Below, piece after piece: positions 1 to 64,000 of a stretch of DNA of 64,000 nt. The notes under the pieces are model-generated. The model saw nothing but the letters and a program-made list of their open reading frames with translations, was not told where the DNA came from and ran no database searches. Made by a program: the position numbers and the translations under genes. Each line of letters opens with the position of its first letter. Within the stretch, counting starts at the first letter, position 1. Source of the DNA: Gemmatimonadaceae bacterium (GTDB lineage Bacteria > Gemmatimonadota > Gemmatimonadetes > Gemmatimonadales > Gemmatimonadaceae); the NCBI GenBank assembly GCA_016742275.1, contig JACVCD010000010.1, forward strand, positions 145,258-209,257, given 5' to 3'.

Positions 1-575
1 GCGTAACAGCTGCGAGTATGGTGGCCATGCAACTCGCGAACACCGACTCGACCGCGTATGAAGCGACAATGCAACGAGTCCAAGCAGCACTTGAGGGTGC
101 TGGTGTAGCCGTAAGTGGCGGACATCGCATGAGCGATGCGCGCGCGTCGGCCGAGGATCATCTGGTGATGGTAGTGGACTTCCTCATTGCGGTAGCACAG
201 CTCACGGTCATCGTGGCCGCGCTCGGCCTCGCATCCACCATGGGGTTGGCCGTACTGGAGCGCACACGCGAGATCGGCGTGCTACGTGCTGTGGGTGCCA
301 CGCCGCGCGCAATCATGGCAGTAGTCCAGGCCGAAGGGCTTCTCATTGCCGTCGTGAGTGCGGTAGTGGCGATACCGCTGTCCATTCCCATGAGTGTGGT
401 GCTCGGCGCCGCATTTGGACGTGTGATGTTCCCCGTGCCGGTCGAACTCAGACCAGTAGGCGCATCAGTTGCACTGTGGTTTGCAGTGGCGATCGTCGTG
501 TCAGTCCTGGCCTGCGCGGGACCAGCGCGTCGTGCGACGAGAATCTCTGCGCGCGAGGCGTTGGGGCACGACTAG
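1..575 (+). CDS. ABC transporter permease, FtsX/MacB type, C-terminal part (cut by window edge)
   Basis: The reading frame is open at the left edge, so only the last ~190 residues are present. They show three hydrophobic segments in the FtsX pattern. Between the first two lies the loop ERTREIGVLRAVGATPR, typical of MacB/LolC-like permeases, and the protein ends with PARRATRISAREAL. Such permeases sit in the inner membrane and pair with an ATPase to work on lipoproteins, lipids or exported compounds. The ATPase should lie to the left, outside the window. The family is clear but the substrate is not. Confidence 0.88.
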   Translation, partial: VTAASMVAMQLANTDSTAYEATMQRVQAALEGAGVAVSGGHRMSDARASAEDHLVMVVDFLIAVAQLTVIVAALGLASTMGLAVLERTREIGVLRAVGATPRAIMAVVQAEGLLIAVVSAVVAIPLSIPMSVVLGAAFGRVMFPVPVELRPVGASVALWFAVAIVVSVLACAGPARRATRISAREALGHD

Positions 576-599
576 TGGTTGGTTCTCCAAACGATCTGC

Positions 600-1070
600 C
601 TACAATGCCTTGACGTAGATGGATACGTTCTCGCCGCTGTATCGCACCTGCTCCATGAACTCCCAGCCGGATCGTTCGAGCAGACGATTCGCGGTCGCGG
701 TTCCGCAGTAGATGTGAGCGTACCCGAGGGTTCTCGCGACCTCTTCTATCGCACAAAGCAATTCTCCACCGATGCCTTGGCCGCGATACAGCGGACTGAC
801 CATGCCCGCAGCTGCCCATGGGCTGAGATGTGCATGGGTGGTAATCGATCCCATCTTCAACGCCGCGATGCCACAAGGCTCATCCCCAAGGAACGCCACC
901 ACGCCAACAGGCAGCTCGGTGCCGTTGGCATAGGCTAAGAGATCCTGCTCGGCGTTCCCTGGACCGTTTGGACCGTAGTGGGGCTCCCACTCGGTCTCAA
1001 ACCACTCCCTAATAGTGGGAATCACTTCAGGATGGTCAGCGAGACGTGCGATGCGAAGGCGTCCATTCAT
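600..1070 (-). CDS. GNAT family N-acetyltransferase
   Basis: This 156-residue protein has the size and layout of a single-domain GNAT. The acetyl-CoA pyrophosphate-binding motif is visible as VSPLYRGQGIGGELL (RGQGIG near residues 96-101), followed by a helix and a C-terminal strand region. It is expected to move an acetyl group from acetyl-CoA to a small molecule or protein amine in the cytoplasm; the acceptor cannot be told. It converges on the ABC permease gene with a 24-bp gap and runs in the same direction as the TetR gene just upstream. Confidence 0.85.
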   Translation of the reverse strand: MNGRLRIARLADHPEVIPTIREWFETEWEPHYGPNGPGNAEQDLLAYANGTELPVGVVAFLGDEPCGIAALKMGSITTHAHLSPWAAAGMVSPLYRGQGIGGELLCAIEEVARTLGYAHIYCGTATANRLLERSGWEFMEQVRYSGENVSIYVKAL

Positions 1071-1101
1071 GGAGCAAAGGAGACGGATTCATGCAAGAGG
1101 T

Positions 1102-1755
1102 TCACCCCCGCGCATTCCGCAACCGCTCCAACCCATCGAGCAGCAGTTCCAGCCCAAACGCAAAATCGAGCGTCCCGTCGTGCGAACCGTCGATGACATG
1201 CGTGGTGAGTTCATGCATGTAGGGGTACACATTGACGGGCAACATGGGCAGGTAGGCCGCCGCCGCTGACGCGTATTCGTCAGGGTTCACGGGAAAGTTC
1301 TGCTGTTGCAGCGCGAAGCCGTAGGTGTAGTTGTCGATGGCATTCCACGCGCGATCCACCTCGAACCAGGTGAACCCCGCCTCGCGCAGCGTGCCGAGCG
1401 TTGCGTCGATGTAGCTGAGCATGTTGGGGCCGACGCTGATGCGTGACACGACAAGCATTGGCGCCCACGGATGTGCCGTCATCACCGACAACGCCGATGT
1501 CGCCCGCGCACGCATGGCGGCCTTCCAGTCGCCTCCCGGCGTGGGCCTCGTGATTTCTCCAATCACCACATCGACCATGCCGTCCAGCAATTCGTCCTTG
1601 TTCGCGACGTGATTGTAGAGCGACATCGCTTCGACTTTGAGTGCCGTGGCGAGTTTGCGCATGGAGAGCGCCTCGAGACCGTTCCGGTCTGCGAGCTTGA
1701 TGGCAGCCCGCAGTATGCGGTCGCGAGTCAGTGGCGCGCGTCGGGCGGAGGGCAT
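1102..1755 (-). CDS. TetR/AcrR family transcriptional regulator with TetR_C-type ligand domain
   Basis: The N-terminal helix-turn-helix reads LTRDRILRAAIKLADRNG, then LSMRKLATALKV and SLYNHVANKDELL, a textbook TetR DNA-binding domain. The rest (~140 residues) resembles the tetracycline-repressor-type C-terminal domain that binds a ligand and dimerises. The ATG at 1755 (MPSARRAP) is preferred; an in-frame start at 1791 would add 12 residues. The gene is divergent from the barrel gene at 1879, and a double palindrome between them (1819-1850) is its probable operator. The inducer is unknown. Confidence 0.88.
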   Translation of the reverse strand: MPSARRAPLTRDRILRAAIKLADRNGLEALSMRKLATALKVEAMSLYNHVANKDELLDGMVDVVIGEITRPTPGGDWKAAMRARATSALSVMTAHPWAPMLVVSRISVGPNMLSYIDATLGTLREAGFTWFEVDRAWNAIDNYTYGFALQQQNFPVNPDEYASAAAAYLPMLPVNVYPYMHELTTHVIDGSHDGTLDFAFGLELLLDGLERLRNARG

Positions 1756-1818
1756 GAAAGGGACACTAGAGCTGTGAACGGTGGAGAGCAAGCAACGAAC
1801 GTGCTTGACTGGCCGAAC

Positions 1819-1850
1819 CTTACAGTGTACGGTCCAACATACACCGTAAG
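1819..1850. promoter_or_regulatory. Paired palindromic operator between tetR and barrel gene
   Basis: Two copies of a 13-bp palindrome of form CNTACANTGTANG lie 19 bp apart, centre to centre: CTTACAGTGTACG (1819-1831) and CATACACCGTAAG (1838-1850). They are also inverted copies of each other with two mismatches. They occupy the region between the divergent tetR (start 1755) and barrel gene (start 1879), where TetR regulators usually bind. Binding is inferred. Confidence 0.72.
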
Positions 1851-1878
1851 TACGCGGTTTTCATTTCGTCCCTTTCCC

Positions 1879-2622
1879 ATGCGCTATTTCCACGCCGCCC
1901 TCGCCGGGCTGCTTTTGGTCTCGCCCCCCGCATCCGGGCAACAGGCACCAGTCGCCCCAGACACCAACGCGATGAGCATTCCTCGCTGGCATGTCGGCCT
2001 CGCCGCCGGCGCTGGTCAACCTGTCGGTGATTTCAAACGCCACGTGAAGAACGCCGCGGGAGCAATGGGCCATGTGCTGCTTCGGCTCGACAAATACGGT
2101 CTGGCCTCACTACGACTGCAGGGTGGGTGGCTCAACTACGGTCACGAAGGCCAGCGCACCTGCCTCGGTACGGCGCCGCACTGCCGTGTGGCCCTCAACA
2201 TGACCACAGCCAACGGCATCCTGTCTTTGGCTCTTGGGCCACAGGTCGCGATGCCACTTGGACGAGTGCGGGCGTACGGCTACGGCCTCCTCGGCATGAG
2301 CCGTTTCGCGACCGTCAGCGGAATCGACGGTGGCCTTGTTCCGGATATCGTGGCGGCCGACGAAAACTTCGGTGATGGCGGCATGATATGGAGCGGCGGT
2401 GTTGGTCTGCAGGTGCCCGTGCGCCGCAGCACCAGCATTGACCTCGGTGTTGGCTATGAGAGCCACGGAAAGCGGGACTATCTCATCAAGGGCGGATTGA
2501 CGGATCTACCGGATGGATCGCTCGGCTTCGACATCAAGCGCTCGAAAGCCGACCTGTTCACGTTCCGGATCGGTCTTACTACGACGATAGGCTGGGGACG
2601 TCGGGCTTCGCCGGCACCATGA
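1879..2622 (+). CDS. Outer-membrane beta-barrel protein
   Basis: The 247-residue product starts with a signal peptide (MRYFHAALAGLLLVSPPASG, cleavage near residue 20). Alternating hydrophobic and polar strands rich in Gly, Tyr and Leu follow, as in small outer-membrane barrels. The ATG at 1879 is chosen because the signal peptide begins there and the frame upstream overlaps tetR. The tetR operator lies 29-60 bp upstream, so expression is probably TetR-controlled. Its stop overlaps the start of the next gene by 4 bp (ATGA), which suggests translational coupling. No precise function can be given. Confidence 0.75.
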   Translation: MRYFHAALAGLLLVSPPASGQQAPVAPDTNAMSIPRWHVGLAAGAGQPVGDFKRHVKNAAGAMGHVLLRLDKYGLASLRLQGGWLNYGHEGQRTCLGTAPHCRVALNMTTANGILSLALGPQVAMPLGRVRAYGYGLLGMSRFATVSGIDGGLVPDIVAADENFGDGGMIWSGGVGLQVPVRRSTSIDLGVGYESHGKRDYLIKGGLTDLPDGSLGFDIKRSKADLFTFRIGLTTTIGWGRRASPAP

Positions 2623-3602
2623 CCGTCCATATGAAAGCAGCAGTGTGCCGGCAGTATGGACCGCCGCACGTAGTCACAATCGAGGATTGGCCAATACCTG
2701 TCCCGGGTCCGCATGATGTGCTGATTCGTGTGCGCGCATTCACGGTATCGTCGGCCGACTGGAGAATTCGCAGCCTCTCGATACCCTACGGTTTCGGTAT
2801 GGCCTCGCGACTGGCGTTCGGTATCACCGCACCGCGTCAACCGATTCTTGGCAGTGAACTGGCTGGTGACATCGTCGCGACCGGTTCCGCCGTTCGCAAC
2901 TTTGCTGTAGGCGACGCGGTCGTGGCATTCTCGGGCGCAAAGTTGGGTGCCCACGCCGAGTACCGCTGCATGCCTGCCGATGCCGTGATTGTGCACAAGC
3001 CGCCTGCTCTCTCATACGAGACCGCTGCGGCTCTCGCATTCGGAGGCACAACGGCGCTCGATTTCTTTCGGCGCGGAAGACTGCACGCGGGCGACCGCGT
3101 ACTGATCAACGGCGCGTCGGGTACGGTTGGATCGGCGATGGTGCAACTCGCCGCCCAGACCGGTGCGGAAGTCACCGCAGTGTGTAGTGGCGCGAACGCC
3201 GAGGCAATGCAGCAACTAGGCGCCGCTCATACGATTGACTACACGCGCGTCGACTTCGCAGAACAGAGCACGCGCTATGACCTGATCGCAGACACCGTGG
3301 GCAACGCGCCGTACTCGCGCGTACGTCATGTGCTCACGCCCAACGGGCGTCTGCTGCTGATACTGGCCACGCTGCCGCAGATGCTCGGCGCAATGTGGGT
3401 CAACACCACATCGCGGCATCGCATTATCGCCGGCCCCGCATCAGAGCGTGTGGACGACTTGCGCACACTGGTCGACATGGCAGTGGACGGACGCTTCACA
3501 CCGCTCATTGATTAGACTTTCGCGCTTCACAATATCGTCACAGCGCATGAGCAGGTTGAGACCGGGCGAAAGCGCGGAAGTGTTGTGGTCACTGTCCACT
3601 GA
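2619..3602 (+). pseudogene. Zinc-free medium-chain alcohol dehydrogenase/quinone oxidoreductase, interrupted by an in-frame amber codon
   Basis: The protein matches the MDR superfamily, NADP-dependent quinone-oxidoreductase type: an N-terminal GroES-like domain (MKAAVCRQYGPP), then the nucleotide-binding signature LINGASGTVGSAMVQLA. Translation stops at a TAG at 3513-3515 after 298 codons. The same frame continues for 28 codons to a TGA at 3600-3602 and encodes the expected family C-terminus (TAHEQVETGRKRGSVVVTV). Full length with the amber read through would be 327 residues, normal for the family. A single C-to-T change (CAG to TAG) would explain it. The gene is either a recent pseudogene, a suppressed or read-through gene, or a sequencing error. 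It is coupled to the barrel gene by an ATGA overlap. Confidence 0.85.
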
Positions 3603-3698
3603 CCACTGAGCGTCCCGTTCGGTCCACGACCGACCGTACCGTCCAAGCATCTGGACCCACGCGGCTTGCCCGGCTCCTCCGCGCCACGGCAAGCTCAG

Positions 3699-3711
3699 CA
3701 TACACTGTAAG
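3699..3711. promoter_or_regulatory. Single copy of the tetR-type palindrome upstream of the TonB receptor
   Basis: CATACACTGTAAG fits the same CNTACANTGTANG pattern found twice at 1819-1850. It ends 25 bp before the GTG start of the TonB receptor gene at 3737, a position suited to repression. It suggests that the TetR at 1102 also controls the receptor. This rests on one short match. Confidence 0.45.
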
Positions 3712-3736
3712 CAACAGTCTCTCATTCCATCAACTC

Positions 3737-6139
3737 GTGAAGCGCTCGCTACTCCTCTTTGCATTTCTCACGGCCGCGCCGCCATTGTCAGCGCAGGACT
3801 CGTTGCCTTCCACGCGCCATGAGCGCGTGGCTGGTTATGTGCGCAGCGTCGCATCGGGCGAGGTATTGCGCGGCGCGGTCATTCGCGTGGACGCCGATGC
3901 ACAGGTGCGTCAGACCAATGAAGAGGGCTTCTACGCCCTCGTACTGCCCGCAGGTACGCATCGCTTGCGCGTGCGCGTGATTGGGTACGCGCCACTCGAC
4001 ACCAACATCGTGGTGAATGCGCGACTCGATCTCACACTCCGACTGCGCGCGCTTGAAACCGTGTTGCAAGCGGTACAGGTGCAGGCCAAGCGCGAAGAAC
4101 GGGCTGATCTCGATCCGGCAGCGCCACAAATGAGCGTCGTGCGCATTGACATGACCGCAGCCAAGGCGGTTCCTCCAGTGCTCGGCGAAGTGGATCCGCT
4201 GCGCACGCTCACGTTGCTGCCGGGTGTGGCCACCACATCCGATGCCTCCAATGCCTTTTCAGTACGAGGCGGCAGCACCGATCAGAATCTCATCCTGCTC
4301 GATGAGTCCACGATCTACAATCCATCGCACATCCTCGGCTTTCTCTCCACGTTCAATGCCGACGCGATCGACAACGTGACGTTGTACAAGGGCGGCATTC
4401 CGGCACGATTTGGCGGGCGATTGTCGTCGGTGGTGGACATCCGGCAGCGTGATGGCAACCGCGAAGAGTTTGCCGGCACGGCGTCCATCGGCCTGCTCTC
4501 GAGCAAACTGCTGGTGGAGGGGCCGGTGCCGGGCAAACGCGGCTCCTACATGCTGGCCGCACGACGCTCGTATGCGGATGCCTTTATCCCATTGGCGAGC
4601 GACACCACCATCCGTGATAACCGCGCGTACTTCTACGACCTGAATGCCAAGGCCCAGGTCAACATCGGATCAACTGGCGCGGTGATCGCCTCTGGCTTCA
4701 TGGGCCGCGATCTGTTCGCGCTGCCAAGCGCCGGCTTCGGCGCCGGTTGGGGCAATCGAGCCACCGCACTCCGCTGGAATCAGGCAGTAGGTGGGCGACT
4801 CTTCTCGAAAATCTCCGGTACGTGGAGCGACTACGACTACAAGCTGGGTTTCCGCGCAGAACCGGATGACTCGGCCAGTTGGGTCGCAGGAATCGTAAGC
4901 GCGGAGTTGCGCATCGATGAGACGTGGCAGATGACGGCCAATCAGCGACTCAGTGTTGGCGGCGAGTTCTCGCGCAATCTCTTCCGTCCCGGTCGATTGA
5001 GCCCGGTTGGCGATACGGCGGGGTCCAGCTTGCGCACGCGCGAAGTGGAGCGACGCATTGGCATCACCCGCGCCGCATTCATGAACTGGGAGATGGATGT
5101 TGGCACGCGACTCGGGCTGCAAGCTGGCCTGCGTTACGCGGACTTTGCTCGTGTGGGCGAAGGGACGCTGTACCGGTACGCGAACGAGGCGCCAGTCGTA
5201 TGGAACGCGGCGCTGGATCGGTACGAGCCTGGCGTACTGGTGGACAGCAGTCGTGTGTCGCGTGGCACGCGCATGGCGTACTTCGATGGCTTCGAGCCGC
5301 GCGCCACAGCGCGTTTCTCACTCACGCCGCGACACAGTCTCAAGGCCAGTTACGCACGAACACAGCAATTCCTGCAACTCGCGTCGAACACGAATTCGCC
5401 AACACCGCTGGATGTGTGGGAGCCGGCCGGGCCGTTCATTCGCCCGCAGGTGGCCGACCAGTATGCGTTCGGTTGGACGGGACAGTATCGCGGCGTGGAG
5501 TTCACGGCCGAGACGTACTTTCGGCGTGCAGAGAACGTGGTGGACTACATCAGTGGCGTGGATGTGTTTCTGAATCCGCGCCTCGAGACAATGCTCGTGC
5601 AGGGAGAAGGACGCGCCTACGGCCTTGAGCTGTTTGCGCGACGCGCCGAGGGACGCTTCACCGGTTGGGCGAGCTATACGTTGGCACGAGCCGAACAGCG
5701 ATTCCCGGCGGCGGGCACCACGAATGGTGGCATCAGTGGTGGGCGCTGGTATGTGTCGCCCTTTGACAAGACCCACAACCTGTCGCTGGTGGGCAGCTGG
5801 TTGTGGACCCCCAAGTGGCGCGTTGGCTCAACGTTCATGCTCGCGTCGGGTCTCCCCGCTACGCTGCCGCGTGCACGCTACTGGGTGGATGGTTTTCTCG
5901 TGGCGGAGTATGGCGATCGCAACTCTTCGCGCCTGCCGCTCTATCACCGCCTCGACCTGAGCCTCACGCGACAGTTCCGTCGGAGTGAACTGCAGTTTGG
6001 CCTGGTCAACGCTTACAACCGCTTCAATGCGCAATCGCTGCGTGTGGAGCAGCGCAACGACAATCCGCTGGTCGCTGATGCGGTCCAGACGTCGATCTTT
6101 GGCATCATTCCGAGTCTGAACTATGCCTTCCGTTTCTGA
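3737..6139 (+). CDS. TonB-dependent receptor with N-terminal carboxypeptidase-regulatory domain
   Basis: The 800-residue product has a signal peptide (residues 1-20), then a CarboxypepD_reg-like beta-sandwich (about 27-115, ending in LRVRVIGYAPLDT). A TonB plug follows (about 125-235, with FSVRGGSTDQNLILLDE), and then a long barrel ending in the aromatic FRF typical of outer-membrane proteins. It should import a ligand across the outer membrane using TonB energy; no separate TonB box can be fixed. The start is GTG at 3737, where the signal peptide begins. The DUF4249 lipoprotein downstream overlaps its 3' end or abuts it, a pairing common in such loci. The substrate is unknown. Confidence 0.9.
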   Translation: MKRSLLLFAFLTAAPPLSAQDSLPSTRHERVAGYVRSVASGEVLRGAVIRVDADAQVRQTNEEGFYALVLPAGTHRLRVRVIGYAPLDTNIVVNARLDLTLRLRALETVLQAVQVQAKREERADLDPAAPQMSVVRIDMTAAKAVPPVLGEVDPLRTLTLLPGVATTSDASNAFSVRGGSTDQNLILLDESTIYNPSHILGFLSTFNADAIDNVTLYKGGIPARFGGRLSSVVDIRQRDGNREEFAGTASIGLLSSKLLVEGPVPGKRGSYMLAARRSYADAFIPLASDTTIRDNRAYFYDLNAKAQVNIGSTGAVIASGFMGRDLFALPSAGFGAGWGNRATALRWNQAVGGRLFSKISGTWSDYDYKLGFRAEPDDSASWVAGIVSAELRIDETWQMTANQRLSVGGEFSRNLFRPGRLSPVGDTAGSSLRTREVERRIGITRAAFMNWEMDVGTRLGLQAGLRYADFARVGEGTLYRYANEAPVVWNAALDRYEPGVLVDSSRVSRGTRMAYFDGFEPRATARFSLTPRHSLKASYARTQQFLQLASNTNSPTPLDVWEPAGPFIRPQVADQYAFGWTGQYRGVEFTAETYFRRAENVVDYISGVDVFLNPRLETMLVQGEGRAYGLELFARRAEGRFTGWASYTLARAEQRFPAAGTTNGGISGGRWYVSPFDKTHNLSLVGSWLWTPKWRVGSTFMLASGLPATLPRARYWVDGFLVAEYGDRNSSRLPLYHRLDLSLTRQFRRSELQFGLVNAYNRFNAQSLRVEQRNDNPLVADAVQTSIFGIIPSLNYAFRF

Positions 6140-6140
6140 G

Positions 6141-7034
6141 ATGCATACGCATCTGCGTGCACGTGTGATGATGCTTGGCGCTTCGCTGCTGCTGTCGATG
6201 GGCTGCGAGCGGGTGGTGGATATCACGGTACCTACGATGGCCACACGACTGGTGGTGAGTGGGCGTCTTGAACTGGTGCGTGGTTCGTCGAATGGCGCGC
6301 CGTCCGGTCGACAGGTCATTACGCTGACCACCACCGCTCCGTACTTCCAACCGGCCGGTCCGCCACCAGCGCGCGGCGCCGAGGTGCGCGTCACGGACAG
6401 TCGCGGAGTTGTGACGCTCTTCCGCGAGCAGGCGAACGCACCGGGCGTGTATGTCACCGACAGTCTCATTCCCGTGCTCAATCGACGGTACACACTGCGC
6501 GTGCGGTGGAACAATGACACGTACGAAGGCAGTGACTCGCTGCTGCCGGTGGCACCGATCGATTCGTTCTATTTCCGCGAGCGTACGGGGTTGTTCGCGC
6601 CACCTGATGTTGCGCGCGAGCCGGGGCCGCGGGCGACGATCGATTTCCGAGATCCGCCCGGCGTGGAGAACTACTACGTGTGGGATCAGTTCGTGGACGG
6701 TCAGCGATTGGTGGAAGCTGATACCGCATTCCGTTTCCGCCCCATGGAGCGCGACGCGTTTTTCAATGGCGCGCTCGTGCGTGGTTTCCAGCCGTACTCT
6801 GGCATCGTACTGCGTTCGGGTCAGACCGTACGCATACGGCACATGTCGCTCAGCGAACAGGGATATCGCTTCTACCTCACACTCAACAACGCGTCGATGT
6901 CGGACGGCTCACCGTTCTCGGTGCCACCGGCCAGTCTGCGTGGCAATGTTTCCAATCTCACCCGCCCGGCGGAGCCGGCGTTGGGGTACTTCCTGACGGC
7001 GGAGGTGGATGAGAGGATGGGGAAGGTGCCGTAG
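6141..7034 (+). CDS. DUF4249-like lipoprotein partner of the TonB receptor
   Basis: The product is about 297 residues and starts MHTHLRARVMMLGASLLLSMGC, a lipoprotein signal with the lipobox LSMGC. The body has the beta-rich layout of DUF4249 proteins (VDITVP near the N-terminus, VTDSRGVVTLF, and an RYTLRVRW strand). DUF4249 proteins normally follow TonB-dependent receptors and probably act at the outer membrane, though their activity is unknown. The ATG at 6141 lies just after the receptor stop; an alternative ATG at 6123 would overlap it by 17 bp. Family assignment is by pattern only. Confidence 0.7.
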   Translation: MHTHLRARVMMLGASLLLSMGCERVVDITVPTMATRLVVSGRLELVRGSSNGAPSGRQVITLTTTAPYFQPAGPPPARGAEVRVTDSRGVVTLFREQANAPGVYVTDSLIPVLNRRYTLRVRWNNDTYEGSDSLLPVAPIDSFYFRERTGLFAPPDVAREPGPRATIDFRDPPGVENYYVWDQFVDGQRLVEADTAFRFRPMERDAFFNGALVRGFQPYSGIVLRSGQTVRIRHMSLSEQGYRFYLTLNNASMSDGSPFSVPPASLRGNVSNLTRPAEPALGYFLTAEVDERMGKVP

Positions 7035-7249
7035 TCTGTGCGTCACCTCCTTTCCCTTCCCGCTGAGATATTGATCTCGCCGCCAATGTTGGCCAACCGG
7101 CCGGCGGCTCCAGACAGCACGTACGGTCCCGGGTAGTAGCACGCCGGCAGTTGCGCGCACGCGCAGTTTTCGCCTTGGATCAACAAGGGGCGTTCTCCGC
7201 ATTCTGCTCGCTGAGCGAATCGTGTATCCGCTGGCGGGAACCGAGTCTG

Positions 7250-8026
7250 TCAGATCAGATTTGCGCGACGTTGAGCACTGCAAAGCGTGTGGACCACGCT
7301 CACATCCACGCCCGACGGAGAGAGCATCGCAGCAAGGTCCCGCAGCATGGCGATGCTACGGGTGCGGCCATCGCAGGTGAGCGCTTCGGAGAGAAACACT
7401 GCACGCGAGGTCAGCGGGGTCAGTGCGGAGTCGCGTGCGTCCCGATGGTTGAACGACCAGCAGATCACGGAGCTGCCTGCGGCATAGACCACCACATCTT
7501 TAGTCAGCGGCATGTCCTCTATCTTGCCGCTCAGCGGCAGGAACTTGTCCGTCGCGGGTGAGGCAAGGCGAAGGGTGATCTGAGTCGTCTCGAGCCGATC
7601 GAGATCATAGCCCCCGGCCGGTGCGAGGTGCTTCGTCGAGAGTGCGCAGTACAGATTCACAGCTCGGACCGGCGTCTGCACCGGTCCTTCTCGGAGTAGA
7701 CGACGGCACAGTGCCTCTACGCTCGATTTGTACGTCGATGGCTTCAGTCCGGAACACTTCGTCGCCACACGCCACGGCTTCAAAACGTCGTGTTCAGCTA
7801 ACGTCTCAAGCTTGACGTGCTGCTCGGCGAGCGACGCGCGCGCATCGCTCCATGTCGCGTCGATACGCCCGTCGTCGAGACCGCTCATCATCGCGCTGAG
7901 GTTAGTGACCAATACGGCACTCACGCTAACGTACGGAAAACGCTCGATCACGTCTTGGGCAATCTCGATTGTCGGAGGTGCCGAATCGCCGACGCCGTCC
8001 AACACGCCCCCTTGACTCTTCCACAC
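7250..8026 (-). CDS. Stand-alone B3/B4 tRNA-binding (PheRS-beta editing-like) domain protein
   Basis: Residues ~90-240 match the B3/B4 domain of phenylalanyl-tRNA synthetase beta as seen in free-standing proteins. They show SSVEALCRRLLREG, the NLYCALSTKHLAPAGGYDLD core, and the VICWSFNHRDARDSALT strand. In PheRS this domain clears misacylated tRNA; free-standing versions are thought to act on tRNA or amino acids. The start is GTG at 8026, preceded by GGAGGTG embedded in the end of the upstream desaturase gene, whose stop is 1 bp away, so the two form an operon. The link with a RelA-like tRNA-sensing protein across the divergent promoter is suggestive. Substrate unknown. Confidence 0.68.
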   Translation of the reverse strand: MWKSQGGVLDGVGDSAPPTIEIAQDVIERFPYVSVSAVLVTNLSAMMSGLDDGRIDATWSDARASLAEQHVKLETLAEHDVLKPWRVATKCSGLKPSTYKSSVEALCRRLLREGPVQTPVRAVNLYCALSTKHLAPAGGYDLDRLETTQITLRLASPATDKFLPLSGKIEDMPLTKDVVVYAAGSSVICWSFNHRDARDSALTPLTSRAVFLSEALTCDGRTRSIAMLRDLAAMLSPSGVDVSVVHTLCSAQRRANLI

Positions 8027-8027
8027 T

Positions 8028-9770
8028 TTACACCTCCAGATTCGAGTCGGATCTCACTGCAGTGGAGGGCTCCTCCTGCATGGCGTGCTCGATCGCCGGG
8101 TTCACCGCTGACCGGTGACGACGGGACCGGACTTCGGCGGCCTTCGCGGGCATAGCCGGGTTCTCGAACACCCCGCGACGCGTGCGGCCGGCGGCGTAAT
8201 TCGGATCGTTGGCGAACAGCCACCGATGGGCGGCGCGCGCTTGATGGTGCACAATCCATGGTGCCACATGATGGAGGAAATGGTAGGCATCCCCGTTCGG
8301 ATGAAGCAGCCAGTGGATTGGTCCGATGTTGCTGAACGTGCCGTCACGTGTCGTCGTCCCGTTCGCGTAGTCGTGCTTCGCCGCCTCGGCGATGAAGCGA
8401 AGCACCGGCAGCACGACTACGAAGCCTATTACGACGTAGCGCAGCCAAAGTCCGATCGATATGGAGAGCGCGGAGCCGACCGAGGACGTTACGGCAGCAA
8501 ACTCGAGCACGAACGCGCCCGGCACGATGAACACGACGATGTGCCACGCGAGTGCGGTGATGAGGAGCTTAGAGTTGCTCCCGACGAGCCGCCACCAGCT
8601 CTCCATGTACGTGCCCATGACCCGCGCCATCTCCTTCGCGTAGCGCCACACAGAACCGCGGTCGAGTTTTGCCCAGAGGACTTGGAACCGGCGCTGGCAG
8701 GGATCTTCGTCATCACCCAGGTGCTCATGATGCACCTGGTGCGATGCCCGGAACGCCTTGACGGTTTGGATGACTGGAGTCGCCGCGAGGTAGTCTGCGA
8801 TCCGGTCGTTAAGCGGCTTATCGCGCGTCCAATTGTAGTGAGCGGCCTCGTGCACCAACGCCTCGAGCGCGCGGAACTGGCGAGCGACGAGGAGCAGCGT
8901 CACCGGATAACCGATCATCCAGACCGCCAGGGCGAAGGGCGCGTTCGACGCCCCCTCGGCGAGCAGCCAGTGCACGGCCACGAGCAACGGGATCGCGCCG
9001 ATGTCGCAAAGTGCGACGGCGATGCTGCGCCAGAGGTTGGCGTTTCCCCACTGCTTCCTCAAGTTCTTTTCGATGCCCGCCGGCAGACGATAGTCGAGAT
9101 CGAATTGCGTCGGTCGACGGGTCGACTCCTTCGCCTCCTCGGACGCCGCCGGAGCGCGGTTCGCCCCACGCTTGAGATTCCACGTGCGCGCCTCGCCGTC
9201 GGCGCGGAGAGGAAGGGTCGCACGGCTGGGAGCACCGGCGATCAGAGTCGGTCCGCGCGACGCACGCGCGAAGCGCCATGCGTGAGCCGGCAAAAACAGG
9301 CTGCCCTCAGCGTTGATCGCGCCCGCGCAAAGAATCGGCTGCACCGTGAAGATGCTGCCGCCGCTGAGCAACACCGACGGGAGCATACCCGCGACGTGGG
9401 TTCGCACCGCCGCGACGCCATTGGTCGCCGGTGTCGCGGTGGCAAGCACGTGACCGGCGATCATTGCGAGGCCCCCGCGTTTCCCCGCAGAGCCGGGAAC
9501 GATCTCGCCGACGACGAGGAACTCACCGTCGGATCCAACGAACTCGCCGCGCTCGAACATAGCGCCGAGCGCCTCGCTGTCCGCAAACCCTTCCGTCAAA
9601 GACGCGGCCATGACTAGAAGAAAATCGACGGGCATCCCGGTGCCCTGATCTGGGCGCGTCGTTGCCAATCGGCGGAGCACGTCGGCGGCCAGAGGGTAGT
9701 CCTGGGCATCAACCGCTTCCTGCAGGTCGAGAAGGAGAGGGAACTGCTGGCCAAGCGCGGTGGCACGCAT
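8028..9770 (-). CDS. Membrane fatty-acid desaturase fused to an unrecognised N-terminal domain
   Basis: The C-terminal ~360 residues carry the three histidine boxes of di-iron membrane desaturases or hydroxylases: HEAAH (about 307-311), HQVHH (344-348) and HFLHH (497-501). Hydrophobic membrane pairs separate them. Such enzymes use O2 to desaturate or hydroxylate acyl chains. The first ~215 residues form a soluble domain I do not recognise (segments GMPVDFLLVMAASLTEGF, EFLVVGEIVPGSAGKRGG). The ATG at 9770 is preferred because GAGG lies 5 nt upstream; a TTG at 9806 would add 12 residues. It precedes the B3/B4 gene by 1 bp and is divergent from the RelA-like gene. Confidence 0.8.
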   Translation of the reverse strand: MRATALGQQFPLLLDLQEAVDAQDYPLAADVLRRLATTRPDQGTGMPVDFLLVMAASLTEGFADSEALGAMFERGEFVGSDGEFLVVGEIVPGSAGKRGGLAMIAGHVLATATPATNGVAAVRTHVAGMLPSVLLSGGSIFTVQPILCAGAINAEGSLFLPAHAWRFARASRGPTLIAGAPSRATLPLRADGEARTWNLKRGANRAPAASEEAKESTRRPTQFDLDYRLPAGIEKNLRKQWGNANLWRSIAVALCDIGAIPLLVAVHWLLAEGASNAPFALAVWMIGYPVTLLLVARQFRALEALVHEAAHYNWTRDKPLNDRIADYLAATPVIQTVKAFRASHQVHHEHLGDDEDPCQRRFQVLWAKLDRGSVWRYAKEMARVMGTYMESWWRLVGSNSKLLITALAWHIVVFIVPGAFVLEFAAVTSSVGSALSISIGLWLRYVVIGFVVVLPVLRFIAEAAKHDYANGTTTRDGTFSNIGPIHWLLHPNGDAYHFLHHVAPWIVHHQARAAHRWLFANDPNYAAGRTRRGVFENPAMPAKAAEVRSRRHRSAVNPAIEHAMQEEPSTAVRSDSNLEV

Positions 9771-9862
9771 CGCGACCTCGGGGTGGGAGGGCGTATCGTC
9801 CAACAATGGGAATGTCCCGCAAACACAGCAAGCACCATGAATGTTCTACTATAACACCAAAC

Positions 9863-9899
9863 ATGACCTTGTTGGTCATTTCATGGTCTTAAAAAAGAC
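9863..9899. promoter_or_regulatory. Two adjacent inverted repeats in AT-rich divergent promoter region
   Basis: ATGACC-N5-GGTCAT occupies 9863-9879 and GTCTT-AAAA-AAGAC occupies 9886-9899. Both sit in the AT-rich stretch between the divergent desaturase and RelA-like genes. They could be operator sites for the winged-helix ATPase of this locus or short hairpins. Nothing but symmetry and position supports this. Confidence 0.35.
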
Positions 9900-9992
9900 T
9901 ACACTAGGACATGTATTTGCGCAACCCTATTAAATCTGGTGGCCTAAATCGGTATAAAACTCCTTTCGGTGACTATCTGATGTACATTTTGC

Positions 9993-10016
9993 GACGATTC
10001 CGAGATCATAATCGTC
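9993..10016. promoter_or_regulatory. Perfect 7-bp inverted repeat upstream of the leader ORF
   Basis: GACGATT (9993-9999) and AATCGTC (10010-10016) are perfect inverted arms with a 10-nt gap. Flanking bases ATCTGA (9976-9981) and TCAGAT (10015-10020) can extend the pairing around a bulge. The element lies 51 bp before the leader ORF start, so it could be an operator or a 5' leader hairpin. Confidence 0.4.
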
Positions 10017-10067
10017 AGATATGATCCAATTTCCCTTTCGAATCTGGATTTTTGAGGTGAAACGCAG

Positions 10068-10136
10068 ATGAGCTTTGATTCCTTAGGTGCTAGCGGGCCG
10101 GTTCGTTCCACAACACCAAGCCGGGCGGTTCGATGA
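10068..10136 (+). CDS. 22-residue leader ORF translationally coupled to the RelA-like ATPase gene
   Basis: An ATG at 10068 follows GAGGTG with an 8-nt gap and opens 22 codons starting MSFDSLGASG, with five serines. Its TGA (10134-10136) overlaps the ATG of the next gene (10133) as ATGA, so ribosomes finishing it could restart on the large gene. The large gene has no comparable ribosome-binding site outside this ORF. Because the downstream product carries a tRNA/ribosome-sensing module, a leader-peptide control step is attractive. That is inference; the ORF could also be chance. Confidence 0.45.
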   Translation: MSFDSLGASGPVRSTTPSRAVR

Positions 10137-12385
10137 TCACGGTTAAGACACCGAAGGGCGACGAGCGCAAGCTGAAGGCCGGGTCGACTGTTCTTGAGTT
10201 CGCTGAGCAACTCCATTCGAACATCCTCCTGCACGCGATCGGAGCGCGGATTCTCCGAGAAGGCGCAACCACCCCTCACCGTGTCGGCCTCTTACATGGG
10301 CTTCGAGACGGCGATACCGTCGAGATCGAGATGGCGATGACGCCGCAACCGATCCGTCACGACATCGCCATGCGCATGACAGCGAGGTCGCGCCGCAGCT
10401 TGCGCGCCGCTTATCGCGAGGCTGCCTCGCGCCGCGGGAGGGCGTATCTGCAGCGCCGTCTGATCGAGGCGGGAATCTGGCCGGTCCAGGATCAAGATGC
10501 GCTCGATGAGATCGTGCAGGATTCGCTCGCACACGCGCGCGCGCGTAATCGGTTGCGCCGCGAGATCGTCACGATCGAGGACTTCTATCAGGAGCTATAC
10601 GACTATTTTCACGGTCGACCGGTACCGGGGCGCCTGCAGCCACATCGCATCGAGCACATGCTGCGACTAGTCTTCGAACGGAGCGCACTCCCTATTGCTC
10701 GGGCCGCGTTCGGCCGTCTCGCGGCCGAAGTGCAACTCATGAAACATTGTCGAGTATGCGCTGGCACCACTCTCGTGGCGCCGCTATTCGAGCTCCGAAA
10801 CGACGGGATCGTCTGCCACGATCAACGTCATCCATGCGCGGAAGCAAAAGCCGCCGACTGCTATCCACTGCCTCCGCACAATGCGCAGTACTTTTTTATT
10901 GAGGCGAGCGACCGTAGTGGGTTGGTCGCCGACGTGGGAGACGTATTCGAGGAGGCCGATGTTCAGCTAGACGAGCTCCTCGCGCGCGTGATCGGGCGTC
11001 GGACAGCCGCGATTCGTGCACGGGTCGAGCCAAGTTCGCAGGAGACGATTAACCGCGTGGGGATATTGCTACGTCAAGTGCACGGCGTTGATCCTGAAGG
11101 AGTCTTTGGCCCGGAGGATCCGATATCCGCTACGGAAGCACTTCATTTCGACCCACGTCAACTCGCACGTGAGGTGCGCAAATCGTTCCCGATTGCTCCG
11201 TACGATGTTGGCGAGCGCATTCGGCGTGAAGAACGGCTATACGGCCGTGATGACGAACTCTCGGACTTGTGCCGTCGCATCGAGGCGTCAATCAACTTCG
11301 ACGAGCCAGAAGATGGGTCCATTTTCATCCACGGTCCGTTCAAGATCGGAAAATCCTCGCTTGTTTCGACCGCGCTTGCCGTCATCCGACGGACCCACTC
11401 TGGCTCTCTTGTATCAACGCACCTCGATGCGGTACGCGGTGAGCCATGGACGCAGTATTTCGAGCGTGTGTTGGACGATCTTTGGGTGCAGGCAGCACCA
11501 TTACTCGATGCAGCGCCGGGTGAAAATTGGCGCAATATGCTCGAGACTTGGGGTGTAAAGGATGGCTCACGCGCGGCCGCGCTGCTGCACCTCACTCGCA
11601 CGATCATAGATCATCGCGTCCCCGTCGTTATTGCGATCGACGAAGTGGTATGGCTGCTTCTCAAGATCAGCACGGACCCCCAAGCTTCTGCAGTTTGTGC
11701 ACAAGCGTTAAATATGCTGCGCGATCAGCGCGGCGTATCATTGGTTCTGGTAGGGCCCGACCTGATCGGACTGGATATGGATCATAACGTTAGTACCGTG
11801 ATACGCACATCACGAAAGATGGAAGTCAAATCGCTGACTCGCGACAGGTGCGTAGAATTGCTTCTTGCCCAGAAATCTCGCTTGCCCATCGAGGCTGAGG
11901 ATGCAGTACAGACCGCCGTCTTTCACGAGACGCTCGGTCGGCCTTACTGGACTCAACTGATTGCGAGCGAGGTTTGGAACGATGTTGTGGCGACTGCTGA
12001 CGGGACTTGGCACGCAGGTGCGATCCGATATACTGCTGAAGCATTTTCGCGTGCACGAGATAAGGTGAGTAAGCTCGTGCTCCCCTTCGAGCAGCAATAC
12101 CGTCCGTTTCTTGACGGCAAACAAGCGAAACTGACTCGAGCGGCCCTTCAGCTGTTCGTCGACGACGTACGATCGGACAAGCATGAGGGCATGACGCTCA
12201 TCGAGATTCAAGAACGCCTCGGAACGGTTTTTCCGAACATATCAAGTGAATTTCCCCGATGGCTTCAGGATATGGAAGCCGTCGGTACGCTTGTTCGTTT
12301 CCACGCGTCTGAGACTTGGCATATGGCTCCAATCCTAGCGAGACACTTGGACACGAACGGCATCTTAAACGGCCCTCTATCATGA
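10133..12385 (+). CDS. RelA/SpoT-type regulatory half (TGS-helical-Cys-ACT) fused to a STAND-like ATPase
   Basis: Residues 1-66 are a TGS domain (TPKGDERKLKAGSTVLEF ... GLRDGDTVEIEM). Residues ~80-190 match the RelA helical domain (TARSRRSLRAAYREAASRRG). Residues 205-243 are a Cys/His cluster (Cys206, 209, 228, 235, 243) in the position of the RelA zinc-finger/CC domain, and 252-318 are an ACT domain (FFIEASDRSGLVADVGDVF). The HD hydrolase and ppGpp synthetase domains are absent. Instead an NTPase follows: the entry motif YGRDDEL (370-376), Walker A GPFKIGKSS (401-409), Walker B VVIAIDE (498-504), and a probable winged helix at the C-terminus. In RelA these regulatory domains bind deacyl-tRNA on the ribosome. 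A tRNA- or starvation-gated ATPase is therefore inferred. The gene overlaps the next one by 4 bp (ATGA). Confidence 0.82.
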   Translation: MITVKTPKGDERKLKAGSTVLEFAEQLHSNILLHAIGARILREGATTPHRVGLLHGLRDGDTVEIEMAMTPQPIRHDIAMRMTARSRRSLRAAYREAASRRGRAYLQRRLIEAGIWPVQDQDALDEIVQDSLAHARARNRLRREIVTIEDFYQELYDYFHGRPVPGRLQPHRIEHMLRLVFERSALPIARAAFGRLAAEVQLMKHCRVCAGTTLVAPLFELRNDGIVCHDQRHPCAEAKAADCYPLPPHNAQYFFIEASDRSGLVADVGDVFEEADVQLDELLARVIGRRTAAIRARVEPSSQETINRVGILLRQVHGVDPEGVFGPEDPISATEALHFDPRQLAREVRKSFPIAPYDVGERIRREERLYGRDDELSDLCRRIEASINFDEPEDGSIFIHGPFKIGKSSLVSTALAVIRRTHSGSLVSTHLDAVRGEPWTQYFERVLDDLWVQAAPLLDAAPGENWRNMLETWGVKDGSRAAALLHLTRTIIDHRVPVVIAIDEVVWLLLKISTDPQASAVCAQALNMLRDQRGVSLVLVGPDLIGLDMDHNVSTVIRTSRKMEVKSLTRDRCVELLLAQKSRLPIEAEDAVQTAVFHETLGRPYWTQLIASEVWNDVVATADGTWHAGAIRYTAEAFSRARDKVSKLVLPFEQQYRPFLDGKQAKLTRAALQLFVDDVRSDKHEGMTLIEIQERLGTVFPNISSEFPRWLQDMEAVGTLVRFHASETWHMAPILARHLDTNGILNGPLS

Positions 12386-13848
12386 ACACTGCTGTCACGG
12401 GGTTGCCTGACTACCGACCGACTGGAGCCGATGCGCTCTTTCGTCCGCTTTTTGTCAGTAGCATCGAACCTCGTATGGACCGTGCGGTATTGATACTCCG
12501 CGCTCCCCGTGCGTGTGGGAAGACCGAGTTAGTCGAGATTATCACGGAACGACTCGCAATTCCGCCAGAACACATTATCGACGGAAAGGCTCACGACGCG
12601 GCACAAGCGCTCATCGATCTTCAGAAGGCAATTCGCTCGACACCGGACTCCTCAATATCTCGCCTCGTAATCGATGATGCCGATGAACTCATTCTCAGGA
12701 ACCCCGTCGACAGCGAGCGTGGCGAAGGGCTGAGGACAGCGTTCGAGACGTTGATTTCCGACGCCAACGCATCCAAACCGAGAGTCCGATTAGTCTTGAC
12801 GATCACGCTCCCTCCCGAGCGGATCAACGAGCCAAGTCAGCTTATTTCAGATGTGCTGCGGACGACCCCAATCGAGCCCACAGCGCTTCCCGAAGCAATT
12901 TGGCGCGCCGCTCTTCAGGTAGCGGTCGCGGAGGTCGTTCACGATGGGCAGCATCAGACATGGCGGGATAAATCGCTCGCGGAATCTCTGTTTCAGTTGA
13001 GTGGTGGCCACCCATCTCTGATGGTCGCTGGACTCGACGCACTCGGCGCGCTCTTCGGCGTGCAGGCCGATCCCGAATTGGAGCGTCGTCGGGAGGATGA
13101 TGATTTCGTTCGCGGAGTCGTCACTGCCGCGATGCGCTACGACGGTGGCCGGCCAATCCGGAAGCAAATCCTGCGAATGCGTGACGTGAACAGCCAAGAG
13201 GAAGCAGCACTAGTTGAGAGCGCATTCGATGCACTCAAGTCGCAACTCGACGTAGCAGGCCATGATTTCTTTACACTCCCTGTTCCTCAAGGGGAACTGT
13301 TGCTCGCGGCTGGGCTCATTCGGCTCGTCGACCCAAGACTTCCAGGTACATTCGCGTTATGGGGTGGGCAGTTCGTCGAAGTGGTACGGACCGCTCTTGC
13401 AGCTCCCGCACAGCACACTTTCGACTCGTCCTCAGACGGAAGGAATTCAACCATTCGTTCCACAGATACCGAGGCTCCTAAGTTCGTCGAGCCTCGCCCC
13501 CTTCCGGGCTCAAGACGCGGAGAGCTGCGTCTCGTAAGCCCAGACGGTGAGCAGCCGACCGCGAATCTCACGCCGCAGTCATGGCTTATCGCAAGCGAAA
13601 TTATTAAGGCGAACGGTGGCGTTATCAGCGTCAAGCGTATCTGTGACTTGCTCTTTCCTGAGACAAGTGAAGGTGAGGAAGAGCAGTCGACAACGGCCCA
13701 GAACATGAGCAAGACGATGACCGCGATCCAGCGGATGCTCAAGGAGATCGCCCGCACGACGGAGAGGCCGATCGTGAATGTTCGAGGCGAAGGGTACCGG
13801 TTCGATCGGGAGCACTATCAGCTGCGCGGACTCGTCAATCAAGAGTGA
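12382..13848 (+). CDS. AAA/STAND-like ATPase with C-terminal OmpR-type winged helix
   Basis: The 488-residue product has Walker A RAPRACGKTE (about 40-49) and Walker B RLVIDDADE (about 94-102). A helical region follows with a STAND-like sensor segment (LFQLSGGHPSLMVAGLDAL). A ~95-residue C-terminal winged helix ends in NVRGEGYRFD, the OmpR/PhoB transcriptional signature. No receiver domain is present. The ATG at 12382 overlaps the previous stop as ATGA. It probably works with the RelA-like ATPase, perhaps as the DNA-binding output, and could act on the palindromes at 9.86-10.02 kb. Exact function unknown. Confidence 0.78.
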   Translation: MNTAVTGLPDYRPTGADALFRPLFVSSIEPRMDRAVLILRAPRACGKTELVEIITERLAIPPEHIIDGKAHDAAQALIDLQKAIRSTPDSSISRLVIDDADELILRNPVDSERGEGLRTAFETLISDANASKPRVRLVLTITLPPERINEPSQLISDVLRTTPIEPTALPEAIWRAALQVAVAEVVHDGQHQTWRDKSLAESLFQLSGGHPSLMVAGLDALGALFGVQADPELERRREDDDFVRGVVTAAMRYDGGRPIRKQILRMRDVNSQEEAALVESAFDALKSQLDVAGHDFFTLPVPQGELLLAAGLIRLVDPRLPGTFALWGGQFVEVVRTALAAPAQHTFDSSSDGRNSTIRSTDTEAPKFVEPRPLPGSRRGELRLVSPDGEQPTANLTPQSWLIASEIIKANGGVISVKRICDLLFPETSEGEEEQSTTAQNMSKTMTAIQRMLKEIARTTERPIVNVRGEGYRFDREHYQLRGLVNQE

Positions 13849-13862
13849 GAGAACGGTACAGA

Positions 13863-15143
13863 CCGGGTAGATCGGCAACAGAGTAGTCCAGCAGCATGGG
13901 TAACAGTTGCCCCATAGCGTGCACAGCGAGCCCCCTTTCTGCGAGGTCGCTGATGCCTTGGGCAGAGATTGGCCCGATGGAAGCCCGCCTGCAGTTTGTG
14001 CGGGACGCGTTGAGTGATCGTTTCACGATGAGCGAGCTCTGCGCGCGCTATGGCGTGAGTCGACGGATCGGATACAAATGGCTCGCGCGGTACGAAGCGG
14101 AAGGGCGGCCCGGACTGCAGGATCGCAGTCGCGCCCCCATCAGTGTCCGCATCGTATTCCGCAGGCGGTCGAAGCCCTCCTCGTGCAGGAGCGACAGGCG
14201 CACCCGTTCTGGGGCGCACGGAAGCTGCTCAAGGTGCTCGCGACGCGCTTTCCGAAGATTCCGCGGTGGCCGGCGCCGAGCACCACCGCGGATCTACTCG
14301 CTCGTCATGGCTTGGTGCAAAAGCGTCGGCGGCGGCGCCTGTCGACCCATCCGGGGATTGTGCGACCGACCACCGCGGCACCGAATGATCTGTGGACCGC
14401 CGACTTCAAAGGGGAGTTTCGTACCGGGAATGGGTGGTACTGCTATCCGCTGACCATCGCCGATCAGCACACGCGCTTTCTCCTGGCGTGCCGTGGTTTG
14501 CTCTCGACCAAGACGGTCACCGCCAAGCCCGTGTTCGAGCGCGTGTTTCGCGAGTATGGCCCGCCCGTCGCGATACGCACGGACAACGGCGTCCCGTTCG
14601 CGACACAGGCGATTCACGCGCTCTCATACTTAAACGTGTGGTGGATGCAACTCGCCATCGGCCATCAACGCATTCACCCGGGTGTCCGCAGGAGAATGGT
14701 GCGCACGAGCGCATACATCGCACGCTCAAGCGCCAGGCCATCAAACCGGTGCGCGGGAACTGCGCGGCGCAGCAACGCAACTTTGATGCGTTCCAACGCG
14801 AGTACAACACCGAGCGACCGCATGAGCGACTCAACCAAGAAACGCCAGCCTCGCAGTACCACCCGTCGCCGAGATCCTATCCGGATCGTCTGCCGACTCC
14901 GGAATACCCGGGGCACTTCCTTGTCAAAAAGATCACAACCGGGGACGTTTCGCTTTCGCGATCGGCTGCTCTACCTCGCCAATACCATGGTCGATCAACA
15001 CATGGGATTGGAAGAAACGGACGATGGCATTTGGACGATCCACTTCAACACGGTCTTGCTCGCCGAGCGCGACTATCGCATCACGGGGTGACTGAAAAAG
15101 TGTTACCCATGTTGCTGGATTTTTCTGTTACCCATCATCCCGG
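13863..15143. mobile_element. IS481-family insertion sequence, decayed
   Basis: The element is bounded by imperfect inverted repeats of about 43 bp at 13863-13905 and 15101-15143. Their inner 19 bp match 18/19 (TCCAGCAGCATGGGTAACA at 13887-13905 against the complement of 15101-15119). It contains a frameshifted IS481-type transposase. The true ends could be closer in, at TGGGTAACA (13897) and TGTTACCCA (15101-15109). No clear target duplication was found. It separates the RelA-like locus from the cassette array, and its right end overlaps the 3' end of the HEPN-like gene at 15128. Confidence 0.8.
13953..15091 (+). pseudogene. IS481-family transposase with three frameshifts
   Basis: The N-terminal helix-turn-helix (FTMSELCARYGVSRRIGYKW) is in the first frame to ~14140. 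The integrase core continues in the second frame to ~14690 (DLWTADFKG, IRTDNGVPF), in the third frame to ~14941 (CPQENGAHERIHRTLKRQ), and back in the second frame to the stop at 15091. The D-D-E residues all survive, but in different frames. The first break falls at a run of five C (near 14135-14139). A single programmed shift is normal in some IS families, but three breaks point to decay or low-quality sequence. Confidence 0.85.
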
Positions 15144-15841
15144 CTGTTCACGGCGAGATCGGTAGCGGCAACCATCATGTCGCGCATTGCATCGGCGAGC
15201 CACGTTAGGAGCGCTCGAAACTCCGCCTCATCGCCGGCTAACGCGTTGTGACTCCAACGTTCCGCGAACGCCAGCAGTTGTGCTGGTGGTAGAGGAACGC
15301 CGGCCGATGCATAGACGATTCGCGGGATGTCTGAACGATGCGTCATCGTGTTTCGGAAGTCGGTCCAGAGCTCCCATTCTCCAGAATCAAGGCGAGCGCG
15401 GATCACATCCGTTAGCCGAGCATTCGGTAGTTCGGCCATCAGCTGATCGCGAAGCCATCTCAAGCTGCTTCGTCGTCGGTTTCCCTCGTCAAAAGCAAAT
15501 GCAGGGGGAGTGAGCACGGATAGAAGCGCGTGACAGGAATATGAGATCGTCTCAAGCGATGCGACCCCGCACGAGAACATGCCGTACAGGGCTCTCTCCC
15601 TTGCATACTGGGTTTCGAAACCGGCCTGGACGCCAACCGAACGCCATGAGTCCACGATCTCCGAAGCGTATTCCGCGCATGCGCGGAAACGCCAGCCGAT
15701 CAGGTTGCACGCACCGTTAAACTCGCGATGAGGCTCAGACGGCTGGGTAAGCCGCCTGCGCGCGGCTTCATAAAATTGGACAAACTCCGCTAGAGGGAAA
15801 TCCGGCGGCAGTTCCAACTGGTGAGGACTACTGAATGGCAC
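15128..15841 (-). CDS. HEPN-like cassette protein
   Basis: I do not recognise a named family for this 237-residue protein. It is mainly helical and carries DFRNTMTHRSD near residue 163, which fits the HEPN Rx4H motif (R-N-T-M-T-H) with Asn after Arg, as in HEPN ribonucleases. Its stop codon lies inside the right-hand inverted repeat of the IS481 element, so the natural C-terminus and any following attC site may have been lost. An attC site begins 28 bp upstream of its start, which makes it a cassette read on the minus strand. An RNase or toxin role is inferred only from the motif. Confidence 0.6.
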   Translation of the reverse strand: MPFSSPHQLELPPDFPLAEFVQFYEAARRRLTQPSEPHREFNGACNLIGWRFRACAEYASEIVDSWRSVGVQAGFETQYARERALYGMFSCGVASLETISYSCHALLSVLTPPAFAFDEGNRRRSSLRWLRDQLMAELPNARLTDVIRARLDSGEWELWTDFRNTMTHRSDIPRIVYASAGVPLPPAQLLAFAERWSHNALAGDEAEFRALLTWLADAMRDMMVAATDLAVNSRDDG

Positions 15842-15869
15842 GTCGGGTGTTCATTGTGGGTTGGTAGCT

Positions 15870-15979
15870 ACCTAACGCTCGCGTTCTGTTCCGCGCCCTC
15901 CAGTAGGTTGCGGCCAAGGGGCGGAGCGAGCAAGGCCGCAATCATTAACGGCGCTGTCAACAGCAACACACTGTTAAGC
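15870..15979 (-). other. Integron attC recombination site
   Basis: Read on the minus strand, the site begins GCTTAAC (R'' consensus RYYYAAC) and ends GTTAGGT (R' consensus GTTRRRY). Between them the arms pair imperfectly (TTGCTGTTGACAGCGCC against GGCGCGGAACAGAA), and an inner perfect 8-bp stem TTGCGGCC/GGCCGCAA closes the loop. Its 110-bp length equals that of the second site at 18424. It follows the gene at 16033 and precedes the gene ending at 15841, as expected between two cassettes. Confidence 0.8.
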
Positions 15980-16032
15980 AACACTGGCACACGACCGCCC
16001 GATCTAAGGAGAGAACGCCAGAACTCGTCGAC

Positions 16033-17298
16033 TTATCCTCGATCTGTCAGCGGTGCTATAGGTAGGCTCGCGAACTTGGCCAAAGGTGCGCTCGGAACTG
16101 TCTCGGGATCCTGCCGTCCCGCGAACGAGATTCGAACGTTACCCCAACTGCCCGAATGGTTCTCCACCTTCACAATGAGATTTCCCCAGTGCCTGCGTCG
16201 CTGCGCTCCAACGCCCTGCTCACTCTGCGGAGGAACCACGTCGACCTTGATCTCGGGTGGGACGATCGACGCCTTTAGCTGATCAACTGAGAGCCCGTGC
16301 AGAGTAACAGCGACGGTAACTTCGCCCTTCCCTTCCGGGAGGATGTACATGATTCTATCCAGCGAGGTTGCAGCATCACCGCGCACTTCCAAGACGTCAG
16401 CAATAGCCCGGATGAGCGCCCTGTGCAGTATCGGAACTATGTCCGGAAGGTGGACTCGCTCTTCATAGAAATGACCGGAGCCATGCTGCAGAGAGCGCCG
16501 AATGTTCCTCGCATGATTGGCGGTCTTCTTGTCGGAGCCAGCGAGCGTAACGACAGCGAAGGTAATTCCAGCAGATGAGCCGAAGACCTCCATTGGAGCA
16601 TTGCAGATGGCGCAGTGCCGTGCCACGAACTTTGTCGGAAGCGAGTACTTCTCGATGAGACGACCGTTGATGCTTTCGAGCCCCAGCCAGAGCTGAGAGA
16701 ACTGCTGCACGAGATCATCAGTAAGAGCAGCTTGCCGAGCATGCGCGATCGCTCGCGCGATCCTAGAGTCCTGCAGACTGTTTGTCCCCTCCGTCGCTCC
16801 TTTCAAAAAACTCCCGAAGAGCTCCTCGCTGACGATCCGCGGATTCGGAATAAGTGTTGGAATGTCTTCGAAAAACTGCGCGAGCTCTCTATCTTCTGAT
16901 CTCTCGTCCAGATCGATAGCCCAGAGCGAAGTCACGTGCCCAACGCCGGCTCCATGACTCGCGGAAAGAACGCCGCAGAAGTTCTCGATCGCGCTCCGAC
17001 CGCGCTCAACTGCTGTTTCAATGTCTTCAGCGTTCATCCAAGCCCTGAAATCAAGGCCAACGTGAGCGGTAGAGCTTCCGCTCGTCAGTTCACGGTTGCT
17101 CATCCAAATCTCGGCGCCGTCGTCGACCATCACAACTTTTATCCCACCTGTTGGAAATCTAAGAGGCGTCGGGACATTCGCGCGAATTAGATATCGCTTG
17201 TCATTCATCTGAGTTCGTCCAAAGCTGGGTGGCATAGCTGCAGGAGTTTGCTCGCTCTGCATGCGGAGGAAGAGGCGTACAGTCCGTGTGGGTACCAC
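16033..17298 (-). CDS. Large HEPN-like cassette protein of unknown function
   Basis: This protein is 421 residues from the GTG at 17298, or 391 from the ATG at 17208 (MNDKRYLIRANVP), which looks more natural though neither has a clear ribosome-binding site. It contains CAIC (a CxxC pair) near residue 235. It also has NIRRSLQHGSGHF, where R-R-S-L-Q-H-G fits the HEPN Rx4HG motif. The N-terminal third is beta-rich. It lies directly before an attC site, so it is part of a cassette, possibly together with the gene at 17392. Named family not recognised; a role in defence or toxicity is a guess from motif and context. Confidence 0.62.
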   Translation of the reverse strand: MVPTRTVRLFLRMQSEQTPAAMPPSFGRTQMNDKRYLIRANVPTPLRFPTGGIKVVMVDDGAEIWMSNRELTSGSSTAHVGLDFRAWMNAEDIETAVERGRSAIENFCGVLSASHGAGVGHVTSLWAIDLDERSEDRELAQFFEDIPTLIPNPRIVSEELFGSFLKGATEGTNSLQDSRIARAIAHARQAALTDDLVQQFSQLWLGLESINGRLIEKYSLPTKFVARHCAICNAPMEVFGSSAGITFAVVTLAGSDKKTANHARNIRRSLQHGSGHFYEERVHLPDIVPILHRALIRAIADVLEVRGDAATSLDRIMYILPEGKGEVTVAVTLHGLSVDQLKASIVPPEIKVDVVPPQSEQGVGAQRRRHWGNLIVKVENHSGSWGNVRISFAGRQDPETVPSAPLAKFASLPIAPLTDRG

Positions 17299-17391
17299 CT
17301 GAGTGAATGAATCTGCTTATGTTGCGCGACGACCGCACGAATGGTCCGCCTGATCACAATACGCAGGTCGCTGCGTCAGCAGCAAACTGGG

Positions 17392-18327
17392 TTAGAACGC
17401 TGCGTCGCTCACAAGTAGGATATCGGAGAGAAGCTTGCGCAGAGCGAACTCGAGATTGTTGCCAGCATCTACGAGCTCTCCTGCTTCGGGCGCACTGTCG
17501 CCATGCGTGATCTTGTTTCGCAGTTCATACGCCACATCGAACGCGTCGACTCCGACCTCCCCCGCAGCGAGACGCAAAGCGCTTCTGCATGCCGATCGGC
17601 TGCCTTCCGTCTTGAGCCCTCCGAATATGCTGCGAAGTCTGTTCAACTGTTCGGGTTCGAGCCCATCAGCATTGGCTTCCAAGAGGCCGATCGCCCGATC
17701 CAAGAAGGCCAGTTCCTTCTCGGGACGATCCGTCTTCTCGACCACCGCTTCAACCGCGGCGGTTAGGAGAAGTAGTCGAGCCATTGAAGAGTTCTCAGAA
17801 CGCGAACTTCCCCAGAGGTCAAAAGCAACTCGTGCGCGTGCCGCACCAAGGGCGGAGCGCGCCACGTTCTTCTCCGCGTGCTGTATGTACGGTTCGAACA
17901 GTGTACCGGTGCGCAGAAGCACGGGGCCAGCGCTGGCAAACCGTGTCGGTGTGCCAGCAGTGTATAGCGTTGTGCCAAGCTCGCCCTGCAGAACCGCGCT
18001 GTTGTGTTGCTGCGCAAACTGGTCGAGGGCAAATACGGTGAACTTTGTCTCAGGACGACGGGCGAAGAAGCTAACTGCGAATCCACGCTCCACAGAGACG
18101 GACATGAGGATCGCCTCGAGCGACTTTGCGCAGAGCTCGGCTTCCTCGCGCGTCTCAAAGGCTGGTGTTTTCACCGCGATTCGCTGCGAGACGTAGTCGC
18201 TCCCCTTGCCAATCTCCTTTATCTCGTATGGCTTACGCGTGTTGCTCAGATGGAACCGAGTGTCGCTCGCGATGCCTTTGATTTGATGGCCTACTTCGAC
18301 GTCAAACACGATACGCGCACGAAGCAT
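17392..18327 (-). CDS. HEPN-like cassette protein of unknown function
   Basis: The 311-residue product has an N-terminal half without recognisable motifs and a helical C-terminal half. That half ends in AYELRNKITHGDSAPEAGELV, where R-N-K-I-T-H-G is a good HEPN Rx4HG match. The start at 18327 lies 96 bp from the attC site at 18424-18533, so it opens a cassette. A possible degenerate attC lies in the 93 bp between this gene and the next, with the motif TTCTAAC at its stop codon and a partial stem, but no proper second core. Function unknown; the similarity of its C-terminus to its neighbour's is limited to the motif. Confidence 0.65.
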   Translation of the reverse strand: MLRARIVFDVEVGHQIKGIASDTRFHLSNTRKPYEIKEIGKGSDYVSQRIAVKTPAFETREEAELCAKSLEAILMSVSVERGFAVSFFARRPETKFTVFALDQFAQQHNSAVLQGELGTTLYTAGTPTRFASAGPVLLRTGTLFEPYIQHAEKNVARSALGAARARVAFDLWGSSRSENSSMARLLLLTAAVEAVVEKTDRPEKELAFLDRAIGLLEANADGLEPEQLNRLRSIFGGLKTEGSRSACRSALRLAAGEVGVDAFDVAYELRNKITHGDSAPEAGELVDAGNNLEFALRKLLSDILLVSDAAF

Positions 18328-18423
18328 TTTCGCTCCTCAACTCCTGCTGTAACACGCTGCGCCTGCGAAGCGGAGGGCCGGCTCCGCAGGCACGAAACGG
18401 CTTTGCGCTGCCGCGCGACTGCG

Positions 18424-18533
18424 GCCTAACGCTGAAGTTCAGCAGCGGCGGCAGTCAACAAGTTGCGGCAGGTGGGCGCAGCCCGCCAGCCGCAGTCCTA
18501 AGTGCCGCCGTCGGCTGCAACGCACGTTAGGGC
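18424..18533 (-). other. Integron attC recombination site
   Basis: On the minus strand the site starts GCCCTAAC and ends GTTAGGC, matching the R'' and R' core boxes. The arms CAGCCGACGGCGGCA and TGCCGCCGCTGCTG pair with a bulge, and an inner stem TGCGGC/GCCGCA is present. The first core contains the TAA stop of the gene at 18527, a typical cassette arrangement. Its 110-bp length matches the other site in this array. Confidence 0.85.
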
Positions 18534-19009
18534 TCACGGGTACGCAGTCGACTGAAGTCTGCAGCGAGATACTTTTCCCACTGCGGCTTGCAGTACTCTT
18601 CTGTTACTCCAGTTACCTTGTTCTTTCGAGCGCCGTTAAACCAAACACTTCGCTTACCGGCGTTCTTTCCGTTCTTGTTCTGCACAGCGTTGGCGACGAA
18701 CTCCGCAGAGGACATGATCCAAGTGAGGTCAAGCCGTTCGGAGTAGAAGATGAACCAATAGTCCTCACGATGTTCGTGCTCGATGGCTGCAAATAGTGCT
18801 GCATCCCGATCGACAACTGCGCGCGACCTTGCTTTGATTTGCACAAGTGCGATGGTTCCATCGTCTCGACGGACAATTGCGTCGACGGCGTGATCATCGA
18901 CGAGCGGGATGTATACATCCATCCCCTCCTTGAGCATCCTACCAATTATCCAGTACTCGATACGCTTTCCGAATCCTGCAGAGTGTCGGAAGGTGCCAGG
19001 CAAGGTCAT
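18527..19009 (-). CDS. PD-(D/E)XK nuclease-like cassette protein
   Basis: The 160-residue product contains DDHAVDAIVRRDDGTIALVQIKARS (residues ~38-62). This fits the PD-(D/E)XK core: an acidic residue on one strand (VDAIV), then the Q-x-K strand (LVQIKA). The upstream helix FGKRIEYWIIGRMLKEG corresponds to the usual first helix. Related proteins are restriction-like or intron-associated nucleases. Its stop lies in the attC site and its start is 23 bp from another core site, so it is a compact one-gene cassette. Nuclease activity is inferred. Confidence 0.7.
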   Translation of the reverse strand: MTLPGTFRHSAGFGKRIEYWIIGRMLKEGMDVYIPLVDDHAVDAIVRRDDGTIALVQIKARSRAVVDRDAALFAAIEHEHREDYWFIFYSERLDLTWIMSSAEFVANAVQNKNGKNAGKRSVWFNGARKNKVTGVTEEYCKPQWEKYLAADFSRLRTREP

Positions 19010-19032
19010 GAGTATCGAAAATGATGTAGGTA

Positions 19033-19040
19033 GCCCTAAC
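19033..19040 (-). other. Integron core site at the 5' boundary of the cassette array
   Basis: GCCCTAAC on the plus strand is GTTAGGGC on the minus strand, the cleavage core of attC or attI. It lies 24 bp before the start of the first cassette gene. A partner core is doubtful: CTTAGGC at 19168-19174 has one mismatch, and no convincing paired stem joins the two. The site may be attI or the remnant of a damaged attC. No integrase gene is present in the following sequence. Confidence 0.5.
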
Positions 19041-19336
19041 GCTTATTAGCCCGCGTGCGATCACTACAGCCAACTGTTTATACCGCTGATTTTCGCAGCA
19101 TAACAATCCGGCAATACGCGGCAGTTCAGTACACCATCCAATTGCACAGCCAGAACTTACGGCGCACTTAGGCCCAATCGCCAGCCCGCGTTCTCCTGCG
19201 CTTATCGCGCTATATCACGCCGGTCGCCAGAGAGAGTCACGGAAGGACATGGCCCGCTGCCAACGCGTCGTCCAATTGACTCCGATCGCGCCATTACAGA
19301 CCCGCAGCCACCCCGCGCACCAGGCTATCTTTCAGT
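19041..19336. other. Gap of about 300 bp with no gene recognised
   Basis: This stretch lies between the array boundary and the alpha/beta hydrolase gene. It has no plausible coding frame, no integron integrase and no clear terminator. It is the place where an attI site and integrase promoter would be expected if the integron were complete. Only the weak core-like CTTAGGC at 19168 was noted. Confidence 0.6.
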
Positions 19337-20281
19337 GTGTCCTCCCCCGCCCTCTCCCGATATCTGGCGTTCCGACGCTCGCTCCCGCCACGTCCGGCGC
19401 TCGAACAGCGCAAGGTGCGCGCGCGTGGTCTCGACTTCGCGGTGTTCCTCACGCCGCCCGTCGAGGGCACACTGCCGCTACTCTGCATCAATGGTGGCCT
19501 GATCTACGATCACAAGCTGCTGTGGCCCGCGCTCGCGCCACTCGCGACACACCGGCAGCTCATTCTCTACGATCAGCGCGGTCGTGGTCAATCACAGGCG
19601 CCGCCAGGCATCAGCGCCAGTCGCATTGAATTCGACGCCGGCGACATTCCGGTCATTCGCAAAGCGCTCGGCATCACCCAGTGGGATGTGCTCGGTCACT
19701 CGTGGGGCGGCGGCATAGCCATGCTCTCCACAGCGCTTGATATCAAAGCGAGTCCCAACGCGGTACGTCGACTGGTGCTTGTGAACGCCGTGGGTATCAC
19801 CAGCCGCTGGCTCGGTCCGCTGCACAATGCAGGCGTGGAACGCCTCAAGAATGAAGGCAGCGCAGAAGATCATGCGCGCCTCGCGGCCTTCGATCCCACC
19901 ACACTCGAAACACCGGGCATCGAACACCACGCGGCGTACACACGCGCGTATTTCCCGGCCTGGTTTGGCGATCAGGAGTTCGCGCGCAACGTGAATCCGC
20001 CACTCGGCGACAGTGAAACGGGCACTCACGTGGTCGCCCGCCTGCGCCGCGAGGGCTACGACTGGACGGACCGCCTGCGTGACCTGCCCGTCCCCACACT
20101 CGTCGTGCATGGTGCGGCCGACGTGCTGCCACTGGCCGAAGCGGAGAACACCGCCCGGACACTGGGCAACGCGCGCGTCGCACCTATTCCCGAGGCGGGA
20201 CACAATCCGTTCTGGGAGTCGCCCGAGTTGTTCTTCACCACGGTGGACACCTTCCTTCGCGAGGGCCAACCCGCCGGCTGA
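19337..20281 (+). CDS. Alpha/beta hydrolase, proline iminopeptidase-like
   Basis: The 314-residue protein has the alpha/beta hydrolase order: oxyanion region INGG (about residue 51), the strand ILYDQRGRGQS, nucleophile elbow GHSWGG (Ser near 118), a late acid in VVHGAADVLP, and a catalytic His in EAGHNPFWE. This resembles prolyl iminopeptidases and related esterases. It lacks a signal peptide and is probably cytoplasmic. The GTG at 19337 is used as start. The protease gene at 20299 follows after 17 bp in the same direction. The substrate cannot be told. Confidence 0.85.
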   Translation: MSSPALSRYLAFRRSLPPRPALEQRKVRARGLDFAVFLTPPVEGTLPLLCINGGLIYDHKLLWPALAPLATHRQLILYDQRGRGQSQAPPGISASRIEFDAGDIPVIRKALGITQWDVLGHSWGGGIAMLSTALDIKASPNAVRRLVLVNAVGITSRWLGPLHNAGVERLKNEGSAEDHARLAAFDPTTLETPGIEHHAAYTRAYFPAWFGDQEFARNVNPPLGDSETGTHVVARLRREGYDWTDRLRDLPVPTLVVHGAADVLPLAEAENTARTLGNARVAPIPEAGHNPFWESPELFFTTVDTFLREGQPAG

Positions 20282-20298
20282 CGCCCGAAGCCTTCGCA

Positions 20299-21147
20299 AT
20301 GAAAAACGCCGAAACACTGCTCGCCTGCTGTGTCGTGGGATTGGCGTGTTTCATTGGCGGTCAGGCGGTGGGCATCAAACACGCGGGCCCCGTGCGCGAT
20401 CACGCGGCGGGTGCAATCGAGATTCCGGGTAGCCGCATGGCGCCCAATCTGAGCGGCCCCGGCGCGGAAGTCTCTGGCGCGCCACTCGCACTCGGCAACA
20501 CCAGCGCCGCAGCCCCACACGCGCAGGAATTGCTGGTCGCCAATTCGCTGCTCACGCCCGCCGAGATGCCGCGCTTGTCACCGGCAGATATGCGCCAGCG
20601 TGTGGCACAAGGCGCGAACGGCACCTATGTGCACGATGTGCTCATCTCACGCGACTCGGCGCTAGCACGTTGGCCCGATCGCACGGGACGTCCATTGCGT
20701 GTTTGGGTGCAGGAAGCAGAGCAGCTCGAACCGTGGACACCGGAGTTCTTGCCATCGGTGCGCGATGCGTTCGACACCTGGGTGCAATCAGGCATTCCCG
20801 TGCGCTTCACCTTCGTGATCGACTCGGCCACTGCCGATGTACGCGTGACGTTCGTACCGGGATTTTCCACCGGTATCAGTGGCCGTACGGTGTGGAGCCG
20901 CGATGCGTCGTACTGGATGGTATCCAGCGACATTCAGCTCGCTGTGTCGGATCCGTCAGGCAATGTGTTTACGCCGCCGCAAATGCGGGCCATTGCATTG
21001 CATGAAGTAGGACATTTGCTCGGACTCGATCATGCGGCGAGTGCGGAGGATATCATGTCGCCGCGAATTCGAGTGCGGGAATTGAGTGAGAGAGATAAGC
21101 AGACGGTGAGACTTATCTATTCACTGCCTGCCGGTTCGCTGCGCTAG
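20299..21147 (+). CDS. Secreted matrixin-like zinc metalloprotease
   Basis: An N-terminal hydrophobic segment (LLACCVVGLACFIGG) marks export or membrane anchoring. The catalytic region shows HEVGHLLGLDH, the HExxHxxGxxH zinc site of metzincins, followed by the Met-turn EDIMSP, as in matrixins (M10). The preceding strand region (VRFTFVIDSATADVRVTF) also matches matrixin-type predicted proteases. It probably degrades protein outside the cytoplasm. It follows the hydrolase gene by 17 bp and could share its message. Confidence 0.87.
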   Translation: MKNAETLLACCVVGLACFIGGQAVGIKHAGPVRDHAAGAIEIPGSRMAPNLSGPGAEVSGAPLALGNTSAAAPHAQELLVANSLLTPAEMPRLSPADMRQRVAQGANGTYVHDVLISRDSALARWPDRTGRPLRVWVQEAEQLEPWTPEFLPSVRDAFDTWVQSGIPVRFTFVIDSATADVRVTFVPGFSTGISGRTVWSRDASYWMVSSDIQLAVSDPSGNVFTPPQMRAIALHEVGHLLGLDHAASAEDIMSPRIRVRELSERDKQTVRLIYSLPAGSLR

Positions 21148-21173
21148 TCTGCCTCGCGGGACAGCGGCGCGAT

Positions 21174-21965
21174 CTATACAACTCCGCCGCGCACATACAA
21201 CGCGATCCCATCGAGCACACGCTGCAAACCGAAGTCGAACGATTCCTCGAGCGACAGCGGCTTCCCGTCCGATGGCGCAGTGAGAATCGCCGCGAACGAA
21301 GGGAAACGAGGGTCACCAATGGCGCGGCCCAAGTCAGCTCCTACGGCTGCGGCCCACTGCTCGGCACTGACACCACGTGCTTCTGCTCGCGCAAGCGAGA
21401 TCGCCGTATCCGACGCACCGCGCGTGTAGCCGTCCACGATACTCAGCATCTGCCCCACAAATGGGCCACTCAATCCCGTCTGTGAGAGTGGCTCCGCAAT
21501 GGCTTCGAGCCATGTGAGCCAGTTGGGGCCATGCGGAGCAGCCACGAACGGCAGCTCTGCCAGCCACGGGCGTGCAATCAACATGGCGCGCTTCGCATGC
21601 GCCCACTCAGCCACTCGTGCTCTCCAGTCAGAGACAGGAGCACGGAATGCGGGCGGCTGACCCATTCCCGCGTCCACGATGGCGTCATACAACGCCTCCT
21701 TGTTCGGGAAGTAGCGATAAAGCGCCATGGTGGTCAGGCCAAGCCGAACAGCCACTGCCTGCATCGTCATCGCCGCCAGCCCATCATCGTCAGCAATCTG
21801 GATGGCCACCCGGACAACATCGTCCGGCGTAAATGCCGCCTTTGGCCCCCTCGTCGATACGGCCCGGTCCCAGAGCAGTTCGCTGCGTCGGCGGAGATCG
21901 GGATCGACACGACCCGACGCCTCCATGATGTCCGCATGCGTCACCGTGCGCTTTCTGGCTGCCAT
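21174..21965 (-). CDS. TetR family regulator with TetR_C-type ligand domain
   Basis: The 263-residue protein carries a short leader, then a TetR helix-turn-helix (FTPDDVVRVAIQIADDDG, MTMQAVAVRLGLTTMALYRYFPNKEALYDAIVD) around residues 45-100. A C-terminal domain of the tetracycline-repressor type follows. It diverges from the barrel and DUF2306-like genes, and two palindromes lie between at 22026-22062. It likely represses itself and the divergent operon until a ligand binds; the ligand is unknown. Confidence 0.9.
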   Translation of the reverse strand: MAARKRTVTHADIMEASGRVDPDLRRRSELLWDRAVSTRGPKAAFTPDDVVRVAIQIADDDGLAAMTMQAVAVRLGLTTMALYRYFPNKEALYDAIVDAGMGQPPAFRAPVSDWRARVAEWAHAKRAMLIARPWLAELPFVAAPHGPNWLTWLEAIAEPLSQTGLSGPFVGQMLSIVDGYTRGASDTAISLARAEARGVSAEQWAAAVGADLGRAIGDPRFPSFAAILTAPSDGKPLSLEESFDFGLQRVLDGIALYVRGGVV

Positions 21966-22025
21966 CGTCGTTTTTCGGGCTCGTGTTGACGGCCATCAAC
22001 ATTGCCTGTTGACAGCCGAGAAACT

Positions 22026-22062
22026 GTGTATATGATACACATTAACTGTGTACCACATACAC
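22026..22062. promoter_or_regulatory. Twin palindromic operators for the divergent TetR
   Basis: GTGTATATGATACAC (22026-22040) is a palindrome around its central base. GTGTACCACATACAC (22048-22062) repeats the same GTGTA-N5-TACAC arms. The centres are 22 bp apart, two helical turns. They lie 61 bp before the TetR start and 61 bp before the barrel gene start, a classic divergent-operator position. Confidence 0.78.
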
Positions 22063-22122
22063 TAATACCTGGTGCATGCCTTTTGAAGGGCGCACTCGGT
22101 TCCATCCACGAGGAATACTACG

Positions 22123-22728
22123 ATGCTGCACACATGTGTTGTTCTTGCGACAATTTCTTTTGCGCTGACAGTTTCTGTGGCTCGGGTCGCCGACGCTCAG
22201 GAGACGGCGACACCCACCCGTTGGGGCGTTCGATTCACCAGCGGTGCCTTTCTCCCGACCGGCGATGCACGCGCACTTCTGCGGAATGGTGAGGTCAGTG
22301 GGCTCCAGATCTCGCGCACCCTGTCCCCCGCACTGGCTCTAACCGGAAGTTTTGGGTGGGCCCGGAGCCGCGCGCTTGGCGCGACAGAAGCACCGCGTCT
22401 CGATGTGTTTACCTCCGACGTGGGTCTCGAGTATCGACGCCCGGCGCGCGCGATCGCGGGTAGCGTGACACTGGCTCCTTTTGCCGGCACGGGCGCTGGC
22501 ATGCGGAGCTACAACTTCCGCAGTCGCACCGTCGATGCAACCAACAATCTCGCAGGATACTTCGGTGCGGGCGGTGAGATTGGCATGGGCCGGTTTGGCG
22601 TGCGCCTGGAGGCGCGCGACTACATCGCCGGATTCAAGCCGCTCGAAACCCGCGGTCGTTCGGTCCTTCGCAATGACGTGATGATCACGGCAGCGCTGCG
22701 TTTTGACTTCCGCAACAACAAGCGCTGA
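22123..22728 (+). CDS. Outer-membrane beta-barrel domain protein
   Basis: The 201-residue product has a signal peptide (CVVLATISFALTVSVARVADA) and then barrel-like strands rich in Gly and aromatic residues, as in OmpA-like or OmpW-like small barrels. It ends with the strand MITAALRFDFRNNKR. It is the first gene of the operon facing the TetR at 21174, with twin operators upstream. Its stop overlaps a possible start of the next gene by 1 bp (TGATG). No transport function can be assigned. Confidence 0.72.
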   Translation: MLHTCVVLATISFALTVSVARVADAQETATPTRWGVRFTSGAFLPTGDARALLRNGEVSGLQISRTLSPALALTGSFGWARSRALGATEAPRLDVFTSDVGLEYRRPARAIAGSVTLAPFAGTGAGMRSYNFRSRTVDATNNLAGYFGAGGEIGMGRFGVRLEARDYIAGFKPLETRGRSVLRNDVMITAALRFDFRNNKR

Positions 22729-22775
22729 TGCGCGGTCAATCGGGCGTCGCCACATCCATTGCTCGAGAATCACCC

Positions 22776-23516
22776 ATGCATACGCGACGAACGGACTGGC
22801 TCGTTCCCGTCTCTCTCATGGTGCTGAGTGCGGTGCCCGTCATCGCGGGCATCGCACGTGTCGCCGGATTGGCCAATGGCTCACCGGCCACCGCCGACAG
22901 TGCGCGATTTCATGCGGAACCAACGCCGGTCATACTACACATCATCGCCGCCATTCCCTACAGCGTGCTCGGGGCATTGCAATTCTCGAAGACACTTCGG
23001 CAACACGGAGCGCGCTGGCATCGCATCTCAGGACGCATCCTCATTCCCTGCGCATTGCTGGTGGCGATCACCGGTCTGTGGATGACACTCACCTATTCAT
23101 GGCCCGCCGGTGATGGCGTCGCGGTCTTCGTTGAGCGTCTCGTATTCGGCACGGCCATGCTCGTATCCGTGGCACTTGGCATCAACGCCATCAGACAACG
23201 CGATTTCCGCGCGCATGCTGACTGGATGACGCGGAGCTATGCCATCGCACTGGCTGCAGGCACTCAGGTGCTAACTCATCTCCCCTGGTTTCTCTTCATG
23301 AGCGAGAAACCGGGCGAATCTGCACGCGCATTGATGATGGGCGCCGGATGGGTTCTCAACGTGCTCGTGGCCGAATGGGCTATCCGGAGATCGCGTCCGC
23401 GCCGCGTAGCCATCACGGTGTCAGCGAAGCGGCAGCACCACCACGCGCCCACCACTGGTTCTCGTCTGCAACTGCAGCCGCGCCTGCGGGCCAGCGGCAC
23501 CAAGCACACGACGTAA
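22776..23516 (+). CDS. DUF2306-like multipass membrane protein
   Basis: From the ATG at 22776 (MHTRRTDW) the product is 246 residues with about six membrane segments. The motif GALQFSKTLRQHGARWHRISGR and the later DWMTRSYAIALA match the DUF2306 or predicted-membrane family, whose His and Arg residues lie at the membrane edge. An in-frame ATG at 22728 would couple it to the barrel gene. The last ~30 residues are polar and overlap by 96 bp the 3' end of the convergent PDZ gene, so this tail may be a read-on extension. Function unknown. Confidence 0.72.
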   Translation: MHTRRTDWLVPVSLMVLSAVPVIAGIARVAGLANGSPATADSARFHAEPTPVILHIIAAIPYSVLGALQFSKTLRQHGARWHRISGRILIPCALLVAITGLWMTLTYSWPAGDGVAVFVERLVFGTAMLVSVALGINAIRQRDFRAHADWMTRSYAIALAAGTQVLTHLPWFLFMSEKPGESARALMMGAGWVLNVLVAEWAIRRSRPRRVAITVSAKRQHHHAPTTGSRLQLQPRLRASGTKHTT

Positions 23517-24680
23517 CGTCAAGACATCGCGCACTGCCACGCCATTCACACTACGCAGTAGTTCACCGGGACGCAGACCGGCTTCGGCAGCAGGAGTACC
23601 GGCTGGCGCACTGAACACCAGGACACCGGGTTCAAAACCCATCGACTGTGCGAACTCGTCGTCCATGGTGATGAACTGCGCGCCGGCAATTACCGCCAGA
23701 CCGTTTCCGGAGAGGAAACCAGCGGCCGGTGAAGGCGGCAATGGGGTGGTAACACCACCACGCTGTCCACCCGCCGTCGCAGCGACAATAGTGCCACCAC
23801 CTTGCGCCACACCAGAGGCACCGGGTGCACCAGCGGAACGCATAAAGATCATCGTACGCACGGGCTCTTCCTCAGCACGCGGCGCCACAGTCACGTTAAG
23901 ATCGCGCGACTTGCCACTCTTAAGCACACGCATGCGCACGGTCTCGCCAGGAACCAGCATGGCGGGATAGTTGATGGCGAGCTTGGTGAGATCACGACCG
24001 TTGTACGCGAGCAACGTATCACCAGCTACGAGACCGGCGCGCGCAGCAGGCGAACCCACATCGACCGTTTCCACCATGGGATACTCACAGTGGCTGGTCA
24101 TGATGCCTTCAGGCGTGACCACACGCATCTGCGCACCGGTAACCGTCACACCCATGTAGCCCGCACCACCGGCATGATTGCGCATCACACGCGCTTCGGC
24201 TTCGAGCGCAAGCGCCGCCACCTGCGGCTGCAGATTGCGAATGAGCATCGGCACGTCGGGCGTCACACGCACAGTCACGTTGCGTGTCTCCGTGCGCGAA
24301 TCGGGTCCATCATTACTGCGACGCACGATGACCTGCACCAGCGAATCCATACCGCGCTGCATCTGCGAAAAACGCTGCAGCTGTTCGCGCTCCAACTGCT
24401 GCGACTGCTCGAGTGTGAGTGCGGCACTTTCGAGTTCACGCTTGAGACGCAGCAGCGCAAAACCTTCGGGTGCACCAGACAGCACGGAAGGCTGCGCCAT
24501 GATTTCCGCGCAGGCGTTTGGTGCGGTGAGCGTTGCCGTCCCACGCACGACAACACGCCCCTGTGCAGGTCGCGCCGTAATGGTCTGCGCCTCGAGCGTC
24601 GCAGCACTAGACACGCCTGCCACCACACTCAAGCCCGCCAACGTCAGCCAGGGAGAGAACACCCGCGAAACCTTCATCAT
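23421..24680 (-). CDS. Periplasmic protein with two PDZ domains (sigma-factor operon)
   Basis: The 419-residue product has an N-terminal signal segment (FSPWLTLAGLSVVAGVSSAA), then a helical region. A first PDZ domain follows (GYMGVTV ... VDVGSPAARAGLVAGDTLLAYNG), then an Ala/Gly-rich linker and a second PDZ (AGTPAAEAGLRPGELLRSVNG). No protease domain is visible. PDZ domains bind protein tails, so this could be an envelope stress sensor or adaptor. It is the third gene of a sigma/anti-sigma operon and begins 1 bp into the anti-sigma stop. Confidence 0.83.
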   Translation of the reverse strand: MMKVSRVFSPWLTLAGLSVVAGVSSAATLEAQTITARPAQGRVVVRGTATLTAPNACAEIMAQPSVLSGAPEGFALLRLKRELESAALTLEQSQQLEREQLQRFSQMQRGMDSLVQVIVRRSNDGPDSRTETRNVTVRVTPDVPMLIRNLQPQVAALALEAEARVMRNHAGGAGYMGVTVTGAQMRVVTPEGIMTSHCEYPMVETVDVGSPAARAGLVAGDTLLAYNGRDLTKLAINYPAMLVPGETVRMRVLKSGKSRDLNVTVAPRAEEEPVRTMIFMRSAGAPGASGVAQGGGTIVAATAGGQRGGVTTPLPPSPAAGFLSGNGLAVIAGAQFITMDDEFAQSMGFEPGVLVFSAPAGTPAAEAGLRPGELLRSVNGVAVRDVLTLRRVLGAAGPQARLQLQTRTSGGRVVVLPLR

Positions 24681-25501
24681 CAGTACCGCTCGATGGTCTT
24701 GTCCACGGGCAGCGTTCCCATGAGCTGCTGCAACGTGGCCTCACGCGCGGTGTAGGCGGCGAGGTAGTAGTGATTGATCACGGGATCCTGCGGCGCATCC
24801 CGCAATGCCGCACGCGACGCGGTCATCATCTGATCGAGCGCGGCGAGACGCGCACGGAAAACTTCGGAGTCCTGCTGCGTGGTGTCGTTGGCAGCAAGCC
24901 ACAGCGATGCACGCTCGTAGTCGCGTTGTGCACGCGCCAGCACGTTCGATGCTTCTTCGACACTGCCAAAACCACCGGCTGCCTGGAAGTCGCTGTAGTT
25001 GACGGGCACAGCGTTGGTACGCGACAAACCCAGCGACTCGGCGGCAGCAGCCTGCGAAGCGGAGGCGAATGAAAGACCGTTGGCGGCAGGGCCGGTGAGA
25101 CGGCCGACTGTGGCGCCGGTCGCCAGCAATACGGCGGCGGCGGCGGCGCGACTCGCCCATCGGGGAATGAACTGTGAACTGCGGAAGCGCGACGAGCGGA
25201 TGCTGGACTGCGGAAGCGATTGCACCGGAAGCGTTGGGGCGAGCTCGGCGACATCCGGGCGCTGCAGACCGGCAGAGATCTGCTCCCAACTCACCAAGCG
25301 CGGAGCGGACTCGGTCTCCTGCGACAACACGCCGTGTGCCATCGCCACCACACTCGCCACGGCTTGCTGCTCGGCGCGGCAATACGCGCACGCGGCCAGA
25401 TGGGCGAGCTCGGCTTCGTTGAACGGCTCGTAATCGAATGCTGCGAGTCGTTCGGCGTCGAGATGCGTAGTGTCCATCAGTTCCATATCATGGTGCTGCA
25501 T
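24680..25501 (-). CDS. Zinc-finger anti-sigma factor with one membrane segment
   Basis: The N-terminal region has ELAHLAACAYCRAEQQ, the HxxxCxxC zinc motif of ZAS anti-sigma proteins. After a cytoplasmic linker comes one membrane helix (AAAAAVLLATGATVGRL, about 120-136), then a helical periplasmic part. It should hold the sigma factor encoded just upstream at the inner membrane. The two genes overlap by 14 bp from the first ATG; the ATG at 25486 (MELMDTTH) would start right after the sigma stop and is equally plausible. Confidence 0.85.
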   Translation of the reverse strand: MQHHDMELMDTTHLDAERLAAFDYEPFNEAELAHLAACAYCRAEQQAVASVVAMAHGVLSQETESAPRLVSWEQISAGLQRPDVAELAPTLPVQSLPQSSIRSSRFRSSQFIPRWASRAAAAAVLLATGATVGRLTGPAANGLSFASASQAAAAESLGLSRTNAVPVNYSDFQAAGGFGSVEEASNVLARAQRDYERASLWLAANDTTQQDSEVFRARLAALDQMMTASRAALRDAPQDPVINHYYLAAYTAREATLQQLMGTLPVDKTIERY

Positions 25502-26084
25502 AGCTGCGATCCAGGCCGGTGGATGAGTTCATCGTGTCGACCAACGGGGCCAGCAACCGGCGAAGCTTGGCCCGTGCTTTGAACAGCTGCGATTTACTGC
25601 CACCCGGGGTGATGCCGAGCTGGTCGGCGATCTCCTCGTGTGTGAATCCTTCCACATCGTGCAGATAGAATACCGTGCGGGCGCCGGGTGAGAGGCGCGC
25701 CGCGGCGGCTTCGATGTTTTGTGCGAGCATGCGATTCTCGGCGTCCTGTTCGACGATCACGGAATGCTCCTCGATTTCCGACTCCACGGCCGCCGAACGT
25801 TTCACGGGGCGCAGGGCATTGAGCGTACGGTTGATCGCGACGCGATGGATCCACGTGCTGAACTTCGCGTCCCCCCGCCAGGACGGGAGGGCACGGAAGA
25901 TCTGGATCCAGACCTCCTGCGCGATGTCCTGCGCAAGGTCGGGATCGCCGGCGAGTCGTCGGACAACGGCTTCGACATGCGGTGCGTGCTGATTCCAGAG
26001 CAGCCGCATGGCTCGTTCGTCGCCTTCGATCGCCCGTCGGACGATAGCAGCGTCGGTCTCCATGGGTTCCATCCAATCTGTCAC
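25488..26084 (-). CDS. RNA polymerase ECF sigma factor
   Basis: The 198-residue protein contains sigma region 2 (AMRLLWNQHAPHVEAVV, then DIAQEVWIQIFRALPSWRG and FSTWIHRVAINRTLNALR). It also has sigma region 4 (LSPGARTVFYLHDVEGFTHEEIADQLGITPGGSKSQLFKAR). This is the ECF (RpoE-like) layout. It directs RNA polymerase to a small stress regulon and is controlled by the anti-sigma downstream. ATGs at 26084 or 26063 are possible starts. Confidence 0.93.
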   Translation of the reverse strand: MTDWMEPMETDAAIVRRAIEGDERAMRLLWNQHAPHVEAVVRRLAGDPDLAQDIAQEVWIQIFRALPSWRGDAKFSTWIHRVAINRTLNALRPVKRSAAVESEIEEHSVIVEQDAENRMLAQNIEAAAARLSPGARTVFYLHDVEGFTHEEIADQLGITPGGSKSQLFKARAKLRRLLAPLVDTMNSSTGLDRSYAAP

Positions 26085-26224
26085 GTGCGGCCCCGTAAAT
26101 GGTTGCCTGTCACGGAGGTGAACCGTCTGAGGTATTGACGGGTACTACTTTTGGACTTAGATGCCGATGGGGTCGCCGCCGACCTGCCGCCTAAGTCCAT
26201 TCGCCCTACGGACCAAGAGCCCTG

Positions 26225-27697
26225 GTGTTACTGCTCACGACAGTCCTGACCCTTGCCGCCGCCGATGTCACGCACGTGGCATTGCCGGCTGGTGCGCGCA
26301 TGGGTGGCGGGCTTCCAGAACGGGAGCCGGCGGCGGTCGGCATGTCGGCCGAACGGCTGTCCACGATCGACCGCGTAGTGCAGCGGGGCGTGGACGCTGG
26401 CGGCTATCCCGGTGCCGCTGTGGTAGTTGGCCGCAAGGGATTTGCGGTCTGGTCGCGTGGATTTGGCACGCTCGACTGGACCAAGAAGTCCCGCGTGACC
26501 GCCCAGGAAAGCGTGTACGATCTGGCCAGCCTGACCAAGGTGGTGGCCACGACGACCGCCATCATGCTGCTGCATGATCAGGGCAAGCTCGACATTAGCG
26601 CGCCAGTATCGCGCTATCTTCCAGACTTTTCCGGTGGACTGAAGGATAAGGTCACCGTGGAGCATCTGCTCACCCATCGCGCCGGTCTTCCGGCGGGACG
26701 GGAGCTGTGGCGCATCGCCGATACGCCAGCTGAGGCGCGCCGCGCCGTGCTGGCGTCCCCGGTTAAGTGTGCGCCGGGCCGCTGCTACGAGTACTCCGAT
26801 CTGGGCGCCGACCTGCTGGGCTTTGTGGCCGAAGCAGTGAGTGGGCAGCCGTTGGATGTGTTCCTCGAGCGCCAGGTCTTCTCCAAGTTGGGCATGAGCG
26901 ACACGCGCTTCCGGGTAACCGGAGACGATGTGGCGCGCACCGCCCCCACCGAAATCGCTCCGCCGCGCGGCTACCCGTTGCGTGGCGAAGTCCACGACGA
27001 AAACGCCTACGCGCTGGGTGGCGTGGCTGGCCATGCCGGTCTCTTCAGCACGGCCAACGACCTATCGGTCTTTGCCCAGATGATGCTGGACGGCGGTGTC
27101 TACAATGGCATCCGCATTCTGAGCGAGCCCACGGTGGCGCTGTTCACCAAGCGCAGCGCTGGTCATCGCGCCCTGGGCTGGGACACCTGCGCCGGTGGCG
27201 CGGGCTGCGGTCAATTCATGTCCGAGCGGGCCTATGGCCACACGGGCTTTACGGGCACGTCGCTCTGGATCGACCCCGACCGCAACATGTTCGTGATTCT
27301 GCTGACCAACCGCGTGCATGCCGCCAAGGCGCGCCGCCCCAGCAAGGTCATTGCGGATGTGCGGAATGACCTGGCCGACGCGGCCGTAGTGGCGGTGATG
27401 GACCACCCGGACGGTGTGCTGGCCATGCCGGCGAGCTTCCGGGCGGACCTGGCGCAGGACTGGAATCGTCCGGTGCGGACGCGGGCATCGTCGGCGGCTG
27501 CGCGGAAACGGGCAGCGGCGGCGAGAGCGGCGGCGGCGAAAAAGGCGAAGAGCGGAAGCGCGACAAGCGGAAGCTCTAAGGCCGGAAGCTCTAAGAGCGG
27601 AAGCAAAGCTTCGAGCAGCAAGAGCTCGACGGCCAAGAAGACGACGGTGAAGAAGGCGTCGACTTCCAAGTCGACCACGTCCGCGCGCAAGAACTGA
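26225..27697 (+). CDS. Exported class-C beta-lactamase-fold serine hydrolase with lysine-rich tail
   Basis: The catalytic domain (about 30-385) has SLTK (SxxK, in DLASLTKVV), YSD in place of YxN, and HTGFTG as the third motif, as in penicillin-binding or esterase-type class-C hydrolases. The N-terminus is short and hydrophobic from a GTG at 26225 (LLLTTVLTLAAA). The last ~75 residues are almost only Ala, Lys, Ser and Thr, histone-H1-like low complexity, which is unusual for this family and could bind DNA, teichoic-like polymers or the cell surface. Activity on peptidoglycan or esters is inferred. Confidence 0.85.
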   Translation: MLLLTTVLTLAAADVTHVALPAGARMGGGLPEREPAAVGMSAERLSTIDRVVQRGVDAGGYPGAAVVVGRKGFAVWSRGFGTLDWTKKSRVTAQESVYDLASLTKVVATTTAIMLLHDQGKLDISAPVSRYLPDFSGGLKDKVTVEHLLTHRAGLPAGRELWRIADTPAEARRAVLASPVKCAPGRCYEYSDLGADLLGFVAEAVSGQPLDVFLERQVFSKLGMSDTRFRVTGDDVARTAPTEIAPPRGYPLRGEVHDENAYALGGVAGHAGLFSTANDLSVFAQMMLDGGVYNGIRILSEPTVALFTKRSAGHRALGWDTCAGGAGCGQFMSERAYGHTGFTGTSLWIDPDRNMFVILLTNRVHAAKARRPSKVIADVRNDLADAAVVAVMDHPDGVLAMPASFRADLAQDWNRPVRTRASSAAARKRAAAARAAAAKKAKSGSATSGSSKAGSSKSGSKASSSKSSTAKKTTVKKASTSKSTTSARKN

Positions 27698-27736
27698 ACT
27701 GCGTAGACGGCGCTAGCAGTTTGGCGCCAGCATTGC

Positions 27737-27756
27737 TCGCGAGCTGAGGCTCGCGA
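27737..27756. terminator. GC-rich hairpin after the serine hydrolase gene
   Basis: TCGCGAGC-TGAG-GCTCGCGA is a perfect 8-bp stem with a 4-nt loop. A weaker outer pair (AACTGCG near 27697 with CGCAGTT near 27782) encloses it. It lies 40 bp after the stop. No T-run follows, so it may be a processing or partial termination structure. Confidence 0.45.
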
Positions 27757-27833
27757 CATCCAGTTCGCGCTTTTAGCGCAGTTTCCTACCAGCTCAGCCG
27801 AACCTCTGGGACCGCGATCGGCTATAATTCGGT

Positions 27834-28208
27834 ATGGATAACGCTACCGAAAGCGCCCCCAACGACGGCGCGGCGCCGGACACGATCGACGAAACCCAGA
27901 ACGAGTCGGGCGTCGTCTCTGCTGATCAAGCGCGGCTGGTGCTGCGGCGGGTCAAGGATCCGGAGCTCAATCTCAATATCGTCGACCTCGGTCTCATCTA
28001 CGAAGTCACCGTAGATGGCTCGGTGGTGCGCGTGGATATGAGCCTGACCTCGCCCGGCTGCCCCTCGGGCCCGGAAATCATGGGCGAGGCCGAGCAGCAG
28101 CTGCGCTCGCTTCCAGGCGTGACCGATGTGGTCATGAATCTCGTCTGGTCGCCGCCCTGGACGCCCGAGCGCATCGAGCCCCGCGTGCGCGCGTACATGG
28201 GGTTCTAG
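27834..28208 (+). CDS. MIP18/SufT-like iron-sulfur assembly protein (DUF59)
   Basis: After a ~28-residue acidic leader the protein shows the MIP18/PaaD core: RRVKDPELNLNIVDLGLIYEV, then VRVDMSLTSPGCPSGPEIMGEAE with the conserved Cys, and VVMNLVWSPPWTPERI. The length of 124 residues is normal. These proteins help mature [Fe-S] proteins. It is not next to the suf operon (8 kb away) but is probably functionally related. It converges on the toxin gene downstream. Confidence 0.88.
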   Translation: MDNATESAPNDGAAPDTIDETQNESGVVSADQARLVLRRVKDPELNLNIVDLGLIYEVTVDGSVVRVDMSLTSPGCPSGPEIMGEAEQQLRSLPGVTDVVMNLVWSPPWTPERIEPRVRAYMGF

Positions 28209-28219
28209 TACAGCCGACC

Positions 28220-28513
28220 TCAGGGAATGTCCGCAGGGAAAAGTCGAGCCGAGTGAAAGACTGTCAGAACCACGACAATGTCGGCTCTTCTTTCATAGAC
28301 AATGCGGTAGGGCGCTCGAATCAATTCGCGCAGTGATGACTCGCCGCGTTCGGGCACAATCCGACCGGCGTCGGGGTGGTGTCTAAGGACCGCTGTCGCC
28401 TCTACCAGACGGGACACCACCATGCGAGCAATTGTCGGCGAGTCCTGCGCGATGTAGTCGCGAATAGTCTCAAGATCGCGAGCTGCGGTCTCCGTCCAAC
28501 GGACCGCCGTCAC
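28220..28513 (-). CDS. ParE/RelE superfamily toxin
   Basis: The 97-residue product starts VRWTETAARDLETIRDYIAQ and continues with RHHPDAGRIVPE, LRELIRAPYRIVYERRADIVVVLTVFHSAR, the typical ParE/RelE fold. ParE-type members poison gyrase and RelE-type members cut mRNA on ribosomes; the sequence looks closer to ParE/YoeB-like plasmid stabilisation toxins. Its start overlaps the antitoxin stop by 4 bp, so the two are coupled. It is chromosomal, with no mobile element visible nearby. Confidence 0.88.
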   Translation of the reverse strand: MTAVRWTETAARDLETIRDYIAQDSPTIARMVVSRLVEATAVLRHHPDAGRIVPERGESSLRELIRAPYRIVYERRADIVVVLTVFHSARLFPADIP

Positions 28514-28692
28514 AGGCCCAGACGATGCTTCAGCTGTTCATCGGTGATCACACGACCGGACTCAGCGTCGGCACGTCCCTGTTCGATCTTGGACAGAAAC
28601 ACGAGGCGCTCCAACGCATCTTCAACTGAAGCACCCTCAGGAAGTCGCTCTGCAGTTTCCCGCAGCAGGTCCTTAGCCGTTGCGTGTGCCAT
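28510..28692 (-). CDS. Antitoxin of the ParE-like pair
   Basis: This is a 60-residue acidic protein directly upstream of the toxin with an ATGA overlap. Its C-terminal part (IEQGRADAESGRVITDEQLKHRLG) resembles the antitoxin tail in many ParE pairs that binds the toxin. No full DNA-binding domain is obvious in the first 35 residues. A perfect 18-bp palindrome 19 bp before its start suggests that the complex represses its own promoter. Confidence 0.78.
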   Translation of the reverse strand: MAHATAKDLLRETAERLPEGASVEDALERLVFLSKIEQGRADAESGRVITDEQLKHRLGL

Positions 28693-28710
28693 GACAATTT
28701 CCGAGAAAAG

Positions 28711-28728
28711 AGGACGATAGATCGTCCT
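28711..28728. promoter_or_regulatory. Palindromic operator of the toxin-antitoxin operon
   Basis: AGGACGATAGATCGTCCT is a perfect palindrome of two 8-bp arms around AG. It lies 19 bp upstream of the antitoxin start, the usual place for toxin-antitoxin autorepression. It also lies 20 bp from the 3' end of the LspA-like gene. Confidence 0.65.
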
Positions 28729-28747
28729 TCAATCTATGCAGCTATGC

Positions 28748-29311
28748 TCAGGCAGAGGTTGCGGCGCGTTGCGCTACACGCTCCGCCCGCTCATCGCGCA
28801 CCAGCTTGACCAGCGTCAGCGCCACCGGGGCCAGCATCAGCGCACCGCCCCAGAGGGCGAAATCCGCCACGTTCGCCACCATAGTGGCGTCGGCCGACAA
28901 CCGGATACCGATGAAATCGGCCACGCCCGGCGGACCAACCAGAATGCTGGCCAGATTACCCAGCGCACCACCGGTAACCAGTCCAAGCGCCGAAGCAGCA
29001 CGCGGGTCTACTGAAGCCATTGGACGCACGACCGTGATGACCAGCCACAGCGCAAGCACTGTGACGATCACGTTGAGCTGCGCCGTGAACGGCCCAACCG
29101 AAACACCACCGGTCACGCCCGTATTCCACACCAGGAAAAGCGACAGCCGATCGGTCAGCGACACATAACCATCGGTGCCCAGCAACCGGACCGCCGATTC
29201 CTTGGTGGCCAGATCGATCAGCAGTGCCGCGGCTGCCACCATGGAGAAGCGGCGGGTGACCGGGTCGCGCCAGAAGGCGATCGTGTTGTCTGTCGAGGCG
29301 GAGTTTCGCAT
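28748..29311 (-). CDS. Signal peptidase II (LspA)-like membrane protein lacking one catalytic Asp
   Basis: Four membrane segments and three LspA landmarks are visible: IDLATK (LspA LDQxTK), WNTGVTGG (NxGAAF-like) and GGALGN...NVADFAL. In LspA the two catalytic Asp lie in GNxxDR and in FNxAD. Here the second is kept (NVAD) but the first position reads GNLASI, with Ser instead of Asp. The enzyme is therefore probably inactive as a lipoprotein peptidase or has another role. The start at 29311 (MRNSASTD) is chosen; 29395 would add 28 polar residues. Confidence 0.72.
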   Translation of the reverse strand: MRNSASTDNTIAFWRDPVTRRFSMVAAAALLIDLATKESAVRLLGTDGYVSLTDRLSLFLVWNTGVTGGVSVGPFTAQLNVIVTVLALWLVITVVRPMASVDPRAASALGLVTGGALGNLASILVGPPGVADFIGIRLSADATMVANVADFALWGGALMLAPVALTLVKLVRDERAERVAQRAATSA

Positions 29312-29395
29312 ACGACCGGGAGCTGGAAGGAAGGGCTTGCTGCTTATACCCCTAATGCACTCCCTGTGCCGTAATGGATTCGCGTAGCGAAGCAA

Positions 29396-29632
29396 ATTCT
29401 GTCCCAGACGGTATCACCACAAATCATTACCCAGTAATGCTTTAGGCTCAAATCCAAAAGCTCGAAACGGTTGAGCCCGTTTGTGCGATAGCGCACCAAC
29501 ACATTCGTGATGCCACGCCTGCCCTACAGGACCGTGGCACCCATGCCGCAGTTTTTTGCCCGTGGCGTCGGAACACCACCTGTCAAGCAATCTCGAGAAT
29601 CATCCAGTGAATCATCTCGAGCGGGACACGGA
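29396..29632. other. Intergenic region without recognised features
   Basis: The 237 bp between the LspA-like gene and the end of RNase D hold no plausible coding frame. A short imperfect inverted repeat (CGAAACGGTTGAGCCCGTTTG, near 29462-29482) may be the RNase D terminator, but it has no T-run. Confidence 0.4.
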
Positions 29633-30811
29633 TCAGCCCGGCTTGTACGGAGAATCGTGGTCGGCGCCCTTGTCGGTCCCGTTGTTCAGCGCCTTCACAA
29701 ACGACGGGGCCAGCACCTCGACCTGCCAGCGACGGAGTTCGGTGATGGTCTCGAACTCGTCCACATGCCGCGGCTTCTTGCGCGCTACGGCTTCCATGCG
29801 ATCACGCGAACAGAGCACGCCAGGATCGAGATCGAGCTCACCCGCCACACGATCACGCACTGACTTGAGACGCGACACCCGATCATCGAACTCGGGGTCC
29901 TTGTCCCAGCGCGCAGACTTGGGGAAACGCGGCAGCTCGCCATCGGGCACCGCATTGCCGCGCGCAACAGCAGCCAGTGCTTCCTGCACACGCGTGTCAT
30001 TCATGCCACGCGGAAAACCCTTGGTGGCAAACAACGCATCACGTGTTGTCGGCGACGTGCGCGAAAGATCGAGCAGCACTTCATTGCTGGCCACGCGGAA
30101 CGTGGCGCGATCAAGTTCAGCGGCAATCGCATCGCGCCACTGCACCAGTTCGCGGAGACGCGCGAGTTCACGACGCGTCAGATCACGTGCACCCTTGAGA
30201 CGCAGAAACGCCTGATCGTTGGCGTCGTGTTCCCACCGTGTGCCTTCCGCGCGCGCAAACTCTTCCTTCGCCCAGTGCCACCGCCCCTTCTTCTCGAGAT
30301 CACGGCGCAACCGATCACGCAAACCCAGCAAGTGACGCGTGTCCTGCGCAGCGTAATCGAGCATGTCTGCCGTGAGCGGACGCATGCTCCAGTCGGCGCG
30401 CTGATGTTTCTTGTCGAGCTTCACATTGAAGAACTGCTCGAGCAACGCCGCCAGACCGAATGCACGAATGCCAAGCAACTGCGCCGCCACACGCGTATCG
30501 AACAGATTGCGCACCTGCCATCCGTAATCCTGATGCAGCAAACGCAGATCGTAATCGGCGTCGTGCAACACGACTTCAACCGACGGATCTTCGATCAGCG
30601 CGCCGAGCTTTTGTGGCGTGCCGATGGGCAGTGGATCGATGACCGCTTCATGCTGCACGGTGGAGAGCTGCAGCAGATAAATGCGATCGACGAAGCGATG
30701 AAAACTGGCACCTTCGGTGTCGAGCGCGAGTGATTGGACTCCAGTGAGTCCACCGAGAAAGCGGTCGACGCCGTCGGGCGTATCGAGGTAGAGTGGAGCT
30801 GGCGCAGGCAT
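29633..30811 (-). CDS. rnd: Ribonuclease D
   Basis: The 392-residue product has the DEDDy exonuclease core: ALDTEGASF (Asp, Glu), VVLHDADYDLRLL (Asp), then MLDYAAQDTRHLL (Tyr and Asp). An HRDC-type helical domain follows (LRELVQWRDAIAAELDR). This is the RNase D arrangement; the enzyme trims tRNA precursors and other RNAs from the 3' end. The start at 30811 (MPAPAP) is preferred over 30829. It diverges from the AI-2E transporter gene. Confidence 0.92.
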   Translation of the reverse strand: MPAPAPLYLDTPDGVDRFLGGLTGVQSLALDTEGASFHRFVDRIYLLQLSTVQHEAVIDPLPIGTPQKLGALIEDPSVEVVLHDADYDLRLLHQDYGWQVRNLFDTRVAAQLLGIRAFGLAALLEQFFNVKLDKKHQRADWSMRPLTADMLDYAAQDTRHLLGLRDRLRRDLEKKGRWHWAKEEFARAEGTRWEHDANDQAFLRLKGARDLTRRELARLRELVQWRDAIAAELDRATFRVASNEVLLDLSRTSPTTRDALFATKGFPRGMNDTRVQEALAAVARGNAVPDGELPRFPKSARWDKDPEFDDRVSRLKSVRDRVAGELDLDPGVLCSRDRMEAVARKKPRHVDEFETITELRRWQVEVLAPSFVKALNNGTDKGADHDSPYKPG

Positions 30812-30884
30812 GTGTGACGTAAGGTACACCAGACCCGTGGCACTGGGGCACCCGCAATTCTCCTCTCGACGCTACCTTGGTCAC

Positions 30885-32177
30885 ATGTCGCTTCCCGATG
30901 AATCTCTGCTCCCGTCCCCCCTGCCCCCAGAGCGGCGCGGGTGGAGGACGGCCGACATCGTCCGTGCGGCTACGGTGGTGCTGGCCGTCTGGTTCGGTCT
31001 CCAGCTCGTCTGGCAGGTCCGTTCACTCGTTATCCTGGTCTTCCTGGCCACGCTCTTCGGCTTGGCTGTGGCGCGCGGCGTGGACTACCTCGAGCGCTAT
31101 CGCATCCGGCGCGGCATCGGCTCGGCGCTGATCGTCCTCGTGACGCTCGGCTCGATCTTCGGCATGCTGTCGCTGACAGCGCCGACCCTGATTGAGCAGA
31201 GCAAGCAGCTGCAACAGGAATTCCCGGCCGCCGTCGACAAGCTGCAAACCTGGATCGACAGCCGGCGCGGTGGGTTGGTCGGTGCCATCATCGAACAGGC
31301 CAGTGGCCCGCCAATTCATGCGGCCGATAGTGCTGCCCCGGCAGCAGCCGGCGCACCTGGCGCGGCACCCGCTGCCGGTAGCGCAGCAGGCGCCGCCCGC
31401 ACCGCACCGCAGACCACCGTGGTCGTGGAGCGCGAAGAAACACCCACCGAACGCCTCAAGCGACGGCTCGGCGAGGGTGTGGGCAGTGCGTCCAAGTATC
31501 TCTTCTCGTTCGTCTCCAATACGCTCGCCGCGCTCACGGCATTTGTGCTGCTGGTGTTTCTCGCCATGTACATCGGGGCCGAGCCCAAGGTGTATCGCGA
31601 GTGGTTGATTGCCGTGGTACCGGCACCGTCGCGCGCCTATGTGCGCGATGTCCTGGCGCAGGTGTCGACCGTCCTTCGCAAATGGCTGGTCACGCAGCTC
31701 ATTGCGATGGTGGTGATCGGTGTGGTGAGCATGATCGTGCTGCTCGTGCTCGACGTGAAGGCGGCATTTGCCCTCGCATTCATTGCGGGCCTGCTGGAGT
31801 TCATTCCCACCGTCGGCCCCATTCTGAGTGCCATCCCGGCCATTCTGATGGGCTTCGTGGACTCGCCCGAGAAGGCGTTGTTCGTGATGATCGCCTACTG
31901 GGGCATTCAGTTCATCGAGAACAACTTGCTCATCCCGTTCCTGATGCGCGGCGAGATGGATCTGCCGCCTGCCATCACGATTGTGGCGCAGACGTTGATG
32001 ACGCTGGTGTTTGGTTTCCTTGGTCTGATGGTGGCAGTGCCCCTCACAGCAGCGGTGCTGGTGCCGCTGCGTATGCGCGCTGAACGCGAACGTCTCGCTG
32101 AACGGGCCATTATTCGCTCTGAAGCGGGTCATCGACAGGAGGCTGGCACGGCCGCGGAGGAGTTCGGAACGCTATGA
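30885..32177 (+). CDS. AI-2E family transporter (PerM-like)
   Basis: The 430-residue protein has about eight membrane segments and the family hallmark AGLLEFIPTVGPILSAIPAILMGF, followed by MVAVPLTAAVLVPLRM at the end. A periplasmic insert rich in Ala, Gly and Pro (about 145-185) sits between segments 3 and 4. AI-2E proteins are exporters or ion:substrate exchangers; substrate unknown. The ATG at 30885 is preferred since an earlier frame start would precede the hydrophobic core by 60 residues. It overlaps the next gene by ATGA. Confidence 0.88.
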   Translation: MSLPDESLLPSPLPPERRGWRTADIVRAATVVLAVWFGLQLVWQVRSLVILVFLATLFGLAVARGVDYLERYRIRRGIGSALIVLVTLGSIFGMLSLTAPTLIEQSKQLQQEFPAAVDKLQTWIDSRRGGLVGAIIEQASGPPIHAADSAAPAAAGAPGAAPAAGSAAGAARTAPQTTVVVEREETPTERLKRRLGEGVGSASKYLFSFVSNTLAALTAFVLLVFLAMYIGAEPKVYREWLIAVVPAPSRAYVRDVLAQVSTVLRKWLVTQLIAMVVIGVVSMIVLLVLDVKAAFALAFIAGLLEFIPTVGPILSAIPAILMGFVDSPEKALFVMIAYWGIQFIENNLLIPFLMRGEMDLPPAITIVAQTLMTLVFGFLGLMVAVPLTAAVLVPLRMRAERERLAERAIIRSEAGHRQEAGTAAEEFGTL

Positions 32178-32971
32178 TCGCTCAGTTGCCCGGTTTTCAG
32201 ATGGGGTACGACGAAAGCGGCGAAGGGCTGCCCGTCGTCTTTCTGCATGGATTTCCGCACGACCGCACGCTGTGGGCCGCCCAGCGTCTCGCGCTGGCGC
32301 CGCATGCCCGATGCATCGTGCCCGATCTGCGCGGCTTTGGTCATTCGTCCACACATGGTCCATTCTCGATGGACCAGTACGCGGATGACGTGGTGATGCT
32401 GCTGGATTTTCTGCAGATCGAGAGTGCAGTGATCTGTGGTTTGTCGATGGGCGGCTATGTGGCCATGGCGCTCTGGCGTCGTCACCCGGACCGCGTGCGC
32501 GCATTCGTTTTCTGCGACACCAAGGCCGGTGCCGATAGCGAAGAAGCGCGCGGCCGTCGCGATGAACTCGCGGCACTGGTCAAGCGAGAGGGTGCGCGGG
32601 CCATTGCCGACGCGCAGATCACGGGCATGGTGGGTTCGGCCACCCGTGAGCGGCGACCTGAGGTGGTAGCCGGCATGCAGGCCATGATGGGACGGCAGCC
32701 GGTAGCGGGCATTGTGGGTGCCTTGCAGGCGTTGCGTGACCGTCCGGACTCACGCGATACGCTCCGGACGATTAGCGTTCCCGTGCTGGTGGTGGTCGGG
32801 GAGGACGATGTCCTCACGCCGATCAAGGAAGCGCGGGCGATCGCCGAGGCCGTGCCCTCGGTGGCGCGTGTGCGCCTCGAGATCATCGCCGGTGCGGGTC
32901 ACGTCCCCTGCCTCGAACGACCCGCTGCAACCACGCACGCCATCTCCGACTTCCTCTCAACGCTGGCATGA
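32174..32971 (+). CDS. Alpha/beta hydrolase
   Basis: This 265-residue protein has the standard motifs: VVFLHGFPHDRTLW, VPDLRGFGHS, the nucleophile GLSMGGYVAM (Ser near 96), a late acid in VVGEDDVLTP and His in GAGHVPCLERP. It resembles esterases, lactonases and 3-oxoadipate enol-lactonases; a specific reaction is not claimed. It overlaps the transporter gene upstream and the methyltransferase gene downstream by ATGA, so all three form one operon. Confidence 0.87.
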   Translation: MIAQLPGFQMGYDESGEGLPVVFLHGFPHDRTLWAAQRLALAPHARCIVPDLRGFGHSSTHGPFSMDQYADDVVMLLDFLQIESAVICGLSMGGYVAMALWRRHPDRVRAFVFCDTKAGADSEEARGRRDELAALVKREGARAIADAQITGMVGSATRERRPEVVAGMQAMMGRQPVAGIVGALQALRDRPDSRDTLRTISVPVLVVVGEDDVLTPIKEARAIAEAVPSVARVRLEIIAGAGHVPCLERPAATTHAISDFLSTLA

Positions 32972-33585
32972 CCACCAACGCCGCTGCTCCTGTCATTTCC
33001 GATGCCGAGCGGTCTACCGCTGCACGTATCGGACAAGTGCTGTTCAAAAACCGTGGTTGGTTGCCGGTACCGTTTCTCGCGGTGCCGCTACTCGTACCCG
33101 GTGAGCAGTCGGTGGCATCGTGGAGTGTGGGACTTGGACTGGTGGCGATTGGCGAAATGGTTCGCACGGCCGGTGTCGCCGCTGCAGGCACGGTGACACG
33201 TCGTCGTTCACGCGATGTGCAGCGTCTCGTGACATACGGTGCGTTTGCGTGGTGCCGTAATCCGCTCTACGTCGGAAACTTCCTGGCGTGGATGGGCTTC
33301 ACGGTGGTGAGCGGCGTGTACTGGTTCCTGCCCGTGGCCATCGCGATTTTCGCGATCGAATACACACTGATCGTGCGATACGAAGAAGGTGTGCTGGAGT
33401 CGATCTTCGGTCAGGAGTATCTCGACTACAAGAAGCGCACACCGCGCTGGTTTGGTCGTCCGCCCGCTGGGTCGGTGAGTGGTCCGCACGACTGGGCAGA
33501 GGCGATGTGGAGTGAGCGGTCGACGATTCTGCAGTACATCGCGCTGGTGGCGGCATTCATGCTGAAGGCGCGGTTTGTGGATTGA
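32968..33585 (+). CDS. Isoprenylcysteine carboxyl methyltransferase/phospholipid methyltransferase family membrane protein
   Basis: The 205-residue product has four or five membrane segments and the ICMT/PEMT signature GAFAWCRNPLYVGNFLAWMG. The second half follows as IRYEE-like YEEGVLESIFGQEYLDYKKRTPRWF. Such enzymes methylate lipid or carboxyl groups with S-adenosylmethionine at the membrane. It is the last gene of a three-gene operon, and a strong terminator follows at 33621. Confidence 0.85.
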   Translation: MTTNAAAPVISDAERSTAARIGQVLFKNRGWLPVPFLAVPLLVPGEQSVASWSVGLGLVAIGEMVRTAGVAAAGTVTRRRSRDVQRLVTYGAFAWCRNPLYVGNFLAWMGFTVVSGVYWFLPVAIAIFAIEYTLIVRYEEGVLESIFGQEYLDYKKRTPRWFGRPPAGSVSGPHDWAEAMWSERSTILQYIALVAAFMLKARFVD

Positions 33586-33620
33586 TCTTCTGCTGAGAGG
33601 CGGGAGATGAGATGAAAAGC

Positions 33621-33651
33621 AAAACGGCGACCAGTGATGGTCGCCGTTTTT
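33621..33651. terminator. Bidirectional intrinsic terminator
   Basis: AAAACGGCGACC-AGTGAT-GGTCGCCGTTTTT forms a perfect 12-bp stem counting the A/T ends, with T-runs on both strands. It separates the convergent methyltransferase operon and ferredoxin gene. A GAGTT-rich repeat stretch (33661-33697) follows. Confidence 0.93.
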
Positions 33652-33660
33652 ACAACAACA

Positions 33661-33697
33661 GCTCTGAGCTTTGAGTAAAAGTTCAGAGTTTTGAGTT
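33661..33697. repeat. GAGTT-type short repeat
   Basis: Repeated CTGAGCTTTGAGT / TTCAGAGTTTTGAGTT units lie between the terminator and the ferredoxin stop codon. Similar GAGTT/AACTC words form hairpins at 37782-37867 and 40800-40836, pointing to a dispersed family of intergenic repeats. Confidence 0.55.
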
Positions 33698-33699
33698 GG

Positions 33700-33963
33700 T
33701 CAGCGCGTCGGACGACCCGGCGGATTGGAGCTCTCGAACACGTCCTTGTTCTTGCCGATGAAGCTCTTGAGCTGCACGGGCACGTCTTCTTCGGGGAAGA
33801 TGGCCGTCACTGGGCACTCAGGCTCGCAGGCGCCACAGTCGATGCACTCGTCGGGGTGGATATACAGCTGATCCTCACCCTCGTAAATGCAGTCGACGGG
33901 GCAGACGTCGACGCACGACTTGTCCTTGACGGAGATGCAGGCTTCGGTAATGACGTAGGGCAT
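33700..33963 (-). CDS. fdxA: Ferredoxin with two iron-sulfur cluster motifs (7Fe/8Fe type)
   Basis: The 87-residue product has CVDVCPVDC near the N-terminus and [12 protein letters not shown] in the second half. This gives one incomplete and one complete CxxCxxCxxxCP cluster set, as in FdxA ferredoxins carrying a [3Fe-4S] and a [4Fe-4S] cluster. It carries electrons in the cytoplasm. It reads toward the bidirectional terminator at 33621. Confidence 0.9.
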
Positions 33964-34101
33964 GGGAGCGAATCTCGGGTCAGACGGGACCGGAGCAGAG
34001 ATGGGCCCGGTTCAGTTTCGGAAGATACTGAGCCAGCAACGCGCGACAAGCGGTAAAGGTTGCAGCGTGTGGACGATGCCGCGTGTGCACGCGCAACCGC
34101 T

Positions 34102-34407
34102 TCAGCGACGCCAAGGGGGGAGATCCCCCTTCTTGAGCTCAGGATTGTGGCGATACAGGGTGAAGGTTCGGCCGATGACCTGAATCACTTCAGCGCCCAT
34201 TTTCTCCGCCACATCATTGGCGGCTTCCTTGGCCGACAGCTCGCCAGCCTTGGCCACCTGCAGCTTCACCAGTTCGCGCGTGCGCAGCACGTCGTCGAGG
34301 CTGCCCAGCAGCGCGTCGGTGAGGCCCGCGTGGCCGATATGCACCTTGACGTCCAGATGATGTGCTTCAGAGCGCAGCTCCGCGCGCTCCTTTCCCGTCA
34401 TGCTCAT
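34102..34407 (-). CDS. yhbY: YhbY-family RNA-binding protein (CRM domain)
   Basis: The ~101-residue protein matches the CRM fold: MTGKERAELRSEAHHL, VHIGHAGLTDALLGSLDDVLRTRELVKLQV, and ending in IGRTFTLYRHNPE. YhbY binds precursor 50S ribosomal particles. The ATG at 34407 is chosen because GAGG lies 5 nt before it; an ATG at 34401 is also possible. Confidence 0.88.
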   Translation of the reverse strand: MSMTGKERAELRSEAHHLDVKVHIGHAGLTDALLGSLDDVLRTRELVKLQVAKAGELSAKEAANDVAEKMGAEVIQVIGRTFTLYRHNPELKKGDLPPWRR

Positions 34408-34470
34408 GAATGCCTCGTGAAGGCCTGCTGTCCTGCCAGCCAATGTCTCCGGCCTTTGGAGCCGGAATTA

Positions 34471-35100
34471 TTAGGGGCGGTTGCCGTCGGCCGCAAAATA
34501 CGTGAACGGGTTGATGGGAGATCCATCCCACCAGGCGCGACCAGCTCCCCGTTTCATGACCTGAAAATGCAGGTGCGGGGTGTTCTTTGGCGCGTTGCCC
34601 GTGGTTCCAACGTAGCCAATCACGGATCCCTTGGCGACTCGGTCCCCAACGGCGAGCCCGCGGCGATAGCGCTCAAGGTGGGCGTAGTAGTAGACGAAAC
34701 GGCCGTCAGCGTCGTGGGCATAGATGAAAATGCCGCCCACACTGCCCTCACCGAGCCGCCCGATGACCTGATCGGACGGAGCCAGGATTGCCGTCCCCTG
34801 AGGTGCCAGAATGTCGAGCGCGCCGTGAATGCGCCCCGTGGCCCGGCCGGCCGTGTAGTTATCCCGCAGCTGGGCACGGGTGACGCCCTCGACCGGCACC
34901 ATGAGCTGACGGGTCCAGAGCTCGCTCAGGTCTTCGTCGCTGATGGCCGAATCGCGGGGACCGGCATGACTCGGTGTTGCCGGCAGGACCGGCTTTGGGG
35001 CGCGCTCAGCTGTTTCAGACGGCGCGGGAGCGGGTGTGGGGATGGCGTTCGGTCTTGGTCCACCACCACATGCTGCGGTAAGTACTACGACAGCAACCAA
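34471..35100 (-). CDS. M23-family metallopeptidase lipoprotein
   Basis: From a TTG at 35100 the protein begins with a short hydrophobic stretch and the lipobox LTAAC, then a Pro/Ala linker. The C-terminal LytM domain shows GRIHGALDILAPQGT (first zinc His and Asp), then the HLHF pair (HxH). These residues suggest an active peptidoglycan endopeptidase at the envelope. The true start may lie slightly upstream, at a CTG 12 bp away in frame, since the hydrophobic segment is short. It follows the gene at 35119 by 18 bp. Confidence 0.85.
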   Translation of the reverse strand: MVAVVVLTAACGGGPRPNAIPTPAPAPSETAERAPKPVLPATPSHAGPRDSAISDEDLSELWTRQLMVPVEGVTRAQLRDNYTAGRATGRIHGALDILAPQGTAILAPSDQVIGRLGEGSVGGIFIYAHDADGRFVYYYAHLERYRRGLAVGDRVAKGSVIGYVGTTGNAPKNTPHLHFQVMKRGAGRAWWDGSPINPFTYFAADGNRP

Positions 35101-35118
35101 CCAGTACGAGCGCAGCGC

Positions 35119-35532
35119 TCAGCCCTTCACAACTTCGGGGCGAAAATAGGGCTCGAGATACTGGAGGAGATCTTCCACGGTCCGCACTCGCGTCTTGAGT
35201 TCGTCCAACTCGTTGGCGCGCGGCAAACGTGCCCCGGCCCGGTCGGCGATAACCAATACCGCGTCTTCGAGATCAAGATCCGCGAGACCGTACACCCGAT
35301 CCAGATCATCCTGCGGATTCACGATGTAATGCGGCTCGACAGCCCCATGCTGTTCAGCCAGATACATGTAGACCTGGGAAATCAGAATCTCGGGATACCG
35401 GCCACCAAAACTGTCGCGGAAACGGGAAAGCCCGTCGCGCTCAATAGACGCCTTGGTCAAACGCCGAGCCCGGATCAGTGCAAACAGACCAATCAGCAGT
35501 ACGCCAATTGCGATGGTGACGGTCAGTGACAC
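35119..35532 (-). CDS. Membrane-anchored protein of unknown function
   Basis: The 137-residue product has one N-terminal membrane helix (VTIAIGVLLIGLFALIRA) and a soluble part rich in charged residues. The segment RRLTKASIERDGLSRFRDSFGGRYPE and later DDLDRVYGLADLDLEDAVLVIADRAG do not match a family I know. It precedes the M23 lipoprotein in the same direction, so an envelope role is possible. It diverges from the sufR promoter. Confidence 0.6.
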   Translation of the reverse strand: MSLTVTIAIGVLLIGLFALIRARRLTKASIERDGLSRFRDSFGGRYPEILISQVYMYLAEQHGAVEPHYIVNPQDDLDRVYGLADLDLEDAVLVIADRAGARLPRANELDELKTRVRTVEDLLQYLEPYFRPEVVKG

Positions 35533-35650
35533 TGGTGGGGCTTCCTCGGCGGCAAGAGACGAATTGGCAAGTGGAGCGGCAGCAATATGCAGGCTGCACA
35601 GCGGAAGCGAAATGTAGGGACGGATGAACGGGAATTCGTCAACGGTTTCG

Positions 35651-35680
35651 TTGACCTATTGGTCAAAACCGAATTATAAT
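35651..35680 (+). promoter_or_regulatory. sigma70-like promoter of sufR overlapping a perfect palindrome
   Basis: TTGACC (35651-35656) and TATAAT (35675-35680) are spaced by 18 bp, a strong -35/-10 pair. TTGACC-TATT-GGTCAA (35651-35666) is a perfect 6-bp inverted repeat covering the -35 box, a good SufR operator. The likely start codon at 35687 begins 6 nt after the -10 box, so the message would be leaderless or nearly so. Confidence 0.8.
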
Positions 35681-35686
35681 GTCGTG

Positions 35687-36349
35687 ATGGATGATGTCGT
35701 TGGAGCACTGGGGGGATTCCGCGGAGTCCGGGCTGACCTGTTGGTTGCGCTACGCAAGGCGCAACCGCTGACGGCTGGTGAGCTGGGATCACAGTTTGGA
35801 CTGACCGCCAATGCACTGCGTCGCCATTTGAAGGCCCTCGAAGAAGACGGGCTGGTGCGGTATCGTCGCATGGTGCGTGGTGTGGGCGCCCCGGTTTTTG
35901 CCTATTCGCTCACGGCAGCCGGCGAGGCGTTGTTCCCTCGCAGTTATGTGCAGGTGTTGGCGACTGCTTTGGATGCGCTGCGGGCCCAGACGGGCGATCG
36001 CGCGGTGGAAGCGGTGTTGGAGGCCGATTGGCAGCGGTTGGCTGATGAAGCCGGGCCGGTGCTGGAGGCCCTGCCCCTCGAGGAGCGGGTGCCATTGGTG
36101 GCGGAGTTGCTGACGGCCAAGGGCTACATGGCCGAAGTGGATCCTGCCTCGCTCACGCTGCGCATTTACAACTGTGCGCTGCGCGAGATTGCCGACCGGT
36201 TTCCGGAGGCATGTGCGGTGGAAGCGAAGTTCGTGGAGCGACTGCTTGGTGTTCAGGTCGAGCGTTTGGCGCATCGACTTGGCGGCTGCGGGCGCTGTGA
36301 ATACCGGATGTCAGGTCACCTATCGTCGGTGCAACAGGAGCAGGCATGA
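35687..36349 (+). CDS. sufR: SufR-like iron-sulfur-sensing transcriptional repressor
   Basis: The 220-residue product has a winged helix ([34 protein letters not shown]). Its C-terminal region has Cys residues in the SufR arrangement ([19 protein letters not shown] ... [10 protein letters not shown]). SufR binds an [Fe-S] cluster and represses the suf operon and itself when clusters are plentiful. The ATG at 35687 sits at the expected transcription start. The stop overlaps sufB by ATGA. The palindrome at 35651 is its probable operator. Confidence 0.85.
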
Positions 36350-37779
36350 GTTCGACCATCGAGACGCTGGTCAATCGCGAGTATCAATACGGGTTCACAA
36401 CGGACATCGAAGCGGAGACGCTTCCGCCGGGTCTGACCGAAGACACGGTGCGCTTCATTTCGGCCAAGAAGAACGAGCCGGAGTGGTTGCTGGAGTGGCG
36501 TCTCAAGGCGTTTCGTCGCTGGCAGACGATGACGGAACCGCATTGGGCGAACCTGCACTATCCGCCCATCAACTATCAGGCGGCGTCGTACTACAGCGCG
36601 CCCAAGACGGTGAAGCCGCTTGGTTCGCTCGACGAAGTCGATCCCAAGTTGCTCGAGACGTACAACAAGCTTGGCATCTCACTCAACGAGCAGAAGCGTC
36701 TGTCCGGCGTAGCCGTTGATGCCGTGTTCGACTCGGTGTCGGTTGGCACGACCTACAAGGAAGAACTGGCCAAGCACGGCATCGTGTTCATGTCGTTCGG
36801 CGAAGCGGTGCGTGAACACCCGGAGCTCGTGAAGAAGTATCTGGGCTCGGTGGTGCCGTACAGCGACAACTTCTTTGCAGCGCTCAACAGCGCGGTGTTC
36901 TCTGACGGCTCGTTCTGCTACATCCCGAAGGGTGTGCGTTGCCCGATGGAGCTGTCCACGTACTTCCGCATCAATGCGGCGGAAACGGGTCAGTTCGAGC
37001 GTACGCTCATCGTGGCTGACGAAGGCTCGTATGTGAGCTATCTGGAAGGTTGCACCGCGCCCAAGCGCGACACCAACCAGTTGCATGCGGCCGTCGTGGA
37101 AATCGTGGCGCTCGACAATGCCACGGTGAAGTACAGCACCGTGCAGAACTGGTATGCGGGCGACGAGAATGGCGTGGGCGGCATTTACAACTTCGTCACC
37201 AAGCGTGGCAAGGCGATGACCAACGCCAAGATTTCGTGGACGCAGGTGGAAACCGGTTCGGCGATCACGTGGAAGTATCCGTCAGTGATTCTGCAGGGCG
37301 ACAACGCCGTGGGTGAGTTCTACTCGGTGGCAGTGGCCAGCAAGATGCAGCAGGCGGACACGGGCACGAAGATGATTCACATCGGTCGCAACACGAAGTC
37401 GACGATCGTGTCCAAGGGCATCAGCGCCATGAAGGGGCAGAACAGCTACCGCGGCAAGGTGCAGATCCTGCCCAAGGCCGAGGGCGCACGCAACTACACG
37501 CAGTGCGACTCGATGCTGGTGGGCAATGCCTGTGGTGCGCACACGTTCCCGTACGTCGAAGTCGGCAACAACAGCGCAACACTCGAGCACGAAGCCTCGA
37601 CGTCGAAGATCGGTGAAGACCAGATCTTCTATCTCAAGGCGCGTGGGCTGGATGCCGAGCAGGCCGTGAGCATGATCGTGAGTGGCTTCTGCAAGGAAGT
37701 ATTCAAGGAGCTGCCGATGGAGTTTGCGCTTGAAGCGCAGCAGCTGCTTGGTATCACGCTTGAAGGTTCGGTTGGTTGA
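36346..37779 (+). CDS. sufB: Fe-S cluster assembly protein SufB
   Basis: The 477-residue length and sequence match Suf[22 protein letters not shown] near the start, FIPKG-like [36 protein letters not shown], and the C-terminal [17 protein letters not shown]. SufB is the scaffold of the SufBCD complex, where clusters are built. It is translationally coupled to sufR, so the repressor and its target operon share a message. Confidence 0.96.
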
Positions 37780-37781
37780 AC

Positions 37782-37867
37782 AACAGTTGTGAGTGTTGAG
37801 TACTCAGTTTCGAGTTGGAGTTTGACTTGAACTCGAAACTGAACACTCGAAACTCAACACTGCTGTT
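37782..37867. repeat. Long imperfect hairpin built from GAGTT/AACTC repeats between sufB and sufC
   Basis: AACAG...GAGTGTTGAGT at the left pairs with ACTCAACACT...CTGTT at the right. An inner pair, AGTTTCGAGTT and AACTCGAAACT, closes around ~12 nt. In an RNA this would form a long stem that could lower the amount of downstream suf mRNA. The same words occur at 33661 and 40800. Confidence 0.65.
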
Positions 37868-37916
37868 CCATGCGTCGCACTCGTTTCGTTCACACAATTC
37901 TCTACCGTTTCCACAT

Positions 37917-38662
<746 letters not shown>

Positions 38663-38666
<4 letters not shown>

Positions 38667-39973
38667 GCACCGGTCTTCGATTCGCTGAACAGGCGGTGGC
38701 GGCTTCGGTCGCTGACGCGCCGGGTTCACTCAAAGCGTTGCGTACGGCGGGAGCTGAGGCGTTCAAGACGCTGGGCTTCCCCACCACGCGCAACGAAGAC
38801 TGGCACTACACCAGTGTGTCGGCCATTTCGGCCGCGCAGTACACGCCGGCCGTGGACGTGGCGCCCGGTACACTGGATGCGTCGCGCCTCGAGCCGTACA
38901 CGTTTGGTGGCACGTGGCCGTTGGTTGTGTTTCTGAACGGTCGTTTCAGTGCCGCGCTGTCGCGTCTTGAAGGTCTGCCGGCCGGTATGACGTTGTTGTC
39001 GCTGGCCGATGCGTCAGTGCGCGAAGCCGACACCCTCGGCCGCGTGCTCGGCACGGCCGCGCCGGCATCACGTGATGGCTTCACGGCCTTGAACGCGGCA
39101 TTTGCCGGCGAAGGCACGTTCATTCACGTGGCTAAGGAAATGGTCATCGACACGCCCATCCACCTGCTGCACGTCACGGACGCGCGCGGGGCTGGGCTGA
39201 TGAGCCATCCGCGTCATGTGCTGGTGGCTGAGCGTCATGCCAAGGCCACGATTGTCGAGAGCTACATCGGTCTTGATGACGTGCCGTACTTCACGAACGC
39301 CGTGGTCGAAGCGTTCGTGGAAGATGGTGCGACCTTGCAGGTCATTCGTGTGCAGCGTGAAGCGCGTCAGGCGCATCATGTGGGCACGGTGGAAGCCCGC
39401 CAGGGACGCGACAGTCACTTCGTCACGTTCACTTTCCAGACCGGCGCCGCGCTGTCACGCAGCAATGTGTACACGGTGCTCGATGGCGAAGGCTGCGGCT
39501 GCACGATCAATGGTCTCTACATGCTGGATGGTGAGCAGCATGGGGATCATCAGACGCGCGTGGAGCATGTGAAGGAGAATTGCTTCAGCCGCGAAGCCTA
39601 CAAGGGCCTCATCGACGACAGCGCGCACGGGGTGTTCAACGGCAAGGTGTATGTGCATCCCGAGGCACAAAAGACCGACGGCAAGCAGACCAATCACACG
39701 TTGCTGTTGTCCGAGAAGGCACAGATCGACACCAAGCCGCAGCTCGAGATTTTTGCCGACGACGTGAAGTGCACACACGGCGCCACAGTGGGCCGTATCG
39801 ACGAAACGTCGCTGTTCTATCTCAAGAGCCGTGGCGTGGGCAAGGTGCTGGCCAAGCAGCTGCTCATGTACGCCTTTGCGGCGGACGTGCTGGAGACCAT
39901 CGACAATCCGGTGATCGTGGAAGCGCTGGAGAAGCTGACGGTGGAGCGGTTCACGGGCGATTCGAGCCACTAG
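38663..39973 (+). CDS. sufD: Fe-S cluster assembly protein SufD
   Basis: The 436-residue product starts from a GTG overlapping the sufC stop (GTGA). The N-terminal helical part includes KTLGFPTTRNEDWHYT, and the beta-helix core ends in IDTKPQLEIFADDVKCTHGATVG and FYLKSRGVGKVLAKQLL, typical of SufD. It partners SufB and SufC. The length is normal. Confidence 0.95.
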
Positions 39974-39982
39974 CTCCTCGCC

Positions 39983-40447
39983 ATGACCGATCTCCAGGAG
40001 CTGTATCAGTCCGTCATCCTCGACCACAATCGGAAGCCGCGGAATTTCGGTGAACTGCCGAGCGCGAATCGGCATGCCGATGGGCGCAATCCGTTGTGCG
40101 GCGATGAAGTGCATGTGGCGCTGGTGCTCGACGATACCGGTGTCATTTCCGATGTGAAGTTCACTGGCCATGGGTGCGCCATCTCCAAGGCCAGTGCGTC
40201 GCTGATGACGGCAGCGGTCAAGGGCAAGTCGCGCGCGGATGCCGAGGCGTTGTTTGCGCGCTTTCATGCCCTGGTGCTCGGTCAGGATCCGGAGGCAGGC
40301 AAGTCGCTCGGACAGCTGGTGGTATTCAGCGGTGTGTCGCGATTCCCGGTTCGTGTGAAGTGCGCGTCGCTGGCCTGGCACACACTCAAGGCGGCGCTGG
40401 AAAGCGAAGCGGCTGCGGATCAGGCAGCAGCGGTCAGCACGGAGTGA
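39983..40447 (+). CDS. sufU: SufU iron-sulfur scaffold/sulfur acceptor
   Basis: The 154-residue product has LYQSVILDHNRKPRNFGELP, NPLCGDEVHV, GHGCAISKASASLMT and VRVKCASLAWHTL, giving the three Cys and the Asp of SufU, which take sulfur from SufS. It starts 9 bp after sufD and its stop overlaps the next gene by GTGA. A second SufU-like gene lies at 42156. Confidence 0.94.
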   Translation: MTDLQELYQSVILDHNRKPRNFGELPSANRHADGRNPLCGDEVHVALVLDDTGVISDVKFTGHGCAISKASASLMTAAVKGKSRADAEALFARFHALVLGQDPEAGKSLGQLVVFSGVSRFPVRVKCASLAWHTLKAALESEAAADQAAAVSTE

Positions 40448-40791
40448 GTGAGTCGTCCGACTCGACGTGGCAGCCGGTTGCCCGTCTCGAGGATGTAGAT
40501 CCGACGTTCCCACACGGGGTGCAGTTGTCCGACGGAACGCGCGTGTGCCTGGTGCGCGAACGCGAGTCCGTGTTTGCAGTGGAAGATCGGTGTCCGCACC
40601 GTGACTTCGCGTTGTCCGGGGGCGATGTGGTAGCCCCCTGCGTGCTGGAGTGTCCGTGGCATGGCGCGCAGTTCGATGTGCGAACGGGCGCAGTGCTGCG
40701 TGGGCCGGCGACAGACGCGATTCGGACGTACGAGGCGAGAGTGGAGGATGGGGTGGTGTATGTTGGGCACCCACTCCAACTCGACACTTGA
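40444..40791 (+). CDS. Rieske [2Fe-2S] ferredoxin-like protein
   Basis: From a GTG overlapping the sufU stop, the 115-residue product carries the Rieske cluster motif CPHRDFALSGG ... CPWHGAQFD, two Cys-x-His pairs. Such small Rieske proteins act as electron carriers and occur in many suf operons. Its role here is probably as a reductant or as a cluster client. Confidence 0.92.
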   Translation: MSESSDSTWQPVARLEDVDPTFPHGVQLSDGTRVCLVRERESVFAVEDRCPHRDFALSGGDVVAPCVLECPWHGAQFDVRTGAVLRGPATDAIRTYEARVEDGVVYVGHPLQLDT

Positions 40792-40799
40792 TGACTGAG

Positions 40800-40836
40800 A
40801 ACTCGGAACTGTTTTTATGAACTGCAGTTCTGAGTT
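40800..40836. repeat. GAGTT-family hairpin between the Rieske gene and sufS
   Basis: AACTCGGAACTG (40800-40811) pairs with CAGTTCTGAGTT (40825-40836) with one mismatch, and GTTTTT lies in the loop. It resembles the repeats at 33661 and 37782. It could weaken transcription into sufS or be a mobile intergenic repeat. Confidence 0.6.
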
Positions 40837-40922
40837 GTCAGTTCACAGTGGCGAGTGTGAGTGGGTGCAGGATGCATATGAGTGAGTGCGTACGGAATGC
40901 GATGCGAACCCCAACACGGCCC

Positions 40923-42149
40923 ATGATGTCCGCTGCTCTCGCTCCCCGCTCTGATTTCCCGCTGCTCGCGGCCAATTCGAATCTCCATTATCTCGACTCG
41001 GCTGCCACGTCGCAGAAGCCGAAGATGGTGCTGGACGCCCTGCGCGACTTCTACGAAACGGCCAACGCCAATCCGCACCGCGGCGCCTACGCACTCTCGG
41101 CGCTGGCCACCGAACGCTATCACGAAGCCCGCGCGACCATTGCGCGATTCGTGGGTGTGGCCGACACGGACTGTCTGCTGTTTACGCGTGGCACCACCGA
41201 GTCCATGAATCTCGTGGCGTCAAGCTGGGGCCGAGCCAATGTGAAGGCCGGCGACGAAATCGTGATCACGGCACTCGAGCATCACGCCAACTTCGTCCCC
41301 TGGCAGCAGCTGGCACTCACGACTGGTGCCACGCTTCGCGTCATCGAGCTCACGGCGCAGCAGACCATCGATCTCGATCAGCTGCGTGATGTGTTGTCAT
41401 CGCGTACGCGGGTTGTGGCACTCACACATGTCTCCAATGCCGTTGGCGCCATTACACCCCTCGACGAAGCGGTGCGACTCATTCGCTCGCGATCAGCGGC
41501 GGTGATCGTCGTGGATGGCGCACAGGCCGTTCCGCACCTGCCGGTGGACTTTGATTCGCTCGACGTGGACTTCTACGCGTTCAGCGGTCACAAGCTGCTC
41601 GGCCCAATGGGCATTGGTTGCCTGATTGGTCGTCGCGCGCTGCTCGAGTCCATGCCGCCCTACATGTTTGGCGGCGACATGATCGAGTGGGTGCATGACA
41701 CCACCAGCACGTGGAATGTGCTGCCGCACAAGTTCGAAGCTGGCACACCAAACGCCGCCGACGCCGTGGCTCTGGCTGCCGCCACGCGCTATCTCAGCGC
41801 GCTCGGCATGGCCAATGTGCGAGCACACGAACTCGCGTTGCTGGAACTGGCCGATTCGCGCATTCGTTCTCTGCCCGGCGTCACGGTGTACGGTCCGCCC
41901 CCGGCGCAGCGCAGTGGCGTGGTGAGTTTCTCGGTTGCTGACGTGCACCCGCACGACCTCGCCACAATTCTCGATCAGCATAGCGTGTGTATTCGCGCCG
42001 GCCATCATTGCGCGCAGCCGCTCATGCGCCGCATCGGTGTGAGTGCCACGGCCCGCGCATCGTTCTACGTGTACAGCGATGCGGCGGATGTGGAGGCGCT
42101 GGTGGGTGCACTGGAAGCCGCGCAGTCATTGTTTGCTGCGGCCGAGTAA
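40923..42149 (+). CDS. sufS: Cysteine desulfurase SufS
   Basis: The ~408-residue product has the PLP-dependent class-V layout: HYLDSAATSQKP, RGTTESMNLVA, ITALEHHANFVPW, DGAQAVPHLPVD, the PLP-Lys in FSGHKLLGPMG, and the catalytic Cys in IRAGHHCAQPLM. It removes sulfur from cysteine for SufU and SufBCD. ATGs at 40923 and 40926 are possible; earlier in-frame starts lie in the repeat region. Confidence 0.95.
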   Translation: MMSAALAPRSDFPLLAANSNLHYLDSAATSQKPKMVLDALRDFYETANANPHRGAYALSALATERYHEARATIARFVGVADTDCLLFTRGTTESMNLVASSWGRANVKAGDEIVITALEHHANFVPWQQLALTTGATLRVIELTAQQTIDLDQLRDVLSSRTRVVALTHVSNAVGAITPLDEAVRLIRSRSAAVIVVDGAQAVPHLPVDFDSLDVDFYAFSGHKLLGPMGIGCLIGRRALLESMPPYMFGGDMIEWVHDTTSTWNVLPHKFEAGTPNAADAVALAAATRYLSALGMANVRAHELALLELADSRIRSLPGVTVYGPPPAQRSGVVSFSVADVHPHDLATILDQHSVCIRAGHHCAQPLMRRIGVSATARASFYVYSDAADVEALVGALEAAQSLFAAAE

Positions 42150-42155
42150 CGTTGC

Positions 42156-42593
42156 ATGAGTGCGCAGGGCTCACCCTCGCTGGCCGCGATGTATCAGGAG
42201 GCGTTGCTTGCGCATCATCGTTCGCCGCACAACAAGCGGGAAATGACCGATGTCACCGGGTTCGCGGAGCACAAGAACCCGGTATGTGGCGATCACATTC
42301 GCGTCATGGTGCGTGTTGAGGCCGCCCGCATTGTCGATGTGAGTTTTCTTGGGCAGTCCTGCTCGGTGGGCACAGCGTCGGCGAGTCTGATGACGGACGC
42401 GGTCATGAGTCTCACGGTGACTGAGGCGCTGGCGATTGTCGATGACGTGGAAGCCATGCTTGCTGGCCAGCCGGCGGAGAGGTTACCGGAAATGCTGTCG
42501 CCGCTGCGCAGTGTGGTGCCATTTGCGGCAAGACATGGCTGCGCCAGGTTGCCGTGGGTGGCATTGAAGGAGGCAGTGGGGAGACCGCTTTGA
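42156..42593 (+). CDS. Second SufU/IscU-like protein
   Basis: The 145-residue product shows LLAHHRSPHNKREM, NPVCGDHIRV, GQSCSVGTASASLMTD and a late Cys in ARHGCARLPWVAL. It therefore keeps all three Cys and the Asp of the IscU/SufU fold. It is distinct from the SufU at 39983. It starts 6 bp after sufS, so it is the last gene of the operon. It may be an alternative scaffold or a specialised sulfur acceptor for SufS. Confidence 0.88.
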   Translation: MSAQGSPSLAAMYQEALLAHHRSPHNKREMTDVTGFAEHKNPVCGDHIRVMVRVEAARIVDVSFLGQSCSVGTASASLMTDAVMSLTVTEALAIVDDVEAMLAGQPAERLPEMLSPLRSVVPFAARHGCARLPWVALKEAVGRPL

Positions 42594-42667
42594 GCGGACT
42601 GGATCCGTGTTGAGCTCAATGGGTATCAGCGGTCTATATTTGGGTCGAAATTCATTTCTCCCGCCAA

Positions 42668-43510
42668 TTGCCCATGCTCCGCCTACCTCGTCCCTCCCGT
42701 GGTACGGTACTCACACACCTCTGCGCACTCGCCATTGGCGTGAGTCTGTTGGCTGTTTCGCCATCGGCTGAAGCCCAATCCGCAAGGATTGCCGGTGTGG
42801 TGTTGGTGGACTCACTTGAGCGTCCCATTGCTGGTGCCGATATCGAGTTGATTGGCACGGCCTTTCGCGCGCGAAGTGATTCGAGTGGAGCATTTGCCAT
42901 TCGCGGCATTCCGGTCGGTGAGTATCGGCTGCAGGTACGTGCGGTTGGCTACGCGCCGTTGGCGTTTGATATCCGTCTCACGTCTGACGGCGTGGACGGT
43001 CTCGAAGCGTTGCTCAAGCCCATGACGCAGGAACTCGAGCGAGTGAATGTGCGCGCAACCAGCACACCGACGTCGCGGCATCTGGCGGGATTCGAGAGCC
43101 GGCGGCAGGTAGGCATTGGTCGCTTCCTCGATTCCACGACGCTCTGGAAGTCTGGCGATCATCGGCAGTGGGCGCAGGCGATTGTTGCACAGGCTCCCGG
43201 GCTACGCATCATGCACTACGGGAGCAGTGGGGCGTTGGCGTTCGGGTCGCGTGGTCCTACACGCAGCGCACCAAGAGGTGATGTGACGGACAAAGCGCGT
43301 GGCGCAAGGCAAGCCTGCTACACACGCATCTACGTTGATGGGATGATTCGGTACAATGTGGGAATCGACGAGCAGCTGTTCGACGTCAGCAATTTTGATG
43401 GTCCGCCGATCATTGCGGCGGAAGTGTACACGCCCGCGCAGTTGCCGGTGGAGTTCAATCGCATTGGCAGTGCTTCGTGTGGCGCCATTCTCCTATGGAC
43501 TCGTCGATGA
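42668..43510 (+). CDS. Secreted protein with carboxypeptidase-regulatory domain and plug-like tail (tandem copy 1)
   Basis: A signal peptide (ALAIGVSLLAVSPSAEA) precedes a CarboxypepD_reg-like domain (IAGVVLVDSLERPIAGADIELIGT ... GEYRLQVRAVGYAP). A region with TonB-plug character follows (LRIMHYGSSGALAFGSRG, IYVDGMIRYN), ending in ILLWTRR. No barrel follows, so it is a plug-only secreted protein. It is a close paralogue of the next gene, which it overlaps by ATGA. Function unknown; it may bind or modulate a receptor. Confidence 0.78.
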   Translation: MPMLRLPRPSRGTVLTHLCALAIGVSLLAVSPSAEAQSARIAGVVLVDSLERPIAGADIELIGTAFRARSDSSGAFAIRGIPVGEYRLQVRAVGYAPLAFDIRLTSDGVDGLEALLKPMTQELERVNVRATSTPTSRHLAGFESRRQVGIGRFLDSTTLWKSGDHRQWAQAIVAQAPGLRIMHYGSSGALAFGSRGPTRSAPRGDVTDKARGARQACYTRIYVDGMIRYNVGIDEQLFDVSNFDGPPIIAAEVYTPAQLPVEFNRIGSASCGAILLWTRR

Positions 43511-44340
43511 GTCCCGGTCGCTCCTGGTGGACACTGGTTCTCTTGGCCTTCTGCTCTTTCGTCGCTGGCCCAACAGCGGCGTCTGCGCAGCAGGTGGCAG
43601 CCACGACATCGCTGGCTGGCATCGTGCTCGTGGATTCAACGGAACGTCCGATTGCTGGAGCCGAGGTTGAACTGATTGGCACGACGTTCCGGGCACGTAG
43701 TGATTCATCCGGTGCATTCTTCATTGCTGGTGTGCCGCCGGGATCGTACCGTCTGCAGGTTCGCGCGGTTGGCTACAGCCCGATCCTGGTTGACCTGGCG
43801 CTTGGACGCGAGAAAATGGAGGACGTGGACATCCTCCTGCGGCCAGTTGCGCAGGAACTCGAACGAGTGGATGTGCGCGCCGCACTCACACCAACCGCAC
43901 GCAACCTGCTCGGCTTTGAAAGCCGGCGGAAATTCGGCATTGGAAAATTTCTCGACTCCACGGCTCTCTGGAGGTTCGGTGACCGTCAGTGGGCGCAGGC
44001 GATCGTCGCACAATCGCCCGGAGTGCGCGCTACTTCGTATGGCGCAAGCAGTGCATTGACCGTTGGCTCCCGTGGCCCGTCGTCTCCCCGCAATGGCCTG
44101 CCCTCGGGCGATGTGGTCGACATTCGCCGCGGGGCCAAGCCCGCCTGTTACATGCGCGTCTACGTGGACGGTGTGCTGCATTACAACAGCCAGGCGGGTG
44201 AGTCGCTATTCGATGTCACCAATTACAACGGCCCGCAGATTGTGGCCGCCGAGGTGTACACGGCGGCGCAATTGCCGGCGGAGTTCAATCGAATGGGAGC
44301 GGCGTCCTGCGGGGCGGTTCTCCTTTGGACCAAGCGATAG
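43507..44340 (+). CDS. Secreted protein with carboxypeptidase-regulatory domain and plug-like tail (tandem copy 2)
   Basis: It has the same design as its neighbour: signal peptide (LLAFCSFVAGPTAASA), CarboxypepD_reg domain (LAGIVLVDSTERPIAGAEVELIGT), then VGSRG, MRVYVDGVLHYN and the end VLLWTKR. The two share most of their length, which shows a tandem duplication. The ATG at 43507 overlaps the previous stop. A 12-bp minisatellite begins right after its stop codon. Confidence 0.78.
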   Translation: MSPGRSWWTLVLLAFCSFVAGPTAASAQQVAATTSLAGIVLVDSTERPIAGAEVELIGTTFRARSDSSGAFFIAGVPPGSYRLQVRAVGYSPILVDLALGREKMEDVDILLRPVAQELERVDVRAALTPTARNLLGFESRRKFGIGKFLDSTALWRFGDRQWAQAIVAQSPGVRATSYGASSALTVGSRGPSSPRNGLPSGDVVDIRRGAKPACYMRVYVDGVLHYNSQAGESLFDVTNYNGPQIVAAEVYTAAQLPAEFNRMGAASCGAVLLWTKR

Positions 44341-44388
44341 GGCCAGCGATTGGGCCAGCGATTGGGCCAGCGATTGGGCCAGCGATTG
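44341..44388. repeat. 12-bp tandem repeat (minisatellite)
   Basis: Four perfect copies of GGCCAGCGATTG run from the first base after the TAG stop of the preceding gene. The last codons and stop (ACCAAGCGATAG) look like a diverged first unit. The unit length is a multiple of three, so a change of the stop codon would extend the protein with a repeated tetrapeptide. Confidence 0.9.
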
Positions 44389-44428
44389 GGCTGTTGCATT
44401 GGCGCTCGCACCGTGATCCATTTCAGAC

Positions 44429-44722
44429 ATGTACGCTCTCGCTCTCATCCGCTACCGTCGCGCGTTCGACGACATCGCCCCGCACGTGGACGAACACCGT
44501 GCGTATCTCCGTGAACTCAAGGCTCAGGGCATTCTGATTGCCTCGGGTCCCTTCGACCCGCGCGCGGGTGGCGGGCTGCTGCTCCGAGTGCCCGATGACG
44601 ATGTCATTGGCGCACTCGATCGCATTCGCGATGGCGATCCGTTCACCAAATTGTCGCTGGCGCAGTATGAACTGCTGCCATGGGCGCCGGTGATCGGCAA
44701 GGAAGATCTCGACCGGCTCTAG
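44429..44722 (+). CDS. YciI-family protein
   Basis: The 97-residue product matches the YCII dimeric alpha/beta barrel fold: MYALALIRYRRAFDDIAPHVDEHRAYL with the conserved His, LIASGPFDPRAGGGLLL, and DPFTKLSLAQYELLPW. YciI-like proteins may be small enzymes of unknown reaction. It is followed by an intrinsic terminator. Confidence 0.87.
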   Translation: MYALALIRYRRAFDDIAPHVDEHRAYLRELKAQGILIASGPFDPRAGGGLLLRVPDDDVIGALDRIRDGDPFTKLSLAQYELLPWAPVIGKEDLDRL

Positions 44723-44749
44723 TCCCGAGCTTCGGTGCCAGATGCACAT

Positions 44750-44789
44750 CGCCCCCCGAACACGGACTGTTCGAGGGGCGGTGTGTTTT
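44750..44789 (+). terminator. Intrinsic terminator after the YciI gene
   Basis: CGCCCCCCGAACA-CGGAC-TGTTCGAGGGGCG forms a GC-rich stem with one mismatch, followed by GTGTGTTTT. It is placed between the YciI gene and the convergent M28 peptidase gene. Confidence 0.85.
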
Positions 44790-44805
44790 GCGTTTGTGCC
44801 CCCGC

Positions 44806-46932
44806 CTACTTCTTGATCGGCACCAGACGAATCTGACCCTGCGCTTCGCGCGCACGCAGCACGGCCATGACCTGCTCCATGGGCAGCGGTGTGAACTCGC
44901 CGCTCAGGAAGTCACGCAGTTCGAGCGCCGTGATGCCCTTCCGGAACAGCAGACCGAGTTCGGCATTGAACTCGTCCGGCAACTGCGGGCCGCCGGCACC
45001 ACCAACACCGCGCGGGGCGCCAGGCGCGCCTCCAGGTCCTGCAGCTCCACCCGGAGCGCCGGCCGGCGCATTGCCTGCCGGCGCATTGGCCGCCGTAGGC
45101 ATCTCAACACGCAGCAAGGCTGCCGCCTTCTCTTCCGCACTCTGAACCGGCTCAGCGGCCGCTACGCCGCGCTGCAGGGCCTGCAGTTGGTACGCCGCCT
45201 TCACTTCGTTCAGCAGCGACGCGGCGCGCTGATCGAGCAACGGCTCGAAGCTGGCCACACGCTTGGCACCCAGCGTGGTATCCGTCCACAGCACCTTGGC
45301 CGAACGCACCACAGCCTTTTCGATGCTGGTTTGGTGGCGAATGGCGTTGCGGGCTTCGGCATAGGCGCGAGTGAGGCTCGTGGCGTCCTTGGCATCGGCC
45401 ATGTAGCCCAGTCCCTTCACGTGGCTTTCGCCCATGCGACCAAGTCCACGACCGAGATTTTCCTGCACGACACGTGCGGCCATCTCGTCGGTTCCAACGG
45501 TCAGCACGGTCAGCGCGCCGAGCGCCACCGAACCCGCACGCTTGTACTGCGTGGGATCCTGCTTGTCCGGCGTGTCTTCGCTCGAGTGATACCACATGTC
45601 CGGCCAGGTGATGAACATGACTGACGGTACACCGTTACTCATGTACGCCACGTGATCGCTCGATCCGTAGTGCTTGTCGATCTTGATATAGAACGCATCC
45701 TTGCTGCCGCGCGGCGACTCCACCGGCTGGGTGGGCGCGTAGCCCGAAAGCGACCGACGGAATCGCACCCGCTCGCGCGAAATGTCGGCGATGTACTCCA
45801 TCATGCTTTGCGCGATGTCGTTCAGGTACGACGGGAACGTGTCCGGCGTGCGCTGCAGAATCCAGAAGCTCCGGCTCATCGCGACACGAATGCCTTCCAT
45901 GTCGAAGTTGAGCGTGCCGATGATGGTCTTGCGCTTGTCCGGATTGGCCTGGAAGAACGCATTCGTGCCCTGAATTTCCGGCACGAACAAGAAGTTGATG
46001 GTGCGCTTGGGGCGCGGCAGCTTGCCTTCGTTGATCAGCTTGATGTACGTGCGACCCACTTCGAGTGTGAGCGCGCAACCTGAGTTGTCGTCGTTGGCGC
46101 CCTGCTTGATGACACCCTCATACAAGTGGCAGCTGATGGCCGCCTCCTGCGTGGTGCTGCCATCACCCGGAATCTGCGCCCACACATACTCGGCCTTCAT
46201 CGGTACCTGCTCGCTTTTCACCACTGAGCGAATGGTGATTTTCTCACCGCGCGCCAGAAGCGCCGAAAGATTGCTGCGCACTTCAGGCGTGACTGACCAT
46301 GCCACGGTTCCCGGTTGTGCCGGCACCGTGCTATTCACAATCTGATTCGGGAAGTCGACCGAACGCTGATAGCCAATGGCACTCACCGCGAGCACGCCGA
46401 TGGCACCACGTAGCGTGGCGAGCGAGTACACAGCACCCGTGGCACCGGACGACACCACGAACTTGCCCTTCACATCCTTGCCTTCGAAGTCCTGCGCACG
46501 ACCGGCACCAACATCGATCAACTCGCCGGACAACTCACCATTCGCATTGAGCGACGGCAGGGCGAGCGGCAGATCGTGGATGTCGAACAGCTTCGTGAGC
46601 TTGGGTGTGGTCATCCACAGCTCACCCTGCGTAGGCTGGAACGCCGTCCCACCCTGCTGGTAGACCACCGTCTTGACATTCGAAAATCCGTACTGCCTGG
46701 CGAATGTTTCGATGACTCGGCTTTCGCGGAATGGTTGCGAGTACTCTTCCGGCAAGCGCACTCGCTGGTATGGCACGAGCTCAAGCAGGTGATGCATGGC
46801 CCGCTCGCCGGAAATCTCGTTAATGATGGACGTCATCTGCTCCTGCGTGAGGAGCGTGCGATCCTCGCGCTCCTGCGCGGCCACAGCGGTAGCCGTGGAC
46901 GCAAGCAGAGCGATGATACGTAGTGTTCGCAT
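44806..46932 (-). CDS. Exported M28-family metallopeptidase with PA-like insert
   Basis: The 708-residue product has a signal peptide (IIALLASTATAVAA). A PA-like region comes next (about 150-260), then the M28 zinc site: SCHLYEGVIKQGANDDNSG, LFVPEIQGTNAFF (Glu), NFDMEGI (Asp) and MWYHSSEDTPDK (His). A helical C-terminal part follows, with a Gly/Ala/Pro-rich stretch near residues 610-650. It likely acts as an extracytoplasmic aminopeptidase. The His in the first motif is in HLYEG rather than the more usual HxD order, so activity should not be taken as certain. Confidence 0.85.
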   Translation of the reverse strand: MRTLRIIALLASTATAVAAQEREDRTLLTQEQMTSIINEISGERAMHHLLELVPYQRVRLPEEYSQPFRESRVIETFARQYGFSNVKTVVYQQGGTAFQPTQGELWMTTPKLTKLFDIHDLPLALPSLNANGELSGELIDVGAGRAQDFEGKDVKGKFVVSSGATGAVYSLATLRGAIGVLAVSAIGYQRSVDFPNQIVNSTVPAQPGTVAWSVTPEVRSNLSALLARGEKITIRSVVKSEQVPMKAEYVWAQIPGDGSTTQEAAISCHLYEGVIKQGANDDNSGCALTLEVGRTYIKLINEGKLPRPKRTINFLFVPEIQGTNAFFQANPDKRKTIIGTLNFDMEGIRVAMSRSFWILQRTPDTFPSYLNDIAQSMMEYIADISRERVRFRRSLSGYAPTQPVESPRGSKDAFYIKIDKHYGSSDHVAYMSNGVPSVMFITWPDMWYHSSEDTPDKQDPTQYKRAGSVALGALTVLTVGTDEMAARVVQENLGRGLGRMGESHVKGLGYMADAKDATSLTRAYAEARNAIRHQTSIEKAVVRSAKVLWTDTTLGAKRVASFEPLLDQRAASLLNEVKAAYQLQALQRGVAAAEPVQSAEEKAAALLRVEMPTAANAPAGNAPAGAPGGAAGPGGAPGAPRGVGGAGGPQLPDEFNAELGLLFRKGITALELRDFLSGEFTPLPMEQVMAVLRAREAQGQIRLVPIKK

Positions 46933-46971
46933 GTATGGAATGGAGGAAGGGAAGTCGTACTGGAACTACGA

Positions 46972-48225
46972 CTACCAACCGCAGCGCGCTGAGGCAATCA
47001 GGGCATTTCCGACAGGACGCTCGCTCGGATCGGATGGTCGATTGCGCAACACTCCGGCACCACTTTCCGGATCTCTCACCACTAGTGCACTGGATCCGCC
47101 GCCATCGAGATTGATGCCCTCGGTAGCGCCGAGCATGCGCAGCAGCTCTCCGGTTTGCGTAAGTGACATGCCCATGCTGTATCCCGGCTGCCGTCCATCG
47201 ACCACGACAAGCCACGCGCGCTTTCCATCGCGACTGAATCCGATGGCGGTACGAGGATTCGGTCCCTGGAATCCGGCATTGCCTTCGGTGTTGACATCGG
47301 TCGTGAGCACACTGTCGCGTACGAGGATTGGACGACCGGCGACCGCATCGCGGACTTGCACGGGCTGACCATTCTTCGCCGTGCGTGACGGGCGAATGGT
47401 CATTTCCAACGTGAGCGTATCGCCAATCTGCCACGACGCATTCACGGTGGTGGTCACATGCAGTAGCAGTGTGTCACCGTACACCAGTGTGTCCTTTGTG
47501 GCTGCGCGCTGAACGATGTATCTCCCGCGCACGGTTGGCCCTTTGGAGTGCACAGAGGACAGTGGCTCGAGGCGCCATGCATTCCTGCGTGTCGCGGTAT
47601 CGATTGGCACGCCCCATCGGGCATCCACGATTCCGCTCGTGCGCGGCGATGGTCGATTCCACGCCGTGAGCGCGACGGAACCAATCGAACCCACCGCGCG
47701 CAGCGTATCGATGTGCGCATCACCGGTTTCATCGACAAATACGACTGGTTTTGTATCGGGGCCAGCCATGAGTTGTCCGTGCTCTACATGCGCATTTGTT
47801 GGCACACCGGGCGGTGCAAACAGAAAGAAGTCCGCATTGACGGCACCGATTGCGCGCGTCGTCACCGGCTGTGCAGCCAGCAGACCAGATGTTGTGCGAC
47901 GCCCAACCGCCGTTACTGCACCCTTGCTTGCTTCGAGCGCCGTGCAACGCAGATCCAGCTCGAGTACGGCGGCACGCCACGGTCCGGCGTTGCGCACGAG
48001 TGTGTAGCTGCTTGCCCCCCGCGCCACTGACAGTGGTGTCAGAATACTGTCCACGCTTCCGAGTTCGATCAGCGAGTGCGCGTGTGGCGACACGGGTGAT
48101 TCGTGTCCCACATACCCACGTGTCAGGCCGGCACAGGCCGACAGAAGTACCGCAGTGCTGGCCAGCGCGATGCACTGGGCACGGTGTCCCGCCGGAAAAC
48201 GAGGGCGGGAGGCGCGAAAAGGCAT
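46972..48225 (-). CDS. Phosphodiester glycosidase family lipoprotein
   Basis: The 417-residue product has a lipoprotein signal (ALASTAVLLSAC) and the NAGPA-like domain. That domain shows GAVNADFFLF in the middle, then NPRTAIGFSRDGKRAWLVVVDGRQPGYSMGMSL and ATEGINLDGGGSSALVV. Such proteins cleave GlcNAc-1-phosphodiesters on glycans in eukaryotes and act on cell-wall or exopolysaccharide phosphodiesters in bacteria. Envelope location is likely; substrate unknown. Confidence 0.88.
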   Translation of the reverse strand: MPFRASRPRFPAGHRAQCIALASTAVLLSACAGLTRGYVGHESPVSPHAHSLIELGSVDSILTPLSVARGASSYTLVRNAGPWRAAVLELDLRCTALEASKGAVTAVGRRTTSGLLAAQPVTTRAIGAVNADFFLFAPPGVPTNAHVEHGQLMAGPDTKPVVFVDETGDAHIDTLRAVGSIGSVALTAWNRPSPRTSGIVDARWGVPIDTATRRNAWRLEPLSSVHSKGPTVRGRYIVQRAATKDTLVYGDTLLLHVTTTVNASWQIGDTLTLEMTIRPSRTAKNGQPVQVRDAVAGRPILVRDSVLTTDVNTEGNAGFQGPNPRTAIGFSRDGKRAWLVVVDGRQPGYSMGMSLTQTGELLRMLGATEGINLDGGGSSALVVRDPESGAGVLRNRPSDPSERPVGNALIASARCGW

Positions 48226-48259
48226 GGGGAGGGGATCGAGGGCGGGTTATCTTGCGGGA

Positions 48260-48811
48260 ATGTACCTCCGCACATGGTTCATGCGTGTGTATGCACGCCT
48301 GCAGGCGCTGGCCGACAGTGGGCGGGGCGCGCAGGTGGTGTTGGGCTGGGGTCTGCTGCAGGGATGCATTTTCCCCGGTCTCGCCGATCTATTCTTTCTG
48401 CCACTGGCGCTGACCCGTCCGGAGCGGGCCTATCGGCTGGCGCTGCTAGCTACGCTCGGCACCTTCATTGGCAGCGTGCTGTTGTACTTCCTGGGAGCCC
48501 AGGCGCTCGAGTGGCTACAGGGTCCGGTGGCGAACTGGTTCGGGCTTTCGCCAGAATCGTTTGCGGAGGCGCGTACACAGCTCGCCAGGTATGGCGCATG
48601 GGCGATCTTCGCGAGCACCATGAGTCCACTCTCCACCAAATGGACTAGTATCGCGTCGGGTGCCGTCGGTGTTCCGTTTGCGCAGTTCGCACTCGCGCTG
48701 CTGGCCGGTCGTTTGTTGCGCACAATGGTTTTTGCGTGGCTCGTGCGAAACGGTGGAGCGGATTTCGTGTCACAGTGGGCAGCACGCGCGGGCATCTCGC
48801 CTCGCGCCTGA
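48260..48811 (+). CDS. VTT/DedA-like membrane protein (YqaA type)
   Basis: The 183-residue product has about four membrane segments and the VTT (SNARE-associated) pattern. It shows FFLPLALTRPERAYRLALLATLGTFIGSVLLYFLGA and later STKWTSIASGAVGVPFAQFALA and LAGRLLRTMVFAWLV. VTT proteins are lipid scramblase-like. The ATG at 48260 is preferred because the frame upstream is polar and overlaps the start of the divergent glycosidase. Confidence 0.8.
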   Translation: MYLRTWFMRVYARLQALADSGRGAQVVLGWGLLQGCIFPGLADLFFLPLALTRPERAYRLALLATLGTFIGSVLLYFLGAQALEWLQGPVANWFGLSPESFAEARTQLARYGAWAIFASTMSPLSTKWTSIASGAVGVPFAQFALALLAGRLLRTMVFAWLVRNGGADFVSQWAARAGISPRA

Positions 48812-48832
48812 CGCCATTTCTCTCAGAGTTCC

Positions 48833-49423
48833 ATGCTTCCGCCATCGCTTCCGTCGTCAGAAGAACTGCAGGGTGTGCTCGCCTTTCTGCGCGCCGCCGA
48901 ATCACTCAAGCACACCACACGCACTTCATGGACCAGCACTGGTCAGCATGAAACCGTTGCCGCGCACACCTGGCGTGTGTGCCTCATGGCATTCGTGCTG
49001 GCGCCATACTTCCCCGATGTCGATGTTGGCCGCTTGCTGCGTATCTGCCTCGTGCACGACCTCGGCGAAGCCATCAGCGGCGACATCTCGGCCGTGTTGC
49101 AGGTTGGCGTGCCGAGCAAAGCCGAGCAGGAACGCGCGGATCTCGAACAGCTCACAACACCGCTGCCGGTCTCTACACGCGATGAGATCGTCGCACTGTG
49201 GGATGAGTACGAGCAGGCGTCGACACCCGAAGCACGATTGGCGAAAGGCATCGACAAGCTGGAGACCATTCTGCAGCACAATCAGGGCATGATGCCGCCG
49301 GACTTCGATTTCCGCTTCAATCTGCAGTACGGTGCGCGCTATACGGCGGACGAGCCGCTGTTGCGTGTCATTCGTTCGGTGCTGGACGAAGAGACTGAAG
49401 CACGAGCGCGTGAGCGGGAATGA
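48833..49423 (+). CDS. HD-domain phosphohydrolase (YfbR/5'-nucleotidase-like)
   Basis: The 196-residue protein has the HD motifs ETVAAHTWRVCLMAFVLAP (His), LVHDLGEAISGDIS (His-Asp), and a later Asp in AKGIDKLETILQHNQGM. The order is that of the HD_3 family, which includes 5'-deoxynucleotidases. It overlaps tgt by ATGA, so the two are coupled, possibly linking nucleotide and tRNA metabolism. Confidence 0.85.
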   Translation: MLPPSLPSSEELQGVLAFLRAAESLKHTTRTSWTSTGQHETVAAHTWRVCLMAFVLAPYFPDVDVGRLLRICLVHDLGEAISGDISAVLQVGVPSKAEQERADLEQLTTPLPVSTRDEIVALWDEYEQASTPEARLAKGIDKLETILQHNQGMMPPDFDFRFNLQYGARYTADEPLLRVIRSVLDEETEARARERE

Positions 49424-50649
49424 CTGAAGGCTTTGCGTTTACGACAAGCCATGCAAATGGTGCGGCGCGGCTTGGTCGGTTCAACACGCCACATGGTGTC
49501 GTAGAAACACCGGCATTCATGCCGGTGGGCACGCATGCGTCGGTCCGCGGTCTGGCCATGCCCGAACTCAAGGCCGCCGGCGCGCGCATGGTGCTGGCCA
49601 ATGCGTATCACCTGTATTTGCGACCCGGTGATGAGATGGTGCGGGCGCTGGGTGGCATCCACGCGTTTTCGCGGTGGGATGGTCCGATGCTCACCGACAG
49701 CGGCGGCTACCAGGTGTTCTCGCTGTCGCGGTATCGACAGGTCACGGAAGAGGGCGTGACCTTCCGCAACAAACTGGATGGCTCCACGCATCATTACACA
49801 CCGGAACGCGTGATGCAGATCGAGCGCAATATTGGCGCCGATGTCATCATGCAATTCGATGAACTGATTGCTGGTGGTGCGGATCACGCAGCATCACGTG
49901 GCGCGATGGAGCGGAGTCTCCGTTGGCTCGCCCGCTGCAAAGCAGAATTTGATCGTCTATCGCGTGAAGGTCGTGCACCAACGCGCGAGTTTCTCGTGCC
50001 GGATGGTGCGCCACAGCTGGCAACGGCCGATGCGTTGACGGACTTGCCCGCTCCACCGCAGGCGCTGTTCCCCATCGTGCAGGGCGGTACATACGCCGAC
50101 CTCCGCACGGCCAGCATTGATGGCATCCTGCAGTCCGGCGATTGGGCTGGTGTTGCGGTCGGTGGACTGTCGGTGGGTGAAGCCAAGTCGGCCATGTACG
50201 AGACGTTTGATACGTGCAGTCCGCTATTACCGTACGACAAGCCGCGCTATCTGATGGGAGTTGGGTTTCCCGATGATTTGCTTGAGGCCGTGTCACGTGG
50301 CATGGATCTGTTCGACTGCGTGGCACCAACGCGTATGGGGCGACACGGCACCGTGTTCACGCCCGACGGGAAGGTGCAGGTGCAGAAGAGCAGCTATCGC
50401 ACCGATCGGCGTGCGCTTGTGGACGGCTGTCCCTGTCCTGCGTGCACGCACTATGACCGTGCCTATCTGCGCCATCTCATGGTGACGGAAGAACCGCTCG
50501 GACCACGGGTGTTGGCGCTGCACAATCTGACGTTTCTGCTCGAGCTGATGCGGGAAACTCGAGAGCAGTTGGCTACTGGTTCATTCGCTTCGTGGAGTTC
50601 GGCTTGGCTGGCGCGATACCGGGCCAGCAAGAAAACAGCAACTGATTAA
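49420..50649 (+). CDS. tgt: tRNA-guanine transglycosylase
   Basis: The 409-residue product has the catalytic Asp in LTDSGGYQVFSLS, the FDELIAGGA segment, and the nucleophile Asp in DLFDCVAPTRMGRHG. The zinc site is CPCPACTHYDRAYLRHL. It inserts preQ1 at position 34 of His, Asp, Asn and Tyr tRNAs. It overlaps the HD protein gene by ATGA. Its TAA stop lies inside the left arm of a large inverted repeat. No queA is seen next to it. Confidence 0.96.
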   Translation: MTEGFAFTTSHANGAARLGRFNTPHGVVETPAFMPVGTHASVRGLAMPELKAAGARMVLANAYHLYLRPGDEMVRALGGIHAFSRWDGPMLTDSGGYQVFSLSRYRQVTEEGVTFRNKLDGSTHHYTPERVMQIERNIGADVIMQFDELIAGGADHAASRGAMERSLRWLARCKAEFDRLSREGRAPTREFLVPDGAPQLATADALTDLPAPPQALFPIVQGGTYADLRTASIDGILQSGDWAGVAVGGLSVGEAKSAMYETFDTCSPLLPYDKPRYLMGVGFPDDLLEAVSRGMDLFDCVAPTRMGRHGTVFTPDGKVQVQKSSYRTDRRALVDGCPCPACTHYDRAYLRHLMVTEEPLGPRVLALHNLTFLLELMRETREQLATGSFASWSSAWLARYRASKKTATD

Positions 50650-50809
50650 CGCGGATGACACGGAGACGGACGGAAACTACACGGATTGGTTTGGTGTGAG
50701 CTGCGATGCTTGAGCCAGACCCAATTTTTTCGCTATTTGTTTTTGTTTTGTTTTTTTGCTTTTGATCCGTGTTGTTTCCGTCTTCTTCCGTGTCATCCGC
50801 GTTAATCAG
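50642..50809. repeat. Inverted repeat with 45-bp arms after tgt
   Basis: The left arm (50642-50686) and the right arm (50765-50809) are near-perfect inverted copies built on CTGATTAACGCGGATGACAC. A T-rich loop of 78 nt separates them. The tgt stop codon is within the left arm. A (TTGCTG)n run of four units follows the right arm. It could be a strong hairpin terminator or a REP/MITE-like mobile repeat. Confidence 0.88.
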
Positions 50810-50833
50810 TTGCTGTTGCTGTTGCTGTTGCTC

Positions 50834-51565
50834 TTATCGCATCCACAGCAAAGCAGCCAGGACCGCACCAACGATCGGTCCAACCACCGGAATCCACGCG
50901 TAACTCCAGTCACTGCCACCCTTGCCAGCGATAGGCAGAATGGCATGCGCAATACGCGGTCCGAGATCACGCGCCGGATTGATGGCGTAGCCGGTCGGTC
51001 CACCAAGCGAGAGACCAATGCCCCACACCAGCGCCGCCACGAGCGCGGGACCAAGATTTGTTGCTGGCGTTGCACCAGCGACTCCAGTTGAACCGATCGC
51101 CGTCGCCACCAACACCAGCATGGCGGTGCCGATAACTTCGCTGACCAGATTGCTGCCCGTATTGCGGACGGCGGGCGACGTGCAATAACACGCGCGCTTG
51201 GCATCCGCATCATTCGTGATTGCCCAATGCGGGAGATAGTGCAGCCACACCAGCGTGGCGCCGACGATCGCACCGAGCAGCTGGGCCCCGATGTGCGCTA
51301 CAGCGTCGGCCGGCGTGCGTGTGCCGAGCACCACATTGCCTACGGTCACCGCAGGATTGATTTCTCCAGGCGCGCCGCAAGCCAGCGCAACCAGCACACC
51401 GCACAACACGGCAAACGCCCAACCCGCCGTGATGACCATCCACCCCGCATCCTTTGCCTTCGAACGCTCAAGAAGTACGCCTGCTACCACACCGTTGCCG
51501 AGCAGAATGAGCACGAGCGTGCCGAGGAATTCACCGAATACAGTGGACGGCATGGCGGCTTGCAT
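50834..51565 (-). CDS. Aquaglyceroporin (GlpF-like MIP channel)
   Basis: The 243-residue protein has six membrane segments and the two NPA boxes, GEINPAVTVGN and YAINPARDLGPR. The Asp after the second box (NPARD) is typical of glycerol facilitators. It should pass glycerol and similar small solutes through the inner membrane. No glycerol kinase gene is adjacent. Its 3' end faces the inverted repeat after tgt. Confidence 0.93.
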   Translation of the reverse strand: MQAAMPSTVFGEFLGTLVLILLGNGVVAGVLLERSKAKDAGWMVITAGWAFAVLCGVLVALACGAPGEINPAVTVGNVVLGTRTPADAVAHIGAQLLGAIVGATLVWLHYLPHWAITNDADAKRACYCTSPAVRNTGSNLVSEVIGTAMLVLVATAIGSTGVAGATPATNLGPALVAALVWGIGLSLGGPTGYAINPARDLGPRIAHAILPIAGKGGSDWSYAWIPVVGPIVGAVLAALLWMR

Positions 51566-51623
51566 GGCAGAGTCCTATGTGAGAGTCTGGCGGAAATTGT
51601 ACCGGTCAGCGCACATTCGCGGA

Positions 51624-52610
51624 ATGACTCGTTCACACACTTTCCGTTCGGCGTTGATTGGCGCCGCTCTGGCGACGTCACTCGGTGGCGTTTCTTTCCT
51701 TTCCGCGCAAACCGTTGCCGGTCCGGCCACCGGTCAACCGCGAACGGCTGATCCGGCGGTGCGTGGCATTCCCCTGTCGGAGTTTCCGCGCTTCGTGAAA
51801 CTCGCCGACAACGTGTACGGCTACGAAGAAATCCGGCAGCCCGGTTTCACCACCGTGAGCCTGGTAGTCGTCGGACGTGATGGCGTGCTCATTGCCGATG
51901 GCCAGGGATCACCGGCGGCCACGCAAACGATGCTCGATCGCATCAAGACGATCACGCCGCTGCCCATCAAGTGGTACATCGTCGGTTCGGATCACGGCGA
52001 CCATACCGCAGGCAACAATGTGCTTCCGGCGGGCATCACCTATGTGGTGCAACGCAATTCACTCGCGCAACTCAAGCGTGACTCCACGGCGGCGGCGACC
52101 GCTGGCCGTGCGGCAGTCATCGTGCCGCCGCGCGCCATGACTGGCGACGAAGAGACCATCGACGTTGGAACCACGCGCGTGGTCGTCAAGTTCCTTGGCC
52201 GCGCGCACACCGGCGGTGATCTCATGGTGCATCTGCCGCGTGAGCAGATTCTCTTCATGAGCGAGGCGTACCTGAATCGTGTGTTCCCCGCCATGCGTTC
52301 TGCCTATCCGTCTGAATGGGTGGAAGTCACCAACAAGGCACTCGCACTACCCAATGTGCGCCACTTCATTCCGGGTCACGGCTTCATCGAAACACCGGCC
52401 GTGTCACGCGAAGAACTGGTGCGATTCCGCGATGCGATCATTCAGGTGAATGCCGAAGCCAAGCGTCTCAAGGGCCTTGGTCTTTCGGTGGAAGATGCCA
52501 ACAAACAGGCCAACTGGGGCGAACTGTCCGGTTGGTTCCTGGCCGGACAGCAGGCGCCTGTTGCCATTCGCAAAGTGTGGGAAGAACTCGACGGCAAACT
52601 GCCGAAGTAA
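51624..52610 (+). CDS. Exported metallo-beta-lactamase-fold hydrolase with altered first metal motif
   Basis: The 328-residue product has a signal peptide (SALIGAALATSLGGVSFLSA) and then an MBL fold. The usual HxHxDH reads SDHGDH (in IVGSDHGDHTAGN), so the first His is Ser. A later HTGGDLMVHLP, then GHG near residue 253, supply other metal residues. One site may be incomplete. It is expected to act on a hydrolysable ester, amide or sulfate outside the cytoplasm. The ATG at 51624 is used; the long upstream extension of the frame is antisense to the aquaporin gene. Confidence 0.82.
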   Translation: MTRSHTFRSALIGAALATSLGGVSFLSAQTVAGPATGQPRTADPAVRGIPLSEFPRFVKLADNVYGYEEIRQPGFTTVSLVVVGRDGVLIADGQGSPAATQTMLDRIKTITPLPIKWYIVGSDHGDHTAGNNVLPAGITYVVQRNSLAQLKRDSTAAATAGRAAVIVPPRAMTGDEETIDVGTTRVVVKFLGRAHTGGDLMVHLPREQILFMSEAYLNRVFPAMRSAYPSEWVEVTNKALALPNVRHFIPGHGFIETPAVSREELVRFRDAIIQVNAEAKRLKGLGLSVEDANKQANWGELSGWFLAGQQAPVAIRKVWEELDGKLPK

Positions 52611-52644
52611 CATCTGTCGATACTGCAGGGCTGCATAGTCGTGC

Positions 52645-53730
52645 TCACTCCTGATCGACGGGCATTCGAGTTCGTCTTAGAGTGGGCACTTCGCCCTCCG
52701 CGATGGTAATGAGAAACGAATTCAGTACGGCGAACGCATACGCATCGTGGTCCAGTTGCCAACTGGCTGTATGTCGTCCCGACCAGTCAAATCGATGCAC
52801 GTACCTTCCGGCATTGTTGGTTGCCCGATCGTACTTCCCGATGAGACGACCACTGAACAGGGCATAAATGGCGTCGTCAGTTGCCACGCAATCGATGTAT
52901 GCGTAGCGCACTCCGGGGGCGCCACCCTTGAACATTCGTCGGCCAATCAGTGGCGTGTCGATGAACGAGGAGCTGAACGAATGCGGCACACTCGCCGCGA
53001 TGTCACGCTTGGACGCGACATCGACAATTGCCATGCGCGGTGTGTACCGGAGTGCGAGCGCGATATGATTGTTTCGCACCCCGCAAATTCGCGCCTTGTA
53101 GGCGGTGCGTAGGAAGTGAGAATCGGCAAGCGGTACTCGCAATGCTGGAAGGGCAAGATGCTCGATACGCCGGCCACTCGAATCGATGATCTGCAAAACC
53201 GAACTATCTGATGCGTTCGTCGCAACGAGGCGACCGTCCAACAATCGCGCGACACTCTCAGGCCGCCAATCCAGCCTGGTAGTCTCGACCACATGAATAC
53301 CACGCGATTGCAGCGAGTCAGTTGAAACAGTCGTGATTCTCTGCTGGTTGTAGTCGTACAAACTCACGACTCCATTCACTCCCGCGAGTGTGTCGATGCT
53401 GACAACACTCTCGAACTCGCCGGGTCCTCGCCCCGACCGGCCGAGGGACCGGAGCAACGCGCCGGTTTCTCCGTCGACTAGATGTATCCTCGGACCACGG
53501 GCCTGGTCAGCAACCAGCAGATCCCCACGTATCGCTCGCACTCGATACGGGATCCCGAATGCGGGACTGGCCGCGAACAACTCGCTTGCGGGAAGCAGCG
53601 TAGTTCCAGGAGGCGCAACCAGTTCGGCCGCGCCTCCTGCTCGCACAAGCGCCGACTCAATAGCCTTCTCGGCGGCCTCCTCGCTACACCCCAGCAAAAC
53701 CGTAAATGTCAGAGCCAGAAGTAAACGCAT
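52645..53730 (-). CDS. Six-bladed beta-propeller-like lipoprotein
   Basis: The 361-residue product begins with a lipoprotein signal (LLLALTFTVLLGC) and shows repeated strands of the type VADQARGPRIHLVDGETGALLRSLGRSGRGPGEFESVVSI. These are typical of 6-bladed beta-propeller (NHL or TolB-like) proteins. It should be anchored at the outer or inner membrane and exposed to the periplasm. No enzymatic residue is evident. The next gene downstream is the convergent MBL-fold gene. Confidence 0.75.
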   Translation of the reverse strand: MRLLLALTFTVLLGCSEEAAEKAIESALVRAGGAAELVAPPGTTLLPASELFAASPAFGIPYRVRAIRGDLLVADQARGPRIHLVDGETGALLRSLGRSGRGPGEFESVVSIDTLAGVNGVVSLYDYNQQRITTVSTDSLQSRGIHVVETTRLDWRPESVARLLDGRLVATNASDSSVLQIIDSSGRRIEHLALPALRVPLADSHFLRTAYKARICGVRNNHIALALRYTPRMAIVDVASKRDIAASVPHSFSSSFIDTPLIGRRMFKGGAPGVRYAYIDCVATDDAIYALFSGRLIGKYDRATNNAGRYVHRFDWSGRHTASWQLDHDAYAFAVLNSFLITIAEGEVPTLRRTRMPVDQE

Positions 53731-53788
53731 TTTGTATTGCCGTTCCGGAGAATTAGAGCGACTCCCAGACCATCAGCGCGTGCGTTTC

Positions 53789-54145
53789 TTAGGAGCGCAG
53801 CAATCGCGCCACCCCGCCCGCGAGTCCGCCTGATTGCAGCGCAGGCAGCAGAATGGAAATGAGCAACAGCGCCCACCCCGGTGCACTGAAGTTGGCGCCG
53901 ATCATGTTGGCCCACTGCATGAGACCCTCGCCGCGTACAGCGACGGCAATGAGCAACACAAGCGTAGCGCACGCCGCCGCGAGGAAGCCCGTGCGAAAGG
54001 CTCCGCGATCACGAATGACCAGCCCGATGAACAATCCGGCCGCTGCTGCCCCCCACAAGCCGCTGATGGACTGCGCCGCGACCTGCAACACCAACGCGAG
54101 CACAAAGACCCCACCGCGCGGCATCGAATTTGTCTGGTTGGTCAT
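53789..54145 (-). CDS. Small membrane protein of unknown function
   Basis: This 118-residue protein is mostly hydrophobic, with about three or four membrane segments (VFVLALVLQVAAQSISGLW, AGLFIGLVIRDRG, FLAAACATLVLLIAVAV, WALLLISILLPAL). I do not recognise the family. It starts 5 bp after the end of the penicillin acylase gene upstream, so it may be translated from the same message. Confidence 0.6.
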   Translation of the reverse strand: MTNQTNSMPRGGVFVLALVLQVAAQSISGLWGAAAAGLFIGLVIRDRGAFRTGFLAAACATLVLLIAVAVRGEGLMQWANMIGANFSAPGWALLLISILLPALQSGGLAGGVARLLRS

Positions 54146-54150
54146 GATTC

Positions 54151-56700
54151 TTACCGGGTGAGGCGCAACGTGGCGCGCGTACGGGTAGCAGGCAGTTCAT
54201 CGGCAGTGCGCGGCACAAGCACGGTATCGAGCGTGCCATTGGCCCACTTCGGCAAACGATCGAGATAGCGAGGACTGGCCGGGTTTCCGCTCTGTCCACC
54301 CGGATACACGCCCTGAACACTCGGCGACGTGGTGAGCTCCACGACCATGCGCCACGACGCACCAAAGTTGCCGTACTGCGATCCCACACTGGGATTCAGC
54401 GTCCCGCGTCCACCATCAATTGGTGTGGGTGGCGCCGAGAATCCATCGAGTCGCAGCAAATGCCGCGGACGCGCGGGTGCCACGCGTCCCCATGTCCACG
54501 GGGTTTGTTGCGGATTGCCGAACTGGGTAACCAGCGTGTCGTATGCAGCGACCAGCGCGCGCGACAACAGACGATCGCGATCCTCGACCACATCAGTGGT
54601 GCGGCGATCATCCCACCAGCGGCTCGCCGAATCGTTCAGCAACTGCAACACACGCGACTCGCTCGGACGGACCACGGTGGCACTCTGCCCAGACGGGATA
54701 AACTCATCCCACAACAATGCGGCCGTCCGCGACATCGTCGTTTCAAACAGGCGAGACCCGGTGTTGTCCTTGGTATAGCGACGATCCCACGCGGCGATCA
54801 TGTCGTGTGCCGACTTGAGCGACGATGATGTATCTCCCGCTGCAATACGGCGAGAAGCCGCCTGCACAAGCGCCGGCGCAAAATGATCTGCGCGCACACT
54901 GCCGGGATTGGTGTGATAGCTTCGCATGACATCGGCTGTCATGCTGCTGTCGGATCGGAGCAAACGATTGATCTGCAACGCCCGCCAGATCTCGTAATGC
55001 GCGTCCACGCCGAGATAGAGCGAATCGAGTGTCGGGTCGATGGGCTCCTGATTGGCGGAAGCCAGAAAGCCCTGCGCCGGATTCACGCTCTGTGGATACT
55101 GACTTACTGCGCGGAAGCCCATCCAGTCGCTGGCGCGTGTGGTACCATCGAACAGATCGAGACCACGCGCACGATTGGCACGAATGGGATGACGTCCCGT
55201 GGAGCGAATGGCGATCGTGCCTGCCGTATCAGCCACGATCATATTCTGCGCGGGTGCGGTGTAGTACACCGCCAGCGAATCGAGAAAGCCCTGCGCAGTA
55301 GGCGCGCGCAAACCGGCGTAGAAGCCAAGCAGTTCATTGCCCGCTTCGAGCACGGTCCACCGCATGGACAGCCACTCGCGCCCCTGACGCGACATGGGTC
55401 CGCGGTGCGTGTAGTACACGGTGTCCGTGGCAAACACACGACCACTCTGATTGCGATACTGCTCGACTCGCGTATCCACCAATGGCTCCTGCTTGCCATC
55501 AAGCAGGTACGACGTAGGGCGGTCGGCATTGTCCACCGACTCGCGCCAGAAGTCCATGACATCGGCGCCGGTGTTGGTGAAGCTCCACGCAAACGCACGC
55601 GTGTAGCCGATGGTCACACCGGGCAACCCGGGAATCGTCACACCACCAACATCCATCACGCCCGGCACCACGAGATGCACTTCAAACCAGATACTCGGCA
55701 GTGTGAGCTCGAGGTGCGGATCACCAGCCAACAAGGCCTTGCCCGTTGCACTGCGCGACGGAGACACAGCCCAGTTGTTGCTCGCAAATGCCCGCTCCTG
55801 CTGCAGTGCGAATCGTTCCTCGGAGTTCTGTCCATCACGCGCCCACTGCAGCGGCGACGATCGACGTGCAGCGCTGCCATCAGGCCCATCAAGCAACGCG
55901 GCAACCAGTCGCGCAGCAGCAGTATCCGGCGCACCAGGCGCCGGCAGCCGACCCATGTCCTCGCGTGGCACATTCCGTGGCGCCGGCTGAATCGGCTCCT
56001 GAATGGGCGAACTCGCGTCCCACATGGCACGTGCAGCTGAATCACCCACAAGTGCACGTGCACGCAGGAAATCGAGCTCCAATGGACTGTGCGCCAGCGT
56101 GTAACCCATGCGATTGAGCAAATGCATGCTGTGCACCGGCAGCCACTCACGTGGCGTCTTCTGCAGAAGTTTGTACTCCACCGGAAGCTGCGCCGTACTC
56201 AGCGACGTGCGATATGCATTGATGCCATCAGCATATGCGGCCAACACACGAAACAGTGTGCCCGACGTATCCATTGTGGTCATGCGCTGCTCGGCTGAGC
56301 GCGGCATACCCAACTGCCGTGTTTCGCGATCGGCAGGCAAGGCCACTTCGCCAACGAGTTCCGTCAGTGTGCCTTCACCCGCGCGCGACTGCACTTCGAG
56401 CTGAAAGAGTCGATCCCGCGCCACGACATACCCGAGCGCGCGCACGGCATCGAGATCGTTCGATGCAAAGATGTGCGGCACACTGCGATGATCGTATCGG
56501 ATGTCAACATCGGCGCCGAGCGACGCAATTCGCGCGTTGGCTTCGGTTGGCAGGTCATTCAGGGTGTTGACCCAGAGCCCCGTCGACGGGGACAGCAGCG
56601 CATTGAGCGGGGGTACCGGGCCGGCGCCGCGTACACCAATCCACGTGGTACCAAGTCCGAGAGCCAGCAGAGCCAGACCAGTTCCGAGTTTCCGGGCCAT
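54151..56700 (-). CDS. Penicillin acylase family (S45) protein
   Basis: The ~849-residue product from the ATG at 56700 begins with a hydrophobic signal segment and then the family N-terminal part (VDIRYDHRSVPHIFASN, GYVVARDRLFQLEVQSRAGEGTLTEL). The nucleophile region reads FASNNWAVSPSRSATGKALLAGDPHLE, where Ser becomes the N-terminus of the beta chain after self-cleavage. The substrate amide (lactone, penicillin or other) is unknown. The ATG at 56763 would prepend a polar, non-native leader. Confidence 0.9.
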   Translation of the reverse strand: MARKLGTGLALLALGLGTTWIGVRGAGPVPPLNALLSPSTGLWVNTLNDLPTEANARIASLGADVDIRYDHRSVPHIFASNDLDAVRALGYVVARDRLFQLEVQSRAGEGTLTELVGEVALPADRETRQLGMPRSAEQRMTTMDTSGTLFRVLAAYADGINAYRTSLSTAQLPVEYKLLQKTPREWLPVHSMHLLNRMGYTLAHSPLELDFLRARALVGDSAARAMWDASSPIQEPIQPAPRNVPREDMGRLPAPGAPDTAAARLVAALLDGPDGSAARRSSPLQWARDGQNSEERFALQQERAFASNNWAVSPSRSATGKALLAGDPHLELTLPSIWFEVHLVVPGVMDVGGVTIPGLPGVTIGYTRAFAWSFTNTGADVMDFWRESVDNADRPTSYLLDGKQEPLVDTRVEQYRNQSGRVFATDTVYYTHRGPMSRQGREWLSMRWTVLEAGNELLGFYAGLRAPTAQGFLDSLAVYYTAPAQNMIVADTAGTIAIRSTGRHPIRANRARGLDLFDGTTRASDWMGFRAVSQYPQSVNPAQGFLASANQEPIDPTLDSLYLGVDAHYEIWRALQINRLLRSDSSMTADVMRSYHTNPGSVRADHFAPALVQAASRRIAAGDTSSSLKSAHDMIAAWDRRYTKDNTGSRLFETTMSRTAALLWDEFIPSGQSATVVRPSESRVLQLLNDSASRWWDDRRTTDVVEDRDRLLSRALVAAYDTLVTQFGNPQQTPWTWGRVAPARPRHLLRLDGFSAPPTPIDGGRGTLNPSVGSQYGNFGASWRMVVELTTSPSVQGVYPGGQSGNPASPRYLDRLPKWANGTLDTVLVPRTADELPATRTRATLRLTR

Positions 56701-56883
56701 GGGAGGGTCGAAGGGAGGGGAAAATGGCTGGGGAAGGATCCGCCGTGGCGCGCCGGTGTGCAAGTTCGGGAGGCGGTGGCGTTACCTGTCTGAGGCCGGA
56801 AATCCCGATGGGACGACTGGTCTCGGTCCGGACTCCTGCGCGATTCGGCGCGGGGCCGGCGGGCCGTCACCCAGGCACTGCCA

Positions 56884-57447
56884 ATGGATCATCTCGACCG
56901 ACTCTTCCGCGAATATCACATTCCGCTGGTGCGCTATCTGACGCGCCGGCTCGGGGATCGTGATGTGGCCGAAGAACTCGCACAGGAAACATTTGTGCGA
57001 GCCATGCGACAAGGGCCCGTGCAGCATGAGCGCGCGTGGCTGTTTGCCGTGGCCACCAATCTGGCGCGCGACGAAGCGCGCCGAACATCACGCACACGTC
57101 AACGACTGACGTTGCTGCGCAGTGAAATGGACGCCACCCGCGCCGATGTCGTGGAACCCGATGTGCTGCAGGACGAAGAACTGGCAGACCGGGTGCGCGA
57201 ACAGGCGTTGGCCCGAGCCGCCGTGGATGCACTGGCCGAACGAGATCGTTTGGCGCTGCTGCTTCGCGAAGAAGGGCTCGACTATCACGAAATCGCCGCG
57301 GCACTGGGGCTCAGCGTGGGAAGCGTAGGGACGACGCTTTCGCGGGCCCGTCGCCGCCTCATGGATGTTTACGAATCGCAGCAGCGCCATCGTGAGAACA
57401 ATCGCGATAGCGAGCGCGCCGCGCGGGAGGGATCCGATGTCGCATGA
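56884..57447 (+). CDS. RNA polymerase ECF sigma factor
   Basis: The 187-residue product has sigma region 2 (LFREYHIPLVRYLTRRLGDRDVAEELAQETFVRAMRQG) and region 4 (LAERDRLALLLREEGLDYHEIAAALGLSVGSVGTTLSRARRRL). The stop overlaps the next gene by 11 bp, whose N-terminus is a zinc-finger anti-sigma domain. It is divergent from the penicillin acylase gene. The stimulus is unknown. Confidence 0.93.
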   Translation: MDHLDRLFREYHIPLVRYLTRRLGDRDVAEELAQETFVRAMRQGPVQHERAWLFAVATNLARDEARRTSRTRQRLTLLRSEMDATRADVVEPDVLQDEELADRVREQALARAAVDALAERDRLALLLREEGLDYHEIAAALGLSVGSVGTTLSRARRRLMDVYESQQRHRENNRDSERAAREGSDVA

Positions 57448-60205
57448 CATGATGAGCGATGCGTTCGGTGGACCGGAAGGCATGCCGGACGGAACGCCAG
57501 AGGAGCGTCTGGTGCCCGAGTTTGACAGCGAGGGACACGCGGACGAAGGCACGATTCATACATGGCTTGACCGCATGTTCGACGATGAAGCGTCGGCATT
57601 GGTCGAAGCGCATGTGTCGGGCTGTGCACGATGCCAGGAAGTCGTAGCAGAAGCACGCGGACTGATCGCGGGGACATCACGCGTGCTTGATGCGCTCGAC
57701 GGACCGTTGGCGGCGCCGGTGGCTAGTGCGGTGCCTGCATCCGTGGTACGTCCGGTCGCTTCGGCTCGGCCGCGAGTTGCTGTGCGGACATGGAGATGGA
57801 TGGGAGGGCTGGCGGCGGCTGTTCTTGCTGTGTTCGTAGTGCAGCGTCAGGGAGGATTTGAGGAGGGGAAAACTGCGGTAGCAGGTGGGGCGGAAGCTGT
57901 GAGAGCGGAAGCGCAGGATTCGGCAGCGAGCGGCGCGGCTGCGGCTTCGCCGGCATCCGCACCTGTTGCGGAAACTGCGGTGCAGGCTCCGGCGGCTGCG
58001 CCGGCGGTTGCACGGGGTACTGCGCCGACGCCGACGTCGACGTCGACGCCCACGGAGGGAACTGCGCGGACGGCGCTAGCGGACTCGCGCGAGCGGAACG
58101 ACGCTAGCGCACAGGCGCGAATGGCGCCGGGATCGGCGGGGGCGGGGGCTTCGGTGGTACCCGCGGCGGCTTCGCCGGCCGCTTCACCAGCACCGCCACC
58201 GGCTGCTCAGGCGTTCCGCACTGCAGAGGCGGCAGTGTCAGCGTCTGATGCGGCTGTTGCGGTGGCATCAATCGAGCTGGTGGGTGTGGTGCGTGATGGC
58301 GGGACGCAGGTGCCTGTTCAGCAGGCGCAGGTGCAGGTCACGTACCAGTCGCCGCGCGGTCAGCAGGTTGCGGGCAGCATATCCGATGCGACGGGCGCTT
58401 ACCGCATTCGCCTGACCAACGCGACCCGCCCGTCGGGGGCGCAACTCAATGTGCGCCGCTTGGGATACTCACCGATTCGTCAGACGATTTCGCTCGACCG
58501 CGATATCGTTGTGACAGACATCGTGATGCAGCAGGCGATGCAGTCTCTTAACTCTGTTGCCGTACAGGGAGCAGCAGCGACAGCTGAGCGGCCAAGGGTT
58601 GCCGGCATTGCGACCATGCCCGCGGACGGCCGTGGTGTCGCCGGTGGCGTTGCCAAGAGCGCCGAAAGTGCACCAGCTCGTCGTATGGCCGCGCCACCAG
58701 CGCCGGTCACTATGCAGGAATCGGTGGTATCACGCCCGCGAGGCGACGCGGCAAGCCGTGAACAGTACGATCGCATCGAGGACAATCCGTTCCTCGGCGT
58801 GCGCAACAATCCGCTATCGACCTTCTCCATCGACGTCGACCGCGCATCGTACGGCAACATGCGGCGTTTCATCACGCAGGGTCAGCGTCCGCCGAAGGAT
58901 GCAGTGCGCATCGAAGAGTTGGTGAACTACTTCCCGTACGACTTGCCGGCACCCGAAGGCAACGATCCGGTCCGCATCACCACGGAAACCATGCAGGCAC
59001 CGTGGCAGCCGCGGCATCGATTGGTGCGCATTGCCCTGCAGGCGCAGCGCATCGACACACGCAATCTGCCACCGAACAATCTCGTGTTCCTGGTGGATGT
59101 GTCAGGTTCGATGATGTCGCCCGACAAGCTGCCGTTGGTGAAGCAGGCGCTGCGTCTCCTCGTGAACGAATTGCGTCCGCAGGATCGTGTGGCACTCGTG
59201 ACCTATGCCGGCAACGCGGGTGTGGTGCTGCCTGGCACGAGTGGCGACGAGAAAGTCACCATCAACGAAGCCATCGATCGCCTCGAAGCGGGTGGATCAA
59301 CGGCCGGTGGTGCGGGTCTGGCACTGGCTTACGATGTGGCCCGCGAAGCGTTCCGGAATGGCGGCAACAACCGCGTCATTCTCGCCACCGATGGTGATTT
59401 CAATGTCGGTGTATCGAGTGATGCCGAGCTCGAACGCATGATCGAACGTCGACGCAACGAAGGCACGTATCTCACCGTGCTCGGTTTTGGCACCGGAAAC
59501 TTCCAGTCGGCCAAGATGGAGAAGCTGGCCAAAGTCGGAAACGGCAACTTCGCCTACATCGATCGTCTCGATGAAGCCCGAAAGACGCTCGTGGAAGAAC
59601 TGGGCGCCACGCTGCGCACGGTGGCCAACGATGTGAAGCTGCAGGTGGAGTTCAATCCATCCACTGTGCGTGCCTATCGTCTCATCGGCTACGAAAACCG
59701 GTTGCTGCGCAACGAAGACTTTGCCGACGACACCAAGGATGCGGGTGACATCGGCGCGGGTCATCAGGTCACCGCGCTCTACGAGATTGTTCCCGCAGGT
59801 GTGACCGGTACGGTACCGGTGCGCGAAGTCGACTCACTCCGCTATAGCCAGGTGCCGCCACGCGACGCCGACGACAACACACCGCGTTCGGCAGGCAGCA
59901 GCGAACTCGGGTTCGTGAGGCTGCGCTACAAGCGTCCCGGCGAATCCACGAGTCGTTTGATTTCGGCACCGGTCGCGGCAACGGCGCGCAGCAACGCAAG
60001 CACGGATTTCCGATTCGCTGCGTCCGTCGCGTCCTTCGGCATGCTGCTGCGCGACAGCGAGTATCGCGGAAACAGCAGCGCCGCGCAGGTCCTCGAGATG
60101 GCCCGCGCGGCGCTGGGAAGAGATGTTGGCGGCTATCGCGCCGCGTTTGTCGAACTGGTGGAGCGGTGGCGCTCCATCGGCACTACTTCTGACGGGCGCC
60201 GGTGA
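57437..60205 (+). CDS. Anti-sigma zinc-finger/carboxypeptidase-regulatory/VWA (YfbK-like) fusion protein
   Basis: Three parts are visible in about 922 residues. Residues ~35-65 hold a ZAS-like zinc motif (EAHVSGCARCQEV) that could bind the sigma factor encoded upstream. A membrane helix lies near 122-137 (WMGGLAAAVLAVFVVQ). After an Ala/Pro-rich linker comes a CarboxypepD_reg-like domain (about 270-375, IELVGVVRDG ... LNVRRLGYSPIRQTISL). A large YfbK-type region then has a VWA with a MIDAS (FLVDVSGSMMSPDK, VILATDGDFNVG), followed by DUF3520-like strands. It looks like a sigma control protein with a periplasmic sensor. GGGAGGG precedes the ATG at 57437. Confidence 0.85.
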   Translation: MSHDMMSDAFGGPEGMPDGTPEERLVPEFDSEGHADEGTIHTWLDRMFDDEASALVEAHVSGCARCQEVVAEARGLIAGTSRVLDALDGPLAAPVASAVPASVVRPVASARPRVAVRTWRWMGGLAAAVLAVFVVQRQGGFEEGKTAVAGGAEAVRAEAQDSAASGAAAASPASAPVAETAVQAPAAAPAVARGTAPTPTSTSTPTEGTARTALADSRERNDASAQARMAPGSAGAGASVVPAAASPAASPAPPPAAQAFRTAEAAVSASDAAVAVASIELVGVVRDGGTQVPVQQAQVQVTYQSPRGQQVAGSISDATGAYRIRLTNATRPSGAQLNVRRLGYSPIRQTISLDRDIVVTDIVMQQAMQSLNSVAVQGAAATAERPRVAGIATMPADGRGVAGGVAKSAESAPARRMAAPPAPVTMQESVVSRPRGDAASREQYDRIEDNPFLGVRNNPLSTFSIDVDRASYGNMRRFITQGQRPPKDAVRIEELVNYFPYDLPAPEGNDPVRITTETMQAPWQPRHRLVRIALQAQRIDTRNLPPNNLVFLVDVSGSMMSPDKLPLVKQALRLLVNELRPQDRVALVTYAGNAGVVLPGTSGDEKVTINEAIDRLEAGGSTAGGAGLALAYDVAREAFRNGGNNRVILATDGDFNVGVSSDAELERMIERRRNEGTYLTVLGFGTGNFQSAKMEKLAKVGNGNFAYIDRLDEARKTLVEELGATLRTVANDVKLQVEFNPSTVRAYRLIGYENRLLRNEDFADDTKDAGDIGAGHQVTALYEIVPAGVTGTVPVREVDSLRYSQVPPRDADDNTPRSAGSSELGFVRLRYKRPGESTSRLISAPVAATARSNASTDFRFAASVASFGMLLRDSEYRGNSSAAQVLEMARAALGRDVGGYRAAFVELVERWRSIGTTSDGRR

Positions 60206-60557
60206 AGCCCATGCCGCCCATGCCCGTCACTTCGAGCGCGCCTTCCATGTTGTCCTTGTCCTTGAGAGCGGCGGACCCACTGATCGGAATGGCCTGACCA
60301 CCCATATCCAACTGGAATCCGAAGAACAGGGAATCACCCTTCACGACGCCGCGCACGGCCGCAGACCCCAACTCGGTCTCGGTCGTGCCGGCTACTGAAT
60401 CGCCCTTTTGCTCAAGCGTCAGGACCGCCGTGCGGGCCTGATCAGGCGACTGAATGCTCAGGTTCCACTTGCCGGAGAAGTCGGCAAACGCGGACGCGGC
60501 AGCAACACTGGCAGCAACGGCCACGAGGGCGGCGGAAGCAAGGACTCGACGGATCAT
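60183..60557 (-). CDS. Small exported protein of unknown function
   Basis: From the ATG at 60557 (MIRRVLASAAL) the product is 124 residues: a signal peptide (VLASAALVAVAASVAAASAFA), then a beta-rich body (DFSGKWNLSIQSPDQARTAVLTLEQKGDSVAGT). This resembles lipocalin-like or DUF-type sheet proteins without a named match. An in-frame ATG at 60593 is less likely. Its 3' end overlaps the end of the VWA gene by 23 bp on the opposite strand. Confidence 0.7.
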   Translation of the reverse strand: MIRRVLASAALVAVAASVAAASAFADFSGKWNLSIQSPDQARTAVLTLEQKGDSVAGTTETELGSAAVRGVVKGDSLFFGFQLDMGGQAIPISGSAALKDKDNMEGALEVTGMGGMGFTGARQK

Positions 60558-60608
60558 GGGAATTCTCGGCGATACGGGAAATAAGGTGACCACAGCTTCA
60601 GGAATCTG

Positions 60609-62729
60609 TCACGTCCGTCCCGGTCCGACTAGTTGCCGGCGGATGACAGCCAGCAACTGCTCGGCCGTGGCCGGTTTCGGGACAAAGTTCTCGCCAGGGA
60701 CCATGGTGACATCCGACGGGTCGTAGTCGGGGTCATATCCGCTGGTATACACGATGGGCAGCTCGGGGTGCCGATTGCGGAGCTCTCGGCCTAGCTGAGT
60801 TCCGCTCACGCCTCCGGGCATGACCACGTCGGTAAGGACCAGATCCACAACCCCGACATAGTCCGACCAGTGATCCAGTGCCTCCCGGCCACTGGCGGCC
60901 ATACGCACACGGAATCCGTCACGCTCGAGCACACGCGCCATGAGACGACGCACGGTGGGCTCGTCCTCCACGACGAGAATTGTGAGCGGCGTCGCATGTT
61001 CACCCGAATCGGCATCAATCACCTCGGATGGCACCGTGTCCTCGATCAACGGAGCCTGCGTGATGGGCAGCCACACCTCCATGGTGGTTCCCACACCCTC
61101 GCGTGAATCCACGCGGATGGTTCCGCCATGCTGCTGCACAATGCCGTAGGCCGTCGCGAGCCCAAGTCCGGTACCCTGCCCCGGTGGCTTGGTGGTAAAA
61201 AATGGCTCGAACAATCGCGGCACATTGGCCTTGGGAATACCGATACCGGTATCACTCACGGTAATCACCGCATAGTCACCCGGAATCACATCACTTGCGA
61301 CACTTGCAGGCACACTACGCGGCGACGTGATGATCGAGATGGTACCACCGTCGCGCTGCGCATCGCGCGCATTCAGCACGAGATTCAGCAGCACCTGTTC
61401 GATCATGCCAGCGTCAGCTGCCACCACGAGCGGCGCCGGATTGAGCGACACCGACAATTCATGCGTGGTGGGCACGACACGGCGCAGCAGTCGTGCATAG
61501 TTGCGCACCAACTGATTGAGTTCGAGCACCCGCGACTGCATGGCCTGCTGCCTGCTGAAAACCAGCAGTTGCCTGGTGAGACGGGCGGCACGCTGCGCGG
61601 CGTTCTCCACATCACTAAGCAACTCAGCAGCCAAGCGCGGCAGATCGCGTACAAGACGGATTTCGCCGAGCTGCATGAGAATGGCGGCCAGCACATTGTT
61701 GAAGTCGTGCGCCACACCACCGGCAAGCTGACCGATGGCTTCCATTTTTTGACTCTGACGCAGCCGCTGTTCACTCTCGGTGAGTGCCGCGATCATCTGC
61801 GCATTGGCGACGGTGGCATCCTGCTGCGCGCGAAGCGCTGTCGCGAGCACGAGACTGGACACCGCGACTACACCGAGGAAGACCTGCAGCAGGATCAGCG
61901 CTTGCGCATTGTTTTCTCCACCCAGCGAAAGCGGCATGTCGGCCATGAGCAGCGAGACACCAACCACACCGGCGCCAAGTACACTCCACAGTGTTCCCAA
62001 CTGCCCGAAGCGTAGCGTCGCCCACAGGATAGGAACCGTGAGCATGTAGGGGTGCGCGTCCAGCGGCCCGACGAGTGTTCGTCCCTGAAATGCCCAGAGG
62101 CCTCCTACGAGCAGTACGAGCCCGATCAGTGAGGCTTCGGCAAGTCGTACGATACGCGGCCCACGATGCGGCTTCTCCGGTGGGAACGCCAACAACACGG
62201 CAAGCGGCGTAACGAGGATGTAGCCCAGCATGTCGCCGATGCACCACACGATGCCCGCGCTGAGCATATCTGTACCGTCGGCGATCCGGGAAATAAGTCC
62301 CGAGGGGATCGCACTGATGGCTGACGCGACGGTGATGACGGTCGTGAAAAGAATGACATCGGTCACGCGCGCGAATCGCAGCGGTGCATTCAAGAACCGT
62401 TGCAGCAGACGATCCGCGATGTACAGCTCAAAGAAGCTGACGATGAGATATGCCAGTGCTGGCAGGGTGAGGAATCCCTGCAGCGAGTTGGACAGCATAT
62501 CGAGCACCGCGAGACCAACATAGATGATCGGTCGGTGATCGCGGGGCAGAATGATCAGCGCGGCGAGCGCAATGCCAATTGGTGGCCACGCGGGCGCCAG
62601 TGGCCCGGAGAGGCGAATGAGCGTGAGCGCGAGAGCGTGCGACGCGAAGTACGCCACTGCCAGACGGAGGCTGGTGGCGGTGGCGGGGTTCGGGGGCAGC
62701 AGGCCTTTCAGAGCCAACTTCAACGACAA
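60609..62729 (-). CDS. Hybrid sensor histidine kinase with MASE1 sensor and receiver domain
   Basis: The 706-residue protein has about eight membrane segments in the first 290 residues, with the MASE1 pattern (PLAPAWPPIGIALAALIIL). A HisKA domain with the phosphorylated His (GGVAHDFNNVLAAILMQL) and an HATPase domain (LVLNARDA, ITVSDTGIGIP) follow. The C-terminal receiver has ILVVEDEPTVRRL, VDLVLTDVVMPGG (Asp) and IVYTSGY. No output domain is attached, and no separate response regulator is adjacent. Confidence 0.92.
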   Translation of the reverse strand: MSLKLALKGLLPPNPATATSLRLAVAYFASHALALTLIRLSGPLAPAWPPIGIALAALIILPRDHRPIIYVGLAVLDMLSNSLQGFLTLPALAYLIVSFFELYIADRLLQRFLNAPLRFARVTDVILFTTVITVASAISAIPSGLISRIADGTDMLSAGIVWCIGDMLGYILVTPLAVLLAFPPEKPHRGPRIVRLAEASLIGLVLLVGGLWAFQGRTLVGPLDAHPYMLTVPILWATLRFGQLGTLWSVLGAGVVGVSLLMADMPLSLGGENNAQALILLQVFLGVVAVSSLVLATALRAQQDATVANAQMIAALTESEQRLRQSQKMEAIGQLAGGVAHDFNNVLAAILMQLGEIRLVRDLPRLAAELLSDVENAAQRAARLTRQLLVFSRQQAMQSRVLELNQLVRNYARLLRRVVPTTHELSVSLNPAPLVVAADAGMIEQVLLNLVLNARDAQRDGGTISIITSPRSVPASVASDVIPGDYAVITVSDTGIGIPKANVPRLFEPFFTTKPPGQGTGLGLATAYGIVQQHGGTIRVDSREGVGTTMEVWLPITQAPLIEDTVPSEVIDADSGEHATPLTILVVEDEPTVRRLMARVLERDGFRVRMAASGREALDHWSDYVGVVDLVLTDVVMPGGVSGTQLGRELRNRHPELPIVYTSGYDPDYDPSDVTMVPGENFVPKPATAEQLLAVIRRQLVGPGRT

Positions 62730-62790
62730 ACTCGAAGCAAGCGAGGGACGAACGGCGCCGAATCATCGCGCCGCGGTGGTACGATTGCCC

Positions 62791-63901
62791 TCAATCTAGC
62801 TCTCGGGAAGTGTTCGGCCATTCACCGGTCGTCCCTGCAGTCAGCGCATAGCGCCAATTGCGGCTCCTTGTCTGCGACATCCAGTGGCCAACCGCGGCAG
62901 CAGTGTATACCACAACGAGCAGTGCTTGAGCAACGATAACCACAAATGCATGGCCTATGACCGCCCAGATTGCGATTGGCATGACCAAGACGGATACATG
63001 CAACCACCAATCACGGGGCATGTCACGGCCTCTCGCTACAGCGAACACCATCGGCCAGAGCAAATACCATTCGTTCATCATATGCAGTACCAGGACCTGC
63101 ATAAGAAGCATCACATCAAAAGCAGCCGCAATCAGAAACTGCGGGTCGTTCCTCTCGAAACGTCGATGGTGACGATAGAGCATCCAGGGAGCAAGCAACA
63201 GAAATACAATGCGACCGACAGCAAGACTATCCAAGTTCTCCAAAGGACTCCACGCAGCCATCATCGGACCGATTGCGAGGTGAATGGTTGATCGGACGAC
63301 GTCGAGATCGTTTCGAACCCATCCGAGCAAATAGTCCGCTGCGCGAAAATCAGGTAGCAGTCCGATAGTCAGACCGCACAGGGCACCAAGCAGAAGCCCA
63401 ATCGCTTGCCGAGTAGATCGATTTTCCATTCTGCGCCAAGTAGCAATGACCCGTACGGGGAGTAGGAACGCCGCAAATAGCTTCAGCGAGATGGAGACAC
63501 CCAAGAGCATTCCGGCGACCACGGGGCGCCTGCGCCACACAACGAGGGCCAGGCCAACTGGAACCAGAAAGATCGCATCATTGTGTGCGGCCGTCACGAA
63601 ATTGAATAGGATCAACGGATTGCAGAACAACAATCGAGCGGTGGTGTCAGGTGGGCCACCGGCCTCCGTCACCGTTTTCTGAACGGTCCAGGCGGTGCCC
63701 CAGAGCGCGCACAAGGAAATCAGCTTGAAAGTGGCGAGCCCCAATAGGGGGTACCCAAATGAAGCACTTGCAACTGCCTCAGACAGCGCCTGAAAGACAG
63801 GTCCATAGTTTCCGCGCATTCCGCGAATCGGAGGTGCTACTTGAGACAAGTACAGATCGCTATGCAGTGCTGCCGTAAGCTTCCCCCAAGAGCAGACAGT
63901 G
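62791..63901 (-). pseudogene. GT87/mannosyltransferase-like membrane protein, 5' end cut by an IS3-family element
   Basis: The remaining ~370 residues are a multipass membrane protein with GT-C character: DLYLSQVAPPIRGMRGNYGPVFQ, NPLILFNFVTAAHNDAIFLVPV, and GVSISLKLFAAFLLPVRVI. These resemble polyprenol-phosphate mannosyltransferases (GT87/MptB-like). The first membrane helix and loop expected before DLYLSQ are missing. The frame runs into the IS left end at about 63902, where its formal start (63939) lies in IS sequence. It is therefore probably inactive, or was never complete in this strain. Confidence 0.75.
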
Positions 63902-64000
63902 TGAGCTAGACTTTGACGGTGCATTTCAGGAGGTACCATGCGCCGATCGAAGTTTACCGAGAGTCAGATCGTCGAGATCCTGCAAGCGGTAGAGAGTGGG
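63902..64000. mobile_element. Left end of an IS3-family insertion sequence (continues past window)
   Basis: Starting about 63902 (TGAGCTAGACTTTGACGG, a likely terminal inverted repeat), the sequence leads with AGGAGGT at 63928-63934 to the transposase orfA start at 63938. Only the left end is visible. The exact boundary needs the other end. Confidence 0.8.
63938..64000 (+). CDS. IS3-family transposase OrfA (HTH), first 21 residues
   Basis: MRRSKFTESQIVEILQAVES is the standard beginning of IS3-family (HTH_8) OrfA. AGGAGGT lies 3 nt before the ATG. The reading frame is open to the window edge. Together with orfB (not seen) it would form the frameshift transposase of the family. Confidence 0.9.
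   Translation, partial: MRRSKFTESQIVEILQAVESG

Follow-up and report, generated by a model that had tools for sequence, protein, structure and literature searches.

Closest described systems

The systems nearest to the one described here include the long RSH proteins (RelA, SpoT, and Rel), in which TGS, helical, zinc, and ACT domains form the regulatory half. The same four domains in the same order are found in P0001, a protein encoded in the stretch of DNA analysed here (the window, 64,000 nucleotides from a Gemmatimonadaceae bacterium), and the CCA-contacting histidine and the zinc-site residues are also common to both. In RelA the output precedes the TGS domain, whereas the regulatory half of P0001 is N-terminal and an ATPase stands behind ACT, where RelA ends. 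In further contrast to the long RSH proteins, P0001 has no Pfam match to HD hydrolase, ppGpp synthetase or RelA_AH_RIS, and its frame opens at the TGS domain. The STAND/NLR ATPases, including the archaeal 2qen/2fna type, CED-4, Apaf-1, and the plant resistosomes, have intact Walker A and B motifs, as does P0001, for which the same module of NBD, helical, and winged-helix domains is predicted. The N-terminal module of STAND proteins is usually an effector, with sensing placed C-terminally, and C-terminal superstructure-forming sensor repeats are common among them, not universal. P0001 differs from them by having a RelA regulatory half as its N-terminal module and no C-terminal repeat sensor. 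The vWA-MoxR (VMAP) ternary conflict systems also include STAND ATPases and, in some cases, TGS domains; in the available part of the report, TGS is mentioned alone and not within a four-domain RelA half as in P0001 (PMC7159879). Ten ORFs of the locus (P0001, its neighbour P0002, and eight further neighbours) were scanned with Pfam and none matched vWA or MoxR. A literature search found no described architecture of a RelA regulatory half with a STAND ATPase, in agreement with the initial annotation, which knew of no named system of this kind. A search for literature on C-terminal RelA fusions yielded nothing useful.

Organization of the locus

P0001 (750 aa), a RelA regulatory half joined to a STAND ATPase, is encoded at positions 10133..12385 of the forward strand, on which all features given below also lie. 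It is followed by P0002 (12382..13848, 488 aa), a second P-loop ATPase on the basis of its motifs and a sub-threshold Pfam AAA match. A 488-codon open frame would arise by chance at the base composition of P0002 with a probability of about 2e-8. The two ATPase genes overlap by 4 bp, as the initial annotation had noted, in an ATGA (12382..12385) shared by the P0001 stop codon and the P0002 start codon. The same annotation had given 10068 as the first position of the pair, but the P0001 coding sequence begins at 10133. Position 10068 proved to be the ATG of a separate, out-of-frame ORF of 22 codons (10068..10136; MSFDSLGASGPVRSTTPSRAVR), a candidate leader, read from the sequence and unproven; its TGA shares bases with the P0001 start codon. 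The stretch upstream of the leader ORF, which contains GAGGTG, gave an anti-Shine-Dalgarno pairing of -6.9 kcal/mol and the region upstream of P0001 gave -6.4, compared with a 5th percentile of -6.6 for random 17-mers. Known RNA elements were not found at gathering thresholds between window positions 5000 and 25000, and promoter- or terminator-like sites around the genes did not exceed those in shuffled sequences. An IS element (13863..15143) with 46-nt inverted repeats (80% complementary) and an rve transposase (E 5.1e-10) starts 14 bases past the stop of P0002 and is taken as context outside the system.

Relatives and distribution

A search of 5.8 billion proteins, with 7993 candidates scored, returned two full-length relatives of P0001, namely P0003 and P0004, with 35% and 27% identity over 99% and 87% of P0001, respectively. 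Both lie on 30-kb contigs (30.7 and 32.8 kb, respectively). The same domain order thus exists elsewhere, a point that the initial annotation had left to a database search, and the fusion is kept across the three members at 28–37% identity. A chance or artefactual fusion is ruled out by the same architecture in the two relatives at these identities and coverages. Judged from these sequences, the fusion of a RelA half with a STAND ATPase is real and has been kept over deep divergence. In a tree with 47 RSH halves (45 of a set of 87, together with those of the host and of E. coli) the three fusions formed one group with 100/100 support, on long branches. The host encodes a separate and complete long RSH with HD, synthetase, TGS, AH_RIS, and ACT domains, which matches Pfam RelA_AH_RIS at E 1.4e-20, and therefore P0001 is not its replacement. 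A degraded RelA is likewise ruled out by this complete long RSH elsewhere in the host and by the clustering, on long branches, of P0001 with the other fusions and not with the RSH halves.

The gene for P0001 was found in one of 395 genomes of the phylum and in one of 179 of the family. The next best of the 395 phylum genomes gave an RSH-type partial match (E 2.5e-15), and the gene lies in a stretch without a counterpart in the flanks retrieved from seven relatives. The STAND half matched one other protein of the phylum at E 5.2e-8, in an ORF of 382 aa that on visual inspection looks like an ordinary ATPase and lacks a RelA half. Among genome contigs, the STAND alignment gave 51 pattern stretches, none of them confirmed, and a GxPYW pattern at the DNA level gave no matches; viral contigs gave four stretches, again with none confirmed. 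P0003 was not found in plasmids, where the STAND part was matched only at 23%, in four Leptolyngbya records. The single match in phages covered TGS only. The named matches from a viral fold library consisted largely of generic ATPases of the AAA type and of clamp loaders, and many matches were unnamed.

The RelA-like half of P0001

Sequence and profile alignments show residues 2–326 of P0001 to be collinear with the TGS, helical, zinc, and ACT domains of RelA. The TGS domain (residues 2–65; 10136..10327) matches Pfam TGS at E 2.8e-12. It is followed by a helical domain (residues 71–196; 10343..10720) with a long helix at 84–112, placed by profile alignment and predicted secondary structure, by a zinc-finger-like domain (residues 197–246; 10721..10870) recognized by the conservation of C206, C209, H229, and C235, and by an ACT/RRM-like domain (residues 252–326; 10886..11110) placed by profile alignment. 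ACT_4 stays below the Pfam cut-off both in the whole protein (E 7e-4) and on the isolated ACT stretch (E 5.9e-5, 24.1 bits vs. a cut-off of 27). NCBIfam RSH models reach P0001 only from model position 363 onward, which is the regulatory half; spoT_relA aligns its positions 363–661 with residues 2–298 at 25.4 bits, against a cut-off of 499 set for the whole enzyme. In a profile–profile comparison with 87 RSH C-terminal halves, the three-member family matched with a probability of 99.7% over 308 collinear columns. Of the complete RelA regulatory set claimed earlier, the TGS, zinc, and ACT domains were placed by sequence, profile, and predicted structure, but confidence is lowest for the helical stretch. 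Pfam RelA_AH_RIS found no match in whole P0001, nor in the isolated helical-to-zinc stretch at E up to 10; this stretch does align by profile with RSH, with the zinc-site residues kept. The fold model of P0001 gave RelA-like matches at low TM, which are not independent evidence because the alignment behind the model included 30 RSH proteins. No RelA chain was among the best 50 matches listed in the whole-model structure comparison, which were filled by one domain. In the predicted fold, a low-confidence linker (residues about 331–364) joins the RelA-like half to the ATPase.

Residues P7, K8, and H28 of P0001 align with P411, K412, and H432 of E. coli RelA. P0001 and P0003 carry P, K, and H in these columns, and P0004 carries A, R, and H; the histidine, which in RelA intercalates into the CCA end of the tRNA, is kept in all three members. 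C206, C209, H229, and C235 are also invariant across the family. The spacing is C-x2-C and H-x5-C in P0001, where E. coli RelA has CC and H-x3-C, and the P0004 cysteine is aligned with RelA C612, not C613. When the three members were aligned with 30 RSH proteins, the only invariant positions of P0001 among the 33 sequences were T6, A24, H28, P73, C206, H229, and C235. The kept CCA-contacting histidine and zinc-site residues fit the sensing of tRNA or ribosomes, which the initial annotation had inferred. Ten of the 29 columns conserved in RelA are present in every member and 7 are absent from every member. Arg629, which in RelA is close to the A-site finger, is not reliably kept: its column, in a part where the alignment is uncertain, reads R, gap, and P. 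The P0001 ACT domain carries a net charge of -5 vs. +0.8 (sd 2.5) in 47 RSH proteins, and residues 1–330 of the three members have net charges of 1, 1, and 0 vs. 5.3 (sd 5.4). C235 aligns with Cys638 of E. coli RelA, for which the available part of one report proposes an inter-subunit disulfide (PMC7669825).

The predicted STAND ATPase half of P0001

Residues 354–750 (11192..12382) are predicted to form a STAND/NLR-type ATPase module consisting of NBD, HD, and winged helix. The initial annotation described Walker A and B motifs in place of the synthetase and hydrolase; both are present, as GPFKIGKS (residues 401–408; 11333..11356) and VVIAIDE (residues 498–504; 11624..11644), and neither the synthetase nor the hydrolase was matched. 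Pfam AAA_16 matches residues 368–508 over its cut-off (E 1.7e-8). The helical domain of STAND proteins carries a GxP motif, and P0001 has G-[RH]-P-Y-W at residues 602–606, with G602 and P604 invariant in all three members. The assignment to the STAND ATPases is backed by sequence, profile, and predicted structure alike. P0001 ends with the winged helix at residue 750, and C-terminal sensor repeats were not found.

The second ATPase

P0002 contains a Walker-A-like APRACGKT and LVIDD, and its Pfam AAA match reaches 18.1 bits against a cut-off of 21.2. Residues 394–474 (13561..13803) form a probable OmpR-type winged helix, for which Trans_reg_C gave 13.6 bits in whole P0002 and 17.7 bits (E 0.0037) on the isolated end, with a cut-off of 26.2. 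Three of the four NCBIfam rows for this end are the regulators HilA, PhoP, and ArcA (E 0.015–0.063), and a PDB sequence search with it returned no OmpR-type match. As to the earlier description of P0002 as a P-loop ATPase with an OmpR winged helix, the motifs were borne out, but the AAA and Trans_reg_C matches remained under the curated cut-offs. Folded alone, P0002 had a pLDDT of 35.6, and it is not detectably similar to P0001. The protein search returned no convincing relatives of P0002; the 395 phylum genomes contained, besides P0002 itself, one 19.7-bit partial match, and the plasmids one weak match. A relative could be missed because the protein search is weak here: with even sampling, both P0001 relatives have only 4 of 100 words in common with P0001.

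Possible function

From the conserved domains and residues, P0001 is predicted to recognise deacyl-tRNA at the A site of starved ribosomes, and it would then likely signal through its ATPase and not through ppGpp. This is the most likely of the readings considered, although we hold it tentatively, at somewhat short of an even chance. The TGS domain would grip the CCA end of the A-site tRNA as in RelA, and this grip would free or order the ATPase linked behind the ACT domain. Like other STAND proteins, P0001 could then undergo nucleotide exchange and self-assembly, and the adjacent ATPase P0002, which probably ends in an OmpR-type DNA-binding domain, could turn the activated state into transcription. 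It appears doubtful that the pair amounts to an NLR-like receptor that detects starved or tRNA-depleted ribosomes, for instance during phage attack on translation, and acts free of ppGpp via a coupled DNA-binding ATPase. If P0001 does read starved ribosomes, it would represent a second bacterial route from uncharged tRNA in the A site to a response, bypassing ppGpp by an NLR-type switch; ribosome state would be a new kind of trigger for STAND proteins, and the RelA regulatory half would be a portable module. Several points run counter to it: the sensor of P0001 would be N-terminal, opposite to the usual STAND order; RelA_AH_RIS is unmatched, Arg629 is not reliably kept, 7 of the 29 RelA-conserved columns are lost, the net charges differ from those of RSH proteins, and the zinc spacing is altered. 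P0002, for its part, has no convincing relative, a sub-threshold output domain, and a low-confidence fold.

The main rival is the reverse, with the RelA half as an A-site-jamming effector. A triggered STAND assembly would display several RelA-type halves that sit in the ribosomal A site and halt translation, in a response of the dormancy or abortive-infection type. An N-terminal effector is usual in STAND proteins, and the sporadic occurrence of the gene (one phylum genome in 395, one family genome in 179, no counterpart in the flanks of the seven relatives) is expected for a conflict gene, but P0001 lacks C-terminal repeats and any other region recognised as a sensor, and matches to PADLOC-DB (library dated 2023) were weak only (P0001 E 0.011, P0002 E 0.056, best of six proteins E 0.0078). 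According to the available part of one report, the C-terminal half of E. coli RelA impairs translation at high expression, likely via the A site and independently of native RelA, whereas at a low level it is not inhibitory (PMC6719525). An effector of this type, which we consider unlikely, would be a natural inhibitor built on the translation block that overexpression of a RelA fragment produces (PMC6719525, as far as available). It is quite improbable that the RelA half has lost the reading of A-site tRNA and acts as a generic RNA-binding or dimerising adaptor for another stimulus. Such a role would agree with the 7 of 29 RelA-conserved columns lost in all three members, the unmatched RelA_AH_RIS, the acidic ACT domain, the position of C235 at the proposed disulfide cysteine Cys638 (PMC7669825, in part), and TGS as an RNA-binding module in vWA-MoxR conflict systems (PMC7159879, in part); the four-domain order, the CCA-contacting histidine, and the zinc-site residues, all kept over deep divergence, speak against it.

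As regards partnership only, and compatible with the other readings, P0001 could be a switch that acts on its own, and P0002, its neighbour by chance, could be a regulator that is unrelated or specific to the host. We regard this as rather unlikely. P0002 has no relative in the protein search and one 19.7-bit partial match among the 395 phylum genomes, whereas P0001 has two relatives, on 30-kb contigs, but the weakness of that search, in which a relative of P0002 could be missed, counts against chance, as does the 4-bp ATGA overlap. This overlap suggests that the two genes are expressed jointly.

Domain architecture of P0001 and P0002

P0001 is a protein of 750 residues, encoded at 10133–12385 (plus strand), in which a RelA regulatory half (TGS, helical, zinc, and ACT domains) is fused to a predicted STAND ATPase. 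Pfam searches detected TGS at residues 2–65 (E 2.8e-12) and AAA_16 at residues 368–508 (E 1.7e-8), with AAA_22 sub-threshold. The NCBIfam model spoT_relA gave 25.4 bits, far under its cut-off, and its positions 363–661 corresponded to residues 2–298, that is, the regulatory half only. In one profile-profile comparison, the N-terminal halves of P0001 and its two full-length relatives, P0003 and P0004 (together, the family), matched the C-terminal halves of 87 RelA/SpoT-type enzymes (RSH), picked by TGS similarity, with a probability of 99.7% over 308 columns. All four regulatory domains were collinear, and the helical domain of P0001 aligned poorly past residue 120. The complete regulatory set proposed in the initial annotation is therefore upheld by profile for the order of the four domains and by Pfam for TGS, but ACT_4 was sub-threshold and RelA_AH_RIS had no match in whole P0001 or in isolated residues 71–246 at E up to 10. 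The latter model matches the host's own RSH at E 1.4e-20.

P0002, the second ATPase (488 residues, 12382–13848), contains a Walker-A-like APRACGKT and an LVIDD motif. These favor its description as a P-loop ATPase, but Pfam AAA fell short (18.1 bits, cut-off 21.2). For the proposed OmpR-type end, Trans_reg_C, the sole Pfam match of that end in isolation, was also below threshold (17.7 bits, cut-off 26.2). Four NCBIfam rows were obtained for this end, three being the regulators HilA, PhoP, and ArcA and the fourth a rifampin monooxygenase; four weak rows among PDB sequences included none of OmpR type.

The 4-bp overlap of the two genes was confirmed as ATGA. The start at 10068 assigned earlier to P0001 was wrong, since the ATG at that position opens a different ORF of 22 codons in another frame. 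This putative ORF (10068–10136) overlaps the P0001 start codon via ATGA in the same manner, and could be a candidate leader peptide for translational coupling to P0001. Shine-Dalgarno strength is not decisive for its translation because leader and P0001 score alike (-6.9 and -6.4).

Distribution and related systems

A search of 5.8 billion proteins, in which 7993 candidates were scored, gave two full-length relatives of P0001. A profile search yielded no further RelA-half/ATPase fusion, the remaining 88 matches all containing the synthetase domain PF04607. At E 1e-5, the profile matched 347 of 395 phylum genomes, but apart from the genome that contains the window, the strongest E was 2.5e-15, from partial TGS-end matches. 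At E 1e-20 it matched 1 of 179 Gemmatimonadaceae genomes, and the STAND half alone matched 2 of the 395 at E 1e-6. The proposed check for the same domain order elsewhere thus produced relatives of P0001, but none that was convincing for P0002: a protein search found P0002 itself alone, the phylum genomes gave one 19.7-bit match besides itself, and plasmids gave a single match (E 0.5). The protein search is weak for P0002 relatives, since even the two P0001 relatives have just 4 of 100 evenly sampled words in common with P0001.

The literature matches listed, drawn mostly from outside subscription journals, held no description of a RelA half joined to a STAND ATPase, and within that scope the earlier statement that no named system has this architecture holds. 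The closest among them are the vWA-MoxR conflict systems, which, in the excerpted text, include TGS domains and STAND ATPases among their modules (PMC7159879). P0001 is filed as a STAND ATPase with a new N-terminal module.

Sensor or effector

Alignment placed P411, K412, and H432 of E. coli RelA at P7, K8, and H28 of P0001; these columns hold P, K, and H in P0003 and A, R, and H in P0004. Excerpts of a published report describe H432 as intercalated between C74 and C75 of A/R tRNA, with P411/K412 touching A76 (PMC4974054). Across 33 aligned proteins (3 family, 30 RSH), T6, A24, H28, P73, C206, H229, and C235 (P0001 numbering) were invariant. The 30 RSH proteins have 29 columns with a conservation of 93% or more; 10 of these persist in all three family members, 5 in two of them, 7 in one, and 7 in none. 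One of the adjacent RelA zinc-site cysteines is displaced in the family (that of P0004 falls on C612 instead of C613), retention of Arg629 is unreliable, and P0001 has an acidic ACT domain (net charge -5 vs. a mean of +0.8, sd 2.5, in 47 RSH). These three features count against ribosome binding of the RelA type. C235 also allows a reading other than a zinc site, because the equivalent RelA cysteine has been linked to a disulfide-bonded RelA dimer (PMC7669825).

Of two readings that fit, we tentatively prefer, at somewhat below even likelihood, that P0001 would read deacyl-tRNA on starved ribosomes, because no further sensor region is recognised in it and all three members retain the tRNA-contact histidine. 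In the other, less likely reading, something else triggers the STAND ATPase and the A site would be blocked by the RelA half. In STAND proteins the effector usually sits at the N-terminus, where P0001 has its RelA half, and this is a real argument against the preferred reading. Excerpts of one study report that the RelA CTD at high level inhibits protein synthesis, likely via the A site, but that low-level expression is not inhibitory (PMC6719525).

Genomic neighborhood

Flanks beside the same core genes were compared in 7 relatives; they measured about 17 kb, except for one of about 3 kb. DNA left of 19337 had no counterpart in these fetched flanks, nor had any tested gene within 3737–19009, and 19337–21147 was conserved in 7 of 7; the P0001/P0002 pair thus lies in a variable region. 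This stretch spans 3737–19337, and genes from 19337 onward are conserved in the relatives' flanks.

Two proteins of unknown family, at 15128–15841 and 17392–18327 (minus strand), matched no Pfam model with E values up to 10 and contain R-N-x3-H stretches (RNTMTH and RNKITH), which we take to resemble the HEPN nuclease motif. A 160-residue protein at 18527–19009 (minus strand) weakly resembles PDDEXK nucleases, with an E of 0.0011 that does not reach the cut-off. An IS element (13863–15143), which has imperfect inverted repeats of 46 nt, starts 14 bases past P0002 and sits between it and the convergent gene at 15128–15841, whose last codons lie inside the element. An 86-base stretch at the IS end has a 91% match elsewhere in the host genome.
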